This document shows, piece after piece, positions 1 through 64,000 of a stretch of 64,000 bases of DNA. Position 1 is the stretch's first letter. Every line of letters begins with the position of its first letter. The stretch spans positions 186,001 through 250,000 of the forward strand of contig NZ_BBLX01000004.1 in the NCBI RefSeq assembly GCF_000971155.1, in the 5' to 3' direction. The translations under genes were made by a program, and so were the position numbers. Under the pieces are notes generated by a model. The model had not been told where the DNA came from. It did no database searches and worked only from the letters and a program-made list of their open reading frames with translations. The DNA comes from Demequina maris (GTDB taxonomy: Bacteria > Actinomycetota > Actinomycetes > Actinomycetales > Demequinaceae).

Positions 1-631
1 CGCGAGCGGAGGCCTCGCTCGCTCCGGCCCGGCCTGCGCCCTCACCTTCGACGATGGCCCCAACGGCCTCGACACGATCCGGCTGCTCGACTTCCTCAAG
101 TCGCGCGGGATCCGCGCGGTCTTCGCCGTCATCGGCGAGGAGATCCTGCGGCCGTCGGGCATCTCGGCCGACGGCACGCCCATCCCGTCGGGCGCGGATG
201 TGCTGCGCCGCATCGTCGCCGACGGGCACGTGCTCTGCAACCACGCCACCTCGTACGAGGACATGGGGCAGTGGAACGCCCTCGACGTGCGCGACGACAT
301 GCTCAAGAACCTCGGCATCATCGAGGGCGCCGTGGGCGACGACGTCCCGGTCCCGTACTGGCGTGCGCCCAACGGTTCGTGGGGCGTGACGGCGCCGGTG
401 GCCGTGCGGCTGGGCATGCAGCCGCTCGACGTCGCCAACACGGTCGAGGACTGGGTGGAGCAGGACCCGGCGGTGCTCGCCTCGCGATTGCGGCTGGCCA
501 TGGTGCCGGGGGAGCTGGTGCTTCTGCACGACGGCGGCGGCAACCGGGCCGGCACCGTCGACGCCGTCATCGAGGTGGTCTCGGAGCGGCTCGACGAGGG
601 CTGGAGCTTCGTCCTTCCGGAGATGCCCTAG
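1..631 (+). CDS. Polysaccharide deacetylase (NodB domain), 5' truncated by window edge
   Basis: The open frame runs from the first bases of the window (frame 2) to a TAG at 629-631; the true start lies outside. The product carries the NodB deacetylase motifs in order: TFDDGPN near the visible N terminus (metal-binding Asp pair), a HxxN-type segment CNHATSYED, RAPNGSW (RxPxG) and LLHDGGGNR near the C terminus. Members remove acetyl groups from cell-wall or exopolysaccharide N-acetylglucosamine using a divalent metal, usually outside the cell. The upstream part, and so any signal peptide or anchor, cannot be seen. The family call is firm; the substrate is not known. Confidence 0.88.
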   Translation, partial: ASGGLARSGPACALTFDDGPNGLDTIRLLDFLKSRGIRAVFAVIGEEILRPSGISADGTPIPSGADVLRRIVADGHVLCNHATSYEDMGQWNALDVRDDMLKNLGIIEGAVGDDVPVPYWRAPNGSWGVTAPVAVRLGMQPLDVANTVEDWVEQDPAVLASRLRLAMVPGELVLLHDGGGNRAGTVDAVIEVVSERLDEGWSFVLPEMP

Positions 632-780
632 GAATCTCGGCAGCCTCCGCAGTCCTCGCGCGCGACGTCCACGCCGGCCAGTTGCCCGCACGCGTTCCAG
701 GCTTCCGGGCGTGAGGTGAGGGCGCTGGGACGTGGCTGTACGGCGCCGCCCCAGAGGGGTGGCGCCGCGGGGCGGGCCAG

Positions 781-2301
781 CTACGAGGGTTCGGGCGGAG
801 CGCCGGGTTCGTCCTCGCCGGTGCAGGTGGTGTTCCAGGGTCGAGGTGCGCCGAACCTGGCGCGTCCGCCCTGACGCGGCGTTCTCGACGCATCGACGGA
901 TGCGGGCGGGATGAACCAGACCTCGGTGTCGGTAGCCCGGATCTGCCAGCCTTGATCGTGGATGACGTGATGACAGTGGGAGCACAGCAGGACGCAGTTG
1001 CTGATGTCGGTCCGGCCGCCCCTGGACCAGTAGACGATGTGGTGGGCCTCGCACCAGGCCGGAGGGGCGCCGCAGAACGCACACCCGCCGTCACGCTCAC
1101 CTACAGCGATGCGTTGCGCGCGTGAGAACGGATACTGGCGCCGCCCGAGGTTGAGCGCCTCGCCCTTCTCACCCGACAGCGCGGGGATGAGGATCGCGGA
1201 GGTGATCATGCGTTGCGCCGTGGTCATGCTGATGGGCTGCGTGCAGCCGTCGACCTCGCCCAACCCTGTGCCCTTCTCCAGGTCGGTGGCGGTGGCGCGC
1301 ACGACGACGGTGGTGGTGCCGAACAACGCGGTGGTCGTCTCACAGCCCAGGGCGTGACGGGCCAGATCGGCCAGCGAGTCTGCGCGCATCTGATCGGTCG
1401 TGCGCAGGTCCACGCCAGGTGCGTCGCGGCTCGTGCGCATCGCATCCCCGACGAGCTTGTCCAACGCGGCCCTGAGGGGTGCTGCGGTCTCGGGGTCGAG
1501 CTCCCCGTTGATGACGAGCATCCCGGCACGGTTCTCGAAGATGCGCAGGTGACGTCGCGCCCGCATGCGCGCGAGGTTGCGCTCGTGCTGCTCCACGTCG
1601 AGGGCCGCCTTGAAGCGGGAGACGATCTTGGCGAACCGGGACGCATCCAACCCCTTCGCGCGCTCCACCAGCTGGGCGGCGGCGTCCTGCTTGAACTCGG
1701 CAGGTACGTCGGGGGAGAGGGCGTCGAGCATGGTGATGATCTGGGCGCCGCAGTCCGCGGAGATCTCGCCGGCGTCCAGGGACGCGGCAACCGCGGGATA
1801 GCGCGGCTGGGGCTTGGCTCTGGGTTGAGGCTTGGGCTTCGGCTGGGGAGCCGGCGGCGGGTCGTCACCCGGGTTGTTCTCCGGGTTGCCCTCGTCATCC
1901 GGATCGTCCTCGGGGTCGTCAGGCCCGGGCTTGCCGCTCTCCATCTCCTCGAGCGCCCGCCCGACCTCGAGCAGCCGGAATGCCTCGGCCCGGGTGGTGC
2001 CCATCGTCGCGGCGACAAGATCCGCCGCGCCGCGATAGCCGTGCTGCTTCGCGACCCCACCTCCGGGCACATCCGATCCGGTCTCGATATCCCGCGCCGT
2101 ACGCGCCAGTACCATGTCGAGCTCGCGCGCCAGCTGTGCCGCATCTCCCAGCCGCGCGACCGCAGCACCGGCGTCACCCACCGCGGCCAGCCCACGCATC
2201 GTCCCCACGGCCGCCCGTGCCTCCCGGCACGCATGCCCGAACGCGTCGACCCCGGCGGCGGCGCCACCGGGACCGGCATCGAACAGGTACGAGGCTTCCA
2301 T
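781..2301 (-). CDS. DUF222 / 13E12-repeat protein with C-terminal HNH nuclease domain
   Basis: A 506-residue protein of the actinobacterial DUF222-HNH type. The N-terminal two thirds is the DUF222 region. The C terminus holds a complete HNH zinc-finger nuclease motif: CAFCG, then EAHHIVYWSRGG, then CSHCHH. Around residues 125-168 lies a low-complexity insert rich in D, E, N and P followed by PKPQP-type repeats, probably a flexible linker. Such proteins are multicopy in many actinobacteria and are linked to mobile or selfish behaviour, but the cellular role is not established. ATG at 2301 is the start; no partner genes sit beside it. Confidence 0.85.
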   Translation of the reverse strand: MEASYLFDAGPGGAAAGVDAFGHACREARAAVGTMRGLAAVGDAGAAVARLGDAAQLARELDMVLARTARDIETGSDVPGGGVAKQHGYRGAADLVAATMGTTRAEAFRLLEVGRALEEMESGKPGPDDPEDDPDDEGNPENNPGDDPPPAPQPKPKPQPRAKPQPRYPAVAASLDAGEISADCGAQIITMLDALSPDVPAEFKQDAAAQLVERAKGLDASRFAKIVSRFKAALDVEQHERNLARMRARRHLRIFENRAGMLVINGELDPETAAPLRAALDKLVGDAMRTSRDAPGVDLRTTDQMRADSLADLARHALGCETTTALFGTTTVVVRATATDLEKGTGLGEVDGCTQPISMTTAQRMITSAILIPALSGEKGEALNLGRRQYPFSRAQRIAVGERDGGCAFCGAPPAWCEAHHIVYWSRGGRTDISNCVLLCSHCHHVIHDQGWQIRATDTEVWFIPPASVDASRTPRQGGRARFGAPRPWNTTCTGEDEPGAPPEPS

Positions 2302-2468
2302 GGATCCATCTCACCACGAGGGTCTGACAGTGCGGACCGACCATCACCCCAGGTAGATGTGGAAAAACCTGCGGAGCGAAGGTCTGTGGACATCGCCTCG
2401 CCGGCGCGCCGGGGCCACGCGATGCCGGGGTGTTCGGAGGCGCGGGGCGCCCTGCCGCGCGCACTCGC

Positions 2469-2500
2469 TTGACCTTCCAGCGGGATGGAAGGAATAGCGT
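2469..2500 (+). promoter_or_regulatory. MerR/CueR-type promoter-operator of the metal ATPase
   Basis: -35 TTGACC (2469-2474) and a -10-like TAGCGT (2495-2500) are separated by 20 bp, the over-long spacer typical of MerR-activated promoters. Centred in the spacer is a perfect inverted repeat, CCTTCC-AGCGGGAT-GGAAGG (2473-2492), which closely resembles CueR-family operators of copper-responsive genes. No merR-type gene for metals is adjacent, so the regulator would act in trans. Confidence 0.75.
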
Positions 2501-2532
2501 GCGGAATTGTTGCCACTCCTGAGGAGGTCCCC

Positions 2533-4638
2533 ATGGCTCACGACCACGCCACGATGCAGCACGACGCTTCCACGCACGATCAGCACGAAGCCCACAGCAA
2601 TCACGAGAACCACGAGACCCACGAGTCCCACGACGCCCACGCCCACCACGGCACGGACCACAGCGGCCACGCAGACCTCTTCAGAAGGCTGTTCTGGTGG
2701 AACCTCCTCCTCGCGATCCCCGTGATCGCGACGAGCGAGATGGTCGAGGGCTGGCTCGGGTACGACCTGCCCGGCTCGGCATGGATCCCGCCGGTGCTCG
2801 GCACCGTGATCTTCCTCTGGGGCGGCTGGCCCTTCCTCAGCATGGCCTGGCGCGACGAGATCACCGTCCGCAAGCCCGGCATGATGACCCTGATCTCCCT
2901 CGCGATCACCGTCGCCTTCGGCGCCTCCGCCGCGGCCACCTTCGGCATCGGCGACCTCAGCTTCTGGTGGGAGCTCGCCGCGCTGATCGTCGTGATGCTC
3001 CTCGGCCACTGGCAGGAGATGAAGGCGGTCGGCCAGGCGCAGGGCGCCCTCGCCGCCCTCGCGGAGCTGCTGCCGGACGATGCGGAGCGCACCACCCCCG
3101 ACGGCGGCACCGAGCACGTGAGCATCGGAGACCTCCAGAACGGCGACACCGTCGTCGTCCGCCCCGGCGGCCGCATCCCAGCCGACGGCACCATCGTCAA
3201 GGGCGACGCCAGCATCGACGAGTCGATGATCACCGGCGAGTCCGCCCCGGTGACCAAGGGCGAGGGCGACCACGTGGTCGCCGGCACCGTCGCGACCGAC
3301 GGCTCGCTGCGCGTCGAGGTCACCGCGACCGGCGACGACACGGCCCTCGCCGGCATCCAGCGCATGGTCCAGGACGCCCAGAACAGCCGGTCGGGCACGC
3401 GTAAGCTCGCCGACCGCGCCGCCGCGTGGCTCTTCTGGATCGCCCTCGGCGCCGCCGCCCTCACCTTCGTGGTCCACTCCGCGCTCGGCGACCCCGCGCA
3501 GGGCCTGACCGCCGCCGTCTCCGTCCTCGTGATCGCCTGCCCCCACGCGCTCGGCCTCGCCATCCCGCTGGTCATCGCGATCGCGACCTCGACGAGCGCC
3601 AAGCAGGGCATCCTCGTCAAGGACACCGCCGCGCTCGAGGCCATGCGCACCATCGACGCGGTCCTCTTCGACAAGACCGGCACCCTCACCCGCGGCGAGC
3701 ACGCGCTCACCGACACCGCCACCACCGACTCCATCGACGACGACACGATGCTCGCCCTCGCCGCCGCCGTCGAGCAGGACTCGGAGCACCCCATCGGCCG
3801 CGCCGTCGTCGCGGCGGCTCAGGACCGCGGCCTCGACATCCCGGCCGCCGAGGACGCCGACACCCTGCCGGGACGCGGCGTCCGCGCGCGCGTCGACGGC
3901 AAGGACGTCGCCGTCGGCGGCCCCAGCCTGCTCGACCACCTCGGCATCGAGGCGCCGGCGAGCCTGGACGATGCGGCGGCCGGGTGGCGCGAGAAGGGCG
4001 GCGCGGTGCTGCACGTAGTGGTCGACGGCGAGGCCGTCGGCGCCTTCACCACCGCCGACCCGATCCGCGAGGAGTCCCGCCAGGCCGTCGAGGCGCTCCA
4101 CGCCCGCGGCATCGACGTCGCCCTCATCACCGGTGACTCGCAGGCCGTCGCGGACGCGGTCGCGCGCGAGCTCGGCATCGACGACGTCTTCGCCGAGGTC
4201 CTCCCCGACGACAAGGACCAGGCGGTCGCCGACCTCCAGGGCAAGGGCAAGCGGGTCGCCATGGTGGGCGACGGCGTGAACGATGCGCCGGCCCTGGCGC
4301 GCGCCGACGTCGGCCTGGCGATCGGCGCCGGCACCGACGTCGCGATGGAGGCCGCAGGCGTGGTGCTCGCAGGCTCCGACCCGCGCGGCGTCGTCGGCGT
4401 CATCGAGCTCTCGCACGCGAGCTACCGCAAGATGCGCCAGAACCTCGTGTGGGCCACCGGCTACAACGCCGTGGCGATCCCGGTCGCCGCGGGCGCGTTC
4501 CAGTGGGCGGGCCTCACCATGCCGCCCGCGGTCGCGGCGATCGCGATGAGCCTGTCGACCATCGTGGTGGCCGCGAACGCGCAGCTGCTGCGCCGCGTGA
4601 CGCTCAAGCCCGAGGAGGTCGCCGCCGCCGAGGCCTGA
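2533..4638 (+). CDS. copB: CopB-type heavy-metal (copper) P1B ATPase with His-rich N terminus
   Basis: A 701-residue P-type ATPase. The first ~48 residues are a His/Asp/Glu-rich cytosolic tail (HDHATMQHD..., many HxxH pairs), followed by paired membrane helices, the actuator motif ITGESAP, the sixth-helix metal motif CPH in VIACPHALG, the phosphorylation site DKTGTLTRG, an HP motif (EHPIG) and the hinge GDGVNDAP. CPH rather than CPC places it in the P1B-3 (CopB) group, which exports Cu(II)/Cu(I)/Ag(I). An upstream in-frame ATG (2485) exists, but GAGGAGG at 2521-2527 points to 2533, and 2485 falls inside the operator. Its promoter carries a CueR-like operator, supporting a copper-efflux role. 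Confidence 0.9.
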   Translation: MAHDHATMQHDASTHDQHEAHSNHENHETHESHDAHAHHGTDHSGHADLFRRLFWWNLLLAIPVIATSEMVEGWLGYDLPGSAWIPPVLGTVIFLWGGWPFLSMAWRDEITVRKPGMMTLISLAITVAFGASAAATFGIGDLSFWWELAALIVVMLLGHWQEMKAVGQAQGALAALAELLPDDAERTTPDGGTEHVSIGDLQNGDTVVVRPGGRIPADGTIVKGDASIDESMITGESAPVTKGEGDHVVAGTVATDGSLRVEVTATGDDTALAGIQRMVQDAQNSRSGTRKLADRAAAWLFWIALGAAALTFVVHSALGDPAQGLTAAVSVLVIACPHALGLAIPLVIAIATSTSAKQGILVKDTAALEAMRTIDAVLFDKTGTLTRGEHALTDTATTDSIDDDTMLALAAAVEQDSEHPIGRAVVAAAQDRGLDIPAAEDADTLPGRGVRARVDGKDVAVGGPSLLDHLGIEAPASLDDAAAGWREKGGAVLHVVVDGEAVGAFTTADPIREESRQAVEALHARGIDVALITGDSQAVADAVARELGIDDVFAEVLPDDKDQAVADLQGKGKRVAMVGDGVNDAPALARADVGLAIGAGTDVAMEAAGVVLAGSDPRGVVGVIELSHASYRKMRQNLVWATGYNAVAIPVAAGAFQWAGLTMPPAVAAIAMSLSTIVVAANAQLLRRVTLKPEEVAAAEA

Positions 4639-4649
4639 TCACGGCGCGC

Positions 4650-5993
4650 CTACCGCGAGGCGAGCTTCTCCAGCAGCAGCGCCTGCGCCACGATCATCCG
4701 CTCGATCTCGGCCGGGTCCACGCTCTCGTCCGACGCGTGGATCCGCGCCTTGTCCATGTCCTCGGGTCCCCACAGCACGAACTCCGCGGCCGGGCACGCC
4801 TCGTGGAGCGTCTGGAGCAGCGGGATCGACCCACCGGACCCGACCTCCGACGCCTCCGACCCGAAGGCCTCGGACATGGCCTCGCGGGCGGCGGAGACGC
4901 CAGCGCCGCCGCTGGGCACCAGGAACGCCGGCGCGGCCTTGACCCGCTTCACCTCGACCTGCGCGCCCCACGGCGCGTGGGACTCGAGGTGCGCGACGAG
5001 CGCGTCGAGCTCGGCCTCCGGGTCGGTCCCGGGGACGATGCGCATCGAGATCTTCGCGCTCGCCTGCGGCAGGATCACGTTCGAGGACCCCGCGATCGAC
5101 GTCGTGTCGATGCCGATCGCGTTGATCGACGGCTTCGCCCACAGGCGGTCCGAGACGGTCCCGGTGCCGATCAGCGACACCCCGTCGAGCAGCGGCACGC
5201 CCTCGAGGAAGCTCTCCTCGCTCTGCTCGGCGCCCTCCCACGTGCCGGTGGTGACGCCTGCGACGGCCACGTCGCCCGCATCGTCCACCAGCGTCGACAG
5301 GAGGCGCGCGAGCGCCATCATCGCGTCCGGGGCGGCGCCGCCGAAGACGCCCGAGTGCAGCGGGTGGTCGAGCGTGCGCACGGTGACCGTGCACGAGACG
5401 TCGCCGCGCAGAGCTGTGGTGAGCACGGGCTCGCCGGCGACCAGGTTGCCCATGTCGCACACGACGAACAGGTCGCACTGGAACAGGTCGGGATGCGCCT
5501 CGACGAACTCCTCGAGGTTGCTCTCGGTCTCCTCCATGCCCTCGAGGATCAGCCGGATGGTGACCGGCGGCTTCCCGTCGAAGGCGCGCATCATGCCCAG
5601 GTGCGTCGCGAGACCCGACTTGTCGTCGGCGGCGCCGCGCCCGTACACGCGGCCGTCCTCCTTGCGCGTCGGCGTCCACGGGTCGGTGCTCCAGCCCTGC
5701 GACTCGGGTGCCGGCTGCACGTCGTAGTGCGCGTACAGCACGACCACGGGCGACCCCTCGGGCCCGGGCAGCTCCGCGTAGATCGGCGGGTAGCCGTGCG
5801 GCACCTCCGCGAGGTGCGCGTCCGCGAACCCGGCCTCGCGGAACAGCTCGAGCGTGCGCTCCGCCATCCGGTGCATCGGCTCCTCGGGGTAGCCCGGGAA
5901 CGCGACGGACGGGATCGCGATGAGCTCCTCGAGGTTCGCGATGACGCCGGGCATCAGCGCCCGGACCTTCTCCTGGATCTCCGATGCGGGCAT
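4650..5993 (-). CDS. M20 family metallopeptidase (dipeptidase-like)
   Basis: A 447-residue M20/M28-type zinc hydrolase. Visible motifs are VLYAHYDVQP (first metal ligand His and Asp, around residue 84), GRGAADDKSG (bridging Asp), GMEETES (catalytic and metal Glu pair) and VCDMG. Family members cleave dipeptides or N-acyl amino acids in the cytosol. The gene is convergent with copB, with 11 bp between the stops, and lies 40 bp downstream of the Dcu-type transporter on the same strand, so the two probably form an operon for uptake and use of an acidic substrate; that link is inference. Confidence 0.85.
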   Translation of the reverse strand: MPASEIQEKVRALMPGVIANLEELIAIPSVAFPGYPEEPMHRMAERTLELFREAGFADAHLAEVPHGYPPIYAELPGPEGSPVVVLYAHYDVQPAPESQGWSTDPWTPTRKEDGRVYGRGAADDKSGLATHLGMMRAFDGKPPVTIRLILEGMEETESNLEEFVEAHPDLFQCDLFVVCDMGNLVAGEPVLTTALRGDVSCTVTVRTLDHPLHSGVFGGAAPDAMMALARLLSTLVDDAGDVAVAGVTTGTWEGAEQSEESFLEGVPLLDGVSLIGTGTVSDRLWAKPSINAIGIDTTSIAGSSNVILPQASAKISMRIVPGTDPEAELDALVAHLESHAPWGAQVEVKRVKAAPAFLVPSGGAGVSAAREAMSEAFGSEASEVGSGGSIPLLQTLHEACPAAEFVLWGPEDMDKARIHASDESVDPAEIERMIVAQALLLEKLASR

Positions 5994-6033
5994 GAGGGAT
6001 CGCCTTCCGTTCGAGGTGTCGTGGGGTGTCGGG

Positions 6034-7380
6034 TCAGAAGAACGCGCCGATCACCGCTCCGACCACGACTGTAGTGACCGAGAGGATGAGCATCGGCACG
6101 AAGAAGCTGTGGTCGAGGAGCTTGGTGCCGAGCTTCGTGGACCCGGTCTCGTCGAAGTTCGCGGCGGCGATCTGCGGGCCGTTGGCCGGCAGCGTGTAGA
6201 CGCCGCCGAGGCCGCCGGCCCACATGCCCGCCACCGCGCCCACGGGGAGCCCGGCCGCGAGGCCGATCGGCACGATGGTGTTGGTCGCGGTCGACTGGCT
6301 CGTGGTCATCGCCGCGACCAGGAACACCGCGAGCGCGAAGAGGAGCGGGACGCTGGTGACCCACGACCCGACCGACTCGACGATGAACTCCTCGTGGGCC
6401 GCGATGAACGTGGCGGTGAGCCACGCGATCCCGAACAGGGCGATGGCGGCCACCATGCCCGCCTTGAACACCGACTGGTCGGGAACGGCGCTCACCTGGG
6501 GCCGCCCCACGAAGACGATGAGCGCGCTGACCACGAGCATGACCAGGATGATCGTCACGCCCATGTCGACGCGCACGCTCTCGCCGTCGACCGTGTACGT
6601 CGGCCGCAGGCCCTCGAAGATGCCGAACGCGACGATCGCGAACACCCCGATGAGGAACGTGACCGCCGCGTTCCGTCCCCGCGCGGTGTAGGTGAGGCGC
6701 GCGCTTGCGCGCCCGCCCGCATCGTCCCTCAGCGCCGCGACCGCGCCCGCCGCGATGCGCTCCTGGATCTCGGGGTCGTCGTCCATGTCCTTCCACATGC
6801 GGTTCACCACGAGCGACGTCACCACGATGCCGATGAGGCACGCGGGGAAGGTGATCGCGAGGATCTGCGCGAGGCCGAGGTTGTACGGGGCGACATCGGT
6901 GAACGCGAGCATCGCGGCCATCGCGGCGGACACCGGCGAGGCGGCCAGCGCGATGCCGGACTGCACCACCGTCACGGTCAGCGGCCGCGCGGGACGGATC
7001 CCGTTCTTCACCGAGAGGTCGTAGACCACGGGGAGCAGAGGGAACACGATGTTGCCCGTGCCGGCGCCCGCGCAGAACAGGAACGCGGTCAGCGGCGCGA
7101 TGAGGGTGATCTGCCTGGGACGGCTCTCGATCACCCGCGCCGCCATCGCGACCATCCAGTCGATGCCGCCCGCGGCCTGCATGAGCGCCGCCGCGGTGAC
7201 CACGCCGAGGATGATGCCGATCGCGGTGATGGGGGCCGCGCCCGGCGCCTCGCCGAAGAGGAAGACCAGGATGAAGGTGCCGACGCCGCCCCAGATGCCG
7301 ACCCCGATGCCGCCCGTCCGGGTGCCGAGCACGATCGACCCGAGCACCACGATGGCCTCGAGCACGAAGCTCACGGTCAT
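6034..7380 (-). CDS. DcuA/DcuB-type C4-dicarboxylate transporter
   Basis: A 448-residue polytopic membrane protein with about 10-12 hydrophobic segments. The conserved Dcu-family blocks are visible: LGTRTGGIGVGIWGG near the N terminus, AGAGTGNIVFPLLPV, and the PVSAAMAAM region. Characterised homologues exchange or take up fumarate, succinate, malate or aspartate across the membrane. Length fits the family (about 430-450). It leads the pair with the M20 peptidase gene downstream. A possible minus-strand -10 (TAATGT at 7434-7439 read on the minus strand) lies upstream. Confidence 0.85.
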   Translation of the reverse strand: MTVSFVLEAIVVLGSIVLGTRTGGIGVGIWGGVGTFILVFLFGEAPGAAPITAIGIILGVVTAAALMQAAGGIDWMVAMAARVIESRPRQITLIAPLTAFLFCAGAGTGNIVFPLLPVVYDLSVKNGIRPARPLTVTVVQSGIALAASPVSAAMAAMLAFTDVAPYNLGLAQILAITFPACLIGIVVTSLVVNRMWKDMDDDPEIQERIAAGAVAALRDDAGGRASARLTYTARGRNAAVTFLIGVFAIVAFGIFEGLRPTYTVDGESVRVDMGVTIILVMLVVSALIVFVGRPQVSAVPDQSVFKAGMVAAIALFGIAWLTATFIAAHEEFIVESVGSWVTSVPLLFALAVFLVAAMTTSQSTATNTIVPIGLAAGLPVGAVAGMWAGGLGGVYTLPANGPQIAAANFDETGSTKLGTKLLDHSFFVPMLILSVTTVVVGAVIGAFF

Positions 7381-7577
7381 GGTTCGGTCCCCATCGCCGG
7401 CCCCCTCGGGGCCGCCGTCGACCCCTCAGGCTGACATTACGCGCGAGGTCCGACGGCCGCCTGGGGAGGGACGATGCGGCGGGCGCCTCCCGTGGGCAGG
7501 GCGCCCGGCGCGGGCCGAACCTATGCTGGACTGAGCAGCGGCGCCACGGGCGGCGCCGCACGTCCGGGAGCGCGATC

Positions 7578-8357
7578 ATGAGCACCACGTCGACGAGCGA
7601 GCACGCAGTCCCGTCCCTCACGCCGGAGCAGCTGGGAGAGGTCCTCACCCTGCTGCCGGGCTCCGACTCGGTCGAGCTCAAGGCGACCGTGCCGGGCGCC
7701 GACCGCAGACGCGTGGTCGACAGGCTCGGCCTCGACCCGCTCCAGGCCGAGCTCCGTCAGGTGGCCTTCTTCGACACCCCGGACCTCCGGCTCGACCGCG
7801 TCGGCCTGGTGCTGCGCGCCCGCCGCGTCCAGCACAAGCCGGGCGACTCGGTGGTGAAGCTGCGGCCCGTGGACCCCGCGGGCCTGAGCGACGACCTGCG
7901 CGCGTCGAAGGACTTCGGGGTCGAGATCGACGCGATGCCGGGCGGCTTCGTGTGTTCGGGCAGCCTCAAGGCGGCCTCCGAGGACGGCCCGATCCACGAG
8001 GTGATGCGTCGCGAACGCCCGGTCCGGAAGCTCTTCTCCAAGGAGCAGCGCGCCTTGTTCGAGGAGCGCGCACCGGACGGCGTCGACTGGGACGACCTCC
8101 GGGTGCTCGGCCCCATCACCACCCTCAAGCTCAAGTTCTCGCCCCCGGAGCTCGGGCGGCGCATGGTCGCGGAGCTCTGGGCGTACCCCGACGGCTCGCA
8201 GATCCTGGAGCTGTCGACCAAGTGCGCCCCCGCCGAGGCGTTCCAGGTCGCTGCGGAGACCAAGGCCTTCCTCGCGTCGCGCGGCGTCGACCTGGGCGCG
8301 CCGCAGCAGACCAAGACCCGCACCGCGCTCGAGTACTTCGCCTCGATCGGGGAGTGA
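7578..8357 (+). CDS. CYTH-domain-like protein
   Basis: A 259-residue soluble protein. SVELKATVP near residue 33 resembles the N-terminal charged strand (ExExK type) of CYTH/triphosphate tunnel enzymes, followed by FFDTPDLRLDRVGLVLRAR, which matches the 'YFDTPDxxLxxxGxxLRxR' strand-turn of that fold, and by SVVKLRPV. CYTH proteins bind or hydrolyse organic or inorganic triphosphates. The first motif lacks the second Glu, so activity is uncertain. It is divergent from the Dcu gene; a -10-like TATGCT sits at 7522-7527 and GGGAG precedes the ATG. Confidence 0.65.
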   Translation: MSTTSTSEHAVPSLTPEQLGEVLTLLPGSDSVELKATVPGADRRRVVDRLGLDPLQAELRQVAFFDTPDLRLDRVGLVLRARRVQHKPGDSVVKLRPVDPAGLSDDLRASKDFGVEIDAMPGGFVCSGSLKAASEDGPIHEVMRRERPVRKLFSKEQRALFEERAPDGVDWDDLRVLGPITTLKLKFSPPELGRRMVAELWAYPDGSQILELSTKCAPAEAFQVAAETKAFLASRGVDLGAPQQTKTRTALEYFASIGE

Positions 8358-8375
8358 CCGGGACCGCCTGGGCGA

Positions 8376-9788
8376 TCAGGACAGGTACGCCCCCGCGGCG
8401 GCGGAGTACGCCTCCATGATCTCCGGCCGGGTGTCCTGCGCGGGGGCCGCGACCACGGCCAGCGGCCACGCGGGGCGCGAGCCGGTCAGTGCCCACGCCG
8501 CCTGCACCGCGGCGCCCGCGGCGACGTACTCGCCGGGCTCGGGCACCTCGACGGGCACGTCGAAGACCTGGGCGGCGATGGCCTGCACCGCGGGGTTCTG
8601 CGCCGAGCCGCCGACCAGCAGCGCCCGCTTCGCGACCACGCCCGCGGACAGGATCGCGTCCATGCCCACCGCCTGCGCGGCGAGCATGCCCTCGATCGCG
8701 GCGCGGGCCATGTTCGACCGCGTGGTGTTGGCCAGCGTCATGCCCGACAGCGTCGCGGTGGCGTCGGGGAGGTTGGGGGTGCGCTCGCCCTCGAAGTAGG
8801 GGACCAGGGTGAGGCCGCCGGCGCCCGGCTCGGCCTCCATGGCCAGGGCGCCCAGCTCGTCGTAGCCCACGCCGAGGACGCGCGCGAACGCGTCGAGCAC
8901 GCGCGAGGCGTTGAGGGTGCACACGAGCGGCAGGTGCTCGCCGGACGCGGACGCGAAGCCGGCGACGATGCCCGTCGCGTCGCGGAAGCCTTGCTCGGTC
9001 ACCGCGAAGACGGTGCCGGACGTGCCGAGCGACACGACCACGTCGCCGACCGTCGCGCCGAGGCCGAGCCCCGCGGCGGCGTTGTCGCCCGCGCCCGGCC
9101 CGACCACGCAGTCGAGCCCGTGCACGGTGCCCGCGGGCTCGCCGGGCCCGAGCACGCGCGGCACCACCGCATCGTGCCCGAGGGCGGCGACCAGCAGGTC
9201 GCGGTCGTACTCCCCGGTGGCGGGGTTCCAGTACCCCGTCCCGGAGACGTCGGAGCGGTCGGTCGTCAGCTCGGACAGCACCGGCCCCAGCGGGGACGAT
9301 GCGACGGGCCCGTAGCCGCGCAGGCGCCAGGTCAGCCAGTCGTGGGGGAGGGCCACCGCGGCCACGCGGGCGGCGTTCTCCGGCTCGGCGTCGCGCAGCC
9401 ACCGCAGCTTGGTCGAGGTGAACGAGGCGACGGGCACCAGGCCCGTGCGCTCGGCGAGCGCGTCCGCCCCGAACTCCGCGATGAGGTCCGCGGCGGCGCC
9501 TGCCGAGCGGGTGTCGTTCCACAGCAGCGCGTCCCGGACGACCTCGCCGTCCTCGGATAGCGCGACCATCCCGTGCTGCTGCCCGCCCACGGAGATCGCC
9601 GCGACATCGGCGAGCCCGCCCGCCTCCTCGAGCGCGGACCGCAGCGCCTCCCACCAGGATGCGGGGTCCACGGACGTGCCTTCCGGGTGCGACGCGCGCC
9701 CCTGGCGCACCACGTCGCCGGACTCGAGGTCGCGGATCACGACCTTGCAGGACTGGGTGGACGAGTCGACTCCGGCGACGAGCGTCAT
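8376..9788 (-). CDS. xylB: Xylulokinase
   Basis: A 470-residue FGGY-family kinase that phosphorylates D-xylulose to xylulose 5-phosphate. [10 protein letters not shown] at the N terminus is the phosphate-binding strand; [11 protein letters not shown] and LLWNDTRS are the xylulokinase-type substrate-binding segments; [13 protein letters not shown] is the FGGY core motif; the C-terminal [10 protein letters not shown] segment contributes to ATP binding. The gene follows xylA on the same strand with a 90-bp gap that contains a strong hairpin, so it is probably co-transcribed with xylA at a reduced level. Confidence 0.93.
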
Positions 9789-9822
9789 GCGGCGGGCCTT
9801 TCAGCGGTCAGGAAGGGGAGTG

Positions 9823-9862
9823 GCGCCCCGCCCGCCCCAAGGAGGGAGGACGGGCGGGACGC
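9823..9862 (-). other. Intercistronic stem-loop between xylA and xylB
   Basis: GCGCCCCGCCCG (9823-9834) pairs with CGGGCGGGACGC (9851-9862), 12 bp with one non-Watson-Crick position and a 16-nt loop. No U-tract follows in the minus-strand direction, so it is more likely an mRNA-stabilising or partial-termination hairpin than a full terminator. Confidence 0.5.
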
Positions 9863-9878
9863 CGGGAGGGGGGAAGGA

Positions 9879-11069
9879 TCAGCGGGCGCCCATGAGGTGC
9901 TCGACCGCGAGCTGCTGCAGGCGGACGTAGCCGAAGCCCTTGCCGTCGAAGTACGCGTCGGGGTCGAAGTCCTCGTACGCGGAGGTGTCTGCCAGCAGGT
10001 CGGCGGTGGTCTCGCCCGCGCCGAGCGTGGTCTGCGCGAGCTCGTCCTGGCGGGTGGCGGCGATGGCCTCCTGGACCTCGGGGTCCGCACGGAAGGCCGC
10101 CGCGCGCTCCTTGAGGATGAGGTACATCCGCATGTTCGCCTTCGCGGACTCCCACACGCCGTCGAAGTCCTCGGTGCGCGAGGGCTTGTAGTCGAAGTGG
10201 CGGGGGCCCGTGTACGCCGGCGAGCCGTTCGGGCCGCCGTTCTCGAGCAGGTCGACGAGCGAGAACGCGTTGATGAGGTCGCCGTGGCCGAAGACCAGGT
10301 CCTGGTCGTACTTGATGCCGCGCTGGCCGTTGAGGTCGATGTGGAAGAGCTTGCCGTGGTCGAGCGCCTGCGCGATGCCCGCGGTGAAGTTGAGGCCCGC
10401 CATCTGCTCGTGGCCCACCTCGGGGTTGAGGCCCACCAGCTCGGGGTGGTCGAGCGTGTTGATGAAGGCCATCGCGTGGCCGACCGTCGGCAGCAGGATG
10501 TCGCCGCGGGGCTCGTTCGGCTTGGGCTCGATCGCGAACTTGAGGTCGTAGCCCTTCTCGAGGACGTAGTCGCCGAAGATGTTCGCGGCCTCGCGGTAGC
10601 GCTCGAGCGCGACGCGGATGTCCTTGGAGAAGTCGTACTCGGCGCCCTCGCGGCCGCCCCACATGACGAAGGTCTTCGCGCCGAGCTCGGCGGCCAGGTC
10701 GATGTTGCGGAGGATCTTGCGGATCGTGAAGCGGCGCACGTCGCGCGCGTTCGAGGTGACGCCGCCGTCCTTGAAGACCGGGTGCGAGAACGTGTTCGTG
10801 GTGATCATCGGGATCTTCATCCCAGTCTCCTCGCACGCCTTCTTGAGCGCGTCGATGGCGGCGCGGCGGTCCGCGTCCGACGACCCGAACGGGAACAGGT
10901 CGTCGTCGTGGAAGGTCATGCCGTACGCGCCCAGCTCGGCGAGCTTGTGGATCGCCTCGACCGGGTCCAGGGCGCCGCGGGTGGCGGAGCCGAACGGGTC
11001 CGCGGCCGGCCATCCAATGGTCCAGAGGCCGAACGTGAAGTGGTCGGCCGGGGTGGGGGTGAAGGACAT
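9879..11069 (-). CDS. xylA: Xylose isomerase
   Basis: A 396-residue enzyme converting D-xylose to D-xylulose. The sequence is typical of the shorter actinobacterial class: [21 protein letters not shown] (substrate-binding His and Asp), [24 protein letters not shown] (metal-ligand Glu and catalytic Lys), [16 protein letters not shown] and [11 protein letters not shown]. Length matches the class. GGAGA 7-11 nt upstream selects ATG 11069 over the in-frame ATG at 11084. It is divergent from a ROK regulator and followed by xylB, the usual actinobacterial xyl arrangement. Confidence 0.95.
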
Positions 11070-11093
11070 CGCGTCTCCAGTCATCGTTGAGCG

Positions 11094-11123
11094 GGTTAAA
11101 ATGTTCCCGCAGAAAACATATAC
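11094..11123. promoter_or_regulatory. AT-rich candidate operator between xylA and the ROK regulator gene
   Basis: A short A/T-rich island in a very GC-rich intergenic region, containing the inverted repeat ATGTT (11101-11105) and AACAT (11115-11119) with a 9-bp spacer, flanked by GGGTT and ACCCG. Its place immediately upstream of xylA and its symmetry make it the best candidate for the ROK (XylR-like) binding site. Confidence 0.5.
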
Positions 11124-11297
11124 CCGAGCGGGGGTCCCGTCAAAGCGCGGCGGGACGATGCGCGGGCCGGCCGGGCGTCCACGGTCGGGCGCGCCGCAGC
11201 GCGCCTCGGAACCAGGGGCTCGGCGTGCCGGACGTGCGCGAGGCGCGTCCCGCACGGGCGCGGGGCGCGGCATACTGACGGGCACGGAGGAGGAGCG

Positions 11298-12458
11298 ATG
11301 GGCGAGGATCTGGCGAGCGCCGCGGTACCGGCGCACACGAGCGTGGCGCGCGGCAGCCGCAACGACAACACGCGCCGCCACAACCTGTCCTCCCTGCTCA
11401 CGGCCGTCCACTACGGCGGCCCGCTCACCCGCGCGCAGCTCACCCGCGACACCGGGCTCAACCGCTCGACCATCGGCGGGCTCGTCACCGAGCTCGCGCA
11501 GCTCGGCCTCGTCATCGAGGACGCCGCCGCGGAGACCGGCGCCGTGGGCCGGCCCAGCCTGATCGTGCGTCCCCGCCGCGACGTCGCGGCGCTCGCGCTC
11601 CACCCGGATGTCGACGCGATCGAGCTCGGCGCGGTCGCGATCGACGGCACCGTCCTCGCGCGCCGCCGCGTCTCCGTCGACGCGCCGCCCACCCCGCAGG
11701 ACGCGGCCGCCTTCGCGTGGGAGGCCGCGCGCGAGATCGGCGAGGAGATCCCGGGCCTGCGCGTCGTCGGCGCGGCCGCCGCGGTCCCCGGCCTCGTCGC
11801 GATCGACAGCGCGACCGTCGTCGACGCGCCCCACCTCGGCTGGCGCGGCGTCGACTTCCGCGAGACCCTCGCCGAGGCGCTGACCCTCCCCGTGGTGGTG
11901 GGCAACGACGCGAACATGGGCCTCCGTGCCGAGTGGAGCTTCGGCGCCGCCCGCGGTGTCGACACCGTCGTCTTCCTCAACGGCTCCGCCTCCGGCATCG
12001 GCGGTGCCGCCCTCGTGGGCGGCCGGATGCTGCGCGGCGGCCGCGGCTACGGCGGCGAGTTCGGCCACATGATGATCCGCTCGGACGGCGAGCGGTGCTC
12101 GTGCGGGCGCTCGGGCTGCCTCGAGACCGAGCTCAACGCGGAGCGCCTCGACGCCGCCGCGCACGACGACGCCGCGCTGGACGCGCTCGCCTCGACGCTC
12201 GCCGCGGCGATCGCCAACCTCGAGTGCGCCTTCGACCCCGACCTCGTGCTGCTCGGCGGCTACCTGGGCGCGCTCTACGACGTGCGTCGCGACCTGGTCA
12301 CCGCACGGGTCCGGGACCTCGCGTTCCGTCCCGACGTCGAGGACGTCGCGATCGCCCGCACGGCGCTCGGCGGCAACCGCCTCCTTATCGGCGCCGCGGA
12401 GCGCGCGTTCGCGGCCCTGCTGCAGGACCCGGCCGGCGTCCCGCTCGTCGCCCTGTGA
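11298..12458 (+). CDS. ROK family transcriptional regulator, probable xylose repressor
   Basis: A 386-residue protein with an N-terminal winged helix-turn-helix ([21 protein letters not shown], broken here at the motif ends, residues about 42-62) and a C-terminal ROK sugar-kinase-like domain. The ROK zinc motif is visible as [12 protein letters not shown] around residue 272, and GNDAN plus GGAALVGG mark the kinase-like core. Divergent orientation from xylA and the AT-rich symmetric site between them indicate a xylose-responsive repressor of xylAB; this is inferred from context. GGAGGAG precedes the ATG, with a -10-like CATACT at 11270-11275. Confidence 0.87.
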
Positions 12459-12498
12459 TGGGGGAGGCGCGCGGCGCCGCCCCTGGCAGACTGGCCGC

Positions 12499-13449
12499 AT
12501 GATCACCGTCTCCGTGCCCTCCCAGGCCGTCGCCGACGCGCTCGGCGACGTCGGCCCTGACGCGCGCGTCATCGTGTGGGACCCCGCCGAGTCCGATCCG
12601 CCCGAGGAGGAGCGCGAGCGCATCACCATCGCGTGCCTCGCGCACTTCACGGGCGGCCGCCGGCTCTACGGACGCCTCGCGACCTGCCCGGACCTCAAGA
12701 TCATCCAGATCGCCTCCGCCGGCTACGAGCACGCGCTGCCGTTCGTGCCGCCGGGCGTCTCGCTGGCGAACGCCCGCGGCGTGCACGACACGCGCGTCGC
12801 GGAGATGACGCTGCTGCTCGCGCTCGCGTCGCAGCGGCGCCTGCCCGCGTTCCTCGACTCGCAGCGCCGCGGCGTGTGGGAGCAGGACCTCGTCGCGCCG
12901 TCGCTCGCGGACTCGCGCGCGCTCGTCGTCGGCTACGGCAGCATCGGCGAGGCCATCGGGTCGCGCCTGCGCGCCTGCGAGGTGACGGTCGAGGGTGTCG
13001 CCCGCAGCGCGCGCATCGCACCGGACGGCACGCTCGTCCACGCCGCGGACGACCTCCTCAGCCTGCTCCCGCACCAGGACATCGTGATCATCGTGACGCC
13101 CCACAGCGAGGACACGGACAGGCTCGTCGACGCGGGCTTCCTCGCGGCGATGCGCGACGATGCGCTGCTCATCAACGTGGGCCGCGGCAAGGTGGTCGAC
13201 ACGGACGCCCTGCTGGCGGAGCTCGGGAGCGGGCGGCTGCGCGCGGCGCTCGACGTCACCGACCCCGAGCCGCTGCCCGACGGCCACCCGCTGTGGTCCG
13301 CGCCGAACTGCATCGTGGTGCCGCACGTCGCGGGCGTCGAGCAGCTCACCAACCGGCGCTACACGGACCTCGTCCGCCGGCAGATCGAGGCACGCCGCCA
13401 CGGTGACGACCCGGTGAACTTCGTGAGAATGGGCGCCTTCCCCGCGTAA
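12499..13449 (+). CDS. D-isomer-specific 2-hydroxyacid dehydrogenase
   Basis: A 316-residue NAD(P)-dependent dehydrogenase. [10 protein letters not shown] (about residue 145) is the Rossmann dinucleotide loop; [10 protein letters not shown] carries the catalytic Arg; [12 protein letters not shown] contains the conserved Glu; VPHVAG holds the catalytic His. Family members reduce 2-keto acids to D-2-hydroxy acids or the reverse; the substrate cannot be read from sequence. A -10-like CAGACT (12487-12492) lies 6 nt before the ATG and there is no Shine-Dalgarno, so the mRNA may be leaderless. Confidence 0.88.
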
Positions 13450-13470
13450 GCCCCCCTTCCGCGGGGAAGG
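13436..13470 (+). terminator. Stem-loop terminator overlapping the dehydrogenase stop codon
   Basis: Perfect 11-bp inverted repeat CCTTCCCCGCG (13436-13446) and CGCGGGGAAGG (13460-13470) with a 13-nt loop that contains the TAA stop (13447-13449). There is no U-tract, as is common in high-GC actinobacteria. Confidence 0.65.
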
Positions 13471-13602
13471 CACCGCCCCTCAGCTGTGACGCCGCGTCCC
13501 GGGTGGTGGGACCCGGAGGGCGCCTCACCTGGCCAGGCTAGGCATAGGTCGCGCGACGCGCACACCGGCCGTGACCGTTTCGTGACCAACGGCGCGAATC
13601 TC

Positions 13603-13962
13603 TCAGGATCCGTCCTGCATCGCGATCCACGCGGCCACGATCGACTCGAGCTCGCCGCGGCGCTCGTCCGCCTCCTCGACGGAGGCGAAGGTCATGGTCC
13701 GCCCCTCCTTGCCGTCGCCCTCGAGGTGCGGGTGGTCGCCCGGGATCAGCGCGCCCTTGTGGAACATCAGCGTGGCGTGCTTGCGGGCCCGCGGGAAGAA
13801 GCTCGCGAGGTTGCCGCGGTACGTGAACGTGGGCGCCTGCCACTTGATGCACTCGCCCATGCGCGGGTCCGCCTCGAGCACGATCCGCCGCACCCGTTCG
13901 ACCACATCCTTCATCGGGTTGTCGTACGCCGCCATCCAGGCGTCGACCTCGTTGTCCGCCAT
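13603..13962 (-). CDS. DUF1801 domain protein
   Basis: A 119-residue soluble protein of the DUF1801 (YdhG-like) family: IKWQAPTFTYRGN and FFPRARKHATLMFHKGA are the typical strands of this fold. No biochemical function is established for the family. A -10-like TAGCCT (minus strand, 13969-13974) lies 6 nt before the ATG and overlaps the stop codon of ogt, so the gene may be both read through from ogt and transcribed as a leaderless mRNA. Confidence 0.8.
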   Translation of the reverse strand: MADNEVDAWMAAYDNPMKDVVERVRRIVLEADPRMGECIKWQAPTFTYRGNLASFFPRARKHATLMFHKGALIPGDHPHLEGDGKEGRTMTFASVEEADERRGELESIVAAWIAMQDGS

Positions 13963-13971
13963 CCCTCGAGG

Positions 13972-14466
13972 CTAGCCCCGCTCGTGCTCCAACAGCCACC
14001 GCTTGCGCTCGATGCCGCCCGCGTAGCCGGTGAGCGCGCCGTCCGCGCCGACCACCCGGTGGCACGGCACCGCCACCGTGAGCGGGTTGCGACCGATCGC
14101 CGCGGCCACCGCCCGCGTCGCCGTCGGCCTACCGATCCGCTCCGCCACCTGGGCGTACGTCCACGTCTCGCCCCCGGGGATCTCGCGGAGCGTCTCCCAG
14201 ACCTCGCGCTGGAACGGGGTGCCCGGCGCGACCGCGTCGACCGGGACGTCCTCCGCGTCGCCCGCGAAGTACGCCGCGAAGGCGGCCTCCGCGCGGTCGA
14301 GCGTCTCGTGCGTCGTGGGCGTCTCCAGGCCGTCCAGCTCGGGACGGCGGCGGTGGTCGGCGAAGTAGGCGCCGCGGAGCCCGCCGTCGCCGGCGACGAG
14401 CGTGAGCGGGCCGAGCGGGGTGGCGATGTCGCGCCGCACCAGCGCGGTCGAGGTGAGAGTGGTCAT
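13972..14466 (-). CDS. ogt: Methylated-DNA-protein cysteine S-methyltransferase
   Basis: A 164-residue suicide repair protein that moves a methyl group from O6-methylguanine to its own Cys. The active-site motif AVPCHRVVG is complete (about residue 133), with the DNA-binding winged helix GTPFQREVWETLREIPGGETW broken across residues 82-103 and the TRAVAAAIGRNP helix before it. The start codon overlaps the stop of the upstream Ada-AlkA gene by 4 bp (ATGA), which points to translational coupling and a shared alkylation-repair operon. Confidence 0.95.
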   Translation of the reverse strand: MTTLTSTALVRRDIATPLGPLTLVAGDGGLRGAYFADHRRRPELDGLETPTTHETLDRAEAAFAAYFAGDAEDVPVDAVAPGTPFQREVWETLREIPGGETWTYAQVAERIGRPTATRAVAAAIGRNPLTVAVPCHRVVGADGALTGYAGGIERKRWLLEHERG

Positions 14467-15941
14467 GAGATCCGTCCTTCCGTCGCCGCGGTCCACAGGT
14501 GCATGGCCGCGTACGCCCGCCAGGGCCGCCAGGCCTCGGCCTGCTCGGCGAGCGCCCGACCGTCGAGCCCCGCCGCCTTCTGCAGCACCAGGTCGCCCGA
14601 GGGGAACCCGTCGGGGTCCCCGAGCGCCCGCAGCGCCACGTACTCCGCCGTCCACGGCCCGATGCCGGGGATCGCGAGCAGCGCCCGCCGCGCCTCGGCG
14701 CGGTCCGCGCCGGGGCTGAGGTCGAGCGAGCCGTCGATCATGGCGCGCGCCGCCGCGGAGATCGCGCGCCAGCGTGCCTGGGGCACGAGCCCGCTCGCCG
14801 GATCGACGTCGGCGAGCGCCTCGGGGGACGGGAACACCCGTCCAGGCCCCGTCGGGACACTCAGTACTCCAGAATCGCCTTCGGTCCTCTCGGCCGGGAC
14901 ACTTAGTACTCCTCCGAACCTCTCGACCATCGTCCCGAGCGTCCGCCGCGCGCCCGCGACGCTGACCTGCTGGCCCACGATCGCCCGCACCACCATCTCG
15001 AACGGGTCCACGGCGCCCGGCACGCGGAGGCCTGGGACCGCGGCGACCAGCGGTGCCAGGAGGGACGATGCGGCGAGCGCCTCGTCCACGGCGGCCGGGT
15101 CCGCGTCGAGGTCGAGCAGCCGCCGGCAGCGCGCGACCGCGGCGCCGAGGTCCCGCACGTCGGCCAGCGCGAGCCGCGCCCGCACGTGCCCCTCGACGGC
15201 CTCCAGGGCGACCGTGCCGGGGCCGTGCGGGAGGCGCATCGTCCGCCCGTACGTGGCCCCGTTCCAGGTCTCGACGCCCTCGACCGCGCGCACGCCCACG
15301 AACGCGAGGGCGCGATCCACGGCGGCGGGCGCCCGGTGCCGCAGCCTCAGCTCGAGCGTCGTCGGGCCCGCCGTCGCGGGCCCGCCCGCGCGGCGGCGCA
15401 CCTCGCTCGGGGTGAGCGCCCATGCGGCACGCGCGGCGTCGTTGAACTGCCGCACGGAGCCGAAGCCTGCCGCGAAGGCCACGTCCGCGACGGGCAGCGC
15501 GGTGGTCTCGAGCAGGGTCCGCGCGTGGTGGAGGCGGTGCGCGATGGCGAGCGCCTGCGGGCTCGCGCCCAGCTCGTCGACGAGCACGCGCGACACGTGC
15601 CGCTCGGTGTAGCCGAGCCGGCGCGCGAGCCCCGCGACGCCCTCGCGCTCCACCACGCCGTCGTCGATCAGCCGCACCGCGCGGCTCGCGACGTCCTCGC
15701 CCACCTTCCAGCGGGGCGAGCCCGGCGCATCGTCCGGGAAGCACCGCCGGCACGAGCGGTAGCCGGCGCGCTGCGCGGCGGCGGCGCTCGGATAGAAGCT
15801 CACGTTCGCCCGCGCGGGCGTGCGCGCCGGGCACGACGGACGGCAGTAGATCCCGGTCGTGCGGACGGCCGTGAAGAACTGCCCGTCGTACCGCGCGTCC
15901 TTGCCGCGGATCACCGCATAGCGCGTCTCGTCGTCCCACAT
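14463..15941 (-). CDS. Ada-type regulator fused to AlkA DNA-3-methyladenine glycosylase
   Basis: A ~492-residue fusion. The N-terminal Ada zinc domain holds the methyl-accepting and zinc Cys in RTTGIYCRPSCPARTP and SCRRCFPDD; an AraC-type helix-turn-helix follows (RRLGYTERHVSRVL, VADVAFAAGFGSVRQFN). The C-terminal part is an AlkA glycosylase: AIVGQQVSVAGAR and a helix-hairpin-helix with IPGIGPWTAEYVALRALGDPD and its catalytic Asp. It should sense methylated DNA, activate the operon and excise alkylated bases. An upstream in-frame ATG exists at 15986; the start MWDDETRYAV (15941) matches the domain edge. A 14-codon direct repeat interrupts the loop at 14853-14912. Confidence 0.9.
   Translation of the reverse strand: MWDDETRYAVIRGKDARYDGQFFTAVRTTGIYCRPSCPARTPARANVSFYPSAAAAQRAGYRSCRRCFPDDAPGSPRWKVGEDVASRAVRLIDDGVVEREGVAGLARRLGYTERHVSRVLVDELGASPQALAIAHRLHHARTLLETTALPVADVAFAAGFGSVRQFNDAARAAWALTPSEVRRRAGGPATAGPTTLELRLRHRAPAAVDRALAFVGVRAVEGVETWNGATYGRTMRLPHGPGTVALEAVEGHVRARLALADVRDLGAAVARCRRLLDLDADPAAVDEALAASSLLAPLVAAVPGLRVPGAVDPFEMVVRAIVGQQVSVAGARRTLGTMVERFGGVLSVPAERTEGDSGVLSVPTGPGRVFPSPEALADVDPASGLVPQARWRAISAAARAMIDGSLDLSPGADRAEARRALLAIPGIGPWTAEYVALRALGDPDGFPSGDLVLQKAAGLDGRALAEQAEAWRPWRAYAAMHLWTAATEGRIS
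14853..14912 (-). repeat. In-frame 42-bp-period direct repeat inside the AlkA domain
   Basis: Two copies of an 18-bp element, CGGGACACTCAGTACTCC (14853-14870) and the same with one C-to-T change (14895-14912), stand 42 bp apart. In the protein they give GVLSVPAERTEGDS followed by GVLSVPTGPG, between VERFG and FPSPEAL where other AlkA proteins have a short loop. Confidence 0.75.
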
Positions 15942-16005
15942 GCTCACGAGTGTGACGCATGCGGGTGAGGCCGCGCTCGCGGTCATCGGACATGGCGGCG
16001 GGGTG

Positions 16006-16030
16006 GGGATCGCCCCTCGGCGACGATCCC
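16006..16030 (-). terminator. Candidate hairpin downstream of the small membrane protein gene
   Basis: GGGATCG (16006-16012) and CGATCCC (16024-16030) form a 7-bp stem with an 11-nt loop, just past the stop of the gene at 16051. No U-tract. Confidence 0.4.
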
Positions 16031-16050
16031 TTCCCGGCCGTGCCCGGGGT

Positions 16051-16377
16051 TCAGGTGGCGGGTGTGCCCGCGGTCATGGCGTGCCGTGCGGCGAGCACCA
16101 GGTAGACGAGGTTGGCGGCCGCGGCGACGCCGTAGCCGAGACGCAGCCCGAGCCGCGCGCGCCCCTCGGAGCGCACGTCGCCGGCTCGAGCGGAGCGGAG
16201 GGCCAGGTGACCCAGCACGATCGCCGCGGGGAACAGCAGCGCGACGCCGGCGGCCACCGACGCGTCGGCGAGCCAGTCCCTGCGCTCGCCGGGGCGGCGG
16301 CCCAGGTAGGGGTAGTAGCCGTGCGGGAGCTCCGGATGCCCCACATAGCCCAGGTACTCGGAGGACGCGGGTGTCAT
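16051..16377 (-). CDS. Small two-helix membrane protein of unknown function
   Basis: A 108-residue protein. The N terminus is Tyr/Pro/Gly-rich (HPELPHGYYPYLGRRPGER), followed by two hydrophobic segments at about residues 41-60 and 79-99. I do not recognise a family beyond 'small integral membrane protein'. GGAGAGG upstream of the ATG supports the start. It stands alone between the repair genes and the photolyase. Confidence 0.6.
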   Translation of the reverse strand: MTPASSEYLGYVGHPELPHGYYPYLGRRPGERRDWLADASVAAGVALLFPAAIVLGHLALRSARAGDVRSEGRARLGLRLGYGVAAAANLVYLVLAARHAMTAGTPAT

Positions 16378-16512
16378 GGCCTCTCCTTCCCGGGCGCCGT
16401 CCCGCGAGGGCGTCGGCCGGGGCCGTTCGCTGTGAGGCGCCCTCGCTGGCGGGCTCCACGCTACGGCCGGTGTGTGTCGGGCGCGTGTCCGCCGGGAAAT
16501 AACTCTGTTACG

Positions 16513-17841
16513 TCAGGACGATGCGCGGGCCGCCTTGCCGCGCTTGAGGTCGGCGAGCGCGACGGCCCTCTCGGCGGCGTGGTCGACGATCGGCGCGGGG
16601 TAGGCGGGGGTGTCGACCTCGGCGACCCAGCGCTGCACGTAGCGGCGGTCGGGGTCGTAGCGCTCGGCCTGGGAGGAGGGGTTGAAGATGCGGAAGAACG
16701 GCGCGGCGTCGCGGCCGGTGCCGGCGACCCACTGCCAGTTGAGCTGGTTCTGCGCGTGGTCGTAGTCGAGCAGCGCGCGCCGGAAGTACGACGCGCCGCG
16801 CTGCCACGGCAGGTGCAGGTCCTTCACCAGGAGGCTCGCGACCACCATGCGCACACGGTTGTGCATGGTGCCGGTGGCGGCGAGCTGGCGCATGCCCGCG
16901 TCGACGAGCGGGAAGCCCGTGCGGCCGTCGCGCCACGCCATGAACGCCTCGTCCGCCTCGGTGCCCGTGGCCCAGGCGTCCTCGGGCAGGGCGGGGGTGA
17001 GGGACTCGTGCTGTGCGCGCGGGTGCCGGAAGAGCACGTCCGCGTGGAACTCGCGCCACGCGAGCTCCGACTCGAGCTTCCGCGCCGCCTCGCCGCGCAC
17101 CGCGGCCGTCGCGGCCAGCACCGTGCGCGGGTGGATCTGGCCGTACGCGAGCGGCACCGACAGGTGCGAGGTCGAGTCGAGATCGGGGCGGTCGCGCTCG
17201 GTCGCGTAGCGCGCGAGGTCGCCGGCGACGTAGTCGTCCCACGCCGCGATCACGCGGTCCTCGCGGAACTCGTGCTGCTCGGCGAGGAGGTCGTCCGCAT
17301 CGCCGTGCGCCGCCTCCTGGTCGAGGTCGACGTCCGAGCCGACGCGCGCGAAGCCGCCCGGGTCCGCATGGTCGGCGGGTTCCCGCCACCCGTGCTCGCG
17401 CCACGCGTGCGAGAACGGGGTGAAGACCTTGTACTCGGTGCCGTCGGACTTCACGACGCGTCCCGGCGCGACCGCGTACGGCGTCCCGACCAGCCGCAGC
17501 TCGCGTCCGTCCGCCTCGAGCGCGGCCGCGACGGCGTCCTGCGCCCGGATCCCCGCGGGCGAGGCCTCGCGGGCCGCGAACACCACCGACGCATCGTGCT
17601 CCCGCGCGACGGCGAGGATGACGTCGGCCGGGTCGCCGCGCCGGACGCCGACCGCGCCGCCCGTGTCCTCGCGCAGGCTCCACAGCACCCGCGCGAGGTG
17701 CGCGCGCCGGCGTCCCGACCACAGGTGGACGCCGCGGCTCCACGCGAAGACGGCCGCCGCCGGCCCGTCCTCCTGCGCCGCGAGCAGCGCCGGGTTGTCC
17801 GCGAGGCGCGCGTCGCGCCGGATCCACCACACCGAGGTCAT
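16513..17841 (-). CDS. phr: Deoxyribodipyrimidine photolyase
   Basis: A 442-residue cryptochrome/photolyase family enzyme that uses FAD and light to split cyclobutane pyrimidine dimers. Visible motifs are VWWIRRDARLADNPAL (antenna domain start), WREFHADVLFRHP, MRQLAATGTMHNRVRM (FAD-binding loop), WQRGASYF, LDYDHAQNQLNWQWVAGTG and FRIFNP. Length fits class I. ATG 17841 is chosen by domain fit; an in-frame ATG at 17859 is possible. The gene ends with GCATCGTCC immediately before the TGA, a copy of the window-wide 9-mer. It lies near ogt and ada-alkA, making a DNA-repair neighbourhood. Confidence 0.93.
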   Translation of the reverse strand: MTSVWWIRRDARLADNPALLAAQEDGPAAAVFAWSRGVHLWSGRRRAHLARVLWSLREDTGGAVGVRRGDPADVILAVAREHDASVVFAAREASPAGIRAQDAVAAALEADGRELRLVGTPYAVAPGRVVKSDGTEYKVFTPFSHAWREHGWREPADHADPGGFARVGSDVDLDQEAAHGDADDLLAEQHEFREDRVIAAWDDYVAGDLARYATERDRPDLDSTSHLSVPLAYGQIHPRTVLAATAAVRGEAARKLESELAWREFHADVLFRHPRAQHESLTPALPEDAWATGTEADEAFMAWRDGRTGFPLVDAGMRQLAATGTMHNRVRMVVASLLVKDLHLPWQRGASYFRRALLDYDHAQNQLNWQWVAGTGRDAAPFFRIFNPSSQAERYDPDRRYVQRWVAEVDTPAYPAPIVDHAAERAVALADLKRGKAARASS

Positions 17842-17890
17842 GCCACCCCCAACGCGCATGGCCCGCCGCGGGATTCCGGCGCGCGATGGC

Positions 17891-18208
17891 TCAGTCGTCA
17901 GCGTCGGGCGTGACGAGCTCGGCGCCGCCCTTGCGCACGACGATGCGGTCGGGCGGGCAGACGGGCCCCCCGACGGTGAGGACCGTGCCGTCCTCGAGCG
18001 TGACCGTGACGTCGCCGTCCGTGCAGCCGAGGTCGAGGTAGATGACACCGCCGTTGGCCTCGACGTAGGTGACGTCGTCGTCGACGTCCACCTCGATCCG
18101 CGCGTCCGTCTCGTTGGTGATCTCGAGGCCGCCGGCGTCGGTGCAGCCGGCGAGCGCGACGGCGGCGAGGACCGTGGCGAGTGTTCTTGCACTGCGAAGT
18201 CCGGACAT
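17891..18208 (-). CDS. Small lipoprotein of unknown function
   Basis: A 105-residue secreted protein with a lipoprotein signal peptide: a positive start, a hydrophobic run TLATVLAAVALAGC and the lipobox LAGC (Cys about residue 22). The mature part is acidic and looks like short beta strands (EITNETDARIEVDVDDD), with two further Cys (LGCTDG, GPVCPP) that could form a disulfide. GGAAGGGG lies 8 nt before ATG 18208; a GTG two codons upstream is less well placed. I do not recognise a function. Confidence 0.65.
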   Translation of the reverse strand: MSGLRSARTLATVLAAVALAGCTDAGGLEITNETDARIEVDVDDDVTYVEANGGVIYLDLGCTDGDVTVTLEDGTVLTVGGPVCPPDRIVVRKGGAELVTPDADD

Positions 18209-18329
18209 CCCCACCCCTTCCGCGCCGACGGGTATTGCGCGCCGCTGCGAGCATCGTGCCTCGAAAGACCGGCGAACGAGCGGTCCGACGCGCGCAGGCA
18301 GAGGGCGAGGCGGCCGTCCCGGACAGCGC

Positions 18330-18366
18330 GAAGGCCCCGCCCGGCGTGATGCCGGACGGGGCCTTC
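18330..18366 (-). terminator. Strong intrinsic-type terminator
   Basis: A 16-bp stem with one mismatch: GAAGGCCCCGCCCGGC (18330-18345) against GCCGGACGGGGCCTTC (18351-18366), with a 5-nt loop, 17 bp past the stop of the FMN reductase gene at 18384. Confidence 0.85.
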
Positions 18367-18383
18367 GGCCTGAAGAGCAGGGG

Positions 18384-18938
18384 TTACGCGACGGCGACCG
18401 GCGCGTGCTTCTCGACGTGCGCGATCGCCGCCGCGAGGAAGGTCTCCAGCACCGGGCGAGCCGAGTCGAGCAGCGAGCCGTCGGCCGAGAAGACCGCGGT
18501 GTGCTGGAGGAAGACCTCGGGCTGGCCGAGCGTCGGGGCGTTGAAGTGGCCGAGGATCGCGCGCAGGTGCTGCTGCGCGACCGCGGTGCCGATGGCGCCC
18601 ACGGACGAGCCTGCGATCGCGACGGGCTTGCCGTTGAACGAGTTGGTGCCCCACGGGCGCGCTGCCCAGTCGAGCGCGTTCTTGAGGACGCCCGGCAGCG
18701 AGCGGCTGTACTCGGGCGTGAGGATGATGACGCCGTCGACGCCCTCGATCGCGGCCTTCCACTCGAGCGCGGCGACCGGGTAGGCGGCGTCGTGGTCCGG
18801 CGTGTAGAGGGGGAGCGCCGAGAAGTCGAGCTCGACGAGCTCGACGCCCTCGGGGGCGAGCGCCGCGAGCGCGCGACCGAGCTGGCGGTTGATGGAGGTG
18901 CTCGAGAGCGAGCCTGCGATGTATCCGATGCGGGTCAT
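18384..18938 (-). CDS. NADPH-dependent FMN reductase-family flavoprotein
   Basis: A 184-residue flavodoxin-like protein. AGSLSSTSINRQLG near the N terminus is the FMN phosphate-binding loop; PLYTPDHD and ILTPEYSRSLPGVLKNALDW are hallmark segments of the NADPH-dependent FMN reductase / chromate-quinone reductase family. It transfers electrons from NAD(P)H to flavin, quinones or metals. GGAG upstream supports ATG 18938. A related paralogue lies 158 bp upstream on the same strand, and a TipA-type MerR regulator follows beyond it. Two 13-bp direct repeats sit in its promoter region. Confidence 0.88.
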   Translation of the reverse strand: MTRIGYIAGSLSSTSINRQLGRALAALAPEGVELVELDFSALPLYTPDHDAAYPVAALEWKAAIEGVDGVIILTPEYSRSLPGVLKNALDWAARPWGTNSFNGKPVAIAGSSVGAIGTAVAQQHLRAILGHFNAPTLGQPEVFLQHTAVFSADGSLLDSARPVLETFLAAAIAHVEKHAPVAVA

Positions 18939-19004
18939 GACGGTCTCCTGTTCGGGGGAGGGGTGGGAACGCCGACGCCGTAGTCGGACGGCCATCGCAA
19001 CGAC

Positions 19005-19041
19005 GATGACGTGTCAACTATTCCAGAAGATGACGCTTCAA
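19005..19041 (-). promoter_or_regulatory. Direct repeats upstream of the FMN reductase gene
   Basis: GATGACGTGTCAA (19005-19017) and GATGACGCTTCAA (19029-19041) are 13-mers with two differences, 24 bp apart start to start. On the minus strand each reads TTGA(C/A)..CGTCATC, so they may be overlapping -35-like and regulator sites. Confidence 0.45.
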
Positions 19042-19095
19042 CAAACCGGTCGGGGGGACGATGCGGCGACCGGCTTCCGGTCGGCGGCCTGCCGC

Positions 19096-19842
19096 TCAGG
19101 CCGCGGGGACGCCCGTCGTGGAGTCGGTGCGCACCGTGGCGTACAGGGGGTCGCCGGTGGTAGCGAGCGGGTCGGCGGTCGCGACGCTGTCGACGAACGC
19201 GGCGATACCCGCGGCAGGGCTCATGGGTGCGGTCGCCTGCTCGGCGCGGACCGCGCGCACGGGGTCGGTGGGCACGGTGGGCAGGGGCCCCGAGCCGCCG
19301 ACGCGTGCGACGTGCGCGACGTAGCCGGCCGCCGCGCTGAGGAGGGCGTGGGCCTGCGCGTCGAGCTCGGCGCTGTGGCAATGCCCGTGCGCGCTGAAGT
19401 CGGAGGCCTGCACCGTCAGCGTCCGCTCGGGCTGACCCATCACGAGCGCGCCCGCGTCGGACAGCACGGTGCGCAGGTGCACGATCGCCATGAAGCTGCC
19501 GGCGGCCGGCGCGGCCGCGCCGGCGATGACCACCGGCTTGTCCTCGAGCGAGGTGGGCGACGCGGATGCCCAGTCGAGGGCGTGCTTGAGGGTGCCGGGG
19601 ATCGAGCGCTCGTGGGTCGGCGTGATGACCAGCAGGCCGTCGACGGCGTCGAGCTGGCGCTTCCACTCGATGCCCGCGTGCGGGAGCGGTGCGTCCGTGT
19701 ACGGCGCGTGCAGGGGCAGCTCGCTCGGCGTGAGCTCGACGAGCCTCGTGCCGGACGGTGCCGCGGCATGCAGGAGCGACGACAGGAGACGGGTGGTGCG
19801 CGCCTGGGGCAGGTGGCCCAGCAGGAGACCGATGACCGGCAT
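19096..19842 (-). CDS. Second NADPH-dependent FMN reductase-family protein
   Basis: A 248-residue paralogue of the neighbouring reductase, with the family segments SELPLHAPY and LLVITPTHERSIPGTLKHALDW, but the N-terminal phosphate loop (LLLGHLPQARTTRLL) departs from the usual GSxRxxS pattern, so flavin binding may be altered. It has a ~60-residue C-terminal extension (from about residue 185, rich in Ala, Pro and Val) absent from the first copy. SD-like AAGGA precedes ATG 19842. Its gene lies between the TipA-type regulator and the first reductase, all on one strand, suggesting a redox-stress regulon (inference). Confidence 0.75.
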   Translation of the reverse strand: MPVIGLLLGHLPQARTTRLLSSLLHAAAPSGTRLVELTPSELPLHAPYTDAPLPHAGIEWKRQLDAVDGLLVITPTHERSIPGTLKHALDWASASPTSLEDKPVVIAGAAAPAAGSFMAIVHLRTVLSDAGALVMGQPERTLTVQASDFSAHGHCHSAELDAQAHALLSAAAGYVAHVARVGGSGPLPTVPTDPVRAVRAEQATAPMSPAAGIAAFVDSVATADPLATTGDPLYATVRTDSTTGVPAA

Positions 19843-19946
19843 GGGGAGGGTCCTTCCTCGACTGCGGTGGAGACGGTGGCACAACGGCCGCCTCCCATGG
19901 CGGTCGCGCGGTGCAACGCTCCTGCTCAGCGACGCATTCCCGAGGG

Positions 19947-20696
19947 CTACTCGGGCAGGCCCTCCGCGTAGACCGCGATCGCGTCGCGCAGCAGCTCGGC
20001 AGTGCCGTCGCCGTGCTTGTCGTAGGTCGCGCGGAAGCGCGGGTCGTCGACGTACATCCGGCCCAGTCCGGCGTAGGCCTCGCGGCCCGGCGCCCAGAAC
20101 AGCGACACCCAGGCATGATGGCGCGCCACCAGCGCCTGGACCTCGTCGGAGGCGGGGTCCGCATCGGCCGCCGCGAGCCGTGCGAGGGCGTCGGCGACCG
20201 CCTCGTGCTCGGCGACGTGGGCGCGCTGCGCCTCGGGCGACATGCCCGTCCACGCGGCATTCGACCGGGCCACCGCATCGTCCCCCCAGCGCTCGCGGGC
20301 CTCGGGCTCGTAGCGTTCGTGGTCGAACCCCTCGAACATCTCGTCGCTGGTCATGGGCAGTCCCTTCTCGAGTCGGGTGAGGGTGCGCTCGACGGTCTCC
20401 GCGAGCGCGGCGAAGCGGTCGCGCTGGGCGAGCAGCGCGACGTGGTGGTCGCGCATCAGCGCGGCGGTGAGCGTGGGGTCGTCGGTGTCGACGATGCTCG
20501 CGATGGTCTCGAGCGGCACGTCCAGCTCGCGCAGCACGAGGATGTGCTGGAGCCGCAGCAGCTCCGTCTCGCCGTAGTGGCGCCGGCCGTCGTGGCCGGT
20601 CCACGCGGGGGAGAGCAGCCCGATGGCGTCGTAGTGGCGCAGGGTGCGGCTCGTCACGCCCGTGAGGCGGGCGACGGAGGCGATGTCGAGGTCCAT
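19947..20696 (-). CDS. MerR family regulator with TipAS effector domain
   Basis: A 249-residue regulator. The N-terminal MerR winged helix is clear: IASVARLTGVTSRTLRHYDAIGLL and RRHYGETELLRLQHI, quoted in pieces from residues 5-60. The second half is a TipAS domain (EMFEGFDHERYEPEARERWG, split over residues 120-140; WVSLFWAPGREAYAGLGRMY near 215), which in TipA binds thiopeptide-type ligands. It lies upstream of two flavin reductase genes on the same strand. ATG 20696 is preferred to a GTG three codons earlier. A 7-bp-arm palindrome overlaps its promoter, so autoregulation is likely. Confidence 0.88.
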   Translation of the reverse strand: MDLDIASVARLTGVTSRTLRHYDAIGLLSPAWTGHDGRRHYGETELLRLQHILVLRELDVPLETIASIVDTDDPTLTAALMRDHHVALLAQRDRFAALAETVERTLTRLEKGLPMTSDEMFEGFDHERYEPEARERWGDDAVARSNAAWTGMSPEAQRAHVAEHEAVADALARLAAADADPASDEVQALVARHHAWVSLFWAPGREAYAGLGRMYVDDPRFRATYDKHGDGTAELLRDAIAVYAEGLPE

Positions 20697-20712
20697 GCCG
20701 ACCACGGTAGAA

Positions 20713-20729
20713 GTTGACGTCGCGTCAAC
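20713..20729 (-). promoter_or_regulatory. Palindromic operator in front of the TipA-type merR gene
   Basis: GTTGACG-TCG-CGTCAAC is a perfect inverted repeat 17-33 bp upstream of the start codon. On the minus strand it is preceded by another TTGACG (-35-like), so the palindrome falls in the promoter spacer, as expected for a MerR-family operator. Confidence 0.6.
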
Positions 20730-20761
20730 GTCAAGCGGGATCCGGCGTCTGTGTCGCGCAT

Positions 20762-20822
20762 GCTGCCGCTATTCCTGCACGAGGCGCCACGCCCTGGTGC
20801 TTCGTGCACGAATAGCGGCAGC
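20762..20822. repeat. 61-bp long inverted repeat, intergenic
   Basis: GCTGCCGCTATTC (20762-20774) pairs perfectly with GAATAGCGGCAGC (20810-20822); after one mismatch the pairing continues with TGCACGA (20776-20782) against TCGTGCA (20802-20808) and a weaker inner stem. It lies between the merR promoter and the end of the choice-of-anchor gene. It resembles a REP-like intergenic palindrome or a small non-autonomous element. Confidence 0.7.
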
Positions 20823-20913
20823 GTCCCGCAACGAGTCACGGGATGCTCGACGCCGGAGCCTGGATACGCGAGAGCCCGGCGACCGCGCGGCCGCCGGGCT
20901 CCCGATCGTGCGG

Positions 20914-22587
20914 CTAGTGCGAGGTGATCTCGAACAGCGTGGTGGTGCCGGACACCTCGTTGGCCACCGCGAGCAGCGGCGTGCCCGACGGCGAGTCCTC
21001 CGCCGCGATGAACGCGAGGCCCTCGGGGCCGAGGTCGCCCGCCGACGCGAGGTCCTCCTCGGGGTCGATGCCGAAGTCGCGGTTGTTCACGTAGGTGACG
21101 AACGACGACGCGGCCGGGTCGGTGACGTCGTAGACCATCACGCCGCCCACGCGCTCGAGGCCGACGAACGCGTACGTGCGCCCGCCCACCTCGCCGATCG
21201 TGACGCCCTCGGGCTCCGGACCCTTGTTGTCCGAGCGGTTGTCGAGCTCGTTGTTGGTGTTGCTCGCGTTGAAGTGGTCCTGCTCCGCGAGGGCGGTGAT
21301 CTGCTCGAAGTCGTCACCCGAGTCGAAGACCTGCGTGCCGTCGGTGGTCCAGATCGAGAACGACCGCGCGCCGAACGCGTACAGCGCCTCGTAGCAGCTG
21401 CCGTCCGCGCTCAGGCCGGACTCGGGCGTGAAGTCGAGCTTGCCCAGCTTCTTGCTGCTGCCGAGGCCGAGCGCGGGGTTGTCGTCGCACAGCACGAGGT
21501 CGTCGTACCCGACCGGCTCCTCGTAGTCGCCCCACTCGCGCGCGTCGCCCTCGTTGGCGGTCACCAGATAGGTCTCGCCGTCGACGGAGTACGACGCGAT
21601 CGAGTCCGGCATGTAGAGCCCGTAGATCGGCCAGGTCTGGATGTTGATCGCGTCGTCCTTGTTGGACGCGTCGATCCCGTTGCCCTCGATCGAGAGGTCC
21701 TTGGCGCCGAGCGGCAGGATGTCGGTGACGCGCGCGGTGTGGAGGTCCACCACCGCGATCGCGTTGTTCTCCTGCAGGGTGACGTACGCCGTCGTCGACG
21801 ACTCGTCGACGGTCACGTACTCCGGCTCGAGGTTGCGCGAGACGGGGTGGTTCGCGCCGTCGATGCCGGCGAAGACGCGCACGCCGTCGGGGAGTCGGCT
21901 GCCCTCGTAGGAGTGGAAGGTCGCGGTGCGGACCTTGGACTGCTTCGGCACCGCGACGGTGCCGGGCAGCGACACGATGCTGACGGTGCCCTCGGGGTCC
22001 ACGTCGTAGTCGTCGTTGGGCTCGCCCTCGTCGGCGGTGACGGCCTTGGTGCCGTCCGGCGTGATCGTCACCATGTCGGGCTGAGCGCCGACGCGCACCG
22101 CGCCGAGCGCTGTACCGTCGCCCTCGGCGTCGAAGAACACCAGCCAGCCCTCGTCCGTCTTCGGGTCGTTCTCGACCGCGACCAGCACCAGGCCGTCCTC
22201 GCGGACCGCGACCGAGTTCGCGACGGCGCCGGCGGGGACCACCGACTTGTCCGCGGCCACGACTCCGGCGGTCTCGAGCTCGAGCACCTCGGTCGGGACG
22301 GTCGGGTCGCTCGCGTCGAGCACGCGCACCCGGCCCGCGAGGGCGTCGACGGTGAACAGCCGCTGCGTGTCCGCGTGGAACTGCACGATCTCGGCCGCCG
22401 ACTCGTCGAACACCCCCGTCTCGTGGGTGCCGATGGGCGTGAGCGTGAGAGCGGCGTCGCTTGCGGAGTGCGTGATCGGGGCGCCGACGATCGCGGCGTA
22501 GGCGGGCGCGGCGGCCGCGGCGCCGAGGGCGACGACGGCGCCCACGGCGAGGCCACGGCGGGCGAGCGGACGGGTGACAGGTGACAC
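20914..22587 (-). CDS. Secreted choice-of-anchor I family beta-propeller protein
   Basis: A ~557-residue exported protein. An N-terminal signal peptide (TRPLARRGLAVGAVVALG... ending AAPAYA) precedes a propeller-like chain with VGAQPDMVTITPDG, TADEGEPNDDY, YVTVDESSTTAYVTLQENN, TANEGDAREWGDYEE and KGPEPEGVTIGEVGG, all typical of choice-of-anchor I proteins (related to metallophosphatase-associated and LVIVD-type propellers). Enzymatic function is not established. ATG 22599 has no ribosome site, but GGAGG at 22593-22597 lies 5 nt before GTG 22587, which I take as the start. Confidence 0.8.
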   Translation of the reverse strand: MSPVTRPLARRGLAVGAVVALGAAAAAPAYAAIVGAPITHSASDAALTLTPIGTHETGVFDESAAEIVQFHADTQRLFTVDALAGRVRVLDASDPTVPTEVLELETAGVVAADKSVVPAGAVANSVAVREDGLVLVAVENDPKTDEGWLVFFDAEGDGTALGAVRVGAQPDMVTITPDGTKAVTADEGEPNDDYDVDPEGTVSIVSLPGTVAVPKQSKVRTATFHSYEGSRLPDGVRVFAGIDGANHPVSRNLEPEYVTVDESSTTAYVTLQENNAIAVVDLHTARVTDILPLGAKDLSIEGNGIDASNKDDAINIQTWPIYGLYMPDSIASYSVDGETYLVTANEGDAREWGDYEEPVGYDDLVLCDDNPALGLGSSKKLGKLDFTPESGLSADGSCYEALYAFGARSFSIWTTDGTQVFDSGDDFEQITALAEQDHFNASNTNNELDNRSDNKGPEPEGVTIGEVGGRTYAFVGLERVGGVMVYDVTDPAASSFVTYVNNRDFGIDPEEDLASAGDLGPEGLAFIAAEDSPSGTPLLAVANEVSGTTTLFEITSH

Positions 22588-22775
22588 GGAGACCTCCATG
22601 GCTCGGGCGCGGCCGAGCCCCGGCCGCGGGGGTCGTGCGTGGAACGGGATGGCGGGCGTCTCGCGCGGGGTCCTCCCCGGGCGCGCCCGGCCGCCTTCAA
22701 CGTATCGATGGGAGGGTGACGAAACGGACACCGGGCGGTGAATCCTCGGTGAACCTTGCCGCCCCCGGGCGTCGC

Positions 22776-22869
22776 GCATCGTCCCTTCTCCGGGCGCGAA
22801 AGGACGATGCGCGTGGCGGCCCCGCGCGGGGTGTCCACGATGCGGGCATCGCGTCCCACCGCATCGTCC
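22776..22869. repeat. Cluster of three copies of the 9-mer GGACGATGC upstream of ilvD
   Basis: GCATCGTCC at 22776-22784, GGACGATGC at 22802-22810 and GCATCGTCC at 22861-22869. The first two face each other as an inverted pair (GCGCATCGTCC / GGACGATGCGC, 17-bp spacer). They are part of a motif found at least 42 times in the window. The remainder of this intergenic stretch shows only the ilvD -10. Confidence 0.8.
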
Positions 22870-22882
22870 TAGACTCGGCCTC

Positions 22883-24580
22883 ATGACGCAGACCCCCGAC
22901 ATCAAGCCCCGGTCGCGCCAGGTCACTGACGGCCTGGAGGCGACCGCGTCCCGCGGCATGCTCCGCGCGGTCGGTCTCGGCGACGAGGACTTCGCGAAGC
23001 CGCAGATCGGCATCGCGTCCTCGTGGAACGAGATCACCCCCTGCAACCTGTCGCTCCAGCGCCTCGCCGCATCGTCCAAGAACGGTGTCCACGCCGGCGG
23101 CGGCTACCCGCTCGAGTTCGGCACCATCTCGGTGTCCGACGGCATCTCGATGGGCCACGAGGGCATGCACTTCTCGCTCGTGTCGCGCGACCTCATCGCG
23201 GACTCGGTCGAGACGGTGATGATGGCGGAGCGCCTCGACGGCTCGGTGCTGCTCGCGGGCTGCGACAAGTCGCTGCCCGGCATGCTCATGGCCGCGGCCC
23301 GCCTCGACCTCGCGAGCGTGTTCCTGTACGCGGGCTCGATCATGCCGGGCCACGTCACGCTCTCGGACGGCACGTCCAAGGACGTCACGATCATCGACGC
23401 GTTCGAGGCGGTCGGCGCGTGCGCCCGCGGCCTCATGTCGGAGGAGGACCGCCTCGCGATCGAGAAGGCGATCTGCCCCGGCGAGGGCGCGTGCGGCGGC
23501 ATGTACACCGCGAACACCATGGCGTCCGTGGGCGAGGCCCTCGGCATGTCGATCCCCGGCTCCGCGGCGCCGCCGTCGGCCGACCGCCGCCGCGACTACT
23601 ACGCCCACAAGTCGGGCGAGGCGGTCGTCAACATGCTGCGTCTCGGCATCACCGCGCGCGACATCATGACCAAGGAGGCGTTCGAGAACGCCATCGCCGT
23701 GGTCATGGCCTTCGGCGGCTCGACCAACGCCGTGCTCCACCTGCTCGCGATCGCTAACGAGGCCGAGGTGGACCTCACGCTCGACGACTTCGCGCGCGTC
23801 GCCTCCAAGGTCCCCCACCTGGGCGACCTCAAGCCGTTCGGCCAGTTCGTCATGAACGACGTCGACCGCGTGGGCGGCGTGCCCGCCGTCATGAAGACCC
23901 TGCTCGACGCGGGCCTCATGCACGGCGACGTCATGACCGTCACCGGGAAGACGCTCGCCGAGAACATGGACGAGCTCAAGCCGGCCAAGATCGACGGCCG
24001 CGTGGTGCGCGCGCTCAACAACCCGATCCACAAGACCGGCGGCATCACGATCCTCAAGGGCTCGCTCGCTCCCGAGGGTGCGGTGGTGAAGTCGGCCGGC
24101 TTCGACGACGACGTCTTCGAGGCCACCGCCCGCGTCTTCGACCGCGAGCGTGCCGCGCTCGACGCGCTCGAGGACGGCACCATCCAGGCCGGCGACTGCG
24201 TCGTCATCCGCTACGAGGGCCCCAAGGGCGGTCCCGGCATGCGCGAGATGCTCGCCATCACCGCGGCCATCAAGGGTGCGGGCCTGGGCAAGGACGTCCT
24301 GCTGATCACGGACGGCCGCTTCTCGGGCGGCACCACCGGCCTGTGCGTCGGCCACATCGCGCCCGAGGCCGTGGACGGCGGCCCGATCGCGTTCGTGCGC
24401 GACGGCGACAAGATCACGCTCGACGTCGCCCACGGCACGCTCGAGCTGCACGTCTCCGACGAGGAGCTGGCCGCGCGCCAGGAGGGCTGGGAGCCGATCC
24501 CCGCGCGCTTCACCAAGGGCGTGCTCGGCAAGTACCAGAAGCTCGTGGGCTCGGCGTCGAAGGGCGCCGTCCTCAGCTGA
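22883..24580 (+). CDS. ilvD: Dihydroxy-acid dehydratase
   Basis: A 565-residue Fe-S dehydratase that converts 2,3-dihydroxy-isovalerate and -methylvalerate to the 2-keto acids of valine and isoleucine synthesis. Fe-S ligand Cys are visible in [10 protein letters not shown] and [36 protein letters not shown] is the conserved C-terminal segment, quoted from residues about 474-495. Length and motifs match the family. A -10-like TAGACT (22870-22875) lies 7 nt before the ATG with no Shine-Dalgarno, suggesting a leaderless mRNA. The other ilv and leu genes of the pathway lie 7-28 kb downstream. Confidence 0.96.
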
Positions 24581-24604
24581 GCCCTCGCTCACTGTCAGCC
24601 GCGT

Positions 24605-24639
24605 CGACGCCCCGCCCGGGTTTCCCGGGCGGGGCGTCG
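24605..24639 (+). terminator. ilvD terminator
   Basis: A perfect 16-bp stem, CGACGCCCCGCCCGGG (24605-24620) with CCCGGGCGGGGCGTCG (24624-24639), and a TTT loop, 24 bp past the ilvD stop. Confidence 0.9.
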
Positions 24640-24668
24640 CGCTTCCCGGCGACGATGCGAGGATCGCT

Positions 24669-24779
24669 CCCCAACCGATCTGCCTGGGGCGTCGTTATCG
24701 AATCGATAAGCGCGGCGAGCCGACGGCGGCACGGGATGCCACTAGGTTGCGAATCAATCGAGAAGCCGGGGGGGCGATC
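24669..24779 (+). promoter_or_regulatory. Conserved upstream cassette, copy 1
   Basis: Starts with CCCCAACCGATCTGCCTG and GGCGTCGTTATCG, then a variable part, then CTAGGTTGC...TCAATCGAG and a G-run at the start codon. The distance from CAACCGAT (24672) to the -10-like TAGGTT (24743) is 71 bp, identical in copies 2 and 3. Probable promoter plus activator site of the propeller gene that follows. Confidence 0.75.
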
Positions 24780-26051
24780 ATGGTGGTGACAGGCGATCAG
24801 GTGACGAGGACGTCCGTGCGCGCACGGACGTGGCGGGCGGCGGCCATGGCCGCGATCGCCATGACGCTCGGCGCGACGGCGGCGGTGCCCGCGACGGCCG
24901 CACCTGCGGCGACAGCGCCGATCCTCGAGGCCGCGCTGACCTCGACCGGCGACATGTCGACCCGGCGGTGCGCCAACGCCGCGGTCGAGCCCTGGATCGA
25001 CGGCACGACGTACACCGCGACGGCCGTCCTTCCGAAGGACGCCCGTCCGTTGTGGGCGCCCGACTCGCAGCACGCTGCCGTGATGGGGACGCGGATCAAG
25101 GTCCTCGACCGCGAGGGGCGCAAGGCGATCATCTCGAACGGGCTGAGGGTCGAGAACCTGAGCCCGCTCCGGTGGTCGCCCGACGGCTCGACCTTGCTGT
25201 TCGTCGCGTACTCCACCGACGGCGATCACGTCCTGTACCGCTACGACGTCGACACCCGCGAGCTGAGCGAGGTGACCCGCGCGTGGCGCATCAACGGCTA
25301 CGACGTGTCGCCGACCACGGGCGAGATCGCGGTGGGCCTGACGAACGGGGGCAGCGGGGGATACCGCATGGTCGCGGACGACCCCGACCTGGTGATCGTC
25401 GATCCGGTCACGTTGGTGCCGCGCGTGGTCATGGGCGGCGCGGGCTGGCCCGCGTACTCGCCCGACGGCCGCAGCATCGCGGCCTTCGACGGCATCGGCA
25501 TGGTCCTGCTGCGCGACGACGAGCTGATCGCGACCGCGCGACGGGACGACGTCGCGTTCGACGACTACCTGTTGAGCTACTGGGATCGCATGACCCCGAG
25601 CTGGTCGCCCGACGGCGCCTACGTGGCCGGGCTCGTGTCGCGCGGGGGCACCGTCGCGGTCGTCCGGGTCCTCACCGCCGATGGCGAGCTGGCGGAGACC
25701 TGGCGCACGCCGGTGCTCTACCGGATGACCTGGACTACCGAGCATGTGCTCGTCACGCGCGCCGGCTTCCAGGCGGCGTCGAACAACCTGGACACCGGCA
25801 CGCGCGCCTTCACGCCGCGCGGCGGCACCTTCGAGGACACGGTCGCCCACGGCGCGCAGATCACGAGCTACACCGGTTGCGGCGAGGTCATGGTGATGAA
25901 CAGCGTCTTCAAGAAGCGCACCTACCTCGCGGTCGCCGACGGGTGGCGGTACTACTACGGCCGCACGGCGATCGCGCCCGACGGGACCCAGCTCGCGCGC
26001 ATGTACGCGCCGGGCGAGACGAAGCCGCGCTGGTACGTCGTCGCGCACTGA
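24780..26051 (+). CDS. Exported PD40/TolB-like beta-propeller protein (array member 1)
   Basis: A 423-residue protein with a Sec-type signal peptide (RARTWRAAAMAAIAMTLGAT... ending ATAAPA). The mature part has repeated propeller blades marked by WSPDGS, YSPDGRS, WSPDGA and IAPDGT, the WD40-like PD40 signature of TolB-type propellers, with Cys at the first (RRCANA) and last (TGCGEV) thirds. Unlike the next three family members it has no membrane anchor or Thr/Ala/Pro linker. ATG 24780, preceded by a G-run, is chosen over an in-frame ATG at 24747 that falls inside the promoter cassette. The ligand is unknown. Confidence 0.75.
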   Translation: MVVTGDQVTRTSVRARTWRAAAMAAIAMTLGATAAVPATAAPAATAPILEAALTSTGDMSTRRCANAAVEPWIDGTTYTATAVLPKDARPLWAPDSQHAAVMGTRIKVLDREGRKAIISNGLRVENLSPLRWSPDGSTLLFVAYSTDGDHVLYRYDVDTRELSEVTRAWRINGYDVSPTTGEIAVGLTNGGSGGYRMVADDPDLVIVDPVTLVPRVVMGGAGWPAYSPDGRSIAAFDGIGMVLLRDDELIATARRDDVAFDDYLLSYWDRMTPSWSPDGAYVAGLVSRGGTVAVVRVLTADGELAETWRTPVLYRMTWTTEHVLVTRAGFQAASNNLDTGTRAFTPRGGTFEDTVAHGAQITSYTGCGEVMVMNSVFKKRTYLAVADGWRYYYGRTAIAPDGTQLARMYAPGETKPRWYVVAH

Positions 26052-26134
26052 CGCGGATCATCCCCGGGGACGATGTGCCGAGAACCCGCGCCCAGATAGC
26101 GTCGTTCCAGGTAGACCGAACAAGGAGCGAGAAC

Positions 26135-26443
26135 ATGGCGGTCAAGGTTGGTCACTCGCTGGCGGAGCGCTTCCCTGGCCTGGCGGGGGAGTGGCACCCG
26201 ACGAAGAACGGCCAGCTCACTCCCGCAGGTATCCACGCCCGCTCGTGGCAGCAGGTCTGGTGGCAGGACGATCTCGGTCACACCTGGGAGGACCGCGTCC
26301 GTGCCCGCACCGGCCGCAAGCCGCGGGGCTGCCCCCGCTGCGACGCCGGCGAGAACTACGTGCCGCGCGACTACTGGGCCGAGAACCGGTCCTCCTCGCA
26401 GGGCGGTGTCCTCGGGCCGCTGGGCGGTCCGCTCGGCCGGTGA
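26135..26443 (+). CDS. Zinc-ribbon domain protein (DUF4379-like)
   Basis: A 102-residue protein beginning VGHSLAERFPGLAGEWHPTKNG, given here as residues 4-25, a pattern found in repeated 'probable zinc-ribbon' domains with HTWEDRV and CPRC following. Only one CxxC pair (GCPRCDAG) remains; the first Cys pair of the classical domain is replaced by WWQDDLGH. The tail is Gly/Pro/Leu-rich. Function unknown; related domains occur in HNH or mobile-element-linked proteins. AAGGAG precedes the ATG. It sits as a passenger inside the propeller array. Confidence 0.7.
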   Translation: MAVKVGHSLAERFPGLAGEWHPTKNGQLTPAGIHARSWQQVWWQDDLGHTWEDRVRARTGRKPRGCPRCDAGENYVPRDYWAENRSSSQGGVLGPLGGPLGR

Positions 26444-26450
26444 GGAACGC

Positions 26451-26560
26451 CCCCAACCGATCTGCCTGCGGCGTCGTTATCGGATCGAGACGCGACGCGT
26501 AGCCCGTTCGGCACTCGATGCCGCTAGGTTGCTCGTCAATCGAGAACCCTGGGGGCGGAG
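26451..26560 (+). promoter_or_regulatory. Conserved upstream cassette, copy 2
   Basis: Begins 8 bp after the preceding stop with CCCCAACCGATCTGCCTG and GGCGTCGTTATCGGATCGA; TAGGTT at 26525-26530 is again 71 bp after the C of CAACCGAT (26454), and TCAATCGAG plus a G-run precede the start. Confidence 0.78.
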
Positions 26561-28261
26561 TTGAGCGACGAGGCGCAGGCGCCGAAGACCGACGGCACGG
26601 GATCGGCGTGGTCCGAGTGGGCCGCGACCATGCGGCGACCGCAGATCTGGGTGCCGATGGCGGCGGCCACGACCGTGATCGCCGTCGTGGTCGGCCTCGT
26701 GGTCGCGAACGCGGGATCCGACGGCTCGACCGACGCCGCCGCGCTCCCCTCGAGCACCGCCACGCCGACCGCGACCACCTCATCGGAGCCCGCGCCCTCG
26801 GCCACCGCATCGTCCGGGGCGGGCTCCAGCGCCGAGCCGTCGCCGAGCGCCTCGGTGAGCGCCTCCGCGTCGCCCGAGCCGTCCGTCGAGCCGTCGACCG
26901 AGCCGTCGGTCGCGCCGGTCGTGTACGAGCTCCCGAACCTCACCGTCGCGACTGAACCGCTCGCCCCGTCGTATCCGGAGCTGTCCGGCACCTCGCTCGC
27001 CCGGTCGATCGACTGGGGCGACTGGACCGGCGAGCTGATCTGCAGCGACGACGCCGACAAGGTCAAGCGATCCCAGGTGAGCAACTACTGGCAGGAGGCG
27101 CGCGACGCCTACGGCCGGAAGAAGGGCGAGGCCGCCGGCACCGCCGACGTCCTGCGCGTGGGCGGCGGGAACGCCGACGAGTACTCGCTGTGGTCGCCGG
27201 ACTCCTCGGCGTTCGTGACCTTCGCGGGTGGGGGCTACCACCGCGCGAATGCCGACGCCGTCCTGCTGGTGACCAGGGACGGCTCCAAGGTGAACCTCAC
27301 GAGCCGTGCCGGAGGGTCGGCCGACGGCTGGAACACGGCGCGCTGGTCGGCCGACGGCACGCGCGTGGGCTTCGTCATGCGCAAGGGCGACGACTCGAGG
27401 TGGGTCGTGGTCGCGGACTCCGCCGGCAAGATCCTCGGCACGGTGGGGCCCTACGAGTTCCTGAACGGCTTCGACCTGAGCCCCGACGGCACGTCCGTGA
27501 TCATCGGCAAGGGTGCCCGTGGCAGCCGGACGCCGGTGTTGGCGGAGCGCGGCATCGACATCGTCGACCTCGCCACCGGTGAGGCATCCGAGATCTTCGG
27601 GCGCGTGGGCTTCCCGTCGTACTCGCCCGACGGCAGCCGGATCGCGTACTTCGGCGACCCCGACTACGACGGCCGCTACGCGGCGTACGTGCAGGATCTG
27701 TCGTCCGGTCACGTCACGCAGCTCGGCGAGCAGCGCTACCTGCAGTTCGACCTCGACTGGAACGCCGACTGGGATCGCTTCGCGCCGGTGTGGTCGCCCG
27801 ACGGCACCCGCGTCGCGGCGACCGTGCCGCGCGCGGAGGACGACGCGAAGATGAACGTCCTCGTCGTCGCGCCGGACGGCACCGGCGGCCGCGAGTACAA
27901 GGTCAACAGCGCGCTGCGATCCGTGTGGAGCCCCGACGGGGAGATGCTCGCGGCCGGCAAGAGCGGCGCCGTGACCGTGGTGCGGCTCTCCGACGGCAGG
28001 TCGACGTGGCTGCGCAACCGCATGGCGCTCGCGTGGGCGCCCGGCAACGAGCTCGTCGCGTACGCCCGCGTGTGCGGGTCCAGGATGTGGGCCACGGTGT
28101 CCATCGCGCCGTTCGAGAAGACCGTGACGCCCGTGCATGCCCCGACCGGCTGGGTCGCGAACGGCTGGGCGCTCGTCTCGCCCGACGGTACGCGCGTGGC
28201 CCAGCAGCTCTACGGCGAGGGCGCGACGCAGGCCGTGTTCTACCTCTCGAAGGTGGCCTGA
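26561..28261 (+). CDS. Membrane-anchored PD40 beta-propeller protein (array member 2)
   Basis: A 566-residue protein: ~28 cytosolic residues ending MRRPQIWVP, one transmembrane helix (AAATTVIAVVVGLVVANA, about residues 33-50), a Ser/Thr/Ala/Pro linker to about residue 115, then a propeller with WSPDSSAF, WSADGTRV, LSPDGTSV, YSPDGSRI, WSPDGTRV, WSPDGEML and VSPDGTRV blades. Topology implies an external propeller. The start is TTG at 26561, placed after a G-run as in its paralogues; no ATG fits. The substrate is unknown; it shares the promoter cassette of copies 1 and 3. Confidence 0.78.
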   Translation: MSDEAQAPKTDGTGSAWSEWAATMRRPQIWVPMAAATTVIAVVVGLVVANAGSDGSTDAAALPSSTATPTATTSSEPAPSATASSGAGSSAEPSPSASVSASASPEPSVEPSTEPSVAPVVYELPNLTVATEPLAPSYPELSGTSLARSIDWGDWTGELICSDDADKVKRSQVSNYWQEARDAYGRKKGEAAGTADVLRVGGGNADEYSLWSPDSSAFVTFAGGGYHRANADAVLLVTRDGSKVNLTSRAGGSADGWNTARWSADGTRVGFVMRKGDDSRWVVVADSAGKILGTVGPYEFLNGFDLSPDGTSVIIGKGARGSRTPVLAERGIDIVDLATGEASEIFGRVGFPSYSPDGSRIAYFGDPDYDGRYAAYVQDLSSGHVTQLGEQRYLQFDLDWNADWDRFAPVWSPDGTRVAATVPRAEDDAKMNVLVVAPDGTGGREYKVNSALRSVWSPDGEMLAAGKSGAVTVVRLSDGRSTWLRNRMALAWAPGNELVAYARVCGSRMWATVSIAPFEKTVTPVHAPTGWVANGWALVSPDGTRVAQQLYGEGATQAVFYLSKVA

Positions 28262-28271
28262 GCGCCGGACG

Positions 28272-28379
28272 TCCCAACCGATCCGGCTGCGGCGTCGTTA
28301 TGGGATCGAGACGCCGAACGGCGCCTGAGCGGTCTCGGGCGTCGATAGGTTGCAGGTCAGTCGATCCGCTGGGGGCAGC
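28272..28379 (+). promoter_or_regulatory. Conserved upstream cassette, copy 3
   Basis: TCCCAACCGATC at 28272-28283, GGCGTCGTTATGGGATCGAG shortly after, TAGGTT at 28346-28351 (71 bp from the C of CAACCGAT at 28275), then TCAGTCGAT and a G-run before the ATG. Confidence 0.76.
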
Positions 28380-29999
28380 ATGAACGAGCACGAGACGGCA
28401 CCGGAGCCGGCCGGCGACGGGGCGCGCCCCGCAGGCTGGGCGGCTGTGCTGCGTCAGCCGAAGGTGTGGATCCCCACCGCCGCGGCGGTGACCGTGATCG
28501 CGCTGTCGGTCGGCCTGATCGTGACCAACGCACGGGCGGACGATGCGCGGGCCGCGGCGGAGCTCCCGGCGGCGAGCGCCTCGCCCAGCACGACCGCGAC
28601 GACCGAGCCCGACGCGGCGGCCGAGCCCGGCGAGGCGACGAGCACCGCATCGGCCTCGCCCACCGCGACCGCGAGCCCATCCGCGACGCCCGACGCCGAG
28701 CCCACGGCCGCCGCCGATGCCGACGACGCCGCCGACGCGCAGGCCGCCGCGGAGCGGGCCGCGCACGCGTGCGTCCCGGGCGACCCCGTCGCCGTCCCCG
28801 CACGGTCGACCACCCAGGTCCTGCCCGGCGACGCGGGCGCGACCACCACCGACATCACACCCAAGGCCACCCAGCTGTATCCCGGGTACACCGAGGTGAG
28901 CTTCTCCGCCGACGGCACCCGCCTCCTCACGATCGAGTCCGGCGAGGGCCGCTACACGGTCCGCCTGCTGAACGCGGGCACCATGGCGTCGGTCCTCGAC
29001 CTCGAGTCGCTCTCGGACGCGAATCCCGAGGCCCAGGCCGCGTGGGACCCCGCCGGCACGCGGGTCGCCGTCGCGCGCGGCCTCGCCGACGACTCCCTCG
29101 AGATCTCCACGGTGGAGGCCCGCACCGCGCAGCACAAGGTGCTCGCGACGATCCCGAACAGCGGCGCCGAGTCGGTCGCGTGGTCCGCGGACGGCTCGTG
29201 CCTCGCCATCGCCGTGCGCGGACCGGTGGGATGGGACGACCACGACGACCCGTCCGTGCACACGATCACCGTGGTGCGGCTGTCCGACGGCGCGATCACG
29301 GAGATCGGCCCCGGCGCGATGCCTGTGTGGACCGCCGACGGCTCGCTCGTGTTCTGGCGCGTCGACGCGGGCAGGGTGGCGCTGTGGCGCAGCTCGGCCG
29401 ACGGCGTGGAGCAGTCGCGCGTGGGCTCCGGAGCCGGCAAGCGCTGGAGCGACAACGCCACGGTGAGCGCGCCGATCGCATCGTCGGACGGCACCCGGGT
29501 CGCGTACGTCGACGAGCGCGGCCCGGTCTCGGTCCGCGTCGCGGGACAGGACGGCTCGGGCGACCGTGAGGTCGCGCGGCTCGACCTCTACTGGGCGACG
29601 GTCCAGTGGATGCCGGGAGAGCAGGCCCTGCTGGTGCGTGGCGGCAAGAAGGCCACCTCGACCATCGGCATGTGGACGGTCGACCTCGCGACCGGCACGG
29701 TCACGAGGCTGAAGGTGCCCCGTGCGGCGGGCGAGATCCTCAACACCGGCACGCCGCTCCCGGACGGGTCGGGCGTGCTGACGACGCTCGGGAGCCCGCC
29801 CGGAGGCTCGGACCTGCGGACGATGCGCATCGTCCTCGTGCGCGACGGCGTCACCACCCAGCTGGGCGAGCCCTTCTACGGGAGCTGGGCCTCGGCGCCC
29901 GCCTGGTCGCTCGACGGCGACACCCTCGTCGTGAGCGCCTGGACGGCGCTGAGCATCCCCAGGGACGTGCTCGGGCACCTGGTGGTCACCCGCCGCTGA
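28380..29999 (+). CDS. Membrane-anchored PD40 beta-propeller protein (array member 3)
   Basis: A 539-residue paralogue of array member 2: cytosolic start with VLRQPKVWIP, a helix AAAVTVIALSVGLIVTNARA (residues about 33-52), a long Ala/Thr/Ser/Pro/Asp-rich linker to about residue 125, and a propeller with FSADGTRL, WDPAGTRV, WSADGSCL, WTADGSLV, ASSDGTRV and WSLDGDTL blades. The C terminus HLVVTRR is shared with member 4. One Cys (HACVPGD) follows the linker, also as in member 4. Function unknown; the anchored, outward-facing propeller suggests binding or sensing at the cell surface. Confidence 0.77.
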   Translation: MNEHETAPEPAGDGARPAGWAAVLRQPKVWIPTAAAVTVIALSVGLIVTNARADDARAAAELPAASASPSTTATTEPDAAAEPGEATSTASASPTATASPSATPDAEPTAAADADDAADAQAAAERAAHACVPGDPVAVPARSTTQVLPGDAGATTTDITPKATQLYPGYTEVSFSADGTRLLTIESGEGRYTVRLLNAGTMASVLDLESLSDANPEAQAAWDPAGTRVAVARGLADDSLEISTVEARTAQHKVLATIPNSGAESVAWSADGSCLAIAVRGPVGWDDHDDPSVHTITVVRLSDGAITEIGPGAMPVWTADGSLVFWRVDAGRVALWRSSADGVEQSRVGSGAGKRWSDNATVSAPIASSDGTRVAYVDERGPVSVRVAGQDGSGDREVARLDLYWATVQWMPGEQALLVRGGKKATSTIGMWTVDLATGTVTRLKVPRAAGEILNTGTPLPDGSGVLTTLGSPPGGSDLRTMRIVLVRDGVTTQLGEPFYGSWASAPAWSLDGDTLVVSAWTALSIPRDVLGHLVVTRR

Positions 30000-30070
30000 G
30001 CCGGTCCTCGGGCCCGGTCGCGAGCCCCAAAACGGGGCAGTCCGGACATCCCCCCGGTGGCATCGCGTGA

Positions 30071-30147
30071 CACCTCCGGAGGTGGTTCCCGAGGCGCGCC
30101 GGGTGAGGCTAATCTACGGGGACAGTTGACCGACCCTTGGGGGACCG
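30071..30147 (+). promoter_or_regulatory. Divergent promoter region of array member 4
   Basis: A perfect 14-bp palindrome CACCTCCGGAGGTG (30071-30084) is followed by -10-like TAATCT (30110-30115) and TTGGGGGACCG before the ATG. The -10 to start distance (38 bp) matches the other three genes (34-37), but the CAACCGAT block is absent. Confidence 0.5.
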
Positions 30148-31626
30148 ATGACGGACGGGGCGCCCGGGCCCACCGCTCGTCGCAGGCGCGCGTCCCGGCG
30201 CCTCTGGATCCCCGCGGCGCTCGGCGCGATCGCCCTCGCCGTCGCCCTCGGCGTCGACGTCGCGCAGTCGAAGGTCGAGGCCGCCGAGAGTGTCGCCGCC
30301 TCCCCGAGCGTGACGGGAGACGACGCCTCTTCCCTCGGCCCCAGCGCTGCTCCGGACCTGGACGAGACCGCCTCCTCCGCATCGTCCATCCGCGCGGCGG
30401 GCGACGCCGCGCCCGCAGGCGTCTGCATGCCCGCGCCGGTCCCGACCACGACCGTGAAGGTGGGTGCCTCGGTGCTCCCGACGGACTCGGTCGCGTCCAA
30501 CGAGACGCTCGACCCGAGCCAGACCGGCGTCGCGGTGACCTACGCCGCGCCGGCCTTCTCCGCCGACGGCAAGCGCCTCACCACGCTCCTGCGCCACGAT
30601 GGCGCCTCCACCGTGGAGCTGTTCAGCACGCCCACGATGACGTCGATGGTCGCGCTTGGCAGCGACTGGGTGTCGGCGCCGGTCGAGTGGGATCCGTCGG
30701 GCACCACCGCCGCGGTCGCGCGCCGCATGAAGGACGGGGCGCTCGAGCTCGTGACCGTCGACGGCGCGAAGGGCGCCGTGTCGTTCCTCGCCAAGTTCCC
30801 CTCGTCCGTCGCCGCCGGCATCGCCTGGTCCGACGACGGTGCGTGCGTCGCGATCGCGGTCACGGACGACCTCTCGGCGGCGTCCGACGCGCCCCGCTAC
30901 GAGGACTACGAGGTCGCGGTCGTGCGCGTCGCCGACGGCGCGGTGGCGTGGATCGGCTCCGGGGCGTACCCGGAGTTCCTGCCGAGCGGCGACGTGGTCT
31001 ACATCGGCCCGCGCGCGAACGGTCGCCTCGCGTACTGGAGGGCCTCCACCGATGGCCTCGAGCGCACGATGATCGGCGCGCTGTCCGAGGACCCGGGCGA
31101 GCCGCGCCTCAGCGCCGACCGCAGCGCGATCGCGTACGTCGTCGAGGGCGACGAGCTCGAGGTGCGCGTCGCGCCCACGGGCACCCGCGGCAGCCGCGCG
31201 GTCGCACGCATCGAAGGAGCGACCTGGGGCTACGCGAAGTGGATGCCCGACGACTCGTCGCTGCTCGTCACCGGCGGCCTGCCCTCCGGCCGCACGCGCC
31301 TGTGGACCGTCGACATCGAGACCGGCGAGGTCACCCGCGTCCGGACCCCGGGCCTCACCCGCGCCGAGCGGATCTCCTACGCCGCTCCCGTGCCCGACGG
31401 CTCCGGCATCGTCGCGATGGTGAACGCGACGCGCGACGGCGCGCCCGCCTCGCACCCGGTCCTGCTGAGCCAGGGCCGGTCCACGGACCTCGGCAAGGCT
31501 GTCGCGGGCTGGGCCTCGTGTGCGCCCACTTGGTCGCCCGACGGCGACGCCCTCGTCACGTGCCACGGACGCTCGACGGTCGACGGCAAGACCGTCTCCG
31601 GCCGCCTGGTCGTCACCCGCCGCTGA
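30148..31626 (+). CDS. Membrane-anchored PD40 beta-propeller protein (array member 4)
   Basis: A 492-residue family member with a short Arg-rich cytosolic start (TARRRRASRRLWIP), one helix (AALGAIALAVALGVDVAQ, about residues 22-39), a Ser/Ala/Asp linker, a Cys segment (GVCMPAPVP) and a propeller with FSADGKRL, WDPSGTTA, WSDDGACV, LPSGDVVY, WMPDDSSL, PVPDGSGI and WSPDGDAL blades. It ends RLVVTRR like member 3. It is the most divergent copy and has a different upstream region. Function unknown. Confidence 0.76.
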   Translation: MTDGAPGPTARRRRASRRLWIPAALGAIALAVALGVDVAQSKVEAAESVAASPSVTGDDASSLGPSAAPDLDETASSASSIRAAGDAAPAGVCMPAPVPTTTVKVGASVLPTDSVASNETLDPSQTGVAVTYAAPAFSADGKRLTTLLRHDGASTVELFSTPTMTSMVALGSDWVSAPVEWDPSGTTAAVARRMKDGALELVTVDGAKGAVSFLAKFPSSVAAGIAWSDDGACVAIAVTDDLSAASDAPRYEDYEVAVVRVADGAVAWIGSGAYPEFLPSGDVVYIGPRANGRLAYWRASTDGLERTMIGALSEDPGEPRLSADRSAIAYVVEGDELEVRVAPTGTRGSRAVARIEGATWGYAKWMPDDSSLLVTGGLPSGRTRLWTVDIETGEVTRVRTPGLTRAERISYAAPVPDGSGIVAMVNATRDGAPASHPVLLSQGRSTDLGKAVAGWASCAPTWSPDGDALVTCHGRSTVDGKTVSGRLVVTRR

Positions 31627-31863
31627 CCGTCCCACCGGACAGCACCAACGGAGTTCGCGGCGACACGCCGCGTCCGGAGGGACGATGCGGGGGCTCGGTC
31701 GGCGCGTCGCTGCCGATTCCGTGCGTAGTGTCAGGGGAGGGAGTGCCGCTCGGGGAGCACCACCGCGGACACTCCGTCTCAGAATTCAAGATGGTGAACC
31801 ACAATGTGAGATTAGTTGTCCGAATGGTGACACCCGCCCGGACCCGGGCGTAGAGTCGCATGC

Positions 31864-31914
31864 ATGCAGACGATCCTTGTACGAGTTACCAGGCGCGCGG
31901 ACCGCGACCGGTAG
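31864..31914 (+). CDS. ilv leader peptide
   Basis: ATG to TAG encodes MQTILVRVTRRADRDR. The adjacent Ile-Leu-Val and a further Val within eight codons are the amino acids made by the downstream pathway. Ribosome pausing here when they are scarce would change which hairpin forms. The -10 lies 7 nt before the ATG, so translation would start at or near the mRNA 5' end. It resembles the corynebacterial ilvB leader in size and in its Arg-rich tail. Confidence 0.75.
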   Translation: MQTILVRVTRRADRDR

Positions 31915-31965
31915 CACCGAACTCGTCCGCGCGCTGACCCCGAGGCCGCCTGGCTGAGGGGTTTT
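31893..31965 (+). promoter_or_regulatory. Attenuator stem-loops
   Basis: GCGCGCGGAC (31893-31902, inside the leader ORF) pairs perfectly with GTCCGCGCGC (31925-31934). Downstream, CCCC (31938-31941) and GGGG (31958-31961) close a weaker hairpin followed by TTTT. The first stem can form only when a ribosome is not covering the end of the leader ORF. Confidence 0.6.
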
Positions 31966-32017
31966 CTCATGCGAGGCGGACGCAAGGGACGCCTCACCCC
32001 GACGACCAGGAGAGAAG

Positions 32018-33889
32018 ATGGCTCAGGTTCAGGCCAAGCCGGGCATGCCCGCGGCCCGCATCGCCCGCCAGGCGCCGAGCGCTCCCACGCTCGCCCGCCC
32101 CACGCCGCAGTCGAACCCGGATCCCGCGCTCAACGGCGTCGAGATGACCGGCGCGGAGGCGATCATCCGCTCGCTCGAGTGCGCCGGCGCGACCGACGTC
32201 TTCGGCATCCCCGGCGGCGCGATCCTCCCGACCTACGACCCGCTCATGGACTCGTCCAAGCTGCGCCACATCCTCGTGCGCCACGAGCAGGGCGCCGGCC
32301 ACGCCGCACAGGGCTACGCCCACGCGACCGGCAAGGTGGGCGTCTGCATCGCGACCTCCGGTCCCGGCGCGACCAACCTCGTCACCCCGATCGCGGACGC
32401 GAACATGGACTCGATCCCCATGGTCGCGATCACGGGGCAGGTGGGCGCGGCGATGATCGGCACGGACGCCTTCCAGGAGGCGGACATCGTCGGCATCACG
32501 GCGCCCATCACCAAGCACAACGTGCTGGTGACGGACCCCGCCGAGATCCCCGCGGCCATCGCGGAGGCCTTCTACATCGCGAGCCACGGCCGTCCCGGCC
32601 CGGTTCTCGTCGACATCGCGAAGTCCGCGCAGCAGGCCAAGACCACCTTCCAGTGGCCCGGCCGCATCGAGCTGCCCGGCTTCAACGCCGGCGTGCGCCC
32701 GCACCAGAAGACGGTGCAGGAGGCGGCCCGCCTCCTCGCGACCGCGCGCCGCCCCGTGCTGTACGTCGGCGGCGGCGTGATCCGCGCCGGCGCCGCGGCC
32801 GGCCTGCGCAAGCTCACCGACCTCTCCGGCGCGGCCGTGGTCACCACGCTGATGGCCCGCGGCGCGCTGCCCGACAGCCACCCGCAGCACCTGGGCATGC
32901 CCGGCATGCACGGCACCGTGCCCGCCGTGGCGGCGCTGCAGAAGGCGGACCTCATCGTCGCGCTCGGCGCCCGCTTCGACGACCGCGTCACCGGCAATCT
33001 CGACAGCTTCGCGCCGCACGCGACCATCGTGCACGCGGACATCGACCCTGCGGAGATCGGCAAGAACCGCGCCGTCGACGTGCCGATCGTCGGCGACCTC
33101 AAGGAGGTCTTCGAGGCCCTGGTGCCCGCGCTCGCGCACGAGCACGAGCGCTACGGCAAGCCGGACCTCGAGGCCTGGTGGGCGCAGCTGGACGACTGGC
33201 GCACCACGTACGCGCTCGGCTACACGCCGACGCACGACGGCCTGTCGAGCCCTCAGCACGTGATCCAGCGCCTGGGCCAGCTCAACGACCCCGAGTCGAC
33301 CATCTACACCTCGGGCGTGGGTCAGCACCAGATGTGGGCCAGCCAGTTCATCAAGTACGAGCGCCCCAACACGTGGATCAACTCGGGCGGCCTCGGCACG
33401 ATGGGCTTCTCGGTGCCCGCGGCGATGGGCGCCCAGGTGGGTCAGCCCGACCAGACCGTGTGGGCGATCGACGGCGACGGCTGCTTCCAGATGACCAACC
33501 AGGAGCTCGTCACCTGCGCGATCAACGAGATCCCCATCAAGGTCGCGCTGATCAACAACTCGAGCCTGGGCATGGTCCGCCAGTGGCAGACCCTGTTCTA
33601 CGAGGGCCGCTACTCCAACACGGACCTGCACACCGGCCACGGCACGCGCCGCGTCCCCGACTTCGTCAAGCTCGCCGAGGCGATGGGCTGCGTGGGCCTG
33701 CGCTGCGAGTCCGACGCGGACGTCGACGCGACCATCAAGCGCGCCAACGAGATCGACGACCAGCCCGTGGTCGTGGACTTCACCGTGTCGCGCGACGCGA
33801 TGGTGTGGCCCATGGTCGCCGCCGGCACCAGCAACGACGAGATCCAGTACGCCCAGGGCATCGCCCCCAAGTGGGACCGGGAGGACTGA
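32018..33889 (+). CDS. ilvB: Acetolactate synthase large subunit
   Basis: A 623-residue thiamine-diphosphate enzyme joining two pyruvates, or pyruvate and 2-ketobutyrate, in the first common step of valine, leucine and isoleucine synthesis. GGAILPTYD and the catalytic Glu in [14 protein letters not shown] are seen at the N terminus; [23 protein letters not shown], read at residues about 488-510, is the ThDP-Mg motif (GDG...N). A ~45-residue Ala/Pro extension precedes the core. AGGAGAGAAG precedes ATG 32018. It heads ilvB-ilvN-ilvC. Confidence 0.97.
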
Positions 33890-33894
33890 CCCCC

Positions 33895-34416
33895 ATGACC
33901 AAGCACACCCTGTCCGTGCTCGTCGAGAACAAGCCCGGCGTGCTCGCGCGCGTCGCCGGCCTCTTCTCGCGCCGCGCGTTCAACATCCACTCGCTCGCCG
34001 TGGGCCAGACCGAGCACCCGGAGATCTCGCGCATCACCGTGGTCGTCGACGTCGACGAGCTCCCGCTCGAGCAGGTGACCAAGCAGCTCAACAAGCTGGT
34101 CCACGTGCTCAAGATCGTCGAGCTCGAGCGCGACCGCTCGGTCCAGCGCGACCTGCTGCTGGTCAAGGTGCGCGCGGACGCCCGCCAGCGCACCGACGTC
34201 CTCCAGATCGTGGACCTGTTCCGCGCGCACATCGTCGACGTCTCCACGGACTCGGTCGTCATCGAGGCCGTCGGCACGCCGGACAAGCTCGAGGCGCTGC
34301 TTGCGGCCCTCGCGCCGCACGACGTCCGCGAGATCGTCCAGTCCGGCACCGTCGCCATCGGCCGCGGCGCCCGCTCCATCACGGAGCGCGCTCTCGACCG
34401 CGTCGCCACCGCCTAG
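33895..34416 (+). CDS. ilvN: Acetolactate synthase regulatory subunit
   Basis: A 173-residue small subunit with an N-terminal ACT domain (LSVLVENKPGVLARVAGLFSRR, cited as residues 5-26) that binds valine for feedback inhibition, and the ALS_ss C-terminal domain (DVSTDSVVIEAVG). The start lies 5 bp after the ilvB stop, so the two are co-translated and form one holoenzyme. Confidence 0.97.
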   Translation: MTKHTLSVLVENKPGVLARVAGLFSRRAFNIHSLAVGQTEHPEISRITVVVDVDELPLEQVTKQLNKLVHVLKIVELERDRSVQRDLLLVKVRADARQRTDVLQIVDLFRAHIVDVSTDSVVIEAVGTPDKLEALLAALAPHDVREIVQSGTVAIGRGARSITERALDRVATA

Positions 34417-34438
34417 CCGCCGGACGATGCGCGGGTGA

Positions 34439-35533
<1,095 letters not shown>

Positions 35534-35550
35534 TCCGCTCTACCCGAACG

Positions 35551-35584
35551 CGAAGGGGAGGTCCCGCAGGGGGCCTCCCCTTCG
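35551..35584. terminator. Bidirectional terminator between ilvC and the first BTAD regulator gene
   Basis: Perfect 11-bp stem CGAAGGGGAGG (35551-35561) with CCTCCCCTTCG (35574-35584), 12-nt loop, between two convergent stops. Its right half is shared with the terminator at 45520. Confidence 0.85.
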
Positions 35585-35591
35585 TCGTGCC

Positions 35592-38500
35592 TCAGGACGA
35601 TGCGGCGGACGGCTTGTCCCCGAAGCCGCACGTCGAGCGCCACTCGCCGACGGCCGCGAGATAGGTCTGCCACTCGTCGGCGGTGAGGTCGCGTCCCGCA
35701 GACGCGCAGGCGGCGTCGCGCAGCATCTCGGGGTCGAGCGTCCAGATGCCGATGCCCTCCACCTCGTCCACGGCGACCTCGAGCCCGTCGGACCGAAGCC
35801 ACACCGGCCAGGCGAGCGGCGCGTGTGACACGAACGGACCGGCGACGCGGGCCCCGGTCTCCGACTCGTAGAGCACGCTGCTCTGGTCGAGGTCTGCGGT
35901 GAGGAACACGTCCCCCGCCTGAGAGAACTGGAAGCGTCCGATCTCCGCGCGCGACCCCTCGCTGGTGGCGATCGGCTCCAGCTCCGTCGTGAAGCGACCG
36001 ATCATCGGACCGACCTGAGCCACGACCATGCCGTCGTCGTTGATCGCCGCGTTCTCGAGGCCGTCGACGAAGGGCGAGAGCGCCTCGCCGGTGCGGAGGT
36101 CGAAGACCTGCGCTCCGACGCCGACCCCGGCGAGGTGCGAGGACACGACGACGTAGTCGTCGTTCGGCGAAGCGACGATGTGCGAGGCGATGCCCTGCAC
36201 GTCGATCACGGGGCCGTCGGGCTCACCCGTCTCCAGGTCGAAGGGCCACACCGTCCCGTCAGGGTCCGCGGCGATCTGCCGGTCGCCCGCACCGGTACGG
36301 AAATGCTCGTAGACGTCCGCACCGATCGGATAGGTGAGGGTGCGCCGCTGCGCCTCGAGGTCGTAGCGGCCGATGTCGTTCGTCGAGGGGAAGTAGGCGA
36401 CGACCGCGTCATCCGAGGCCCAACTCAGGCCGTCGGCATCGCCCTCGACCTCGGCCTCGACCTCGTCCGACCGCACGTTCCACACCGACCACCCGCACGG
36501 GTCGCCGTCACGCCCGAGCCTGCAGACCAGCAACGCGTCCCCGTCCGACCGGTACCCGTCTCCGACGATGTAGCCGGGTCCCGCGACGATGCGGTGGACC
36601 GGGCCGTGCCCGTCGAGCGCCCATCGGGTCGCGACCGGCTCGCGCCGGCCGAAGGCGAGGAGCTCGGCGTTGGAGGCCACCAGCGATCCGGTCGCGCCGT
36701 GCTGGACGTCGAATCTTGTCTGCGTCGGCCCGCCGAGCGCCAGTGTGCGCTCCTGGATCTCGCCGAACCAGCCGCCGCAGTAGTACGTCCGGCCCGCCGG
36801 ACGCGCGGCCATGGTCGAGCACGCACCCTCCTGATCGTTCGGCAGCGTGACCGTCCACGCCACGTCGCCGGAGCCGAGGTCGACGAGGGCCACGTGGAAC
36901 GCGCCCGAGGTCAGCAGCCGGCCGTTCGCCGTGACGGCGATGCCCAGCCCGGTTGCCGCCTCGTCGACCGGCCACGCGTCGAGCTCGCGCCCGGTCGCCG
37001 GGTCGATGACGTGCACGGTGCCCGCGGCCACGGCCACGAGGTTGCCGTCGGGTGCGGCCGCCACCGCGATGCCGTCGGGGTCGTCCGCCGACAGCCGCAC
37101 CGACGTGCGCAGCGCGAGGGTGCGCGCGTCCCACAGGTCGACCGAACCGGACGGGTGGTCGACGGTCGCGACCACCGCACCGCCCGCGCCGATCGCGACA
37201 TGGAGCGGGACATCGGCGCCCTCCGGCACGGTCGCTTCCGCGGTGGCGAGGACGGTGCCCTCGACGAGGTCGTATGCGGTGAGGGTGCCGCACGCGGTGG
37301 GATGGTCGCATCCAGTCGACTGCGCGAGCACCACCGCGAGCGATCCGTCCGCAGCCACCGCGACGGCACGATCACCCGCCTCGATCGCATCGTTCGTGAC
37401 GGTGCGGAACGCCGTGAGCTCGGCGGCGTCCCTCACCTCGATGCCGCGCGCCGATGCGACGACGATGTCGCCTTCCGCGTCGGCCGCGCCCGCGATGCCC
37501 GAAGCCGCCGGCAGCACGATCGATTGGATGAGCTCGGGATGCGAGGCCGCGACGTCGAACAATGCCGCGCGCGAGCGCGGGTCGTCGGGCCAGCGCTCGT
37601 AGGCCTCGACCGCGAGGAGAGCGGCGGTCTCTCTCGACGCGCCGGCGAGCGCTGTGACGTCGTCGGCGAGCGCCGCGACCAGCTCGTCGTCGGCCCGGGC
37701 GGTCGCCGTGCGGTGGTTCAGGATCGCCACCGCGGCGAGCACGAGAGCGGCGACGGCGGCGACTCCACCGGCCGCGTTGGCGAAGCGCACCCGTCGGCGA
37801 TTCCGCGCGTCGCGGGCCGCCGCGTCGGCGACCACGCTCGCCTCGCGCTGCCGCTCGACCTCGGATGCGGAGAGGAACTCGCTTTCGACCTCGGCCAAGG
37901 TGTCGGTCGATGCGTGCTGCCAGGAGCGCGCCGCGTCGAGCCGAGAGCCACGGTAGAGATCGTCGGCGTTCCTTCCTCCGGCCTCCCACGTGCGCGCCGC
38001 CGCCGCCAGGTGAGCGACGAGGCGGTGGGTCTCCGCGTCCTCGTCGAGCCACGCCGTGAGCCGAGGCCACTCGCGGGTGAGCGCCTCATGCGCGAGGAGG
38101 TAGTCGTCGGCGCGTGCGACGAGCAGACGTGCCGAGACGAGCCGCGCGACCGCCTCCGCACGGGCGGGCGTGGTCTCGACCGCCGCGCTGTCGGCGGCAT
38201 GGAGCGCCACGGTGCCGGTGGCGTCGACGGTGACGAGGCGGCGCATGACGGCCCGGCACTCGTCGCGCTGGGCGGAGGTGAGGTTCACGAACACGCGCTC
38301 GGCCGAGCGGGCGACGGCGCCCGCGAGCCCGCCGGTGGCCTCGTACGCCTGGATCGTCAAGGTCGCCCCTTCGCGGCGCTCCCATGTCGCGGCGAGCGCG
38401 TGGGAGAGCAGCGGGAGCGCCGAGTCGACTCGCTGCGCGTCGTGCAGGATCACGTCGACGAGGCCGTGCTCGATCGCGAGGCCGGACCGCAATGCGGGCT

Positions 38501-39755
38501 GCTCGACGACCGCCCGGATCGCCGCCGCGGTCGGTGGCGCGACGAGATGGAGCCCGGAGGTCACGAGGGGGCCGATCGCCGCTTGCGCGGCGCAGGCGTC
38601 GAGGTGCCGCGACTGGAGCGCCACGACGACCGGCACCCCGTCCGCATGAGCGGATGCCAGCGACTTGAACAGTGCCGCCGCGCGTCCTTCGTCGGTGAGC
38701 GCCGCGCCCACGTCGTCCACGATCAGCGGTCGTGAGGCCGAGGCGAGGGCGACGTCGGACGCGGTGGCCGTGGCATCCAGCAGCACCGGCTCGAGCCCGC
38801 GCCGCCTCAGGGCGGGCACGACGCCCGCCCGGAGGATCGAGGACTTCCCGATCCCCGAGGGCCCCGACACCGCCGCGAAGCGCGTGCGGTCCAGCGCCTC
38901 GAGCACCGTGTCCACGTCGTCCTCTCGCCCGAAGAACAGCTCCGCGTCCTCGGGCTCGTACTCCGCCAAGCCCTTGTAGGGGCAGGCGCGGCTCGGAGGC
39001 CGCGCGGCGGGGGCGGCCAGGAGCCGCTCGTCGTGCCGCAGGATCGCCTCCTCGAGCGAGACGAGCGACGGCCCGGGGTCGATGCCGAGCTCGTCGACGA
39101 GCAGCCGTTGCGCACGGCGCACGGTCGCAAGCGCCTCCGCCTGCCGCTCGCATCGGTACTGCGCGAGCGCGAGCGCGTGCCACCGGCGCTCGCGATAGGG
39201 CTCGGCGGCGCACAGGCCGACGGCCTGTTCGGCCACGGCCCGGTGGTCGCCTGCGGCGAGGCGCGCCTCGAGCAGATCGTCGTCGGCCGATGCGCGCAGC
39301 TCGCGGAGCCGATCCGCCTCGTCGCGAGCGGGCGGCCAGTCCTCGAGGACCGCGTAGGGCCGCCCGTGCCACATGCCGATGGCGTGCTCGAGGCTGGTGA
39401 CCGCGCGCTGTTGCTCGCCGTCGGAGGCGAGCTCGCGGGCGCGGTTCACGGCGGCCTCGAAGTCGTCGGCGTCGATGTCGAGCACGCCGCCCTCCCGGCG
39501 CGGGACGATGCGATAGCCACCCGCGACCGTCGCGATCGCGCTGGTGCCGAGCGCCTTGCGCAGGCGGCCGATCGATGCCTGGAGCTGCTTCGCCCACGTC
39601 GTGGGCGGCGCCCCATGCCACACGGCCTCGGCAAGCGCGTCGGCATCGACCTCGGCCGGCCGGCACACGAGCAGCGCCTCGAGCACAGCGCGCTCCCGCG
39701 GGCTGACTCTCGGCTCGTCCGAGACGCCCCTCCCCCCGAGGACTGCGACCCTCAC
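35592..39755 (-). CDS. BTAD-STAND-WD40 transmembrane regulator (module 1)
   Basis: A 1,387-residue regulator. Order: OmpR-type winged helix (about 1-90, TTWAKQLQASIGRLRKALG), BTAD bacterial activation domain (to about 245, ending LLVDELGIDPGPSL), an nSTAND1-like NTPase from CPYKGLAEYEPEDAELFFGRE (residues about 258-278) with Walker A GPSGIGKSS (about 297) and a degenerate Walker B LIVDDVG, one hydrophobic segment (FANAAGGVAAVAALVLAAVA, about 657-676), then a WD40-like propeller and a Cys-paired tail (AACASAGRDL...WRSTCGF). GTG 39755 aligns with the paralogue starts. It is divergent from a secreted protein gene, with 11-bp-spaced repeats between. It probably binds those repeats; signal unknown. 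Confidence 0.82.
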   Translation of the reverse strand: MRVAVLGGRGVSDEPRVSPRERAVLEALLVCRPAEVDADALAEAVWHGAPPTTWAKQLQASIGRLRKALGTSAIATVAGGYRIVPRREGGVLDIDADDFEAAVNRARELASDGEQQRAVTSLEHAIGMWHGRPYAVLEDWPPARDEADRLRELRASADDDLLEARLAAGDHRAVAEQAVGLCAAEPYRERRWHALALAQYRCERQAEALATVRRAQRLLVDELGIDPGPSLVSLEEAILRHDERLLAAPAARPPSRACPYKGLAEYEPEDAELFFGREDDVDTVLEALDRTRFAAVSGPSGIGKSSILRAGVVPALRRRGLEPVLLDATATASDVALASASRPLIVDDVGAALTDEGRAAALFKSLASAHADGVPVVVALQSRHLDACAAQAAIGPLVTSGLHLVAPPTAAAIRAVVEQPALRSGLAIEHGLVDVILHDAQRVDSALPLLSHALAATWERREGATLTIQAYEATGGLAGAVARSAERVFVNLTSAQRDECRAVMRRLVTVDATGTVALHAADSAAVETTPARAEAVARLVSARLLVARADDYLLAHEALTREWPRLTAWLDEDAETHRLVAHLAAAARTWEAGGRNADDLYRGSRLDAARSWQHASTDTLAEVESEFLSASEVERQREASVVADAAARDARNRRRVRFANAAGGVAAVAALVLAAVAILNHRTATARADDELVAALADDVTALAGASRETAALLAVEAYERWPDDPRSRAALFDVAASHPELIQSIVLPAASGIAGAADAEGDIVVASARGIEVRDAAELTAFRTVTNDAIEAGDRAVAVAADGSLAVVLAQSTGCDHPTACGTLTAYDLVEGTVLATAEATVPEGADVPLHVAIGAGGAVVATVDHPSGSVDLWDARTLALRTSVRLSADDPDGIAVAAAPDGNLVAVAAGTVHVIDPATGRELDAWPVDEAATGLGIAVTANGRLLTSGAFHVALVDLGSGDVAWTVTLPNDQEGACSTMAARPAGRTYYCGGWFGEIQERTLALGGPTQTRFDVQHGATGSLVASNAELLAFGRREPVATRWALDGHGPVHRIVAGPGYIVGDGYRSDGDALLVCRLGRDGDPCGWSVWNVRSDEVEAEVEGDADGLSWASDDAVVAYFPSTNDIGRYDLEAQRRTLTYPIGADVYEHFRTGAGDRQIAADPDGTVWPFDLETGEPDGPVIDVQGIASHIVASPNDDYVVVSSHLAGVGVGAQVFDLRTGEALSPFVDGLENAAINDDGMVVAQVGPMIGRFTTELEPIATSEGSRAEIGRFQFSQAGDVFLTADLDQSSVLYESETGARVAGPFVSHAPLAWPVWLRSDGLEVAVDEVEGIGIWTLDPEMLRDAACASAGRDLTADEWQTYLAAVGEWRSTCGFGDKPSAASS

Positions 39756-39806
39756 GCCTTGAGTGTCGGGCTGTGGTTCCGGGTGGTCAACACCTGCCGC
39801 GCGAAC

Positions 39807-39856
39807 GCATACCGGATGCATACCCGGGCGCCGCTATTCGAGACCAGGTGCATACG
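39807..39856. promoter_or_regulatory. Direct heptamer repeats in module 1
   Basis: GCATACC at 39807-39813 and 39818-39824 (11 bp apart), and GCATACG at 39850-39856. SARP/BTAD regulators bind direct heptamers at 11-bp spacing near a -35, so this is the probable binding site controlling the divergent pair. Confidence 0.65.
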
Positions 39857-39895
39857 TCCGGGCGCTCGACTGGAGGCGATCTGAAGGAGGTCGAC

Positions 39896-40648
39896 ATGTC
39901 CATCACTATCGCCCGATCGGTCGGCGGAGCCACACTTGCCGCAGGCGGATTGCTCCTGGGTACGGCGCTGGCGGCTCACGCCGGCGCGGAACCCGTTGCC
40001 TCGCCGAGCGGCCCGGAGCTCGTCTGTCGTGAGTCGCGTTGCGTCCCGTCGGACCTGGCCGGCGTGCTCGGCTGGAACGCGGACGCGGCCGGGTCCGCTC
40101 TCGATGTCTCGTACACGCTTCTCCCGGGGTGGTCCGCTACCGAGACCGACTCCGGCGACGTGATCCTCCACCTGCCCGAGTGGGTGGCCCCCGGCAGCTT
40201 CGGTGTCCCCGCCGTGACGATCTTCGCGGACCCGCTGGCCCCGCGTCAGCCGTGCGGCGACACCGCGCTTCCGAAGGCCGGGACGGACGTCGAGGCCCTC
40301 CACCACGCGCTGGCCCAACACCCGGGGCTCGAGGTCACGGTCGATGAGCCTGTCGAGGTCGGGGGCCTGTCGGGTCGTCATCTCGACCTCACCCTTGCCG
40401 ACGGCTGGACGGACACCTGCCCGGGCGCGGCGGGGGAGCCGGCCGTCGCGTATCTGATCGACGACCACGGCACGCACCTGCACCGCACGGTCACGGCGGA
40501 CACCCCCGTGCGGCTGTTCCTCCTCGAAGCAGGCGATCGGACGGTCGCCGTCGAGGTCGCGGTGCCCGCGTCTCGGGTCGACTTCGAGCAGTACGTGGAG
40601 GTCGCCCAGCAGATGATCGACACGCTCGACTTCGATGTCGCGCCGTAG
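39896..40648 (+). CDS. Secreted protein of unknown function (module 1)
   Basis: A 250-residue exported protein. The signal peptide is clear (SVGGATLAAGGLLLGTALAAHAGA, residues about 8-31); the mature domain has four Cys (LVCRESRC, QPCGD, DTCPGA) and alternating hydrophobic strands (VSYTLLPGWSATETDSG, DVILHLPEW), faintly like LpqN-type secreted folds, which I cannot confirm. GAAGGAGG precedes ATG 39896. It takes the position held by the repeat peptides in modules 2 and 3 but lacks the YEPM repeat, so it may be a different effector under the same type of regulator. Confidence 0.7.
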   Translation: MSITIARSVGGATLAAGGLLLGTALAAHAGAEPVASPSGPELVCRESRCVPSDLAGVLGWNADAAGSALDVSYTLLPGWSATETDSGDVILHLPEWVAPGSFGVPAVTIFADPLAPRQPCGDTALPKAGTDVEALHHALAQHPGLEVTVDEPVEVGGLSGRHLDLTLADGWTDTCPGAAGEPAVAYLIDDHGTHLHRTVTADTPVRLFLLEAGDRTVAVEVAVPASRVDFEQYVEVAQQMIDTLDFDVAP

Positions 40649-40677
40649 ACGGTCCCGTGGTGGCTGCGCCCGGCGGG

Positions 40678-43600
40678 CTACCAGCTCGGCTTGGAGTACT
40701 GCGGGCACGTCTTCCGCCACTCGCCGACGTCCGCGAGGTACGCGTCCCACTCCTGCTGCGACAGGTTCCGCCCGGCGGTCTCACAGGCGGCCTGATACAT
40801 GTGCGCCGGATCCACGTCCCACACGGCGACGCCCTCCTCGACGTTCACCGCGATCGCGAGCCCGTCGGGCCGGAGGAAGCCCGCGGTGGCGCCCGGGGAG
40901 TTGGCGTCGAGCGGGATGCCGATCAGCTCGGCCCCAGCGGTGTCGAACAGCGAGACGGAGCCGTCACGAGCCGAGACGAGGTACCGCGTGCCATCCGCAC
41001 TGAACTCGAGCGCGTCGAGCAGGCCGCCGGAGCCGAGCGTCTCGCCCCGCTGGACGAAGTCCGAGTCGAACCGGCGCACGTATTGATCGTGGATCGCGAT
41101 GGCGGTGCCATCCGAGGTGAGGGCCGCATTCCGTACGAACTTGTTCGGGAACCCCACCTGTCGGCCCGTCCTCGAGTCGAGGAACTGCACGATCGGACCC
41201 TCATCGAGCATCGACGTGATGGCGACGAGCGCACCCTCGGCCGATGCGGACACGTGCGTCGGCACACCGATGACGTGGATCGCGTCGCCGATGCGCTGCA
41301 AGGTGCTCGTGTCGTAGGTCTCGACGGTCTTGTCGTCGAAGAGGGCGTACGCGCGCGTGCCGTCCGCGGAGACGAACAGCGCCGATGCGTCGGCCGGGAC
41401 GACGTCGGCGGCCACCTGCACTCCCGTGGCGGCGTCGTAGACGTCGCGTGTGCCGGTCGAGGCCGTGAGCCCGATCACGCGTCCCTCGCCGAACCAGGCC
41501 AGGTCCTCGAGGTCGGCGGGCGCGTCGCGCACCGCGACGTCCGACGCGACATCCCAGACGCGGTAGCCGTCCGTCGCGCCGTACGCGTTCGCGACGGGGT
41601 CGCGTCGCGCGACGATGAGCCCTCGACCGTCCGCGCTCCAGCGGTCGACCGCCTCGTGGGCGCGTGCGACCACCCGGGTGATGGGGCCGGTGCCGTCGAG
41701 GCTCCATCGCGACACGACGCGCCCGCGCGTCGCGGTCGAGAGCAGCGTCGCCTCGTCCGGGGTCACGGCGAGCGCGTCGACGACGCCGTTCTGCGCCGCG
41801 CGCACCTGCCCGATCGGCGCGCCCGTGGCGAGGTCGTACTCGCGGATCACGCCGACCTCGCCGGCGCAGAAGACGCGGCCGGTTGCGGGCGCGACCGCGA
41901 GCGCGAGGCACGCTCCCGGTGCGACGACCACGTGCTCGTGTGCCCAGAGCACGCGCCCCGAGTTGAGCGAGAGCGCGAGCAGGCCGTCGTCGCCCGCCGC
42001 TACCACGGTGCCGTCGTCGGTGACGATCGTGGCGGTGTTCGCGTGGCGTGCGGGCGACTCGAGGGTGCGCGTCACCGTGGCGCTGGGGACGTCGACCACG
42101 AGGATGCGGCCGTCGAGGGTGGTGAGCAGCACGGTGACGTCGTCGACGAACACCACCGCCCCCGGTGACTCCACGACGCGGGAGTCCTGCGCACCGACCG
42201 CGACCGTCCCGAGGTCGCGGCCCGTCGCCGAGGCTCTCACCGTGAGGTCTCCCGTGCGGCCGTCGACGACGGCGACGTAGGTGCCGTCGGGGCTCACGGC
42301 GAGCCCGCCTGGCTCGACCGCGTCGCTGTCGAGCGGCGTCACGGCAAGCTCGGTCTGCTGGTCGAGGTCGAAGGTGGCGAGGGTCGGCCGTTCCTCGGCG
42401 CCGCTGCGGCTGTCCGGCGCCACGAGCGCAGCGACGCTTCCGTCGTCGCTCACCGCCACGTCCGGAGCGTCGGGCCAGGACCACGCGGCCGACGTGGCGA
42501 TGTCGACCTCCTTCGCTCCGGTCTCGAGCCGGCGGACCTCGACCCCGGTCGTGAAACCCAGCACCAGGTGGAGCCCGTCGGCGGTGACAGCCGTGTGCGG
42601 CACCTGCTGGTACCGCACGTGAAGGTCGCCGCGGAAGCCAGGGTCGGTGGCGAAGGCGGTGAGGAGCGCGCCCTGCGCGGCCAGAGAGTCCGGCCATCGA
42701 AGGTAGGCCTCGGCCGCGAGCAAGAACCCGACGTCGCGTGAGGCTCCCATCACGGCCGCGAAATCCTTGGTGATCGCCTCGAGGTGCGCCCGATCGGTCT
42801 GCTCCCGCGCGGTCGTGCCGCGCGACTCCGCGACCCGGTACGCGACGGTCGCCGCCGCGATGCCGACGAGCGCCGTGGCGGCCGCCGCGACGGCCCACCG
42901 GCGCATCGTCCTCACGCGCGCCCGCGAGCGCGACTCGCGCCGCTCGGCCTCCTCCGCGGCCGCACGCTCGGCCTCCTCGGCGTCGCGCGACGCGACCAGG
43001 AACGTGCGCTCGAGCGGGGTGAGGGCATCCTCGTCGCGGTCGGCCCAGTCCCACGCGATCGCGAGCCGTGGCCCCCGGTACAGGTCCGCCGCGGGCCTTC
43101 CGAGCGAGTCCCACGTGGCCGCCGCGGTCGACAGGTGCCCGAGCGCGCGCTGGCCCTCAGCGTCGGCCTCCAGCCAGCCGCGAAGGCGCGGCCAGGCGCG
43201 CACGAGCGACTCGTGCGCGAGCTCGAGGTGGTGCTCGCGCGCGCTCACGAGCCTCGCCTGGACCAGCCGGCCGACCACCCGCTGCAGGTCCTCGTCGGCC
43301 AGCGTGCGTGAGTCGACCGGGTGGGAGACGACGGCCCCTGCCTCCGTGAGGGTGACGAGCCGGCGCAGGATGAGCGCGCAGCGGCGCCGGTCGTCGACCG
43401 GGAGGTTGGTGAAGAGGAGCTCGGCCGAGCGCGCGACCGCGCCGCGGAGCCCACCCGAGGCCTTGTAGCCGTCGATCGTGAGCGTGGAGCCCTCGCGTCG
43501 CTGCCAGGTCTCGGCGAGGGCGTGCGACAGGAGCGGCAGCGCTCCCGTGGCGGCCTCGGCGTCCGCAAGCACCACGTCAGGGAAGCCGTGCTCGAGCGTG

Positions 43601-44880
43601 AGGTGCGCGTGCCGAGCCGGCTCCTCGATCGCCGCCCGGAGCGCGTCCGCGCGCAGGGGCGTCACGAGGTGCAGGCTCGAGAGCACCAGCGACCCGACGG
43701 CCGGATCGGCGGCGCACGCGTCGAGGTGGTCCGAGCGGACGGCGATGGCCACGCCGCCGCCGCCGCGGTGGTGCGCGGCGAGCGCGTCGCAGATCTCACG
43801 GGACGTCCCTGCGGCCAGCGACGCGGAGAAGGCGGTCTCGAACTGGTCGATCGCGATGACCGCGTGCGCGGGCGCGCGGGTGATCTCCTCGAGCGCCGCG
43901 CCCGACGGCGACACCTCGACCATCGTCGTGCCGCGCGCCGTGAGCGCCGGCTGCACGCCCGCGCGCAGGAGTGACGACTTGCCCGTCCCGGACGCGCCCG
44001 CCAGCACCAGGAAGCGCATGCGATCGAGGGTCGCCACCGCACGCGCGATGTCCGCGTCGCGCCCGAAGTACACGTCAGCGTCGCCCGGCTCGTAGGCGCT
44101 GAGCCCCTTGTAGGGGCATCGGTCGTCCGGGGCGGGCAGCGCGGGTGCGACGGACAGGTCCTCGTCCTGACGCAGGATCGCCTGCTCCAGATCGACGAGC
44201 GCGGGCGAGGGATCGAGGCCCAGCTCGTCCCGCAGGACCGCCCGCGCGCGCCGCAGCGCCGCCAGCGCATCGGCCTGCCTCTCGCATCGGTACAGCGCGG
44301 TCGCCAGCGCGATCCAGCGCGTCTCCCGCAGCGGCTCCGCCGCGGCGAGCGCGGACGCGGTCGCCGCGACGCCGCGATGGTCGCCGGAGGCGAGGCGCTC
44401 GGCGAGGAGGTCGTCCTCCGCCTGGCGGCGCAGCTCGGTGAGCCGCTCGATCTCCACGGCGGCCGGCGGCCAGTCCGCGACCGCCTCGTAGGGATCGGAG
44501 GTGCGCCACAGCCCGAGCGCCCTCTCCAGGGCGACGACGGCGCGCCCGTGCTCGCCCTCGCTTGCGAGGGTGGCGGCACGCGCGACCTCGTCCTCGAAGA
44601 CGTCGACGTCGACCGCACCGCGAGGGAGCTCGAGGCGGTACGCCCGGTCGACCGTGACGATGGAGCCGTTGCCGAGCGAGGTCCGCAGCCGCCATACCGA
44701 CCCCTGGATCTGCTTCGCCCACGTGCTGGGGGGCGCGTCGCCCCAGACCGCCTCCGCGATGACCTCCGGGCTGACCGCGGTGGGCCGCATGACCAGGAGG
44801 GCAGCGAGGACCGAGCGCTCCCGCCGATTGTGGTGGGGTGCCTCCTTGCCGGCGGTCTCGCCGAGGACCTCCACGGTCAC
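40678..44880 (-). CDS. BTAD-STAND-WD40 transmembrane regulator (module 2)
   Basis: A 1,400-residue paralogue with the same order: winged helix (STWAKQIQGSVWRLRTSLG, about 45-63), BTAD (to VLRDELGLDPSPALVDLEQ), STAND NTPase from CPYKGLSAYEPGDADVYFGRD (about 255) with Walker A GASGTGKSS and a classical Walker B AVIAIDQFE, one transmembrane segment (WAVAAAATALVGIAAATVA, about 660-680), WD40-like propeller, and tail AACETAGRNL...WRKTCPQY. Its NTPase is the least degenerate of the three. The start is taken as GTG 44880 (V-T-V-E-V-L aligned with paralogues); GTG 44874 is an alternative. Divergent from a repeat-peptide gene. Confidence 0.82.
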   Translation of the reverse strand: MTVEVLGETAGKEAPHHNRRERSVLAALLVMRPTAVSPEVIAEAVWGDAPPSTWAKQIQGSVWRLRTSLGNGSIVTVDRAYRLELPRGAVDVDVFEDEVARAATLASEGEHGRAVVALERALGLWRTSDPYEAVADWPPAAVEIERLTELRRQAEDDLLAERLASGDHRGVAATASALAAAEPLRETRWIALATALYRCERQADALAALRRARAVLRDELGLDPSPALVDLEQAILRQDEDLSVAPALPAPDDRCPYKGLSAYEPGDADVYFGRDADIARAVATLDRMRFLVLAGASGTGKSSLLRAGVQPALTARGTTMVEVSPSGAALEEITRAPAHAVIAIDQFETAFSASLAAGTSREICDALAAHHRGGGGVAIAVRSDHLDACAADPAVGSLVLSSLHLVTPLRADALRAAIEEPARHAHLTLEHGFPDVVLADAEAATGALPLLSHALAETWQRREGSTLTIDGYKASGGLRGAVARSAELLFTNLPVDDRRRCALILRRLVTLTEAGAVVSHPVDSRTLADEDLQRVVGRLVQARLVSAREHHLELAHESLVRAWPRLRGWLEADAEGQRALGHLSTAAATWDSLGRPAADLYRGPRLAIAWDWADRDEDALTPLERTFLVASRDAEEAERAAAEEAERRESRSRARVRTMRRWAVAAAATALVGIAAATVAYRVAESRGTTAREQTDRAHLEAITKDFAAVMGASRDVGFLLAAEAYLRWPDSLAAQGALLTAFATDPGFRGDLHVRYQQVPHTAVTADGLHLVLGFTTGVEVRRLETGAKEVDIATSAAWSWPDAPDVAVSDDGSVAALVAPDSRSGAEERPTLATFDLDQQTELAVTPLDSDAVEPGGLAVSPDGTYVAVVDGRTGDLTVRASATGRDLGTVAVGAQDSRVVESPGAVVFVDDVTVLLTTLDGRILVVDVPSATVTRTLESPARHANTATIVTDDGTVVAAGDDGLLALSLNSGRVLWAHEHVVVAPGACLALAVAPATGRVFCAGEVGVIREYDLATGAPIGQVRAAQNGVVDALAVTPDEATLLSTATRGRVVSRWSLDGTGPITRVVARAHEAVDRWSADGRGLIVARRDPVANAYGATDGYRVWDVASDVAVRDAPADLEDLAWFGEGRVIGLTASTGTRDVYDAATGVQVAADVVPADASALFVSADGTRAYALFDDKTVETYDTSTLQRIGDAIHVIGVPTHVSASAEGALVAITSMLDEGPIVQFLDSRTGRQVGFPNKFVRNAALTSDGTAIAIHDQYVRRFDSDFVQRGETLGSGGLLDALEFSADGTRYLVSARDGSVSLFDTAGAELIGIPLDANSPGATAGFLRPDGLAIAVNVEEGVAVWDVDPAHMYQAACETAGRNLSQQEWDAYLADVGEWRKTCPQYSKPSW

Positions 44881-44933
44881 CAGTTCAGTCTTCGCGCGGC
44901 ACCGGCGACGGTCAAGGACTGTGGACGGCCCGC

Positions 44934-44951
44934 ACACCGCCGGAACACCGC
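44934..44951. promoter_or_regulatory. Direct heptamer repeats in module 2
   Basis: ACACCGC at 44934-44940 and 44945-44951, exactly 11 bp apart, with a third imperfect AGACCGG at 44955. The heptamer sequence differs from modules 1 and 3 but the spacing is the same. Confidence 0.6.
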
Positions 44952-45012
44952 GGGAGACCGGCGGAGATGCGCCGCGTGGTCCGTTGGAGGCGTCCCTGAA
45001 AGGAGCGCCACC

Positions 45013-45495
45013 ATGTCCCACCGCATCCACCTCTCCCACACGAGCCGGACCACGCTCGCCGCCGCCGCCATCGTCATCGCGCTCGTGGTCGGCGCGGTGC
45101 TCGCCGTCGGCATCCGCGCGTGGTCCGACCCCCGGCCTGGGCTCGGCTTCGAGCCCCCGCAGGTCGTCACCCGGGTCCAGGCCGTCGCCTATGTGCCCGA
45201 GCGCCATTCACAGTTCACGCTTGAGGACAACCTCTCGCCCATGGAGCCGCAGGCCTTCAACCTCAACGGCGTCGTCGACAAGGTCGCCTCGCAGCCGATC
45301 AGCGGCGGTGTCCCGCCGTACGCGGTCGACGGCTGGCACGCGCCCGCGACGATCCCGATCAGCGGCGGGCAGCCGCCCTACTCCTACGAGGGCTGGAGCG
45401 CGGACGGCTACGAGCCCATCGGCGGCGGCCTGCCCGTCTACGCCGAGGACGGCTACGAGCCCATGAGCGGCGGCGTGCCGGACTACGCCGAGTAG
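45013..45495 (+). CDS. Exported repeat peptide, Ser type (module 2)
   Basis: A 160-residue protein with an N-terminal signal anchor (TLAAAAIVIALVVGAVLAVGI, about residues 14-34), a short spacer, and four C-terminal repeats from about residue 95: PISGGVPPYAVDGW, PISGGQPPYSYEGW, EPIGGGLPVYAEDGY and EPMSGGVPDYAE, the last ending at the stop. No Cys is present. The repeats match those of the module 3 peptide, where Ser is replaced by Cys. AAAGGAG precedes ATG 45013. I do not know the family; candidates are a multi-core peptide precursor, a surface ligand for the propeller domain, or a structural repeat protein. Confidence 0.72.
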   Translation: MSHRIHLSHTSRTTLAAAAIVIALVVGAVLAVGIRAWSDPRPGLGFEPPQVVTRVQAVAYVPERHSQFTLEDNLSPMEPQAFNLNGVVDKVASQPISGGVPPYAVDGWHAPATIPISGGQPPYSYEGWSADGYEPIGGGLPVYAEDGYEPMSGGVPDYAE

Positions 45496-45519
45496 TGCCG
45501 GTCCGACGACGCGGCGACG

Positions 45520-45545
45520 GGGGAGGCCCCGCACAGGGCCTCCCC
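45520..45545. terminator. Bidirectional terminator after the module 2 peptide
   Basis: Perfect 10-bp stem GGGGAGGCCC (45520-45529) with GGGCCTCCCC (45536-45545) and a 6-nt loop, between convergent stops. Confidence 0.85.
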
Positions 45546-45556
45546 TTCGTCGTGCC

Positions 45557-48500
45557 TCAGGACGATGCGTCGGGCGGCTCGTCGCCGAATCCGCACGTCG
45601 AGCGCCACTCGCCCAGCGGGGCGAGGTAGGTCTCCCACTCCTCGGCCGTGAGGTCCCTGCCGGCGGACGCGCAGGCCGCGTCGCGCAGGGACCCAGGATC
45701 GAGCGACCACACGTCGATGCCATCGCTCGTGGTCACGGCGACCTCGCGTCCGTCCGGACGTAGCGCCGCGGGCCACAGGTAGGGCGAGTCCGACGTCAGC
45801 GGGCCCGCGACACGTAGGCCGGACACGGTGTCGAACACCACGGAGCCGTTCCCGTCGCCGCCGACCACGAACAGGTCACCCGCATCGCTGAACTCGATCG
45901 TGCTGACGTTGCGACCGGGCATGTCGCTCCTGCCCAGCAGGTCGAGCCCTGTCGTGAGCCGGGCGACGCCCCCGGCGGTTGCCGCGGCCACCGTGCCCCC
46001 GTCGTTGACCTCCGCGAGCCAGAGGCCTTCCCGGACGGGGGACAGCGCCTCGCCCGAGGCGGCGTCGAATACCTGGACGGCGGGCGTCCCGTCGCCGAGG
46101 GTGCTCGAGATCACGAGCAGGCTGCCGTCCGGCGAGGACGCCGCGTGGTCGACCGCACCCTCGATCCGCAGCCGGGGGCCGATGGCGGCGCCGGTGGCCG
46201 TGTCGATGGTCCGGAACTGGCCGTTCGCGTCGATGACGTGCAGCGCGCTGCCGTCGCTCGACGGGTAGACGCGTGCGGACGGTGCGAACGAGTACGTCGT
46301 CGTCAGCCGCCCCGCGCTCAGCGAGAAGCGGCCGGCGTGGTTCTCGGTGAACCCGTACGCGAGCACCGTGCCCTCGTCGATCCATCCGAAGACGGTGACG
46401 CTGTCGAAGCTGTCGACCGGGCGGTCGGCGGCCACGTCCCAGGTGCCGAAGTCGGTGTATGTGTCCCACGCGGAGTCGTCGGAACGGCGCCCGCTCACGA
46501 GCAGGAGCGCGCCGCTCGGAGAATACCCGTCGAACATCACCTGACCGGCGGCGATCGAGCGGCGGACCGCGCCGTCGCCGGTGGTGGTCCACCTCGTCAC
46601 GACCGGGGTGAGCGCCGCGACCGACGTGAGCTCGCCGTGCGCGAGCGCGAGCGCCCCGGCGTGCTCCGGCTGAGCGGTGAGCACCCGCCCGGTGCTGAGC
46701 CCGGTCGTGAGGTCCCATTCGGTCACCACGCCGTCGAAGTCCGCGCAGTAGACATGCGAGGCGTCGTCGTCGACCGCCAACCAGCCGCACGGTCCCGTCT
46801 CGTTGGCGCTGAGCGAGGCCACCCATCTCGGGTCCCCGGTGACCGGGTCGACGGCTGCGAGCGCTCCGGCGCCGGCGGTCACGAGCGTGCCGTCATCCGT
46901 GACGGCGGCGGACAGGCCCGTCGCGGAGGCCAGCAGCGAGAACTCCGAGATCTGCTGGGCCGTGCGCGGGTCGACGAGCCTCACCTGGCCGGGCTGCGTC
47001 ACGACGATCTCGCCCGTCCGCGCCGCGGCGAGCGCCACATCGTCCACGCGGGTGCCCGCGATCCGGATCGTGCCCGTGATCCTGTGGTTGGCGGGGTTGC
47101 GCAGCTCGACCGTCCCGCGCTCGCGGTTGACCGTGGCGACGCTCGTGCCGGCGGCATCCACCTGGATCTGGAGCGGGTGCCCGACGCGCTCGGGCACGGC
47201 GCCTTCCAGCCTGGTCGTGTTCACCATCTGTCCGGTCGTGGCGTCGATCGTGAGGAGGGCGCCGCAGGCAGCGGCACCGTCGCACCCCGCCGCGTCGGCG
47301 AGCACCGCCACGAGCGAGCCGTCCGCGGACGCCGCCACGGCACGCCGGCCGACCTCGGCCCACGACGCGGGTGCCGACACCTCCCACACCACCTCGTCCG
47401 TGTCGTCGTCGATGCCGCGCACGCCGGCACCGGACACGAGCACGTGGGTCCCCGTGCCCAGGTCCGCGTAGGCGAGTCCTCCGGAGTCCGGGAGGACCGA
47501 CGACGACGTCAGATCCGGGTGCGCCGCGGCCGAGTCGAAGAGGGCGGCCCGCGCGCGGGGATCGTCGGGCACGCGGGACCAGACCTCGGCGGCGAGCAGG
47601 GCCGCGACCGGCCGGGACCAGGTCGCCATGTCGCCGATCCGCTCGGTCAACGACGCGATCACCGCATCCTGTCGCCGTGCCTCCGCCGACCGGTGCAGCG
47701 CGAACGTGGCGGCCCCGAGCGCGACGAGGGCCACCGCGGCGGCCGCGACCGACGCGTTGAGCCCCCGGGTCCGACGGGTCCGGCGGCGCTCGCGGGCGGC
47801 GACCTCGTCCGCGGCGGCCACCGAGCGGTCGAGGAACTCCTCCTCGATGGGAGCGAGCGGCGCGCGCGACCCCTCCCTCCACGCGACGACCGTCGCGAGC
47901 CGGGAGCCGCGGTACAGGTCGTCGGGGCTCCGGCCGCCGTCGTCCCACGCTGCGGCGGCCGCGGTGAGGTGCGCGAGCTGCCGGCTCGCCTCGGCGTCCT
48001 CCTCGAGCCAGTGCGCCAGCCGCGGCCATGCGCGGGCGAGCGACTCGTGGGCGAGGACGTAGCCGTCCGCGCGCGCCACGACGAGCCGCGCGGCGACGAA
48101 GCGCGCCACCGCCTCGGCGCGCGCCGGCGCCTTGTGGACGATGGCCGGGTCGGCGGCGTGAAGCGTGAGGGAGCCGTCCGGCCCCACCTCGACGAGGCGC
48201 TGCATGAGCGTCCGGCATTCGACCCGCTCGGCGGCCCCGAGGTTGAGGAACACGCGCTCCGCGGTTCGCGCCACCGCGCCCAGCACGCCCCCGGTCGACT
48301 CGTACGCCTCGATGGTGAGCGTGCTGCCCTCGCGCCTCTCCCACGTCGCCGCGAGCGAGTGGGACAGCAGCGGCAGGGAGGCGTCGACCCGCGCGGCGTC
48401 GTGCAGCACCACGTCGACGAGTCCGTGCTCGAGGGTGAGCCCGCTGCGCTGCGCCGGCTGCTCGACCACGTCCCGGATCGCCTCCGCCGTCGGGGGTGCC

Positions 48501-49714
48501 ATCAGGTGCAGCCCGGCGCTGACGAGCGCGCCGATCCTCGGCTGGGCGACGCAGGCGTCGAGCTGCAGCGACTGGACCACGATCGCGATGCGCGCGCCGG
48601 CGGCGTGGGCGTCGGCGAGCGCGTCCGCCAAGGCGGCGGCGCGTTCGGGATCGCCGAAGGCCCGTCCGACGTCGTCCAGCATGAGCGGCGCGCTACGGGA
48701 GGCCGTCGCGACCTGGGCAGGTGTGGCCGTGGCGCCGAGCAGCACCGGGTCCAGCCCGCGGCGGCGCAGCTCGGGGATCACCCCGGCGCGCAGGAGCGAC
48801 GACTTCCCGATGCCGGACGGCCCGGTGACCGTGACGAACCCGGTGCGATCGAGCAGGTCCAGCACCGCGGCGACGTCCCCGTCGCGGCCGAAGAACAGGT
48901 CGGCGTCGCGGGACTCGTACACGCTCAGGCCCTTGTAGGGGCAGCCGGCGCTCGGCGGGCGGGCGGCGGGCGGCGCGAGCAGCGCCGCATCCTGTCGCAG
49001 GATCGCGTCCTCGAGCTCGGCCAGCGACGGACCCGGATCGATCCCGAGCTCGTCGACCAGCAGGCGCTGCGCCCGACGGGTCGTGTCGAGCGCGTCCGCC
49101 TGACGTTCGCACCGGTACTGAGCGAGCGCCAGGGCGTGCCAGCGCCGCTCGCGGTACGGCTGCGAGGCCACGAGCGCGGTGGCGTGCTCCGCCACCGCCC
49201 GGTGGTCCCCGGCCGCGAGCCGGGCCTCGAGCAGGTCGTCGAGCGCGGACTCGCGCACCTCCGCGAGCCGCGCGGCCTCGTCGTGCGCGGCGGGCCAGTC
49301 CGCGATCGCCTCGTACGGCGGCGCGCGCCACAGGCTCAACGCACGCTCGAGCGTGGTGACCGCGCGCTGGTGCTCGCCGTCGGCGGAGTAGCCGCGAGCG
49401 CGGTCGACCGCAGCCTCGAACTCGTCCACGTCGGCCTCGACTGTGCCGCCGTCGGCGGTGGGGACGATGCGGTAGCCGGTGGGAGTGGTCGAGATCGAGT
49501 CGGGGCCGAGCACCTTCCGGAGCCGCCCGATCGCCGCCTGGAGCTGCTTGAGCCACGTCTTCGGCGGATCGTCGGACCAGAGGGCCTCGGCGATCCGGTC
49601 GGCGCTGGCGCAGGCGGGGCGGGCCACCAGGAGCGCCTCGAGCACGGCCTGCTCCCGCGGGCTCACCCCCGGTTCCGCCGAGGGGCCCGTTCCCCCGAGG
49701 ACGGAGACCCTCAC
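45557..49714 (-). CDS. BTAD-STAND-WD40 transmembrane regulator (module 3)
   Basis: A 1,385-residue regulator, closest to the module 1 protein: start VRVSVLGGTG, winged helix (KTWLKQLQAAIGRLRKVLG), BTAD ending LLVDELGIDPGPSLAELED, STAND NTPase from CPYKGLSVYESRDADLFFGRD with Walker A GPSGIGKSS and Walker B-like LMLDDVG, one transmembrane segment (ASVAAAAVALVALGAATFAL, about 650-670), WD40-like propeller and tail AACASAGRDL...WRSTCGF. GGAAGG precedes GTG 49714. The gene end and terminator share a 34-bp identical run with module 1, a sign of recent duplication. Probably controls itself and the divergent Cys-type repeat peptide. Confidence 0.83.
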   Translation of the reverse strand: MRVSVLGGTGPSAEPGVSPREQAVLEALLVARPACASADRIAEALWSDDPPKTWLKQLQAAIGRLRKVLGPDSISTTPTGYRIVPTADGGTVEADVDEFEAAVDRARGYSADGEHQRAVTTLERALSLWRAPPYEAIADWPAAHDEAARLAEVRESALDDLLEARLAAGDHRAVAEHATALVASQPYRERRWHALALAQYRCERQADALDTTRRAQRLLVDELGIDPGPSLAELEDAILRQDAALLAPPAARPPSAGCPYKGLSVYESRDADLFFGRDGDVAAVLDLLDRTGFVTVTGPSGIGKSSLLRAGVIPELRRRGLDPVLLGATATPAQVATASRSAPLMLDDVGRAFGDPERAAALADALADAHAAGARIAIVVQSLQLDACVAQPRIGALVSAGLHLMAPPTAEAIRDVVEQPAQRSGLTLEHGLVDVVLHDAARVDASLPLLSHSLAATWERREGSTLTIEAYESTGGVLGAVARTAERVFLNLGAAERVECRTLMQRLVEVGPDGSLTLHAADPAIVHKAPARAEAVARFVAARLVVARADGYVLAHESLARAWPRLAHWLEEDAEASRQLAHLTAAAAAWDDGGRSPDDLYRGSRLATVVAWREGSRAPLAPIEEEFLDRSVAAADEVAARERRRTRRTRGLNASVAAAAVALVALGAATFALHRSAEARRQDAVIASLTERIGDMATWSRPVAALLAAEVWSRVPDDPRARAALFDSAAAHPDLTSSSVLPDSGGLAYADLGTGTHVLVSGAGVRGIDDDTDEVVWEVSAPASWAEVGRRAVAASADGSLVAVLADAAGCDGAAACGALLTIDATTGQMVNTTRLEGAVPERVGHPLQIQVDAAGTSVATVNRERGTVELRNPANHRITGTIRIAGTRVDDVALAAARTGEIVVTQPGQVRLVDPRTAQQISEFSLLASATGLSAAVTDDGTLVTAGAGALAAVDPVTGDPRWVASLSANETGPCGWLAVDDDASHVYCADFDGVVTEWDLTTGLSTGRVLTAQPEHAGALALAHGELTSVAALTPVVTRWTTTGDGAVRRSIAAGQVMFDGYSPSGALLLVSGRRSDDSAWDTYTDFGTWDVAADRPVDSFDSVTVFGWIDEGTVLAYGFTENHAGRFSLSAGRLTTTYSFAPSARVYPSSDGSALHVIDANGQFRTIDTATGAAIGPRLRIEGAVDHAASSPDGSLLVISSTLGDGTPAVQVFDAASGEALSPVREGLWLAEVNDGGTVAAATAGGVARLTTGLDLLGRSDMPGRNVSTIEFSDAGDLFVVGGDGNGSVVFDTVSGLRVAGPLTSDSPYLWPAALRPDGREVAVTTSDGIDVWSLDPGSLRDAACASAGRDLTAEEWETYLAPLGEWRSTCGFGDEPPDASS

Positions 49715-49765
49715 CCTTCCACTGTGGAACCGCGGACGCCCGCGGTCAAACGCCCGGCGGGTCGC

Positions 49766-49804
49766 GCATACCCCACGCATACCGGGCCGAGCAGGGCGCA
49801 TACC
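49766..49804. promoter_or_regulatory. Direct heptamer repeats in module 3
   Basis: GCATACC at 49766-49772, 49777-49783 (11 bp apart) and 49798-49804 (21 bp further). The heptamer is the same as in module 1, so the two regulators may recognise each other's sites. Confidence 0.68.
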
Positions 49805-49859
49805 GGGGCCTGGCGGGGCGGGTGTGTCCTGAAGGTGTCCCTGGAAGGAGGGCAAGATC

Positions 49860-50414
49860 ATGTGGACTCTGCTGAAGCAACGGACCAGCAACCGCGTGCC
49901 GGTCGTCGCCAAGGGTCTCGGACTCGTCGCGGGGCTCGTCGGAGCAGCCGCGATGTCCATGGGAGCAGTCGCGGTGGCCAACGACACTGATGACACCCCG
50001 TCCGGCAGCGACGAGGCGGTCGGCTACGTCTATTCGGGTGGCTCGTGGGGCTCCGAGGAGTCGCTGAGCGACACCGGCGCCGGATCGGACGACGCCTACA
50101 CGCCGATGCCGTGCGTGCCCGAGGGTGCCTACGGCGCGACCGAGGAGGACGAGGCCTACACGCCGATGCCGTGCGTGCCCGAGGGTGCCTACGGCGCGAC
50201 CGAGGAGGACGAGGCGTACGAGCCGATGTGCGGTGGGCTTCCGCCCTATGCGCAGTCCGACGAGGACGCGACCGACGACGCCTACGAGCCGATGTGCGGC
50301 GGCGTGCCGCCCTACGCGGTGGATGACTACGAGCCGATCTGCGGTGGGCTCCCGCCCTACGCCGTGGACGACTACGAGCCGATGTGCGGTGGCGTGCCGG
50401 ACTACGCCGAGTGA
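49860..50414 (+). CDS. Exported repeat peptide, Cys type (module 3)
   Basis: A 184-residue protein with a signal peptide (GLGLVAGLVGAAAMSMGAVAVA, about residues 19-40), an acidic Ser/Gly region, two identical units AYTPMPCVPEGAYGATEEDE, then four shorter units: AYEPMCGGLPPYA, AYEPMCGGVPPYA, DYEPICGGLPPYA and DYEPMCGGVPDYAE at the very C terminus. There are six Cys, one per unit, and none elsewhere. The unit P(M/I)CGG(V/L)PPYA is the Cys version of the module 2 repeat. GGAAGGAGGG precedes ATG 49860. Family unknown; the regular Cys could form disulfides, bind metal or be a modification site. Confidence 0.72.
   Translation: MWTLLKQRTSNRVPVVAKGLGLVAGLVGAAAMSMGAVAVANDTDDTPSGSDEAVGYVYSGGSWGSEESLSDTGAGSDDAYTPMPCVPEGAYGATEEDEAYTPMPCVPEGAYGATEEDEAYEPMCGGLPPYAQSDEDATDDAYEPMCGGVPPYAVDDYEPICGGLPPYAVDDYEPMCGGVPDYAE
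50094..50213 (+). repeat. Exact 60-bp tandem repeat inside the Cys-type peptide gene
   Basis: Two head-to-tail 60-bp copies (50094-50153 and 50154-50213) with no differences seen, encoding two identical 20-residue units. Exact DNA identity implies a recent duplication or ongoing copy-number change. Confidence 0.9.
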
Positions 50415-50437
50415 GGCAGCACCGACTGCTCGGCGAT

Positions 50438-50461
50438 GGGAGGTCCCGATCGGGACCTCCC
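50438..50461 (+). terminator. Terminator of the module 3 peptide gene
   Basis: A fully palindromic 24-bp element: GGGAGGTCCC (50438-50447), GATC, GGGACCTCCC (50452-50461), followed by CCTTTC. Confidence 0.85.
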
Positions 50462-50622
50462 CCTTTCACCGACCTCAGCGTCTCGCGATGCGAGACGCGG
50501 TTGTCGTATCGTGGACAACGGCCCTAGGATGAGCACACGACAGGCCGGTCGCGCGGCCCCCGCTCACGAGGCGGTCGGGCCGCCATGAGCCGGCTTCGAC
50601 CACGACTTCGAAGGGGAACCTC

Positions 50623-51672
50623 ATGACGTCCTACCGCCTCGCGGTGGTCGCCGGCGACGGCATCGGCCCGGAGGTCGTGGCGGAGGGGCTCAAGTGCCTC
50701 GCCGCCGCGACGGAGGGCACCGACCTCACGTTCGAGACCACCGAGTTCGACCTCGGCGCGAAGCGCTGGCACGCGACGGGGGAGACCCTCACGGACGCAG
50801 ACCTCGAGGCGATCAAGGGTCACGACGTCATCCTGCTGGGCGCGATCGGCGACCCGACGGTGCCGTCCGGCGTCCTCGAGCGCGGCCTGCTCCTCAAGCT
50901 CCGCTTCGAGCTCGACCAGTACGTGAACCTGCGCCCCTCCCGCCTGTACCCGGGCGAGGTCTCGCCGCTGCGCGACCCGGGCGACATCGACTTCGTCGTG
51001 GTCCGCGAGGGCACCGAGGGCCCGTACGTCGGCAACGGCGGCGCGCTCCGCGTGAACACCCCGCACGAGATCGCGACCGAGGTCTCCGTCAACACCCGCC
51101 ACGGCGTCGAGCGCGTGGTCCGCTACGCGTTCTCCGTCGCCGCCGGCCGCGAGCGCCAGCACGTCACGCTCGTGCACAAGCACAACGTGCTCGTCCATGC
51201 GGGCCACCTGTGGCGCCGCACCGTCGAGGCCGTCGCGCCGGAGTTCCCGGACGTCACCTGGGACTACCTGCACGTCGACGCGGCGACCATCAAGCTCGTC
51301 ACCGACCCGTCGTCCTTCGACGTGATCGTCACCGACAACCTCTTCGGCGACATCCTCACGGACGAGGCCGCCGCGATCTCCGGCGGCATCGGCCTCGCGG
51401 CGTCCGGCAACGTCAACCCCGACAAGACCGGCCCGTCGATGTTCGAGCCGGTCCACGGCTCGGCGCCCGACATCGCCGGCCAGCAGAAGGCGGATCCGTC
51501 GGCCACCGTGCTGTCGGTCGCGATGATGCTCGACTTCCTCGGCCACCACGAGCTGGCCGCCACGGTCGAGCAGGCGGTCGCGGACGATGCGGCGGCCAAG
51601 GTCGCGGAGGGCTGGGGCCCCCGCACCACCGCCGAGGTCGGCGACGCGGTCGCCGCCCGCATCCGCGGCTAG
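50623..51672 (+). CDS. leuB: 3-Isopropylmalate dehydrogenase
   Basis: A 349-residue NAD-dependent decarboxylating dehydrogenase of leucine synthesis. [12 protein letters not shown] at the start, the NAD/substrate block [21 protein letters not shown] (residues about 209-229) and [18 protein letters not shown] are characteristic, as is [19 protein letters not shown] split around residue 270. GAAGGGGAACCTC precedes the ATG. It lies 15 kb from ilvC with the three regulator-peptide modules between, and 99 bp before ilvE. Confidence 0.94.
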
Positions 51673-51771
51673 CCCGGACCGGACCCCGTCGCGGCGGAGG
51701 AGGGGGCGCAAGGCGTCGCCTCCTCCGCCGACTACTCTCGTACTCACCCCGCATCCCAGGAAGGCTTTGAA

Positions 51772-52881
51772 GTGACCGACACCGCCGCATCGTCCACCGC
51801 CGAGGCCTTCCGCGTCGTCCCGAACCCGAGCCCGGCTACCGACGCCGAGCGCGCGGAGAAGCTCAAGGACCTCGCCTTCGGCCTCCAGTTCACGGACCAC
51901 ATGGCCCACATGACCTGGACCGCCGAGGAGGGCTGGGGCGACCGTCGCGTCGAGCCGTACGGCCCGATCCCGATGGACCCCGCGGCCTCCGTGCTGCACT
52001 ACGCCCAGGAGATCTTCGAGGGACTGAAGGCGTACCGCTGGGCCGACGGTTCGATCCACCTGTTCCGCCCCGTCGCGAACGCCGAGCGCCTCCAGCGCTC
52101 CGCGTGGCGCATGGCGCTGCCCGAGCTGCCCGTCGAGGACTTCATGGCCTCGATCGCTGCGCTGATCGAGCTCGACCACGCGTGGGTGCCCGATGCCCCC
52201 GAGACGTCGCTGTACCTGCGCCCGTTCCTCATCGGCACGGACGTGTTCCTCGGGCTGCGCGCCCCCAAGCGGGTCGACTACCTGCTCATCGCGTCGCCCT
52301 CGGGCCCGTACTTCCCGGGCGGCATCAAGCCCGTGAGCATCTGGGTCGAGCGCGACTATCACCGCGCGGGCCCGGGCGGCACCGGCGCCGCGAAGTGCGG
52401 CGGCAACTACGCGGCCTCCCTGCGCCCGCAGATGGCCGCCTACGAGCGCGGCTTCGACCAGGTCCTCTACCTGGACGCCGCCACGGGCTCGGTGCTCGAG
52501 GAGCTCGGCGGCATGAACGTGTTCGCGGTCCGCAAGGACGGCACCGTGCTCACGCCGATCATCAACGGCAACATCCTCGAGGGCGTGACTCGCAAGAGCG
52601 TCATCCAGCTCGTCGAGGAGCGCGACCTCAAGGTGGTCGAGCGCGACATCACCCTCGCCGAGCTGCGCGAGGGCATCGAGGACGGCGAGATCACCGAGGT
52701 CTTCGCGTGCGGCACCGCGGCGATCATCACGCCGGTGGGCCGCATCGCCTCGACGGACTTCGACGTGACCGTGGGCGACGGCGCGCCCGGCGCGGTCACC
52801 ACGGCCGTCCGTCAGCGGCTCACCGACATCCAGTACGGCCGCTCCGAGGACACCTACGGCTGGATGACCAAGGTCCGCTGA
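51772..52881 (+). CDS. ilvE: Branched-chain amino acid aminotransferase
   Basis: A 369-residue fold-type IV PLP enzyme that makes Val, Leu and Ile from their keto acids. The PLP Lys lies in AAKCGGNYAASL; FEGLKAYRWADG and LDAATGSVLEELGGMNVF are family signatures; FACGTAAIITPVG is the phosphate-binding loop. Length fits the bacterial BCAT II group. Start is GTG 51772 after GGAAGG. A 9-mer copy gives the AASS near the N terminus (GCATCGTCC at 51787) and another follows the stop. Confidence 0.95.
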   Translation: MTDTAASSTAEAFRVVPNPSPATDAERAEKLKDLAFGLQFTDHMAHMTWTAEEGWGDRRVEPYGPIPMDPAASVLHYAQEIFEGLKAYRWADGSIHLFRPVANAERLQRSAWRMALPELPVEDFMASIAALIELDHAWVPDAPETSLYLRPFLIGTDVFLGLRAPKRVDYLLIASPSGPYFPGGIKPVSIWVERDYHRAGPGGTGAAKCGGNYAASLRPQMAAYERGFDQVLYLDAATGSVLEELGGMNVFAVRKDGTVLTPIINGNILEGVTRKSVIQLVEERDLKVVERDITLAELREGIEDGEITEVFACGTAAIITPVGRIASTDFDVTVGDGAPGAVTTAVRQRLTDIQYGRSEDTYGWMTKVR

Positions 52882-52972
52882 CGGGACGATGCGCGGGCCC
52901 GCCCCGCGCCCTCGCGCGTCCGCCGCTCACCCCCCAAGATGGGAGGGAGCAGCCGACGCCGAGGAGGAGCAC

Positions 52973-53416
52973 GTGCCCGTCAAGGACCTCACCCTGACCA
53001 GCCCCGACATCGCGGACATGGAGCGGATCGACGACCGCTTCGCCGGCCAGTTCGGCGCGGAGACCCCGCGCCTGGTCGTCGACGGGATCCCCGCGCAGGC
53101 GGTAGAGCTCGCCGTCGTCTGCCACGACCCGGACGCGCCCAAGCCGTTCGGCTTCACTCACTGGACGCTGTACGGGCTCGCACCGCTCGACGGCGCGATC
53201 GACATCGACGCGGGCCGTCCCGGGCCCAACGACGACGGCGGGCATGGCTATGTCGGCCCGTTCCCGCCCTACGGCCACGGCGACCACCGGTACTACTTCC
53301 ACCTGTACGCGCTCACCCGTCCGGTCGAGGGTGAGCCCACGCGCGACGAGTTCCTCCACCGCTACGGCGACGCGATCGTCGAGCAGGCCAGGCTCGTCGC
53401 GACCTACTCGCGCTGA
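52973..53416 (+). CDS. YbhB/YbcL family PEBP-like protein
   Basis: A 147-residue phosphatidylethanolamine-binding-protein fold, as in bacterial Raf-kinase-inhibitor-like proteins: VVCHDPDAPKPFGFTHWTLYGL (around residues 45-66) carries the DPDAP ligand-pocket motif, then GYVGPFPPYGHGDHRYYFHLYAL, cited from residues about 88-110, the GxxGPxPPxGxxHRY signature. Ligand unknown. GAGGAGGAG precedes GTG 52973; an in-frame ATG at 52889 is too far upstream of the fold. Confidence 0.85.
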   Translation: MPVKDLTLTSPDIADMERIDDRFAGQFGAETPRLVVDGIPAQAVELAVVCHDPDAPKPFGFTHWTLYGLAPLDGAIDIDAGRPGPNDDGGHGYVGPFPPYGHGDHRYYFHLYALTRPVEGEPTRDEFLHRYGDAIVEQARLVATYSR

Positions 53417-53721
53417 GGCGTCGGCGGGATCGGCACACCCGCGCACGCGGCGACCCTGCGCCTCCCGTGCTCGGCGATTTCATGCACTTCGGACGCGCCA
53501 AGGCCCGTTTCCGCATCAGTCGCGCGCAGATGGCCCGCCCAACACGGGTCCACTTCCGACCTGAGGGGCCGTGCCGAGGAATGGTCCGGCGCGAGATCGG
53601 CCGAAGTGCATGAAAACGCCGAGCGACACGGTCCGACACCCGGGGCATCCTCGGGTGGCGGCCCGCGCGCGCCGGGCGCATCCTGAGAGACAGCCCCCCG
53701 CGCATCCTCAGGAGCACCGAC
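53417..53721. other. 305-bp intergenic region, mostly occupied by a MITE-like element
   Basis: Contains the 154-bp inverted-repeat element at 53470-53623 and, just before the next gene, the ribosome site CAGGAG. I see no other ORF or promoter of note. Confidence 0.6.
53470..53623. mobile_element. MITE-like element with 23-bp terminal inverted repeats
   Basis: Left end 53470-53492 begins CTCGGCGATTTCATGC and ends ACTTCGG; right end 53601-53623 begins CCGAAGTGCATGAAAA and ends CGCCGAG. The two are inverted copies with one mismatch in 23. The 108-bp centre encodes nothing recognisable. Outside the ends, CCGTG (left) and CACGG (right) are also inverted, so the true border may be wider. No clear target duplication. 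Confidence 0.55.
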
Positions 53722-54684
53722 ATGACCGCCGTGGTCCCGCGCGTCTCGCGACGCGACGACGCCCGCTACCGCGAGGCTGAGCGGGAGGTCTGGGCCCACC
53801 ACGGGATGACGCCGGTCGAGCGGTGGGTCGAGGTGCCCGGCTACGGCATCCGCGTGCGGGCGCTCGAGCACGGCGAGGGCCGGCCCGTCGTCTTCGTCCA
53901 CGGCAACCCGACCGCAGGCAACGTCTTCGTCCCGCTGGTCGCGGCGCTGCCCGGCGTGCGCGCGATCGTCGTCGACCGCCCCGGCTGCGGGCTGAGCGAG
54001 GCGCTCGACTACTCGGACATGACGCCCGACGACCTCCGGGCCGCGATCACCGCGTACCTCTCGGCCGTCATCGAGGGGCTCGTCGGCGGGCCCGCGCACC
54101 TGCTCGGGAACTCCGCCGGCGGCGGCACCGTGCTGGTGGCGGCGGCGCGCCGGCCTGACCTGGTCGACAGCGTCGTGATCGAGGGCGTGCCCGCGGTGCG
54201 CGGCATGCGGCTGCCGCGCGAGCTCCGCATGACCGCGCTGACCCCGGTCGCCCGCATCGTCGCGGCGCACAAGGTCAACGAGGCGGACCTGCGCCGCTCC
54301 TTCCGCGCCATGGGCCACGGCGACCTGATCGACGCCGGTGGCCCGCCCGCCGCCGAGTTCGCGTGGCGCATGGCGCTGTCGCGGTACACCGACACGTACT
54401 GGCACGAGCTCTCGCTCATCCGCCGCTCCGCCACCTGGCGCGGCCTGCGCCCCGACTGGGTCGCCGGCAAGGAGACGCTCGAGGCGCTGCGCATGCCGAG
54501 CCTGTGGATCGTGGGCGACCGCGACCCGTTCGCGCGTCCCGAGCGCGTGCGCGCCTGGGCGCGCCACGCGCCGCAGTCGACCGTGCACGTGATGGAGAGC
54601 TCGGGTCATCAGCCGTGGCTCGACGACCCGGCGCGGCACGCGCGCCTCATCGACGGCTGGTGGAGCGCCGCGGCCGCGGCGTGA
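53722..54684 (+). CDS. Alpha/beta hydrolase
   Basis: A 320-residue cytosolic hydrolase. VVFVHGNPTAGNVF gives the oxyanion HGNP loop, HLLGNSAGG the nucleophile Ser (GxSxG, about residue 132), VGDRDPF the acid Asp and SSGHQPWLDDP the catalytic His. Nucleophile Ser rather than Asp argues against a haloalkane dehalogenase; esterase or lactonase-like activity is more likely but the substrate is unknown. CAGGAG precedes ATG 53722. Confidence 0.83.
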   Translation: MTAVVPRVSRRDDARYREAEREVWAHHGMTPVERWVEVPGYGIRVRALEHGEGRPVVFVHGNPTAGNVFVPLVAALPGVRAIVVDRPGCGLSEALDYSDMTPDDLRAAITAYLSAVIEGLVGGPAHLLGNSAGGGTVLVAAARRPDLVDSVVIEGVPAVRGMRLPRELRMTALTPVARIVAAHKVNEADLRRSFRAMGHGDLIDAGGPPAAEFAWRMALSRYTDTYWHELSLIRRSATWRGLRPDWVAGKETLEALRMPSLWIVGDRDPFARPERVRAWARHAPQSTVHVMESSGHQPWLDDPARHARLIDGWWSAAAAA

Positions 54685-54755
54685 GGGCGCGGAGGCGGCC
54701 GGAGTGCTCCCGAGCCTCCTGGAGCCGTGACCCGCCGGGCCTTCAGGCCCGCAAT

Positions 54756-54780
54756 AACCTACGGTGGCGTAGGTTAGGCT
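54756..54780 (+). promoter_or_regulatory. Palindromic operator and -10 of the acyl-CoA synthetase gene
   Basis: AACCTACG-GTGG-CGTAGGTT (54756-54775) is a perfect inverted repeat with a 4-bp spacer, directly abutting and sharing its last T with a -10-like TAGGCT (54775-54780). The layout suits a TetR-type repressor of fatty-acid genes; the regulator is not in the window. Confidence 0.7.
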
Positions 54781-54786
54781 TGCTCC

Positions 54787-56598
54787 ATGCAGAGCAGCAT
54801 GACGTCCCCCGCCCTCGCCACCGTCGACGAACACCTCCACCTCACCGCGCTCCTGCGCGCGCGCACCGCGGCCGACCCTGCCGCGCCCTTCGCCGAGGTC
54901 AAGTCCGAGTCCGGCGCCTGGCGCACCGTCACCCGGGCCGACTTCGAGCAGCGCGTGCGCGCCGTCGCGAAGGGTCTGATCGCCGCGGGCGTGGCCGCCG
55001 GCGACCGCGTCGGCGTCATGGGCGACACGAGCCTCGAGTGGTCCGTCATGGACTTCGCGGTCCTCGCCGTGGGCGGCGTGACCGTCCCGATCTACCCGTC
55101 CTCCTCCGCGGTGCAGTGCGCGTGGATCGTCGAGGACGCCGGCCTCGACTTCGTGGCCGCGGAGACACCCGAGCAGCGCGCGATGCTGACCGGTCTCGCG
55201 CACGCGCCCACCGCGCTCGCGCTCACCGCCGACGGCCTCGACGCCATCGCCGGCGCGGGCGAGGAGGTCACCGACGACGCCCTCGACGCTCGCACGGCCG
55301 ACGTGGTGCTCGGCGACCTCGCCTCGATCATCTACACCTCCGGCACCACGGGCCGGCCCAAGGGCGCGATGCTCACGCACGGCAACCTGGTGGCCCACTG
55401 CGCGAACATCGAGCTCGATCCGCACTTCGGCGCCTTCGTGCAGGGCGAGACCCGCGTGCTGCTGTTCCTTCCGCTCGCGCACGTGTTCGCACGCCTCGCG
55501 ATGGTGCTCGCGCTGTCGTCCGGGGCCGTCATCGGCTACACGCCGAACCACCGCACGCTCGCCGCGGATCTCGCCTCGTTCCGGCCGACCTGGATGCCGC
55601 TCGTCCCGCGCGTGCTCGAGACCATCTACAACCGTGCCGACGGCGCGCAGACCGGCGTCAAGAAGAGGATCTTCCGCTGGTCCGCCTGGGTCGCGCGCGA
55701 GGTGTCGAAGGCTCAGGAGTCAGGCGGGCACGGCATCGTCCTCAAGCTCCAGTACGCCGTCGCGAACGCCCTGGTGCTGAAGAAGATCCGTCACCTTCTC
55801 GGCGGGCAGCTCGGCTACGTGCTCGCAGGCGGTGCGAAGCTGACGCCGAGCATCGGCCACTTCTTCCGCGGCCTCGGCGTCACCGTGATGCAGGGCTACG
55901 GCCTCACCGAGACCACCGCCGCCCACATGGGCACCCCGAGCACCGGTCAGGTGATGGGCACCGTGGGCCACCCGATCGCCGGCTGCGAGATCACGCTCGC
56001 CGAGGACGGCGAGATCCTCGCGCGCGGCGTCAACCTCTTCGCCGGCTACTGGAACGCGCCCGAGGCCACCGCCGCGGTCATGCGCGACGGCTGGTTCGCG
56101 ACGGGAGACCTCGGCGAGATCCACGAGGGCAACCTCACGATCACGGGACGCAAGAAGGAGATCCTCGTGCTCTCCTCGGGCAAGAACGTCCAGCCCGCCA
56201 CGCTCGAGGACTCGCTGCGCTCCCACCCGGCGATCCAGGACTCCGTGGTGATCGGCGACGGCCGCCACTTCGTGTCGGCGGTGGTCACTCTCGACCCGGT
56301 GCTGCTGCCCAGCTGGCTCGCGGCGCACGACCTGCCCGACATGCCCGTCGAGGAGGCCGCTCGCCACGACCGGGTCCGCGAGCTCATCGGGCGTGCCATC
56401 GCCACAGCGAACGAGCACGTCTCCCGTGCCGAGGCGATCCGCGAGTTCCGCATCCTGCCGCGCGAGTTCACGGAGGCGCAGGAGGAGATGACCGCCTCGC
56501 TCAAGGTTCGCCGCGAGACGGTCATGGAGCACTTCGCCGATGTGATCGCGTCGATCTACGCACCCGCCGGCGGCTCGCCGAGCCAGGCTCGCTCCTAG
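54787..56598 (+). CDS. Long-chain fatty-acid-CoA ligase (AMP-binding)
   Basis: A 603-residue adenylate-forming enzyme (FadD15-like) that activates fatty acids as acyl-CoA. IIYTSGTTGRPKGAML is the P-loop (A3) motif, GYGLTETTAAHMGT the A5 motif, GWFATGDLGEIHEG the A7 motif and TGRKKEILVLSSGKNVQP the A8 region. Length matches bacterial long-chain ligases. A -10-like TAGGCT lies 6 nt before ATG 54787 and there is no Shine-Dalgarno, so the mRNA is probably leaderless; ATG 54799 is less likely. Its promoter carries a clear palindrome. Confidence 0.92.
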   Translation: MQSSMTSPALATVDEHLHLTALLRARTAADPAAPFAEVKSESGAWRTVTRADFEQRVRAVAKGLIAAGVAAGDRVGVMGDTSLEWSVMDFAVLAVGGVTVPIYPSSSAVQCAWIVEDAGLDFVAAETPEQRAMLTGLAHAPTALALTADGLDAIAGAGEEVTDDALDARTADVVLGDLASIIYTSGTTGRPKGAMLTHGNLVAHCANIELDPHFGAFVQGETRVLLFLPLAHVFARLAMVLALSSGAVIGYTPNHRTLAADLASFRPTWMPLVPRVLETIYNRADGAQTGVKKRIFRWSAWVAREVSKAQESGGHGIVLKLQYAVANALVLKKIRHLLGGQLGYVLAGGAKLTPSIGHFFRGLGVTVMQGYGLTETTAAHMGTPSTGQVMGTVGHPIAGCEITLAEDGEILARGVNLFAGYWNAPEATAAVMRDGWFATGDLGEIHEGNLTITGRKKEILVLSSGKNVQPATLEDSLRSHPAIQDSVVIGDGRHFVSAVVTLDPVLLPSWLAAHDLPDMPVEEAARHDRVRELIGRAIATANEHVSRAEAIREFRILPREFTEAQEEMTASLKVRRETVMEHFADVIASIYAPAGGSPSQARS

Positions 56599-56712
56599 GG
56601 GCGGTCCCCGGGCCGCCGCATCGTCCCGGCCCCAGAAGTGGGGACCTTCCGGTCCGCGGCCACCCGACGTAGCCTGACGGGGTCGCGCCGCGGCGCGGCA
56701 GGGGAGGAGCCC

Positions 56713-57681
56713 ATGGCCGATCTCGCGATCGAGACCCAGGGCCTGGTCAAGGTCTACGGGGCGACGCGCGCCCTCGACGGGATCGACCTGGCCATCCCGC
56801 GCGGGGGTGTGCACGGCTTCCTGGGGCCCAACGGCGCCGGCAAGACCACCGCGATCCGCATCCTCGCGACCCTGATCCGCCCGGACGCGGGCACCGCGCG
56901 CGTGCTCGGCCGCGACGTCATCCACCAGGCCCACGAGGTGCGCAGCCTCGTCAGCCTGACCGGCCAGTTCGCGTCGATCGACGAGGACCTCAGCGGTCGC
57001 GAGAACCTCCGGCTCATCGCCAAGCTGTACGGCTACGGCGGCGCCTCCGCGACGGGACGCGCCGACGAGCTGCTCGAGGCCTTCGGCCTGGACGATGCGG
57101 CGGCCAAGCAGGTGAAGAACTACAGCGGCGGCATGCGGCGCCGGATGGACATCGCGGCCTCGCTCGTGGCGACCCCCGAGGTGCTGTTCCTCGACGAGCC
57201 CACCACGGGCCTCGACCCGCGCAGCCGCAACGAGGTGTGGGACATCGTGCGGGCGCTCGTCGCGCACGGCACCACCGTCATGCTCACCACCCAGTACCTC
57301 GACGAGGCCGACCAGCTCGCGGACCGGATCTCCGTGATCGACCACGGCCGGATCATCGCCGAGGGCACGTCCACCGAGCTCAAGGCCTCGGTAGGAGCGG
57401 GGTCGCTGCACGTGCGCGTCATGCACCGCGACGACCGCGAGCGCGCCCGCGGCATCCTGATCCGCGAGCTCGGCGTCGAGGTCGAGGCCATGTCCGACCC
57501 GCAGGCGCTCGTCGCCGCGCTTGAGGACCGCGGCCGCGTCACCCGCGCGATCACCGCCCTCGAGGACGCGCGCATCGAGCTCGCCCAGCTCTCCCTCGGC
57601 CAGCCCACGCTCGACGAGGTGTTCCTCGCGCTCACCGGTCACGCGGCCGAGCCCGGGGACGATGCGGAGGAGGCCGCATGA
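56713..57681 (+). CDS. ABC exporter ATP-binding protein, DrrA type
   Basis: A 322-residue ATPase: Walker [10 protein letters not shown], signature [10 protein letters not shown], Walker [16 protein letters not shown] and the switch His region [13 protein letters not shown], with a C-terminal DrrA-like domain ([15 protein letters not shown]). DrrA partners energise export of antibiotics or lipids. GGGGAGGAG precedes ATG 56713. Its stop overlaps the start of the permease gene by 4 bp, so both are made together. Confidence 0.92.
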
Positions 57682-58526
57682 CCACCCAGACCGCACCCCA
57701 GACCGCGGAGGCCGCGCCGCGGCCCGCCGCCATCGCATCGGCGCTCGCGAGCGGGAGCCGTCCGCGGCGCCCGGGCGCGCTGTCGGAGTCGCTCACGTTC
57801 GGCTGGCGCGCGCTGCTGAAGATCAAGCACTCGCCCGAGCAGCTCCTCGACGTCACCCTGTCGCCGGTGCTGATGGTGCTCCTGTTCACGTACCTGTTCG
57901 GCGGCGCGATCGCCGGCTCGGTCGAGGACTACATCGCGTTCCTCGCGCCGGGTGTGCTCGTGCAGTCGGTGCTCATCGTGTCGATGTACACCGGCGCGAC
58001 GCTCCGGGAGGACATCGACAAGGGCGTCTTCGACCGCTTCCGTGCGCTGCCCATCTGGCGGCCGAGCGCGCTGGTCGGCATGCTTCTCGGCGATACGGTG
58101 CGCTACACGGTGGCCGCCGCGGTGACCGCGATCGCGTGCCTCTTCATCGGCTGGAGGCCTGCCGGCGGAGTCGCCGGCGTCGCCGCGGGCACCGCCGTGA
58201 TGCTGGTCTTCGCCTTCGCGCTCAGCTGGATCTGGACGTTCATCGCGATGCTGGTGAGCTCGCAGCGCGCCCTCATGGGCATCGCCTGGATCGCGGTGAT
58301 GCCCCTGGTCTTCGGCTCGAACATCTTCGTCGACCCCAGCACCATGCCCGGCTGGCTGCAGGGCTGGGTCGACGTCAACCCGGTCTCGCACGCGGTGACC
58401 GCCGTGCGCGACCTCATGAACGGCGTCTCCGCCGGCAGCGAGCTCGTGTGGGTCGCGGGCTGGTCCGCGGCGCTCGTCGCGGTGTTCGGCACGCTCACGA
58501 TGTGGCGGTACCGCGACCCGAGGTGA
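57678..58526 (+). CDS. ABC-2 type permease, DrrB type
   Basis: A 282-residue membrane protein with about six hydrophobic segments after a ~50-residue cytosolic start. [19 protein letters not shown], at residues about 87-105, and [19 protein letters not shown] match the ABC-2 permease core of daunorubicin-resistance DrrB. It forms the channel for the adjacent ATPase. The transported compound is unknown; no biosynthetic cluster is adjacent. Confidence 0.9.
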
Positions 58527-58539
58527 CGGGTCGCGGTAC
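58508..58539. terminator. Bidirectional terminator overlapping the permease stop
   Basis: Perfect 13-bp stem GTACCGCGACCCG (58508-58520) with CGGGTCGCGGTAC (58527-58539) and a 6-nt loop containing the TGA, between convergent genes. Confidence 0.8.
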
Positions 58540-58554
58540 GCGGGCTGACTGCGG

Positions 58555-58998
58555 TCACATGCTCGCGACGTACGCGCACACGTCGAGCACGATGAGCGCG
58601 CTGCCCAGCCAGGCGAGCGCCTCGTCCTGGCGGCCCTCGCCGCGCCGGACCCAGCCGATGGTCGCCGCCACGCCGCCGGCGATCACCGGGAGCATCGTCC
58701 AGAAGAAGAACGGTGAGACCACGACGCCGACGGCGAGCGCAGTCCACGCGACCGCGTGCGCGCGGCGCGGCCCGCCGCGCAGCGCCCAGGGCACGAGGGC
58801 GGTCATCGCGACGAGGGCGACCGCGCCGATCGCCGCGATGATGAGCGCGGTCTCGACCCATGGGTCGCGGTCGAGGCCGCGGATCCCGACGGTGGCGACG
58901 GACAGGACAGGCATCGCCACGGCGGTCGCCGTGACGACGAGCGTGGCGCGCCGGGATGCCGTGCCCGCCACGGGACTTGAGGTGTCGGTGATGGACAT
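58555..58998 (-). CDS. Four-helix membrane protein of unknown function
   Basis: A 147-residue integral membrane protein with four hydrophobic stretches (about 19-38, 49-70, 84-110, 127-146) and short polar loops (GLDRDPW, RGGPRRAH, RRGEGRQDE). I do not recognise a family. It stands divergent from the following histidine kinase gene, so the two may share control, which is only a positional hint. Confidence 0.6.
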   Translation of the reverse strand: MSITDTSSPVAGTASRRATLVVTATAVAMPVLSVATVGIRGLDRDPWVETALIIAAIGAVALVAMTALVPWALRGGPRRAHAVAWTALAVGVVVSPFFFWTMLPVIAGGVAATIGWVRRGEGRQDEALAWLGSALIVLDVCAYVASM

Positions 58999-59178
58999 GG
59001 GAGCCTCCTCGGTCGATGCCGGAGCGGACCTCCGACGCTGCCGACGCTATGGCGGCGAGGGTCGCGATCGCCTCGCCTTCACGGCCAGTTCGGCGACGCG
59101 CTCCTCTGCCTGGAGGTGCACGCCCCGCTCCATCCAGGGATGGATGACCTGCCTGGTGCGTCGGCCTATGCTCGATCC

Positions 59179-60303
59179 ATGAAGGCGCCGATGGGGGTCC
59201 TGCGCGATGCGTTCGCACAGGACCTCGCGCTCGCCGCCGTCCTCACCGTGGTGGCCCAGGTCGAGCTCGCGCTCGCGGACGACGTGGAGGGCCCGCGCGC
59301 GTGGCACGCCGCCGGGTTCGCGCTCGTCACCGGTGCGGTCGCGCTGAGGCGTCGCGCGCCTCTCGCCGCGGCGGCGGCGGGCGCGGTCGGCATCACGATG
59401 TCGACGCTCGCGGGCGAGGTGCCCGGGCCCGTGGCCCCGCTGCTGTCCCTGATCCTGGTGACGTACGCGGTTGCCTCGTACTCCAGCATGCGCCGCGCGC
59501 TCGCAGGCCTCGCGATCGTCGTGGCGGCCATCCTCGTCTACCCGTTGGTGGCGCGGTCGACGTTCGGCGACGAGCTCGGCAACCTCGTGATCTTCGTCGC
59601 GATCTGGCTGCTCGGCGTCGCGGTCCGACGGCGTGAGCAGCGCGCCGCCATCGCCGAGGCCGAGGTCGCGCGGGAACGCGCGGCGCACGAGGCCGAGCGT
59701 GCGCGCGCGGTTCGCGACGAGCGGCTGCGCATCGCGCGCGAGCTCCACGACGTGGTCGCGCACGGGGTGAGCGGCATGGTCCTGCACGCGGGAGCCGCCC
59801 GCCAGGCGCTGACCACCGAACCCGAGGCGGCCGAGGCGTCGCTGCTCGAGGTCGAGGCCGCCGGTCGGCAGTCGCTCGGCGAGCTGCGCACGATGCTCAC
59901 GGTGATGCGCGTCGACGACACGATGCCCGGGGACCTGGTCGAGGCCGCGGTCGAGCGCGCGCGAGAGGCCGGGCTGGCGGTGGACGCGCGGATCGTCTGG
60001 GCGCCCGAAGCGCTCGCCGCGGAGACCGTGCTCGCGGCGGGGCGCATCGTGCAGGAGGCGGTCACCAACGTGGTCCGTCACGCGCAGGGCGCGACCCGGG
60101 TCGTGATCGACGTCGAGGACGTCGGCGCATCGGTGCGGGTGCGGGTCGCCGACGACGGCCGCCCGAGCGGCGATCCCCGGCCCGGGCTGGGGCTCGTCGG
60201 CATGCGGGAGCGTGCCGCGGCGCTGGGCGGCGAGGTCGACGCCGGGCCCGCTGAGGACGGGGGCTGGCGCGTCGAGGCGCTCCTGCCGAGGGGCGCATCG
60301 TGA
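59179..60303 (+). CDS. NarL-type sensor histidine kinase
   Basis: A 374-residue HisKA_3 kinase. Four to five N-terminal membrane segments are followed by a coiled linker (ERAAHEAERARAVRDERLR), the H-box RIARELHDVVAHGVSGMVLHA (phospho-His in ELHD, residues about 185-205), QEAVTNVVRHAQGA (N-box) and an ATPase glycine motif GLGLVGMRERA. A -10-like TATGCT (59167-59172) lies 6 nt before ATG 59179 with no ribosome site, so the mRNA is probably leaderless. Its stop overlaps the regulator start by 4 bp. The signal is unknown. Confidence 0.9.
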   Translation: MKAPMGVLRDAFAQDLALAAVLTVVAQVELALADDVEGPRAWHAAGFALVTGAVALRRRAPLAAAAAGAVGITMSTLAGEVPGPVAPLLSLILVTYAVASYSSMRRALAGLAIVVAAILVYPLVARSTFGDELGNLVIFVAIWLLGVAVRRREQRAAIAEAEVARERAAHEAERARAVRDERLRIARELHDVVAHGVSGMVLHAGAARQALTTEPEAAEASLLEVEAAGRQSLGELRTMLTVMRVDDTMPGDLVEAAVERAREAGLAVDARIVWAPEALAAETVLAAGRIVQEAVTNVVRHAQGATRVVIDVEDVGASVRVRVADDGRPSGDPRPGLGLVGMRERAAALGGEVDAGPAEDGGWRVEALLPRGAS

Positions 60304-60956
60304 TCGCGGTCGGCATCGTGGACGACGAGGCAATCGTGCGCTCGGGCGTCGCGCTCATCGTGAGGTCGCAGCCCGACCTCGAGGTCGCCGGCGAGGCCGA
60401 TGACCTCGGGTCGGCGCTCGCGCTCGCGCGCGAGCTGAGCCCTGACGTGATGCTCGTCGACCTGCACCTGGGGGAGGAGAGCGGGCTCGACGTGATCGCG
60501 CGCCTGCTGGCTGCGGCGTCCCCGCCGCGCGTCATCGTGCTCACGACGTTCGACGCGGACGAGAACGTCTACCGGGCGCTGCGCGCGGGAGCCTCGGGCT
60601 TCGTGGTGAAGTCGTCGCCTCCTGAGCACCTAGTGGCGGCGATCCGCGCGGCCGCCACCGGCGACATGCTCATCAGCCCGCCCGTGACACGCCGTCTCAT
60701 CGAGGCCTTCCTCTCCGCACCGTCGCCCGTTCCGGCGGCAGAGGTCGCCGCGCTCACGGATCGCGAGGTGGACGTGTGGCGGGCGATCGCCCGCGGGCAG
60801 TCGAACGACGAGATCGCCGCCTCCCTGTTCATGAGCGTCGGCACGGTGAAGTCGCACATCAACCACCTGTACGCGAAGCTGGGCGTGCGCGACCGCGCGC
60901 AGGCCGTGATCGCGGCCTACGAGTCCGGGGTGGTGCGGGTCGGCGACGGCGGCTGA
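60300..60956 (+). CDS. LuxR/NarL family response regulator
   Basis: A 218-residue regulator: receiver domain with the acidic pair VDDEA, phospho-Asp in MLVDLHLG (about residue 55), TTFDADENVYRALRAGASGFVVKSS (residues about 83-107), and a C-terminal LuxR helix-turn-helix LTDREVDVWRAIARGQSNDEIA...VGTVKSHINHLYAKLG. Starts at GTG 60300, overlapping the kinase stop (GTGA). The pair is a complete two-component system; the drrAB-like exporter nearby is a possible target by position only. Confidence 0.92.
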   Translation: MIAVGIVDDEAIVRSGVALIVRSQPDLEVAGEADDLGSALALARELSPDVMLVDLHLGEESGLDVIARLLAAASPPRVIVLTTFDADENVYRALRAGASGFVVKSSPPEHLVAAIRAAATGDMLISPPVTRRLIEAFLSAPSPVPAAEVAALTDREVDVWRAIARGQSNDEIAASLFMSVGTVKSHINHLYAKLGVRDRAQAVIAAYESGVVRVGDGG

Positions 60957-61046
60957 GCACGCATCGTCCCTGCTTGACTATCGAATCGCGATCGTGCGGG
61001 ACCAAAAGCGTCACCGGGTGCCCCGCGGATAGGGAATGATTCTCCG

Positions 61047-61436
61047 GTGACTTTGACGCAGGACATCGAGCCCCGGACGTACTTCCGCACCTTCGAGGCC
61101 GCGCTGGCGGACTTCAAGCCCCCGGCCGAGAACATCGACCAGATCATCGACGTGGTCCGTACCCTCAGCTACGAGCACGTGTACATCCCCGAGTCGCGCG
61201 CCTTCATCGCGCTCGAGCCGGCGGGCAGCACCACGCCCGTCGCGTTCATCGCCCACGGCTACATCGCCGTGCACCCGGAGGAGGGCGACAACTACTGGAT
61301 CGAGCTGCCGGCCCACCAGGCCGCCGCCAAGGGCTTCGCCGCGGTCGCGAAGCAGGTCGAGGAGGCCGTGATCCCCACGTGCGCCACCTGCTTCACCAAC
61401 CTCCCGTCGACCGGGATGTGCGACTACTGCGACTAG
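61047..61436 (+). CDS. Small protein with C-terminal zinc-ribbon-like Cys cluster
   Basis: A 129-residue soluble protein that I do not recognise. Most of it is a compact alpha/beta domain (TYFRTFEAALADFKPP, FIALEPAGS, FIAHGYIAVHPEEG, YWIELPAHQ). The C terminus has four Cys in CATCFTNLPSTGMCDYC, a CxxC-x10-CxxC arrangement that would bind zinc. Start is GTG 61047; the -10-like AATGAT at 61035-61040 lies 6 nt before it, fitting a leaderless mRNA. Confidence 0.65.
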   Translation: MTLTQDIEPRTYFRTFEAALADFKPPAENIDQIIDVVRTLSYEHVYIPESRAFIALEPAGSTTPVAFIAHGYIAVHPEEGDNYWIELPAHQAAAKGFAAVAKQVEEAVIPTCATCFTNLPSTGMCDYCD

Positions 61437-61508
61437 ACCTCGGCTGAACGCCGGGTGAATCCGCGCCGATCTGGACGCGTCACCCGCATTCATCGCCGAT
61501 AATTGACT

Positions 61509-61566
61509 CGACCCCGAGGTCGGGTGCCCTCTTCATTCCAGTTCCGGGTTCCCGATCTCGGGGTCG
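61509..61566. other. Long hairpin in intergenic region, possible terminator or structured RNA
   Basis: CGACCCCGAGGTCGGG (61509-61524) pairs with CCCGATCTCGGGGTCG (61551-61566), 15 of 16 bp, with a 26-nt pyrimidine-rich loop. No U-tract follows. It lies in the 288-bp gap between two small zinc-ribbon-like genes. Confidence 0.55.
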
Positions 61567-61724
61567 TCCTATGCCCGGGCGCCGCCTCACGTGAGAAATC
61601 CGAAAAATCAGGACCAACGGTGCTTGTGTGCATCGATGGACGGTTCCTACCCTTGGCCGCATCGTCATGAGGGCCGCCATCGGGGGCGGGCCGCGGACGA
61701 CGCGCAGCTCAGAGAGGAGCCGCC

Positions 61725-61946
61725 ATGCCGGAGGTGCTCGCTCAAGTAGAGGTCGGCCAGATCGCGCAGTCCACAGCGTTCGTCTGCGAGGCGCGCGGTC
61801 ATCAGTTCATCGACGAGGTCCGCCTCGATTCGAAGCTGGCGAAGGAGGATCGCCGATATCGCGAGGGCGTGCGCTGGATCCGGCAGTGGAGCGGCTACTG
61901 CGCATGCTGCGGCCGGCGTGTGCGGGTCACGCCCCTCGCCGCCTGA
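61725..61946 (+). CDS. Small protein with CxxC motif
   Basis: A 73-residue basic protein ending SGYCACCGRRVRVTPLAA. One CACC pair near the C terminus resembles half of a zinc ribbon; the middle part is charged and helical (LDSKLAKEDRRYREGVRWIR). GAGAGGAG at 61713-61720 supports ATG 61725. Function unknown. It follows another small Cys-rich protein gene after a long hairpin. Confidence 0.6.
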   Translation: MPEVLAQVEVGQIAQSTAFVCEARGHQFIDEVRLDSKLAKEDRRYREGVRWIRQWSGYCACCGRRVRVTPLAA

Positions 61947-61949
61947 ACG

Positions 61950-62516
61950 TCAGAGGACGTCGTACACGAGCGTGACGTGACCGCTCGGGAGGGCGTCGAT
62001 CTCGACGGGGCGCAGCGTGCGCGCGTGCCGCAGACCCGGCGTGGTGGGACGGCCCTCCCCGATGAGCACCGGGACGATGCGCAGCCTGACCGCGTCGACC
62101 AGCTCCGCCTGGAGCAGGGCGCCCGCCAGGATGAGGCTGCCCCACAGGACGATGTCGCCCTCGTAGCAGTGCTTGAGGCGGCGCACGGTGTCGCGCGGCT
62201 CGCCCACCTCGACGGTCGCCGAGGCGTAGTCGCCCCACGGCGCGCGCCGCAGGGTGTTGGTGACGACGTGCTTGGGCGTCTCGTTGATGAAGTCCGCGAG
62301 GGGCTCCTCGTCCGTGGTCTTGCCCGGCCAGTAGTCGGAGAACAGCTCGTAGGTGTTGCGACCCAGCAGGATCGCGTCGACGTTCTCGAGCATCGCGATC
62401 TGCCCGCGGTCCGTCGCGTCGAACGGGCCCGGGATGCGCATGAAGTCCAGCTTGCCGTCGGGGCCCGCGGCGAAACCGTCGACGGTCACGATCTGCTCCA
62501 CGATGAGGCGTCCCAT
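61950..62516 (-). CDS. RibD C-terminal / dihydrofolate reductase-like protein
   Basis: A 188-residue member of the DHFR-like RibD_C family: MGRLIVEQIVTVDGFAAGPDG at the start (pieces of residues 1-21), LLGRNTYELFSDYWPG, KHVVTNTLRR and LWGSLILAGALLQAELVDAVRLRIVPVLIGEGRP spanning residues about 123-156. Such reductases use NADPH; the substrate of stand-alone members is mostly unknown. A -10-like TACTCT (minus strand, 62523-62528) lies 6 nt before the ATG, so the mRNA is probably leaderless. Confidence 0.85.
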   Translation of the reverse strand: MGRLIVEQIVTVDGFAAGPDGKLDFMRIPGPFDATDRGQIAMLENVDAILLGRNTYELFSDYWPGKTTDEEPLADFINETPKHVVTNTLRRAPWGDYASATVEVGEPRDTVRRLKHCYEGDIVLWGSLILAGALLQAELVDAVRLRIVPVLIGEGRPTTPGLRHARTLRPVEIDALPSGHVTLVYDVL

Positions 62517-62560
62517 ACGGCCAGAGTAGGTCGCGTCGCCCCACGTTGGCGCGGTCGTTC

Positions 62561-63001
62561 CTAGGGACGATGCGCGGGATCGGTCGCGGGTGCGCTGGGG
62601 GTGCGCGTGCGGGTGACTGCGCGCAGGTCACGGCCCACGATCACCAGCGTCGCGATCGCCGGCAGCGCGATCACCGTGTCCCACAGCTGGCCGGGCGCGC
62701 CCATTCCGATCATGGCGTCGCTCGGCTGCACGGCGATCCACTGCGACACTCCGAGGACGGCGATCCACGTCGCCATGCCGGCTGCGGTGATCCACGCGGC
62801 GGCGTGCCAGGCGCCGACCGCCCGCGGGCTCTCCCCGACGCGTGTGCGGCGCACGACCCAGCCGGCGACGAGCGCGAACGCGGTCACGAGCATCACCGCG
62901 CCGAGGAGCCAGTTCGCCTCCTTGGGCATGGTCCGCTCAGCCGGGATGACGCTCGCGCTCGGGTCGTCCCACGTGCGCAGCTGCTCGGGCACGCTGACCA
63001 C
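62561..63001 (-). CDS. Membrane protein of unknown function, apparent frameshift near the N terminus
   Basis: The open frame gives 146 residues with three hydrophobic segments (about 30-48, 66-86, 101-123) and an Arg/Thr/Pro tail. The only in-frame starts are GTGs. Upstream, ATG 63086 in another frame reads MTQWSRLVAAGSLTVRIVL followed by ALG, a natural-looking start of a membrane helix, which would join smoothly to LLVVVSVPEQL of the main frame if one base in the CTCGGCGCTCGGCGCG stretch (63018-63035) were removed. The gene is either frameshifted or holds a sequencing error. No family recognised. Confidence 0.55.
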   Translation of the reverse strand: MVSVPEQLRTWDDPSASVIPAERTMPKEANWLLGAVMLVTAFALVAGWVVRRTRVGESPRAVGAWHAAAWITAAGMATWIAVLGVSQWIAVQPSDAMIGMGAPGQLWDTVIALPAIATLVIVGRDLRAVTRTRTPSAPATDPAHRP

Positions 63002-63161
63002 GACGAGCAGCGCGCCGAGCGCCGAGCGCGAGCACGATGCGCACCGTCAGGGAGCCTGCTGCCACCAGCCGCGACCACTGTGTCATGCGGCCATCGTGCC
63101 TGGTCAGCGGGGGAGAGCGCTAGGGTCCCGTGGTGTTCGCGCGGGCGCGGCTTGGCGACCG

Positions 63162-64000
63162 CTACACGGCGCTGAAGGCTTCGAACCGCGCCGCCAGACG
63201 GTCGCGGTTTGGCCGCTCTGCCTTGGTGCGCGGCAACGTGATGGACAGTCCGTGCATCTCTTGGAGGCCGTGCTTGAGCATCGGCCCGTCCTTCTCAACG
63301 AGCAGATTCTTGTTGATGTGGACTACGTAATCCGGGCTTACGCCGAGGAAATTCTGGTCGTAGGCAGCGTGATGGATCTTGCACATCGTCATGCCGTTCG
63401 TCACATCGGCATCTCCGCCGGCCTCGGCGTCGGGCACGATGTGAGCCGCATCGAGCAGCTCCGCATGTGCGAAGCGACACACGGTGCATCGTGTCTCGTA
63501 TGCGCGGAGGACCATGGCGCGAAAAGCCGGCTGATGAACCCGTCGCTTCGTGATGCTCTCCGCGTACCGCTTCTCAATCGGCGAAGCGGAATGCTGCGCA
63601 ACTTCGACGAGGTCGTCGAGCGCAATAGCGACGTACTGCTCTCGGCGATTCACCTGGGCGACCCACACCGGGTAGATCGCCTGGTAGACGTTGCGCCTGA
63701 GCTTGCGGAACATGATCAGGGGCGCTCCGATGCGGTTCGCCTCGATCAGTTTCGCATTGTCGCCACCGGGCCCACCGGTGCGGAAGTCGTAGCGCCACAC
63801 GCCTTCTTCGATGAATGCATCTCCGTACGGGCCATCCGCTGACGACACAATGCTCAATGTCGCCTGCAGTTGTCGTGGATTGCGAATGCCGCGCGAGTAG
63901 TCGATCAGGGGGATCTTCTCGCCGTCGACCTCGAAGTTAAGAAGAGTGTGGCGGTCAATCACTTCGCCAGAGGGAATGCGCTGTGACACCAACTCAAATA
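63162..64000 (-). CDS. HNH_2 domain endonuclease-like protein, 5' end beyond the window
   Basis: The frame stays open to the window edge, so the start lies outside; at least 279 residues are visible. The C-terminal part has an HNH_2-type core: TRCTVCRFAHAELLDAAHIVPDAEAGG, read from residues about 168-194, then NGMTMCKIHHAAYDQNFLGV. This domain is found in predicted restriction-like endonucleases. The N-terminal part (LNFEVDGEKIPLIDYSRGIRNP...GVWRYDF) resembles the SRA-like region of such proteins, unproven. GC is clearly lower than in neighbours, with many A/T-ending codons, suggesting horizontal origin. Confidence 0.75.
   Translation of the reverse strand, partial: FELVSQRIPSGEVIDRHTLLNFEVDGEKIPLIDYSRGIRNPRQLQATLSIVSSADGPYGDAFIEEGVWRYDFRTGGPGGDNAKLIEANRIGAPLIMFRKLRRNVYQAIYPVWVAQVNRREQYVAIALDDLVEVAQHSASPIEKRYAESITKRRVHQPAFRAMVLRAYETRCTVCRFAHAELLDAAHIVPDAEAGGDADVTNGMTMCKIHHAAYDQNFLGVSPDYVVHINKNLLVEKDGPMLKHGLQEMHGLSITLPRTKAERPNRDRLAARFEAFSAV

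Follow-up and report, generated by a model that had tools for sequence, protein, structure and literature searches.

In the window, the whole stretch of 64,000 nucleotides of Demequina maris DNA considered here, four propeller genes lie in the same orientation, three of them preceded by a repeated control region. The array sits between ilvD and ilvB-ilvC. The features, with positions counted along the window, are the following:

24670..24698, + strand: P1, putative ECF sigma promoter of propeller gene 1 (-35 CCCAACC at 24670-24676, 16-bp spacer, -10 CGTTAT at 24693-24698)
24728..24748, + strand: P2 element of propeller gene 1 (dyad GGCACGGGATGCC, 2 bp, then TAGGTT at 24743-24748 as putative housekeeping -10)
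24780..26051, + strand: propeller gene 1 (423 aa, PD40, signal-like N terminus)
26135..26443, + strand: small gene for a treble-clef zinc finger (DUF4379), located between propeller genes 1 and 2 and lacking the cassette
26452..26480, + strand: P1, putative ECF sigma promoter of propeller gene 2 (CCCAACC-N16-CGTTAT)
26510..26530, + strand: P2 element of propeller gene 2 (dyad GGCACTCGATGCC, 2 bp, then TAGGTT at 26525-26530)
26561..28261, + strand: propeller gene 2 (566 aa, TTG start, PD40 propeller)
28273..28301, + strand: P1, putative ECF sigma promoter of propeller gene 3 (CCCAACC-N16-CGTTAT)
28331..28351, + strand: P2 element of propeller gene 3 (degenerate dyad GGTCTCGGGCGTC, which does not match the dyad pattern, 2 bp, then TAGGTT at 28346-28351)
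28380..29999, + strand: propeller gene 3 (539 aa, architecture as in propeller gene 2)
30148..31626, + strand: propeller gene 4 (492 aa, without P1 and without the dyad; -10-like hexamer TAATCT at 30110-30115)

The products of propeller genes 2, 3 and 4 begin with a short cytoplasmic tail, followed by a single membrane anchor and a linker rich in Ser, Pro, Thr and Ala. PD40 repeats are shared with the TolB-type PD40 beta-propellers, and the structure prediction for the gene 2 product matches propellers, TolB included, in its propeller part (about residues 217 to 500, the usable portion of a model with a mean confidence of 55.3, since the N-terminal third is disordered). However, different from TolB, a membrane anchor and a Ser/Pro/Thr linker are present, and the score is far below the TolB cut-off. 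Over 344 aa, the product of propeller gene 1 shares 35% identity with the propeller carried by the membrane partner of an ECF sigma factor in D. gelatinilytica, and the propeller genes can therefore be regarded as relatives of the ECF partner gene. This D. gelatinilytica protein, encoded directly after an array-linked ECF sigma factor, is a candidate anti-sigma factor or sensor.

The first-pass annotation had described one promoter cassette ahead of the three propeller genes, and the three copies are real: CAACCGAT-N63-TAGGTT occurs exactly at 24672, 26454 and 28275, always on the + strand, compared to no occurrence in all 100 dinucleotide shuffles. A chance origin is ruled out by the shuffles (0/100) together with the lack of any further exact copy in the genome. 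Furthermore, the pattern CAACC-N14..18-CGTTAT has just these three exact matches in the whole genome (2.97 Mb in 22 contigs). We confirmed the gene starts (ATG at 24780, TTG at 26561, ATG at 28380) as well as the distance of 71 bp from CAACCGAT to TAGGTT, start to start, in all three copies. The middle was correctly described as poorly conserved, the 17 bp that follow the upstream block being 41 to 53% identical among the window copies; the corresponding values are 81 to 91% for the upstream block (about 43 bp), 53 to 84% for the stretch up to TAGGTT and 53 to 69% for the leader.

The block also precedes propeller genes in D. gelatinilytica (G020), D. subtropica (G011), D. phytophila (G025), D. 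rhizosphaerae (G023) and Demequina sp. SYSU T00192 (G006). Of the eight propeller promoters of the six species, five have a distance of 71 bp from CAACC to TA(A/G)G(G/T)T and the other three one of 70 bp, with 24 to 71% identity in the DNA between the blocks. The spacing that had been proposed as invariant is so in the window (3/3), but among the congeners it amounts to 71 bp in two species and to 70 bp in three, and such a shift by 1 bp from one lineage to another speaks against a strict requirement for 71 bp. When 84,980 species genomes were scanned, 21 matches were returned, 5 of them in Demequina and the rest scattered among unrelated phyla at about chance level, and a spread beyond Demequina was dropped.

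A typical ECF promoter carries AAC within its -35 element and CGT within its -10 element, and ECF sigma factors usually control their own genes (PMC3426412). The upstream block, P1, is probably itself a promoter, and one of this type, because it occurs alone ahead of ECF sigma genes and combines the AAC and CGT signatures with a spacer of 16 to 17 bp; the TAGGTT block, P2, is probably a second promoter. The first lead was a single motif match in D. gelatinilytica directly upstream of an ECF sigma factor gene. In particular, CCCAACC-N15..17-CGTNNT reaches 10 or 11 of the 11 scored positions in 18 of 30 loci of the ECF sigma family (12 perfect), 16 to 41 nt upstream of the sigma gene, and such scores are matched by at most 0.5% of shuffles. 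At the Demequina loci of the family, 24 of 25 score at least 9 of 11 positions. The genome of D. maris holds seven sites for CCCAACC-N16..17-CGTNNT, namely, three at propeller genes, two at ECF sigma genes and two others; the motif precedes its ECF-A and ECF-B genes and most loci in relatives. CCAACC, with the AAC signature of the -35, and CGTTAT, with the CGT of the -10, are present in all eight propeller promoters, where the spacer is always 16 bp, compared to 16 or 17 bp upstream of the ECF genes. The spacer bases GATC...GGCRT are likewise conserved, which exceeds what a sigma factor alone would need, so that a further protein could bind there as well. A literature search found no paper on Demequina sigma factors.

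The most likely reader of P1 is ECF-A (G000:C21:177312-177848), whose own promoter opens with CCCAACCGATC, a sequence shared with the propeller promoters, whereas that of ECF-B (C11:41193-41672) features CCCAACCTTTTC instead. ECF-A is 79% and ECF-B 71% identical to the D. gelatinilytica ECF sigma protein. At a threshold of at least 77% identity, ECF-A is found in 7 of 37 Demequina genomes, and P1 stands ahead of propeller genes in 6 of these 7 genomes versus 0 of the 30 without ECF-A; the seven may form one clade, so that shared ancestry could also produce the co-occurrence and the genomes are not independent evidence. The exception is G002, which has ECF-A yet no exact P1 at a propeller gene. 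Moreover, the arrays of G006 and G023 contain a further ECF sigma gene of the same family about 1.5 kb upstream of the propeller promoter; it has its own promoter CCCAACC-N16-CGTTCC and is followed, with an overlap of 4 nt, by a membrane-protein gene. The best NCBIfam match of the candidate sigma factor is the SigE family TIGR02983, with 114.3 bits, below the curated cut-off of 141.55, and it is therefore termed only SigE-like; in its relatives, both Pfam sigma-70 region 2 and region 4 were matched.

As regards P2, the hexamer fits the TANNNT form of a -10 element in all eight propeller promoters, as TAGGTT, TAGGGT or TAAGTT. Both TAGGTT (7 observed, 0.1 expected) and TAGGGT (4 observed, 0.3 expected) are enriched ahead of genes in the D. 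maris genome, these being small counts from 400 kb taken in stretches plus the window. No TTGAC-like -35 at 16 to 19 bp is conserved in the alignment of the propeller promoters; P2 resembles a housekeeping promoter without a clear -35, even though TAGGTT could have another role. Hexamers resembling a -35, for example CTTGAC and GTGACA, are over-represented upstream of genes generally in this genome. In most copies a dyad, GNCAY-N3-RTGNC, lies 2 bp before TA(A/G)G(G/T)T; it is degenerate in the third window copy, whereas the other two window copies have the stricter GGCAY-N3-RTGCC directly before TAGGTT. In 24 Demequina genomes, the combined pattern GNCAYNNNRTGNCNCTARGKT (dyad-TARGKT) was matched 11 times, 8 at propeller genes and 3 elsewhere, 2 of the latter representing the same pfk promoter. 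Propeller genes without the P1 motif were surveyed in the five relatives with array sequences. Two of the 8 propeller promoters that match have dyad-TAGGGT without P1, one each in D. gelatinilytica and D. subtropica; in the D. gelatinilytica copy, the start codon follows TAGGGT after 6 nt, as in leaderless transcripts.

It is possible to hypothesize, with a probability of about 80%, that two stacked promoters make up the cassette as a composite control region, P1 being served by a stress-type (ECF) sigma factor and P2 being of the housekeeping type. From the sequence we infer transcription from both, the cognate sigma factor, the parts played by the dyad and the spacing, the signal and the function of the products. 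P1 (CCCAACC-N16-CGTTAT) would be read by RNA polymerase with a SigE-like ECF sigma factor, most likely ECF-A, with transcription starting near the conserved CGAGAC, 7 to 8 bp past the -10. P2, consisting of the dyad, TA(A/G)G(G/T)T and a short leader with a G-run, would act as a housekeeping-type promoter, and a regulator may bind its putative operator dyad. Assuming a P1 start 7 to 8 bp after CGTTAT and a P2 start about 7 bp after TAGGTT, the two starts are estimated to be roughly 50 bp apart, so that polymerases would be unable to occupy P1 and P2 at once; such mutual exclusion could favor a fixed spacing and is a plausible reason for the constant distance. A signal would free the ECF sigma factor, raising expression of its own gene and of the propeller genes, whose products are extracytoplasmic beta-propeller proteins, mostly membrane anchored and akin to the ECF membrane partner.

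The cassette had initially been read as an activator plus RNA polymerase in a fixed arrangement. The shared, near-fixed control arrangement itself recurs in five other species at 70 to 71 bp, but the activator site is disfavored. An activator sitting at a fixed position, the upstream block, and recruiting polymerase to the TAGGTT promoter would agree with a distance of 70 to 71 bp kept in six species despite the changed middle, with a P2 that has no -35, as is often the case in activator-dependent promoters, and with the conserved bases that the block contains besides its -35 and -10. However, at the ECF sigma genes the block stands alone, the coding region beginning about 25 nt further on without TAGGTT; the letters of the block and its half-spacing of 16 to 17 bp match an ECF promoter, and two propeller genes have dyad-TAGGGT without the block. 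Since the motif occurs without a core promoter at a set distance, we rejected the activator site as the main reading and consider it improbable. Slightly less credible still is a model in which P1 is the sole promoter and the dyad with TA(A/G)G(G/T)T is an RNA element of the leader, its length fixed by RNA folding. Even though a transcript from P1 would contain the element, always equally far from its 5' end, the halves of the dyad fail to pair as RNA (T-T, T-C and C-A mismatches), the consensus fold is weak, with a covariation term of -0.42, and in a gene without P1 the element is found 6 nt before the start codon. No Rfam family matches the leader element, and a riboswitch or other RNA leader was rejected on this result and on the weak fold. 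The lack of consistent RNA pairing in the dyad makes a DNA-binding protein its likelier reader, the products of three nearby SARP-nSTAND-WD40 genes (35592-49996) being candidates.

A further explanation concerns the spacing only and does not conflict with P1 and P2 being promoters: the constant distance may be functionless, the related copies having descended nearly without insertions or deletions between the two elements. Tandem paralogues are not independent, 1 bp separates the two lineages, and strong divergence is limited to about 17 bp. Nevertheless, the three window ectodomains are just 17 to 29% identical, and the middle DNA has diverged to 24 to 71% identity while 70 to 71 bp persisted in two promoter lineages and six species. 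We regard a spacing devoid of function, due to descent without indels, as rather unlikely.

The putative two-promoter cassette belongs to a type of element already known, here with a composite layout and combined with module exchange. Autoregulated ECF sigma promoters, such as those of group ECF41 (TGTCACA, 16 +/- 1 bp, CGTC; PMC3426412), are likewise bipartite, with an AAC-type -35, a CGT-type -10 and 16 to 17 bp between them, and precede the sigma gene together with a small number of targets. Different from group ECF41, the elements here are CCCAACC and CGTTAT or CGTNNT, the sigma factor is SigE-like, and the putative targets are extracytoplasmic propeller proteins. In Streptomyces coelicolor, the sigma-E holoenzyme interferes with housekeeping (HrdB) promoters at overlapping sites (PMC10771440). 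ECF and housekeeping sites near enough for a mutual polymerase block would similarly occur in the cassette, but with P1 upstream of P2 at a near-fixed 70 to 71 bp and as deduced from sequence alone. A tie between an ECF sigma factor and a propeller-type domain is also known from ECF57 (PMC8999054), where a WD40-like extension forms the C terminus of the sigma factor itself, whereas here the propeller belongs to a separate membrane-anchored protein. A repeated anonymous block becomes a testable ECF sigma regulon, tied to propeller proteins, in a little-studied actinobacterial genus. Furthermore, the copies provide a natural series of stacked ECF and housekeeping promoters with near-constant spacing, suited to the study of polymerases sharing one region.

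An exchange of ectodomains helps explain why one cassette stands ahead of otherwise different genes. It suggests that sensing surfaces could diversify behind a constant promoter and anchor while control stays unchanged. We tentatively suggest, as a speculative extension, a portable 5' module, composed of the ECF promoter, the near-fixed second promoter with its dyad operator and the anchor, behind which differing propeller ectodomains would form a diversifying family of sensors at the surface, or of candidate anti-sigma proteins, controlled by a single sigma factor. The promoters resemble each other more than the proteins do: among the three window genes, the ectodomains are 17 to 25% identical in a joint alignment (27 to 29% for two pairs aligned pairwise). 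The clearest case is given by the genes at the same place in the sister species G006 and G023 (G006_P and G023_P1), where identity is 95% in the promoter region and 93% in the anchor segment, but 25% in the ectodomain; therefore, the propeller is exchanged behind a promoter, leader and anchor that are retained. The ectodomain type found directly behind the G006 promoter is that of the next gene in G023 (70%).

The region upstream of propeller gene 4 of the PD40 beta-propeller array is kept in Demequina sp. SYSU T00192 and D. rhizosphaerae. Both P1, the putative ECF sigma promoter, and the dyad GNCAY-N3-RTGNC are absent from it, and it forms a separate control region within the same array, unlike that of genes 1 to 3.

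24749-24779, 26531-26560 and 28352-28379: leaders of propeller genes 1 to 3 (TAGGTT to start codon), with the equivalent place in locus L054
30020-30147: region upstream of propeller gene 4, with the conserved motif GCTAATCTACGGGGACAGTTGAC...CTTGGGGGA
31864-31914: short ORF MQTILVRVTRRADRDR, upstream of ilvB
35592-39821, 40678-45207 and 45557-49996, minus strand: three tandem giant SARP-type regulator genes
7470, 15064, 31681 and 62566: examples of the 10-mer GGACGATGCG/CGCATCGTCC, found throughout the window and genome-wide

In the 464 kb of this genome counted, the 10-mer occurs 250 times, compared to about 2 expected by base composition, equally on both strands and more densely in non-coding (0.79 per kb) than in coding DNA (0.45 per kb). 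Its preferred 3' neighbor is (G/C)NGG, and intergenic copies at times form inverted pairs. It is also common in five close congeners, and was not found in 14 short loci from more distant genomes. The 10-mer has the appearance of a repeat of the DNA-uptake-sequence or REP type, a kind not known to occur in actinobacteria.

In some copies, among them that of D. subtropica with the leader AACCGATCGGCTGGGGG, the leader resembles the -35 side of P1 (CAACCGATCTGCCTGCGG). The short ORF contains codons for Ile, Leu, and Val, and resembles the leader peptide of an ilvB attenuator. The SARP-type genes, whose products feature BTAD, nSTAND1, and a WD40-like C-terminal part, adjoin the array.

Follow-up and report, generated by a model that had tools for sequence, protein, structure and literature searches.

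Demequina are soil and plant bacteria. The stretch of DNA analysed here (the window) comprises 64,000 nucleotides of the Demequina maris genome and carries three regulator genes, REG1 to REG3. Each is divergently transcribed from a small gene for a putatively exported partner (Table 1). A regulator and its partner form a two-gene cassette, which sits between ilvC and leuB.

Table 1. Features of the three modules in the window, with positions counted from its first nucleotide.
Feature	Position	Strand	Details
REG1	35592..39755	-	1387 aa; REG3-like architecture; divergent from SEC1
Module 1 operator (predicted, SARP type)	39807..39856	+	GCATACC/GCATACC/CGAGACC/GCATACG; 11, 21, 11 bp
SEC1	39896..40648	+	250 aa; exported, globular; lacks the repeat; REG1 partner (module 1)
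REG2	40678..44880	-	1400 aa; REG3-like architecture; divergent from PEP2
Module 2 operator (predicted, SARP type)	44932..44961	+	ACACC/ACACC/AGACC; 11-/10-bp spacing
PEP2	45013..45495	+	160 aa; module 2 repeat protein; ORF intact; hydrophobic anchor at the N terminus (residues ~15-35), then a middle segment; four units at the C terminus
PEP2 units	45289..45492	+	SQPISGGVPPYA (45289-45324), TIPISGGQPPYS (45349-45384), YEPIGGGLPVYA (45409-45444), YEPMSGGVPDYAE (45454-45492)
PEP2 45-bp tandem array	45402-45492		
Terminator-like inverted repeat	45520..45545	.	Between PEP2 and REG3 3' end; cassette boundary; read from sequence
REG3	45557..49714	-	1385 aa; divergent from PEP3; inside interval 45013-50414
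REG3 domains			SARP wHTH + BTAD (95-239), nSTAND1 NTPase (270-597), one TM helix, double beta-propeller; from Pfam, topology and model
REG3 extracytoplasmic part (predicted)	45560..47689	-	Residues 676-1385; double WD40-type propeller
REG3 TM helix (single, predicted)	47696..47755	-	Residues 654-673; hydropathy 2.15, next segment 1.55
Module 3 operator (predicted, SARP type)	49766..49805	+	GCATACC at 49766, 49777, 49798; 11-/21-bp spacing
PEP3	49860..50414	+	184 aa; module 3 repeat protein; ORF intact; signal-peptide-like N terminus, conserved GYVYSGGSWGS, two YTPMPCVPEGAYG units, four YEP[MI]CGG[VL]P.YA units
PEP3 60-bp tandem duplication	50087..50228	+	Encodes YTPMPCVPEGAYGATEEDEA units; TRF, 2.4 copies, 95%
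PEP3 units	50217..50411	+	YEPMCGGLPPYA (50217-50252), YEPMCGGVPPYA (50283-50318), YEPICGGLPPYA (50328-50363), YEPMCGGVPDYAE (50373-50411)
PEP3 45-bp array	50277-50409		
Terminator-like inverted repeat	50438..50461	.	GGGAGGTCCC..GGGACCTCCC, after PEP3; read from sequence

The preliminary description of this DNA reported two otherwise unlike ORFs with a common repeat, and this was borne out. PEP2 and PEP3 differ in their N termini and have a common tail (HMM match E = 7.5e-14 in the window genome; Smith-Waterman score 187, against a mean of 39 and a maximum of 75 in 1,000 shuffles). The 12-residue unit, Y-E-P-[MI]-x-G-G-x-P-x-Y-A, occurs four times in each protein and is tandem at the DNA level with a 45-bp period in both genes, the last copy ending exactly at the stop codon; 20,000 shuffles of PEP3 yielded zero copies of the motif. 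All 24 units that we tallied in six genomes (seven proteins) keep Pro, Gly-Gly, Pro and the second Tyr, and 22 keep the final Ala. The first Tyr is kept in only 17, so the earlier claim of fixed positions stands for Pro, Gly-Gly and the Tyr of Tyr-Ala, and was slightly overstated for the first Tyr. The position before Gly-Gly is Cys, Ser, Thr or Gly, or is missing, and Cys is not conserved. The units are under purifying selection, with a mean dN of 0.24 and a mean dS of 0.82 over 231 unit pairs, and their copy number differs among species. These properties, along with the presence of the unit in two different proteins, support the earlier proposal that the repeat is the functional part.

The unit was present in 6 of 44 Demequina genomes, that is, in five besides the window genome, and nowhere else among the data searched. 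For the contig scan, profile A1 was insufficiently conserved and A2 was used in its place. PEP2 and PEP3 had no match above cut-off in Pfam, NCBIfam or PDB sequences, and the viral contigs, plasmids and phages searched gave none. By these searches the repeat family is new, as had been proposed, and the regulators beside it are of a known SARP kind. One repeat-profile match outside the genus (G191, E = 0.009) was rejected as a low-complexity GGRPSYGQS protein. Pfam matches to GASA (E = 0.0085) and the SprB repeat (PF13573, E = 0.039) were rejected as below cut-off, short and composition-like. The likeness to SprB is weak and local (GG.PPYSY; 14 bits vs a cut-off of 28); only 13 residues align, and the 15-aa period here is too short for the SprB domain.

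Export of the repeat proteins is well supported by their N termini. The lipobox was sought as [LVI][ASTVI][GAS]C following a run of hydrophobic residues. In the PEP3 orthologues, candidate lipoboxes are LAAC (G009) and MTAC (G042); the window PEP3 has lost the lipobox, and the G019 PEP3 and the PEP2 proteins are without one. The structure model of PEP3, built from only four input sequences, has no fold (pLDDT 45), which suggests that the tail is disordered. A cell-surface repeat, one of the functions named in the preliminary description, is supported by this foldless model and by the export signals, be they a lipobox or a hydrophobic anchor. The module 1 partner, SEC1, belongs to no Pfam or NCBIfam family.

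The N-terminal OmpR-type wHTH and BTAD place the window regulators in the SARP family by sequence: BTAD was found in all three (Pfam, E = 6e-31 to 7e-34), and Trans_reg_C is at or near cut-off in REG1 and REG3 and weak in REG2. In the 11 Demequina regulators, without exception, one hydrophobic segment has an Arg-rich N side (RRRTRRTRG in REG3) and is followed by paired cysteines; the REG3 propeller has conserved close pairs at 811/817, 976/990 and 1348/1374. A TM helix is likewise predicted in 14 regulators from outside Demequina. A transmembrane one-component plan, with the DNA-binding domain inside and the propeller predicted outside, is thus well supported. The AlphaFold2 model of the REG3 double propeller is confident (pLDDT 88.7, pTM 0.86) and was also compared by Foldseek and VIA. 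Its best structural match for the first propeller is 5YZV, a Thermomonospora curvata WD40 propeller (Z 31.7, 281 residues, 2.8 A, 20% identity), a single propeller domain of another protein that speaks for the fold only. The propeller is the fastest-evolving part of the regulator; for example, G018 and G023 are 85% identical in the nSTAND and 53% in the outside part. PADLOC models (antiphage STAND, Avs-like) did not match REG2, REG3, PEP2 or PEP3 at 1e-5. Among the papers searched we found no membrane SARP with a propeller; an Arthrobacter chromate paper concerns a different WD40 protein.

SARP binding sites are recognized as direct repeats with 11 or 22 bp spacing at the target promoter. Direct repeats of this type with an 11-bp period lie between regulator and partner in 11/11 Demequina intergenic regions, so that the small exported protein is very probably a direct target of the adjoining regulator. 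Repeat matches at lags 11, 21 and 32 numbered 56, 53 and 43 (shuffle maximum <=11). An exact 7-mer direct repeat was present in 23 of 26 upstream regions (the start-side regions of 25 regulators and, for G071, the one upstream of the partner), against 73 of 3,000 random windows. These counts give the operator assignment good support. Within the window genome, modules 1 and 3 and one other site are the only places with the paired operator, and module 2 carries a three-mismatch variant. A further operator-like site on contig 16 is a single pair, and the reversed control pattern likewise gave one match, so we gave this site no weight.

Each of the 11 Demequina regulators is located at ilvC|leuB beside an exported partner, and partner type follows regulator clade: REG3 with PEP3 in four cases, REG2 with PEP2 in three, REG1 with SEC1 in three, and G020 with a type of its own. 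On the host tree, the cassette types have a scattered distribution. Of two close relatives, G042 holds a type 3 cassette and G006 a type-1 scar; the window genome holds three types, and Demequina rhizosphaerae NBRC 109397 has a single cassette, of type 3. Cassette exchange at this site is strongly supported by these distributions. The cassette-free junctions examined have an inverted repeat after ilvC similar to the one between PEP2 and REG3 (Table 1).

In other families, relatives follow the same regulator plan, with small exported partners that are unrelated. Lipoproteins with different repeats account for three of them: three copies of PYRDFAERLTPADLAPA in G467, three of D.DPRG.HG[VA]P in G265, and two of A[DE]RYV.SL in G173. 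Concerted change of tail and sensor would lead one to expect such unrelated tails. In another family, the second copy of G121, G622 and G433 are each paired with a small divergent protein that lacks an export signal, and the L103 and L108 regulators have no clear partner. Neither the regulator-operator-partner cassette nor these tails figured in the preliminary description.

Two known arrangements come close. Regulators of the CadC/ToxR type have an OmpR-type wHTH inside, a single TM helix and an outside sensor, and ToxR has a periplasmic partner, ToxS. The Demequina system, compared by wHTH class only, is alike in layout, down to a gene for a small exported partner; it differs in the BTAD, nSTAND1 switch and propeller sensor, and in a divergently transcribed partner with linear repeats. 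In Streptomyces, AfsR, a SARP with an NTPase switch, activates the gene of the small protein AfsS via 11-bp direct repeats (PMC10936776, PMC6988585), a precedent for such operators (PMC5930380, PMC10936776, PMC6988585). AfsR is described as SARP-NOD-TPR, and AfsS as a small protein of 63 aa that regulates antibiotic genes (PMC10936776, PMC6988585). The Demequina regulators, by contrast, have a TM helix and carry a double propeller outside, and the partner is mostly exported. The window regulators score 112-134 bits against the 1430-bit cut-off of the AfsR equivalog model, and are nSTAND1-TM-propeller proteins of 1385-1400 aa, unlike AfsR-type large SARPs (SARP + NB-ARC/NOD + TPR, ~1000 aa).

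Three elements of the following model are inferred: that the regulator controls its partner, that this control is positive, and that the propeller binds the tail. The repeat proteins would be secreted, or tethered to the surface as lipoproteins or by an N-terminal anchor, and would expose a disordered tail of multivalent linear motifs. The regulator would be a one-component transmembrane SARP, with wHTH-BTAD and nSTAND1 switch inside and a propeller sensor outside. It would bind the 11-bp-spaced repeats between both genes and activate the partner gene, whose exported product would meet the outside propeller either of the cell that made it (in cis) or of another cell. The tandem units may then set receptor clustering, and with it nSTAND/SARP activity, as feedback. 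The preliminary description had listed a ligand for a propeller among possible functions of the repeat, and the predicted outside propeller of the adjacent-gene regulator makes this plausible. We consider the chances about even that the exported tail, tethered or secreted, is under the transmembrane SARP and probably its multivalent feedback partner. The Demequina pairs suggest an undescribed receptor-plus-surface-peptide family. A broader reading strikes us as rather unlikely: widespread, undescribed actinobacterial transmembrane SARP receptors with their own small exported ligands, lineage-specific repeats that track the propeller, and Demequina cassettes as exchangeable alleles at one site.

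Large SARPs mostly lack a known input. A membrane-spanning SARP that has a double propeller outside and controls one adjoining exported partner would offer a testable sensor and output for this class. Demequina, G467, G265 and G173 combine a constant plan with varying repeat tails and would lend themselves, as a natural series, to studies of how linear ligand and propeller receptor change together. A stand-alone "repeat peptide family" is replaced by a defined genetic context that points to the relevant binding assays.

A serious contender, to which we give something over a third of our belief, is that the repeat proteins are output only, as surface or wall-spanning proteins (adhesion, matrix or wall decoration), with the SARP sensing an unrelated outside signal and the repeat binding a non-propeller target. 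Operators and export signals fit this equally well, SEC1-type partners can replace repeat proteins, and copy-number change by tandem duplication is typical of surface repeat proteins. The propellers of REG2 and REG3 are only 29% identical, yet their partners have the motif in common; those of REG1 and REG3 are closer to each other, yet SEC1 and PEP3 have no common motif. No propeller signature accompanies the motif either (5 residues private to REG2 and REG3, vs 4 and 5 in control groupings). However, a dedicated one-regulator-one-partner cassette with ever-changing partners in several families exceeds the needs of plain output, and inspection by eye revealed no motif for wall binding or sortase.

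It is improbable that the repeat proteins are pherotype-like signals, released or displayed and read by the propellers of neighbours, with the exchangeable cassettes as self/non-self specificities. The scattered types, the G042/G006 difference, the three types in one genome and the fast-evolving sensor would suit it, and the PEP3 of G000 and G019, having lost the lipobox, may be released. However, the majority of partners seem to be anchored, by a lipobox or an uncleaved hydrophobic segment, one motif common to types 2 and 3 is poor for specificity, and the cassette has no dedicated exporter or processing protease.

The preliminary description also raised a core for modification. Some RiPPs have repeated cores, and antibiotic clusters are the usual SARP targets (PMC10972967), which would suit a RiPP or peptide-antibiotic precursor under a pathway SARP. 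We reject a RiPP core because the cassette lacks a modifying enzyme, protease or dedicated transporter in 7/7 repeat loci and the Cys/Ser/Thr position is not conserved; the neighbours are ilvBNC and leuB/ilvE, and a lipobox or membrane anchor takes the place of the leader, leaving this reading very improbable. Lastly, chance ORFs are frequent in GC-rich DNA, but spurious ORFs opposite the regulators can be practically dismissed: the selection pattern refutes them (a conserved protein motif with dN well below dS), the starts are preceded by ribosome-binding-site-like GGAGG/AGGAG, operators are present, and there are orthologues in five other genomes.

Two small genes of the window encode the repeat proteins of modules 2 and 3 (PEP2 and PEP3), which are unlike over their first ~90–115 residues and end in tails built from a common unit, Y-E-P-[MI]-x-G-G-[VLQ]-P-x-Y-A. 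The resemblance of the tails is far above chance (E = 7.5e-14 in a search within the own genome; alignment score 187 against a top shuffle of 75), bearing out the preliminary description of two otherwise unlike peptides with a shared repeat. Its claim of fixed Tyr, Pro, Gly-Gly and Tyr-Ala positions held in part: across the seven proteins, all 24 units have Pro, Gly-Gly, Pro and the second Tyr, whereas the first Tyr is kept in 17/24 and the terminal Ala in 22/24, and the position preceding Gly-Gly is variable (C, S, T, G or absent). At the DNA level both genes repeat the main unit in tandem as 45-bp copies, and PEP3 has a second unit type, YTPMPCVPEGAYG, as a 60-bp tandem duplication. Comparison of the units gave a dN of about 0.24 and a dS of about 0.82, so the repeat peptide is under selection. 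Neither protein had a match above the cut-off in Pfam or NCBIfam, or any among PDB sequences, in line with the earlier proposal of a new family.

Regulators of modules 1–3 and their exported partners in the window
Feature	Position	Strand	Length	Remark
REG1	35592-39755	-	~1,400 aa	Faces SEC1
SEC1	39896-40648			Exported globular protein without repeat
REG2	40678-44880	-	~1,400 aa	Divergent from PEP2
PEP2	45013-45495	+	160 aa	Intact ORF
REG3	45557-49714	-	~1,400 aa	Divergent from PEP3
PEP3	49860-50414	+	184 aa	Intact ORF

In PEP2 the hydrophobic anchor is strong (mean of 3.1 over 15 residues). PEP3 orthologues carry a lipobox after the hydrophobic stretch (MTAC in G042, LAAC in G009); the PEP3 proteins of the window and of the sister genome G019 have lost the lipobox Cys and kept the stretch, and a cut between AVA and ND is a possible candidate cleavage site. 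With four sequences in the input, AlphaFold2 gave PEP3 no fold (pLDDT 45, pTM 0.10). The two PEP3 proteins without a lipobox (window and G019; L030) are also those with Cys in the repeat units (PMCGG), and the lipobox-keeping proteins have Thr or no residue at that position. This pairing represents one evolutionary event at most.

In the regulators, Pfam recognized BTAD, nSTAND1 and, weakly, WD40-type propellers. By domain content they are SARPs, but not of the AfsR type (score 112–134 against a cut-off of 1430). Each has a single clear TM helix at about residue 650–680 with an Arg-rich N side, followed by conserved close Cys pairs (811/817, 976/990 and 1348/1374 in REG3), which by prediction places the propeller part outside the cell. 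A high-confidence model of this part shows a double propeller (pLDDT 88.7, pTM 0.86); its Foldseek matches were double WD40 proteins and Apaf-1, and VIA matched the first propeller to a Thermomonospora curvata protein's WD40 domain with a Z of 31.7. A literature search, in which subscription papers were thinly covered, found no description of a SARP that combines a TM helix with an outside propeller, nor of such a regulator's exported partners. We therefore rate the regulators as an unreported form of SARP and the repeat as a new family.

SARPs are known to use direct repeats spaced 11 or 22 bp as sites, and it is through such repeats that AfsR activates afsS (PMC10936776, PMC5930380, PMC6988585). 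Direct repeats of the GCATACC type lie between regulator and partner in the 11 Demequina cassettes, with 56, 53 and 43 matches at lags 11, 21 and 32; the highest counts in shuffles were 11, 11 and 6. Within the 64-kb window, the paired pattern (≤3 mismatches) occurs only in the three regulator-partner intergenic regions; three matches also arose in 12 of 100 window shuffles, which makes the number of matches weak evidence by itself; what counts is where they lie. Across several families, an exact 7-mer direct repeat at SARP-like spacing was present in 23 of 26 upstream regions (25 on the start side of a regulator and one preceding the G071 partner), compared with 73 of 3000 random windows. From these sites we infer that the partner gene is probably under direct control of its regulator. 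The own genome holds another 11-bp pair, GGATACCGTCCGCATACC (L069; contig 16, 58943-58960), which may be a chance match; genes for small exported proteins lie in the same locus.

Among 44 genomes of the genus, six carry the repeat, which is thus present in relatives, and nine, those six included, carry a full-length regulator. The ilvC-leuB interval houses all 11 regulators; in most other genomes ilvC directly precedes leuB. The ilvC-leuB-ilvE tree shows regulator clades 1, 2 and 3 in scattered positions: the three types stand in tandem in the window genome, its sister G019 has type 3 only, and of the sisters G042 and G006, the former has type 3 and the latter a type-1 scar. The cassette is a movable allele. 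In the G006 scar (L047), the 3' end of REG1 adjoins that of SEC1, a deleted type-1 cassette flanked by the ilvC terminator and leuB promoter. Before leuB, a palindrome-like GTCTCGCGATGCGAGAC and a conserved promoter-like stretch (50491-50535) are alike in genomes with and without a cassette. Divergence is faster in the propeller than in the inner domains (G018 against G023, nSTAND 85% and outside part 53%; window REG3 against G009, 70% and 55%). G018 has PEP2 and, between it and leuB, a second exported, SEC-like gene (L036:7654-8520); a cassette with both kinds of partner thus exists, and the ancestral one may have been of this composition.

The contig scan named three of the carrier genomes, Demequina rhizosphaerae, D. 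silvatica and D. phytophila. Beyond the genus, no genuine match to the repeat profile came from the 396 genomes sampled in the order, nor did any further repeat turn up when GTDB contigs, viral contigs, plasmids and phages were scanned. The contig scan missed the G042 and G009 copies, which are more diverged, and may therefore have overlooked distant relatives.

Because of the dedicated pairing, the operators, the outside sensor and the joint change of tail and sensor, we favor, at about even confidence, a partner-feedback mechanism. The regulator would activate the making of its exported, repeat-tailed partner, whose tail would act outside the cell on the regulator's propeller; tandem units would supply avidity or clustering, and the signal would return via the TM helix to the nSTAND switch and SARP domain. 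Against this, repeat-paired propellers have no private residue signature (5 sites, versus 4 and 5 in control groupings), and the same motif occurs in the partners of propellers that are just 29% alike. The simplest rival, in which the repeat protein is a surface protein and merely the regulator's output, accounts for nearly as much; we consider it a tentative possibility, ranked below partner feedback. That the repeat proteins are RiPP precursors is very unlikely.

Full-length regulator relatives in other families of the order also have SARP-like direct repeats and an adjoining small exported protein, and partner sequences are mostly unrelated between families. Three partners are lipoproteins with repeats of their own, each with a self-match above all 60 shuffles: three copies of PYRDFAERLTPADLAPA in G467, three of D.DPRG.HG[VA]P in G265 and two around A[DE]RYV.SL in G173. 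Those of G242, G252 and G197 have a signal peptide and a C-terminal TM helix, and in G071 a SEC-like lipoprotein, preceded by GGATACCGCACGGATACC, lies downstream of the regulator on the same strand. As exceptions, an export signal is missing from the 68–70-aa partners of G622, G433 and the second G121 copy, and L103 and L108 showed no clear partner. The Demequina repeat is thus one among several lineage-specific tails on a shared regulator-partner plan.

Several further loci are recorded here. In another family, the lipoprotein partners at L098, L099 and L109 share an MNTT..T N terminus and bear three different repeat tails. At L106, L110 and L111, the 68–70-aa partners without export signal are divergent from TM-helix regulators; those of G622 and G433 share MNYDTFVA.RIDSRRAATL.RENELR.SQADRG, with GAGTACCG direct repeats upstream. 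A SEC-like lipoprotein gene (L096:6315-9207) is interrupted by an insertion with a transposase-like ORF (6683-8926). Upstream of ilvB in the window, three tandem genes (26561-28261, 28350-29999 and 30148-31626) encode products with a hydrophobic N-terminal segment and a propeller-like repeat region, and their relatives occupy the same place in G019 and, partly, in G018.

Follow-up and report, generated by a model that had tools for sequence, protein, structure and literature searches.

What is the pair of inverted repeats that lies between a PEBP-family gene and an alpha/beta-hydrolase gene of Demequina maris? The locus belongs to a 64,000-nucleotide stretch of contig NZ_BBLX01000004.1, which is the window analysed here, and the original prediction had read it as a 154-bp, MITE-like element with inverted ends around 108 bp. 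The element is as described, with arms one base longer: positions 53470-53492 and 53601-53623 are complementary in 22/23 positions, with 108 bp between them, and one outward base (53469/53624) extends the repeat to 23/24; inward extension is weak. It is the only 24-bp inverted repeat with 23 matches and arms within 300 bp in the 64-kb window, and the best repeat per shuffle reached 19-21 matches in 12 dinucleotide shuffles of the window. The inverted ends are real and exceed chance. The predicted non-coding, intergenic placement also held up. The PEBP-family gene (+ strand) ends at 53416, 52 bp before the element, and the hydrolase gene (+ strand) starts at 53722, 98 bp beyond it; mechanical open reading frames run across the element, and codon-usage gene calls do not overlap it. 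At the same locus of D. silvatica (L087), an extra hydrolase-like gene lies between the PEBP gene and the element.

A BLAST search of the D. maris genome (G000) with the 154 bp returned no second full copy, but the ends recur. With at most 3 mismatches over 20 positions they occupy 10 places, forming five inward-facing pairs (doublets) with spans of 139-271 bp, and a 14-nt core with at most 1 mismatch finds the same 10 places, no others and no unpaired ends. The five doublets share no interior (0/10 interior pairs with z>3), and within an element the left unit resembles its right partner no more than it resembles units of other copies (P 0.34). Each of the five sits in a gap where D. phytophila (G025) has a doublet too, and the unit reads GGCG in D. 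maris and mostly GCCG in D. phytophila. Coordinates of the window features, together with those of two further types of inverted pair in D. maris, are summarized in the table.

Coordinates of inverted-pair features in D. maris (window positions for the first five rows; locus and position within it for the others)
Feature	Position	Strand	Remarks
Whole doublet, inverted repeat	53469..53624	.	23/24 outer arm positions complementary
Left unit, 26 nt, outer end CTC	53470..53495	+	unit-matrix score 34.8, second best in window; 0 mismatches over 20-position end pattern; model match E 5.9e-4
Interior between units	53496..53597	.	unlike the other four D. maris interiors; folding z 0.52
Right unit, inverted copy of left unit	53598..53623	-	unit-matrix score 37.4, best in window; model E 6.5e-5
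Short doublet, second sub-family, CTGCCGCTATTCNTGCACGA	20763..20821	.	arms 20 nt, outer span 59
GTGCGCCTCTCCACACA family	L323:15973-16081		contig C22
GTGCGCCTCTCCACACA family	L325:13139-13246		contig C21
GTGCGCCTCTCCACACA family	L326:891-998, 1954-2062		contig C21
GTGCGCCTCTCCACACA family	L327:5337-5445, 13652-13739, 16391-16499		contig C21
GTGCGCCTCTCCACACA family	L329:1793-1901, 10832-10940		contig C21
GTGCGCCTCTCCACACA family	L335:2370-2479		contig C21
GTGCGCCTCTCCACACA family	L341:3664-3772		contig C21

Across the family, the architecture consists of two inward-facing units of ~26 nt (core TTTCATGCAC, with CTC at the outer end), one on each side of an interior that is free in length and sequence, with outer spans of 55-289. 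Polarity is + to - in 66 of the 77 loci (at least two units each) and the reverse in none; 10 loci have one unit and 1 has none above threshold. Additional direct copies of the unit, often ~54 bp apart, are present in genomes G061 and G011. None of the 57 doublets that have a gene call on both sides overlaps one, a count that leaves out L240, where one flank is missing; their gaps are codirectional in 23 cases, convergent in 22 and divergent in 12. The units fold about as well as shuffled sequence (mean z +0.43 to -0.86 in eight species, G011 lowest). In most species, the two units of an element show no greater similarity than units drawn from different copies, and hairpin pairing is therefore not demonstrably selected.

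Many copies in D. phytophila, D. silvatica (G026) and their near relatives carry the motif ATCTASCAGG, which lies near the middle of short and long elements alike. The motif is found in 18/31 elements of G000, G006, G017, G025 and G026, compared with 1.1 in shuffles, using a matrix that was trained on the same elements it scored. Its mean distance from the midpoint is 0.049, compared with 0.158 expected, and falls below all 20,000 random placements. The correlation between the lengths on either side of it is only moderate (Pearson 0.56, p 0.015; Spearman 0.33, p 0.18; 0.55 without the two weakest). The interior of the window doublet has no recognisable copy (motif score -3.2). In D. phytophila, 10/66 interior pairs reach z>3 (null 0), a likeness that probably comes from the central motif.

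The family is concentrated in one part of the genus. A 15-nt pattern has matches in 11/44 Demequina genomes and is paired in D. phytophila and D. silvatica. A scan of named genomes for the paired pattern found it only in D. phytophila NBRC 109391 and D. silvatica NBRC 109395 (7 stretches). With a sequence-only unit model built from 40 arms and searched at the loose threshold of E <=3, at least one match was obtained in 29/44 Demequina genomes: 26 in D. phytophila, 21 in D. silvatica, 20 in G061, 17 in G022, 12 in G011, 11 in D. maris, 9 in G017, 8 in G059 and 6 in G002, with 1-4 in each of the other 20 genomes (individual places are those among the matches listed). All nine species with at least 6 unit matches fall within one 14-species clade of a 30-species tree (support 86/94) built from serB and the DNA preceding it; other members of the clade, such as G023, G029 and G027, have few units or none. 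Outside the genus, in a set of 119 genomes of the order that includes at least 9 of Demequina, four genomes have one weak, unpaired match each at E <=0.05. In viral contigs, 21 stretches contain the paired 9-nt core, but the outer part of the unit is missing from all of them. The unit sequences are species-specific, and the best-covered genomes hold 5-12 doublets each. A literature search for repeats of this kind in Demequina returned no paper among the matches listed.

The places of the doublets are widely shared between species. Of the 77 loci, 45 fall into 15 groups backed by both flanks, the largest spanning 7 species; 6/77 came from neighbour-gene searches and are biased towards sharing. 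Both-flank groups were used instead of one-flank grouping, which joined unrelated loci, and for the comparison of unit distances the groups also took loci added through some strong one-flank links. In that comparison, units from different species differ at 9.18 of 26 positions at shared loci vs 9.19 at unrelated loci (weighted over species pairs; G059 distances are inflated by a one-base register shift). Within a species, units at different loci differ at 3.7-5.6 of 26 positions (8.7 in G006, with 3 loci), so that similarity is about twice as high within a species as between species. Between D. phytophila and D. silvatica, which are very closely related, shared loci are closer than unrelated ones (3.36 vs 5.00). 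We infer short-term inheritance in place and longer-term homogenisation within each species. Judged by these comparisons, the doublets evolve in concert at fixed places.

The interiors bear on whether the units changed in place. Three of the 19 cross-species interior comparisons are clearly homologous despite lineage-specific units (L020-L080, z 4.15; L160-L084, z 4.05; L020-L091, z 3.97). They belong to two loci, namely serB (G017 with G025) and a doublet whose neighbouring gene encodes a prepilin-type N-terminal motif (G000 with G025 and G026), and speak for change in place. The other 16/19 are not clearly alike, and there the doublets may have been replaced by new copies. At the serB, agmatine-deiminase and PEBP loci, the doublets of other species carry different sequence. 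In the serB gap, the D. maris doublet is shared with D. phytophila, yet lies ~95 bp further from the gene, beside a short doublet; G023 has a short copy there with a decayed right unit. In place of a doublet, four Demequina genomes outside the clade (G064, G015, G065 and G024; loci L173, L174, L176 and L178) have near-perfect hairpins with arms of 20-26 bp directly after serB, perhaps terminators.

We hypothesize that the window feature is one member of a family of REPIN/BIME-like doublets that is specific to one clade and has a trans-acting recognition factor, a reading to which we assign a probability of roughly 0.55. Most likely, the doublet ends are recognition sites of that putative factor. 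Both ends would be recognised by a sequence-specific factor whose gene lies elsewhere in the genome, and they would track changes of the factor as the interior drifts. On action, the two ends may come together as a hairpin or a looped complex, as is suggested by the location of ATCTASCAGG close to the midpoint irrespective of length. Repeats that change their sequence together, in place, need a genome-wide force. Neutral drift was rejected as the cause because it cannot alter all loci of one genome in the same way. Three forces are candidates: a co-evolving recognition factor that exerts selection on the repeats, a putative transposase that copies them, and gene conversion. We rank the co-evolving factor first because the places and some interiors persist and there is no target duplication; copying by a transposase keeps substantial weight because the copies in G022 have the look of a recent expansion. 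The factor is not a RAYT. No such factor was found, and the 40 of the 81 listed flanking proteins that were scanned include no transposase or recombinase and point to no common regulon or theme in gene function. We speculate, with rather more doubt than belief, that the family represents a new genome-wide paired recognition site, with inherited places and inward-facing ends that co-evolve with a putative non-RAYT factor, which would join the two ends and read a midpoint motif. The pattern is present in a small, well-sampled clade whose genomes have few copies and lack the transposase to which REPINs are attributed, so that a co-evolving factor could be sought by comparing about a dozen genomes.

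The main rival is a replicating, non-autonomous REPIN-like doublet, moved by a putative non-RAYT transposase, of which new copies land in or beside old ones and the current variant of each species refills the common gaps. A mobile origin is plausible because the family is dispersed, multi-copy and defined by inverted ends. In G022, two sub-families of near-identical units and the absence of all 13 model-found loci from any both-flank group fit mobility. At serB, the extra doublet of D. maris, which G006 and G023 lack, stands beside a short one that these genomes share, and the D. maris genome has a second, nearly fixed-length family of inverted pairs with alike interiors. Nevertheless, we consider replication somewhat unlikely as the explanation: target duplication, pooled over 66 doublets from all species, does not exceed that of shuffled pairs (p 0.89 and 0.77), homologous interiors occur with different units at two loci between species, and no clean empty site, as the original prediction had proposed to look for, was seen, the absence at serB in G020 being a loss of the whole gap. 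Size, inverted ends and intergenic copies would suit a classical MITE, derived from a DDE insertion sequence that has the same terminal inverted repeats. What survives of the original prediction is a dispersed, multi-copy family with inverted ends. The element is not an ordinary MITE because its interiors are unrelated, flanking direct repeats are at the level of chance, its gaps are common to other species such as D. phytophila, and no insertion sequence with CTCGGCGTTTTCATGCA ends was found in D. maris, all 10 end-like matches (at most 1 mismatch) belonging to the five short pairs (an autonomous element could escape a search of this draft assembly of 22 contigs). The MITE reading is largely refuted and, in our view, very improbable. 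An IS1634-type element of D. phytophila and D. silvatica was rejected as a source of the units, since its hairpin resembles the unit core but its terminal repeats differ. At L300 and L301 of these species, the transposase gene, which we take from its sequence to be of the IS1634 type, has a perfect 5' hairpin, CTTAGTGCGTTTTCACGCACTAAG.

Alternatively, the doublets could act at the RNA level, their transcribed hairpins serving as terminators or as processing or stability signals at gene ends. The folded strand is more stable than shuffles (z -5.2), and convergent genes flank 22/57 doublets, but divergent genes flank 12/57, the window doublet has no match in Rfam, interiors show no excess folding (mean z -0.29 for 30 interiors), and in most species covariation within an element does not go beyond the family sequence. 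The original prediction had taken a single copy at the same place in all relatives as the sign of a conserved RNA structure, against a transposable element. This is borne out in part: D. phytophila, D. silvatica, G002 and G022 also have a doublet in the window gap. However, each genome has several copies of the family, and G006 and G023 lack the one at this locus. With one sequence per genome left unexplained by a structural role, we regard an RNA-level element as improbable. An invertible switch, in which a recombinase inverts the DNA between the ends, can hardly be credited: inverted repeats of such size around 100-250 bp, at several loci and with one common end sequence, would suit it, but the interiors compared between D. 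phytophila and D. silvatica run in the same direction in 5/6 cases, with an ambiguous sixth (L079-L086), and the 22 doublets between convergent genes also argue against it.

Two further types of inverted pair accompany the main family in D. maris. A second sub-family near serB consists of a shorter doublet with sequence related to the main family; the short doublet in the window has the same architecture and span as the copy downstream of serB (L019:1892-1950), and is related to copies in G006 and G023. A separate family has ends near GTGCGCCTCTCCACACA. Its unit starts are 91-93 bp apart in 10/11 elements and 71 bp apart in one, its interiors are often alike (25/55 pairs with z>3, null 1), and 10/11 elements are on contig C21 (scan of 0.85 Mb). 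In appearance, it is closer to MITEs or REPINs than the family of the window doublet is.

The Demequina doublets combine features of several known repeat systems. Like MITEs, they have terminal inverted repeats, a length of about 150 bp and no coding capacity, but they lack a common interior, a target-site duplication and a partner insertion sequence. DNA uptake sequences form species-specific dialects that change in concert, often as inverted pairs at gene ends; they are shorter, reach hundreds to thousands of copies and lie inside genes as well. The Demequina units are likewise species-specific dialects changing in concert, but are longer and fewer. REPINs, or REP doublets, are described as extragenic inverted doublets of a short conserved unit with a less conserved spacer, occurring in dozens to hundreds of copies, with sub-families within one genome and some clusters (PMC3116915). 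The Demequina elements are also extragenic inverted doublets of a short unit, with sub-families in one genome and some clusters; unlike REPINs, they have non-palindromic units, 5-12 doublets in the best-covered genomes, free spacing and gaps that are shared between species. RAYT (PF01797) was found in 0/44 Demequina genomes (control positive in 5/14), and 60 units have no invariant GTAG or CGTC tetranucleotide at or beside their ends. The family works like a REPIN/BIME doublet, yet is not classed as a REPIN because three defining REP tests fail, namely the palindromic unit, the tag and the RAYT. CGTC-tagged REPs without a dedicated transposase are described as palindromic and commonly dimeric (PMC3733652). 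The Demequina units are neither palindromic nor CGTC-tagged, but they share with these REPs the condition of REP-like repeats without a matching transposase, which makes the CGTC-tagged REPs their nearest stated precedent.
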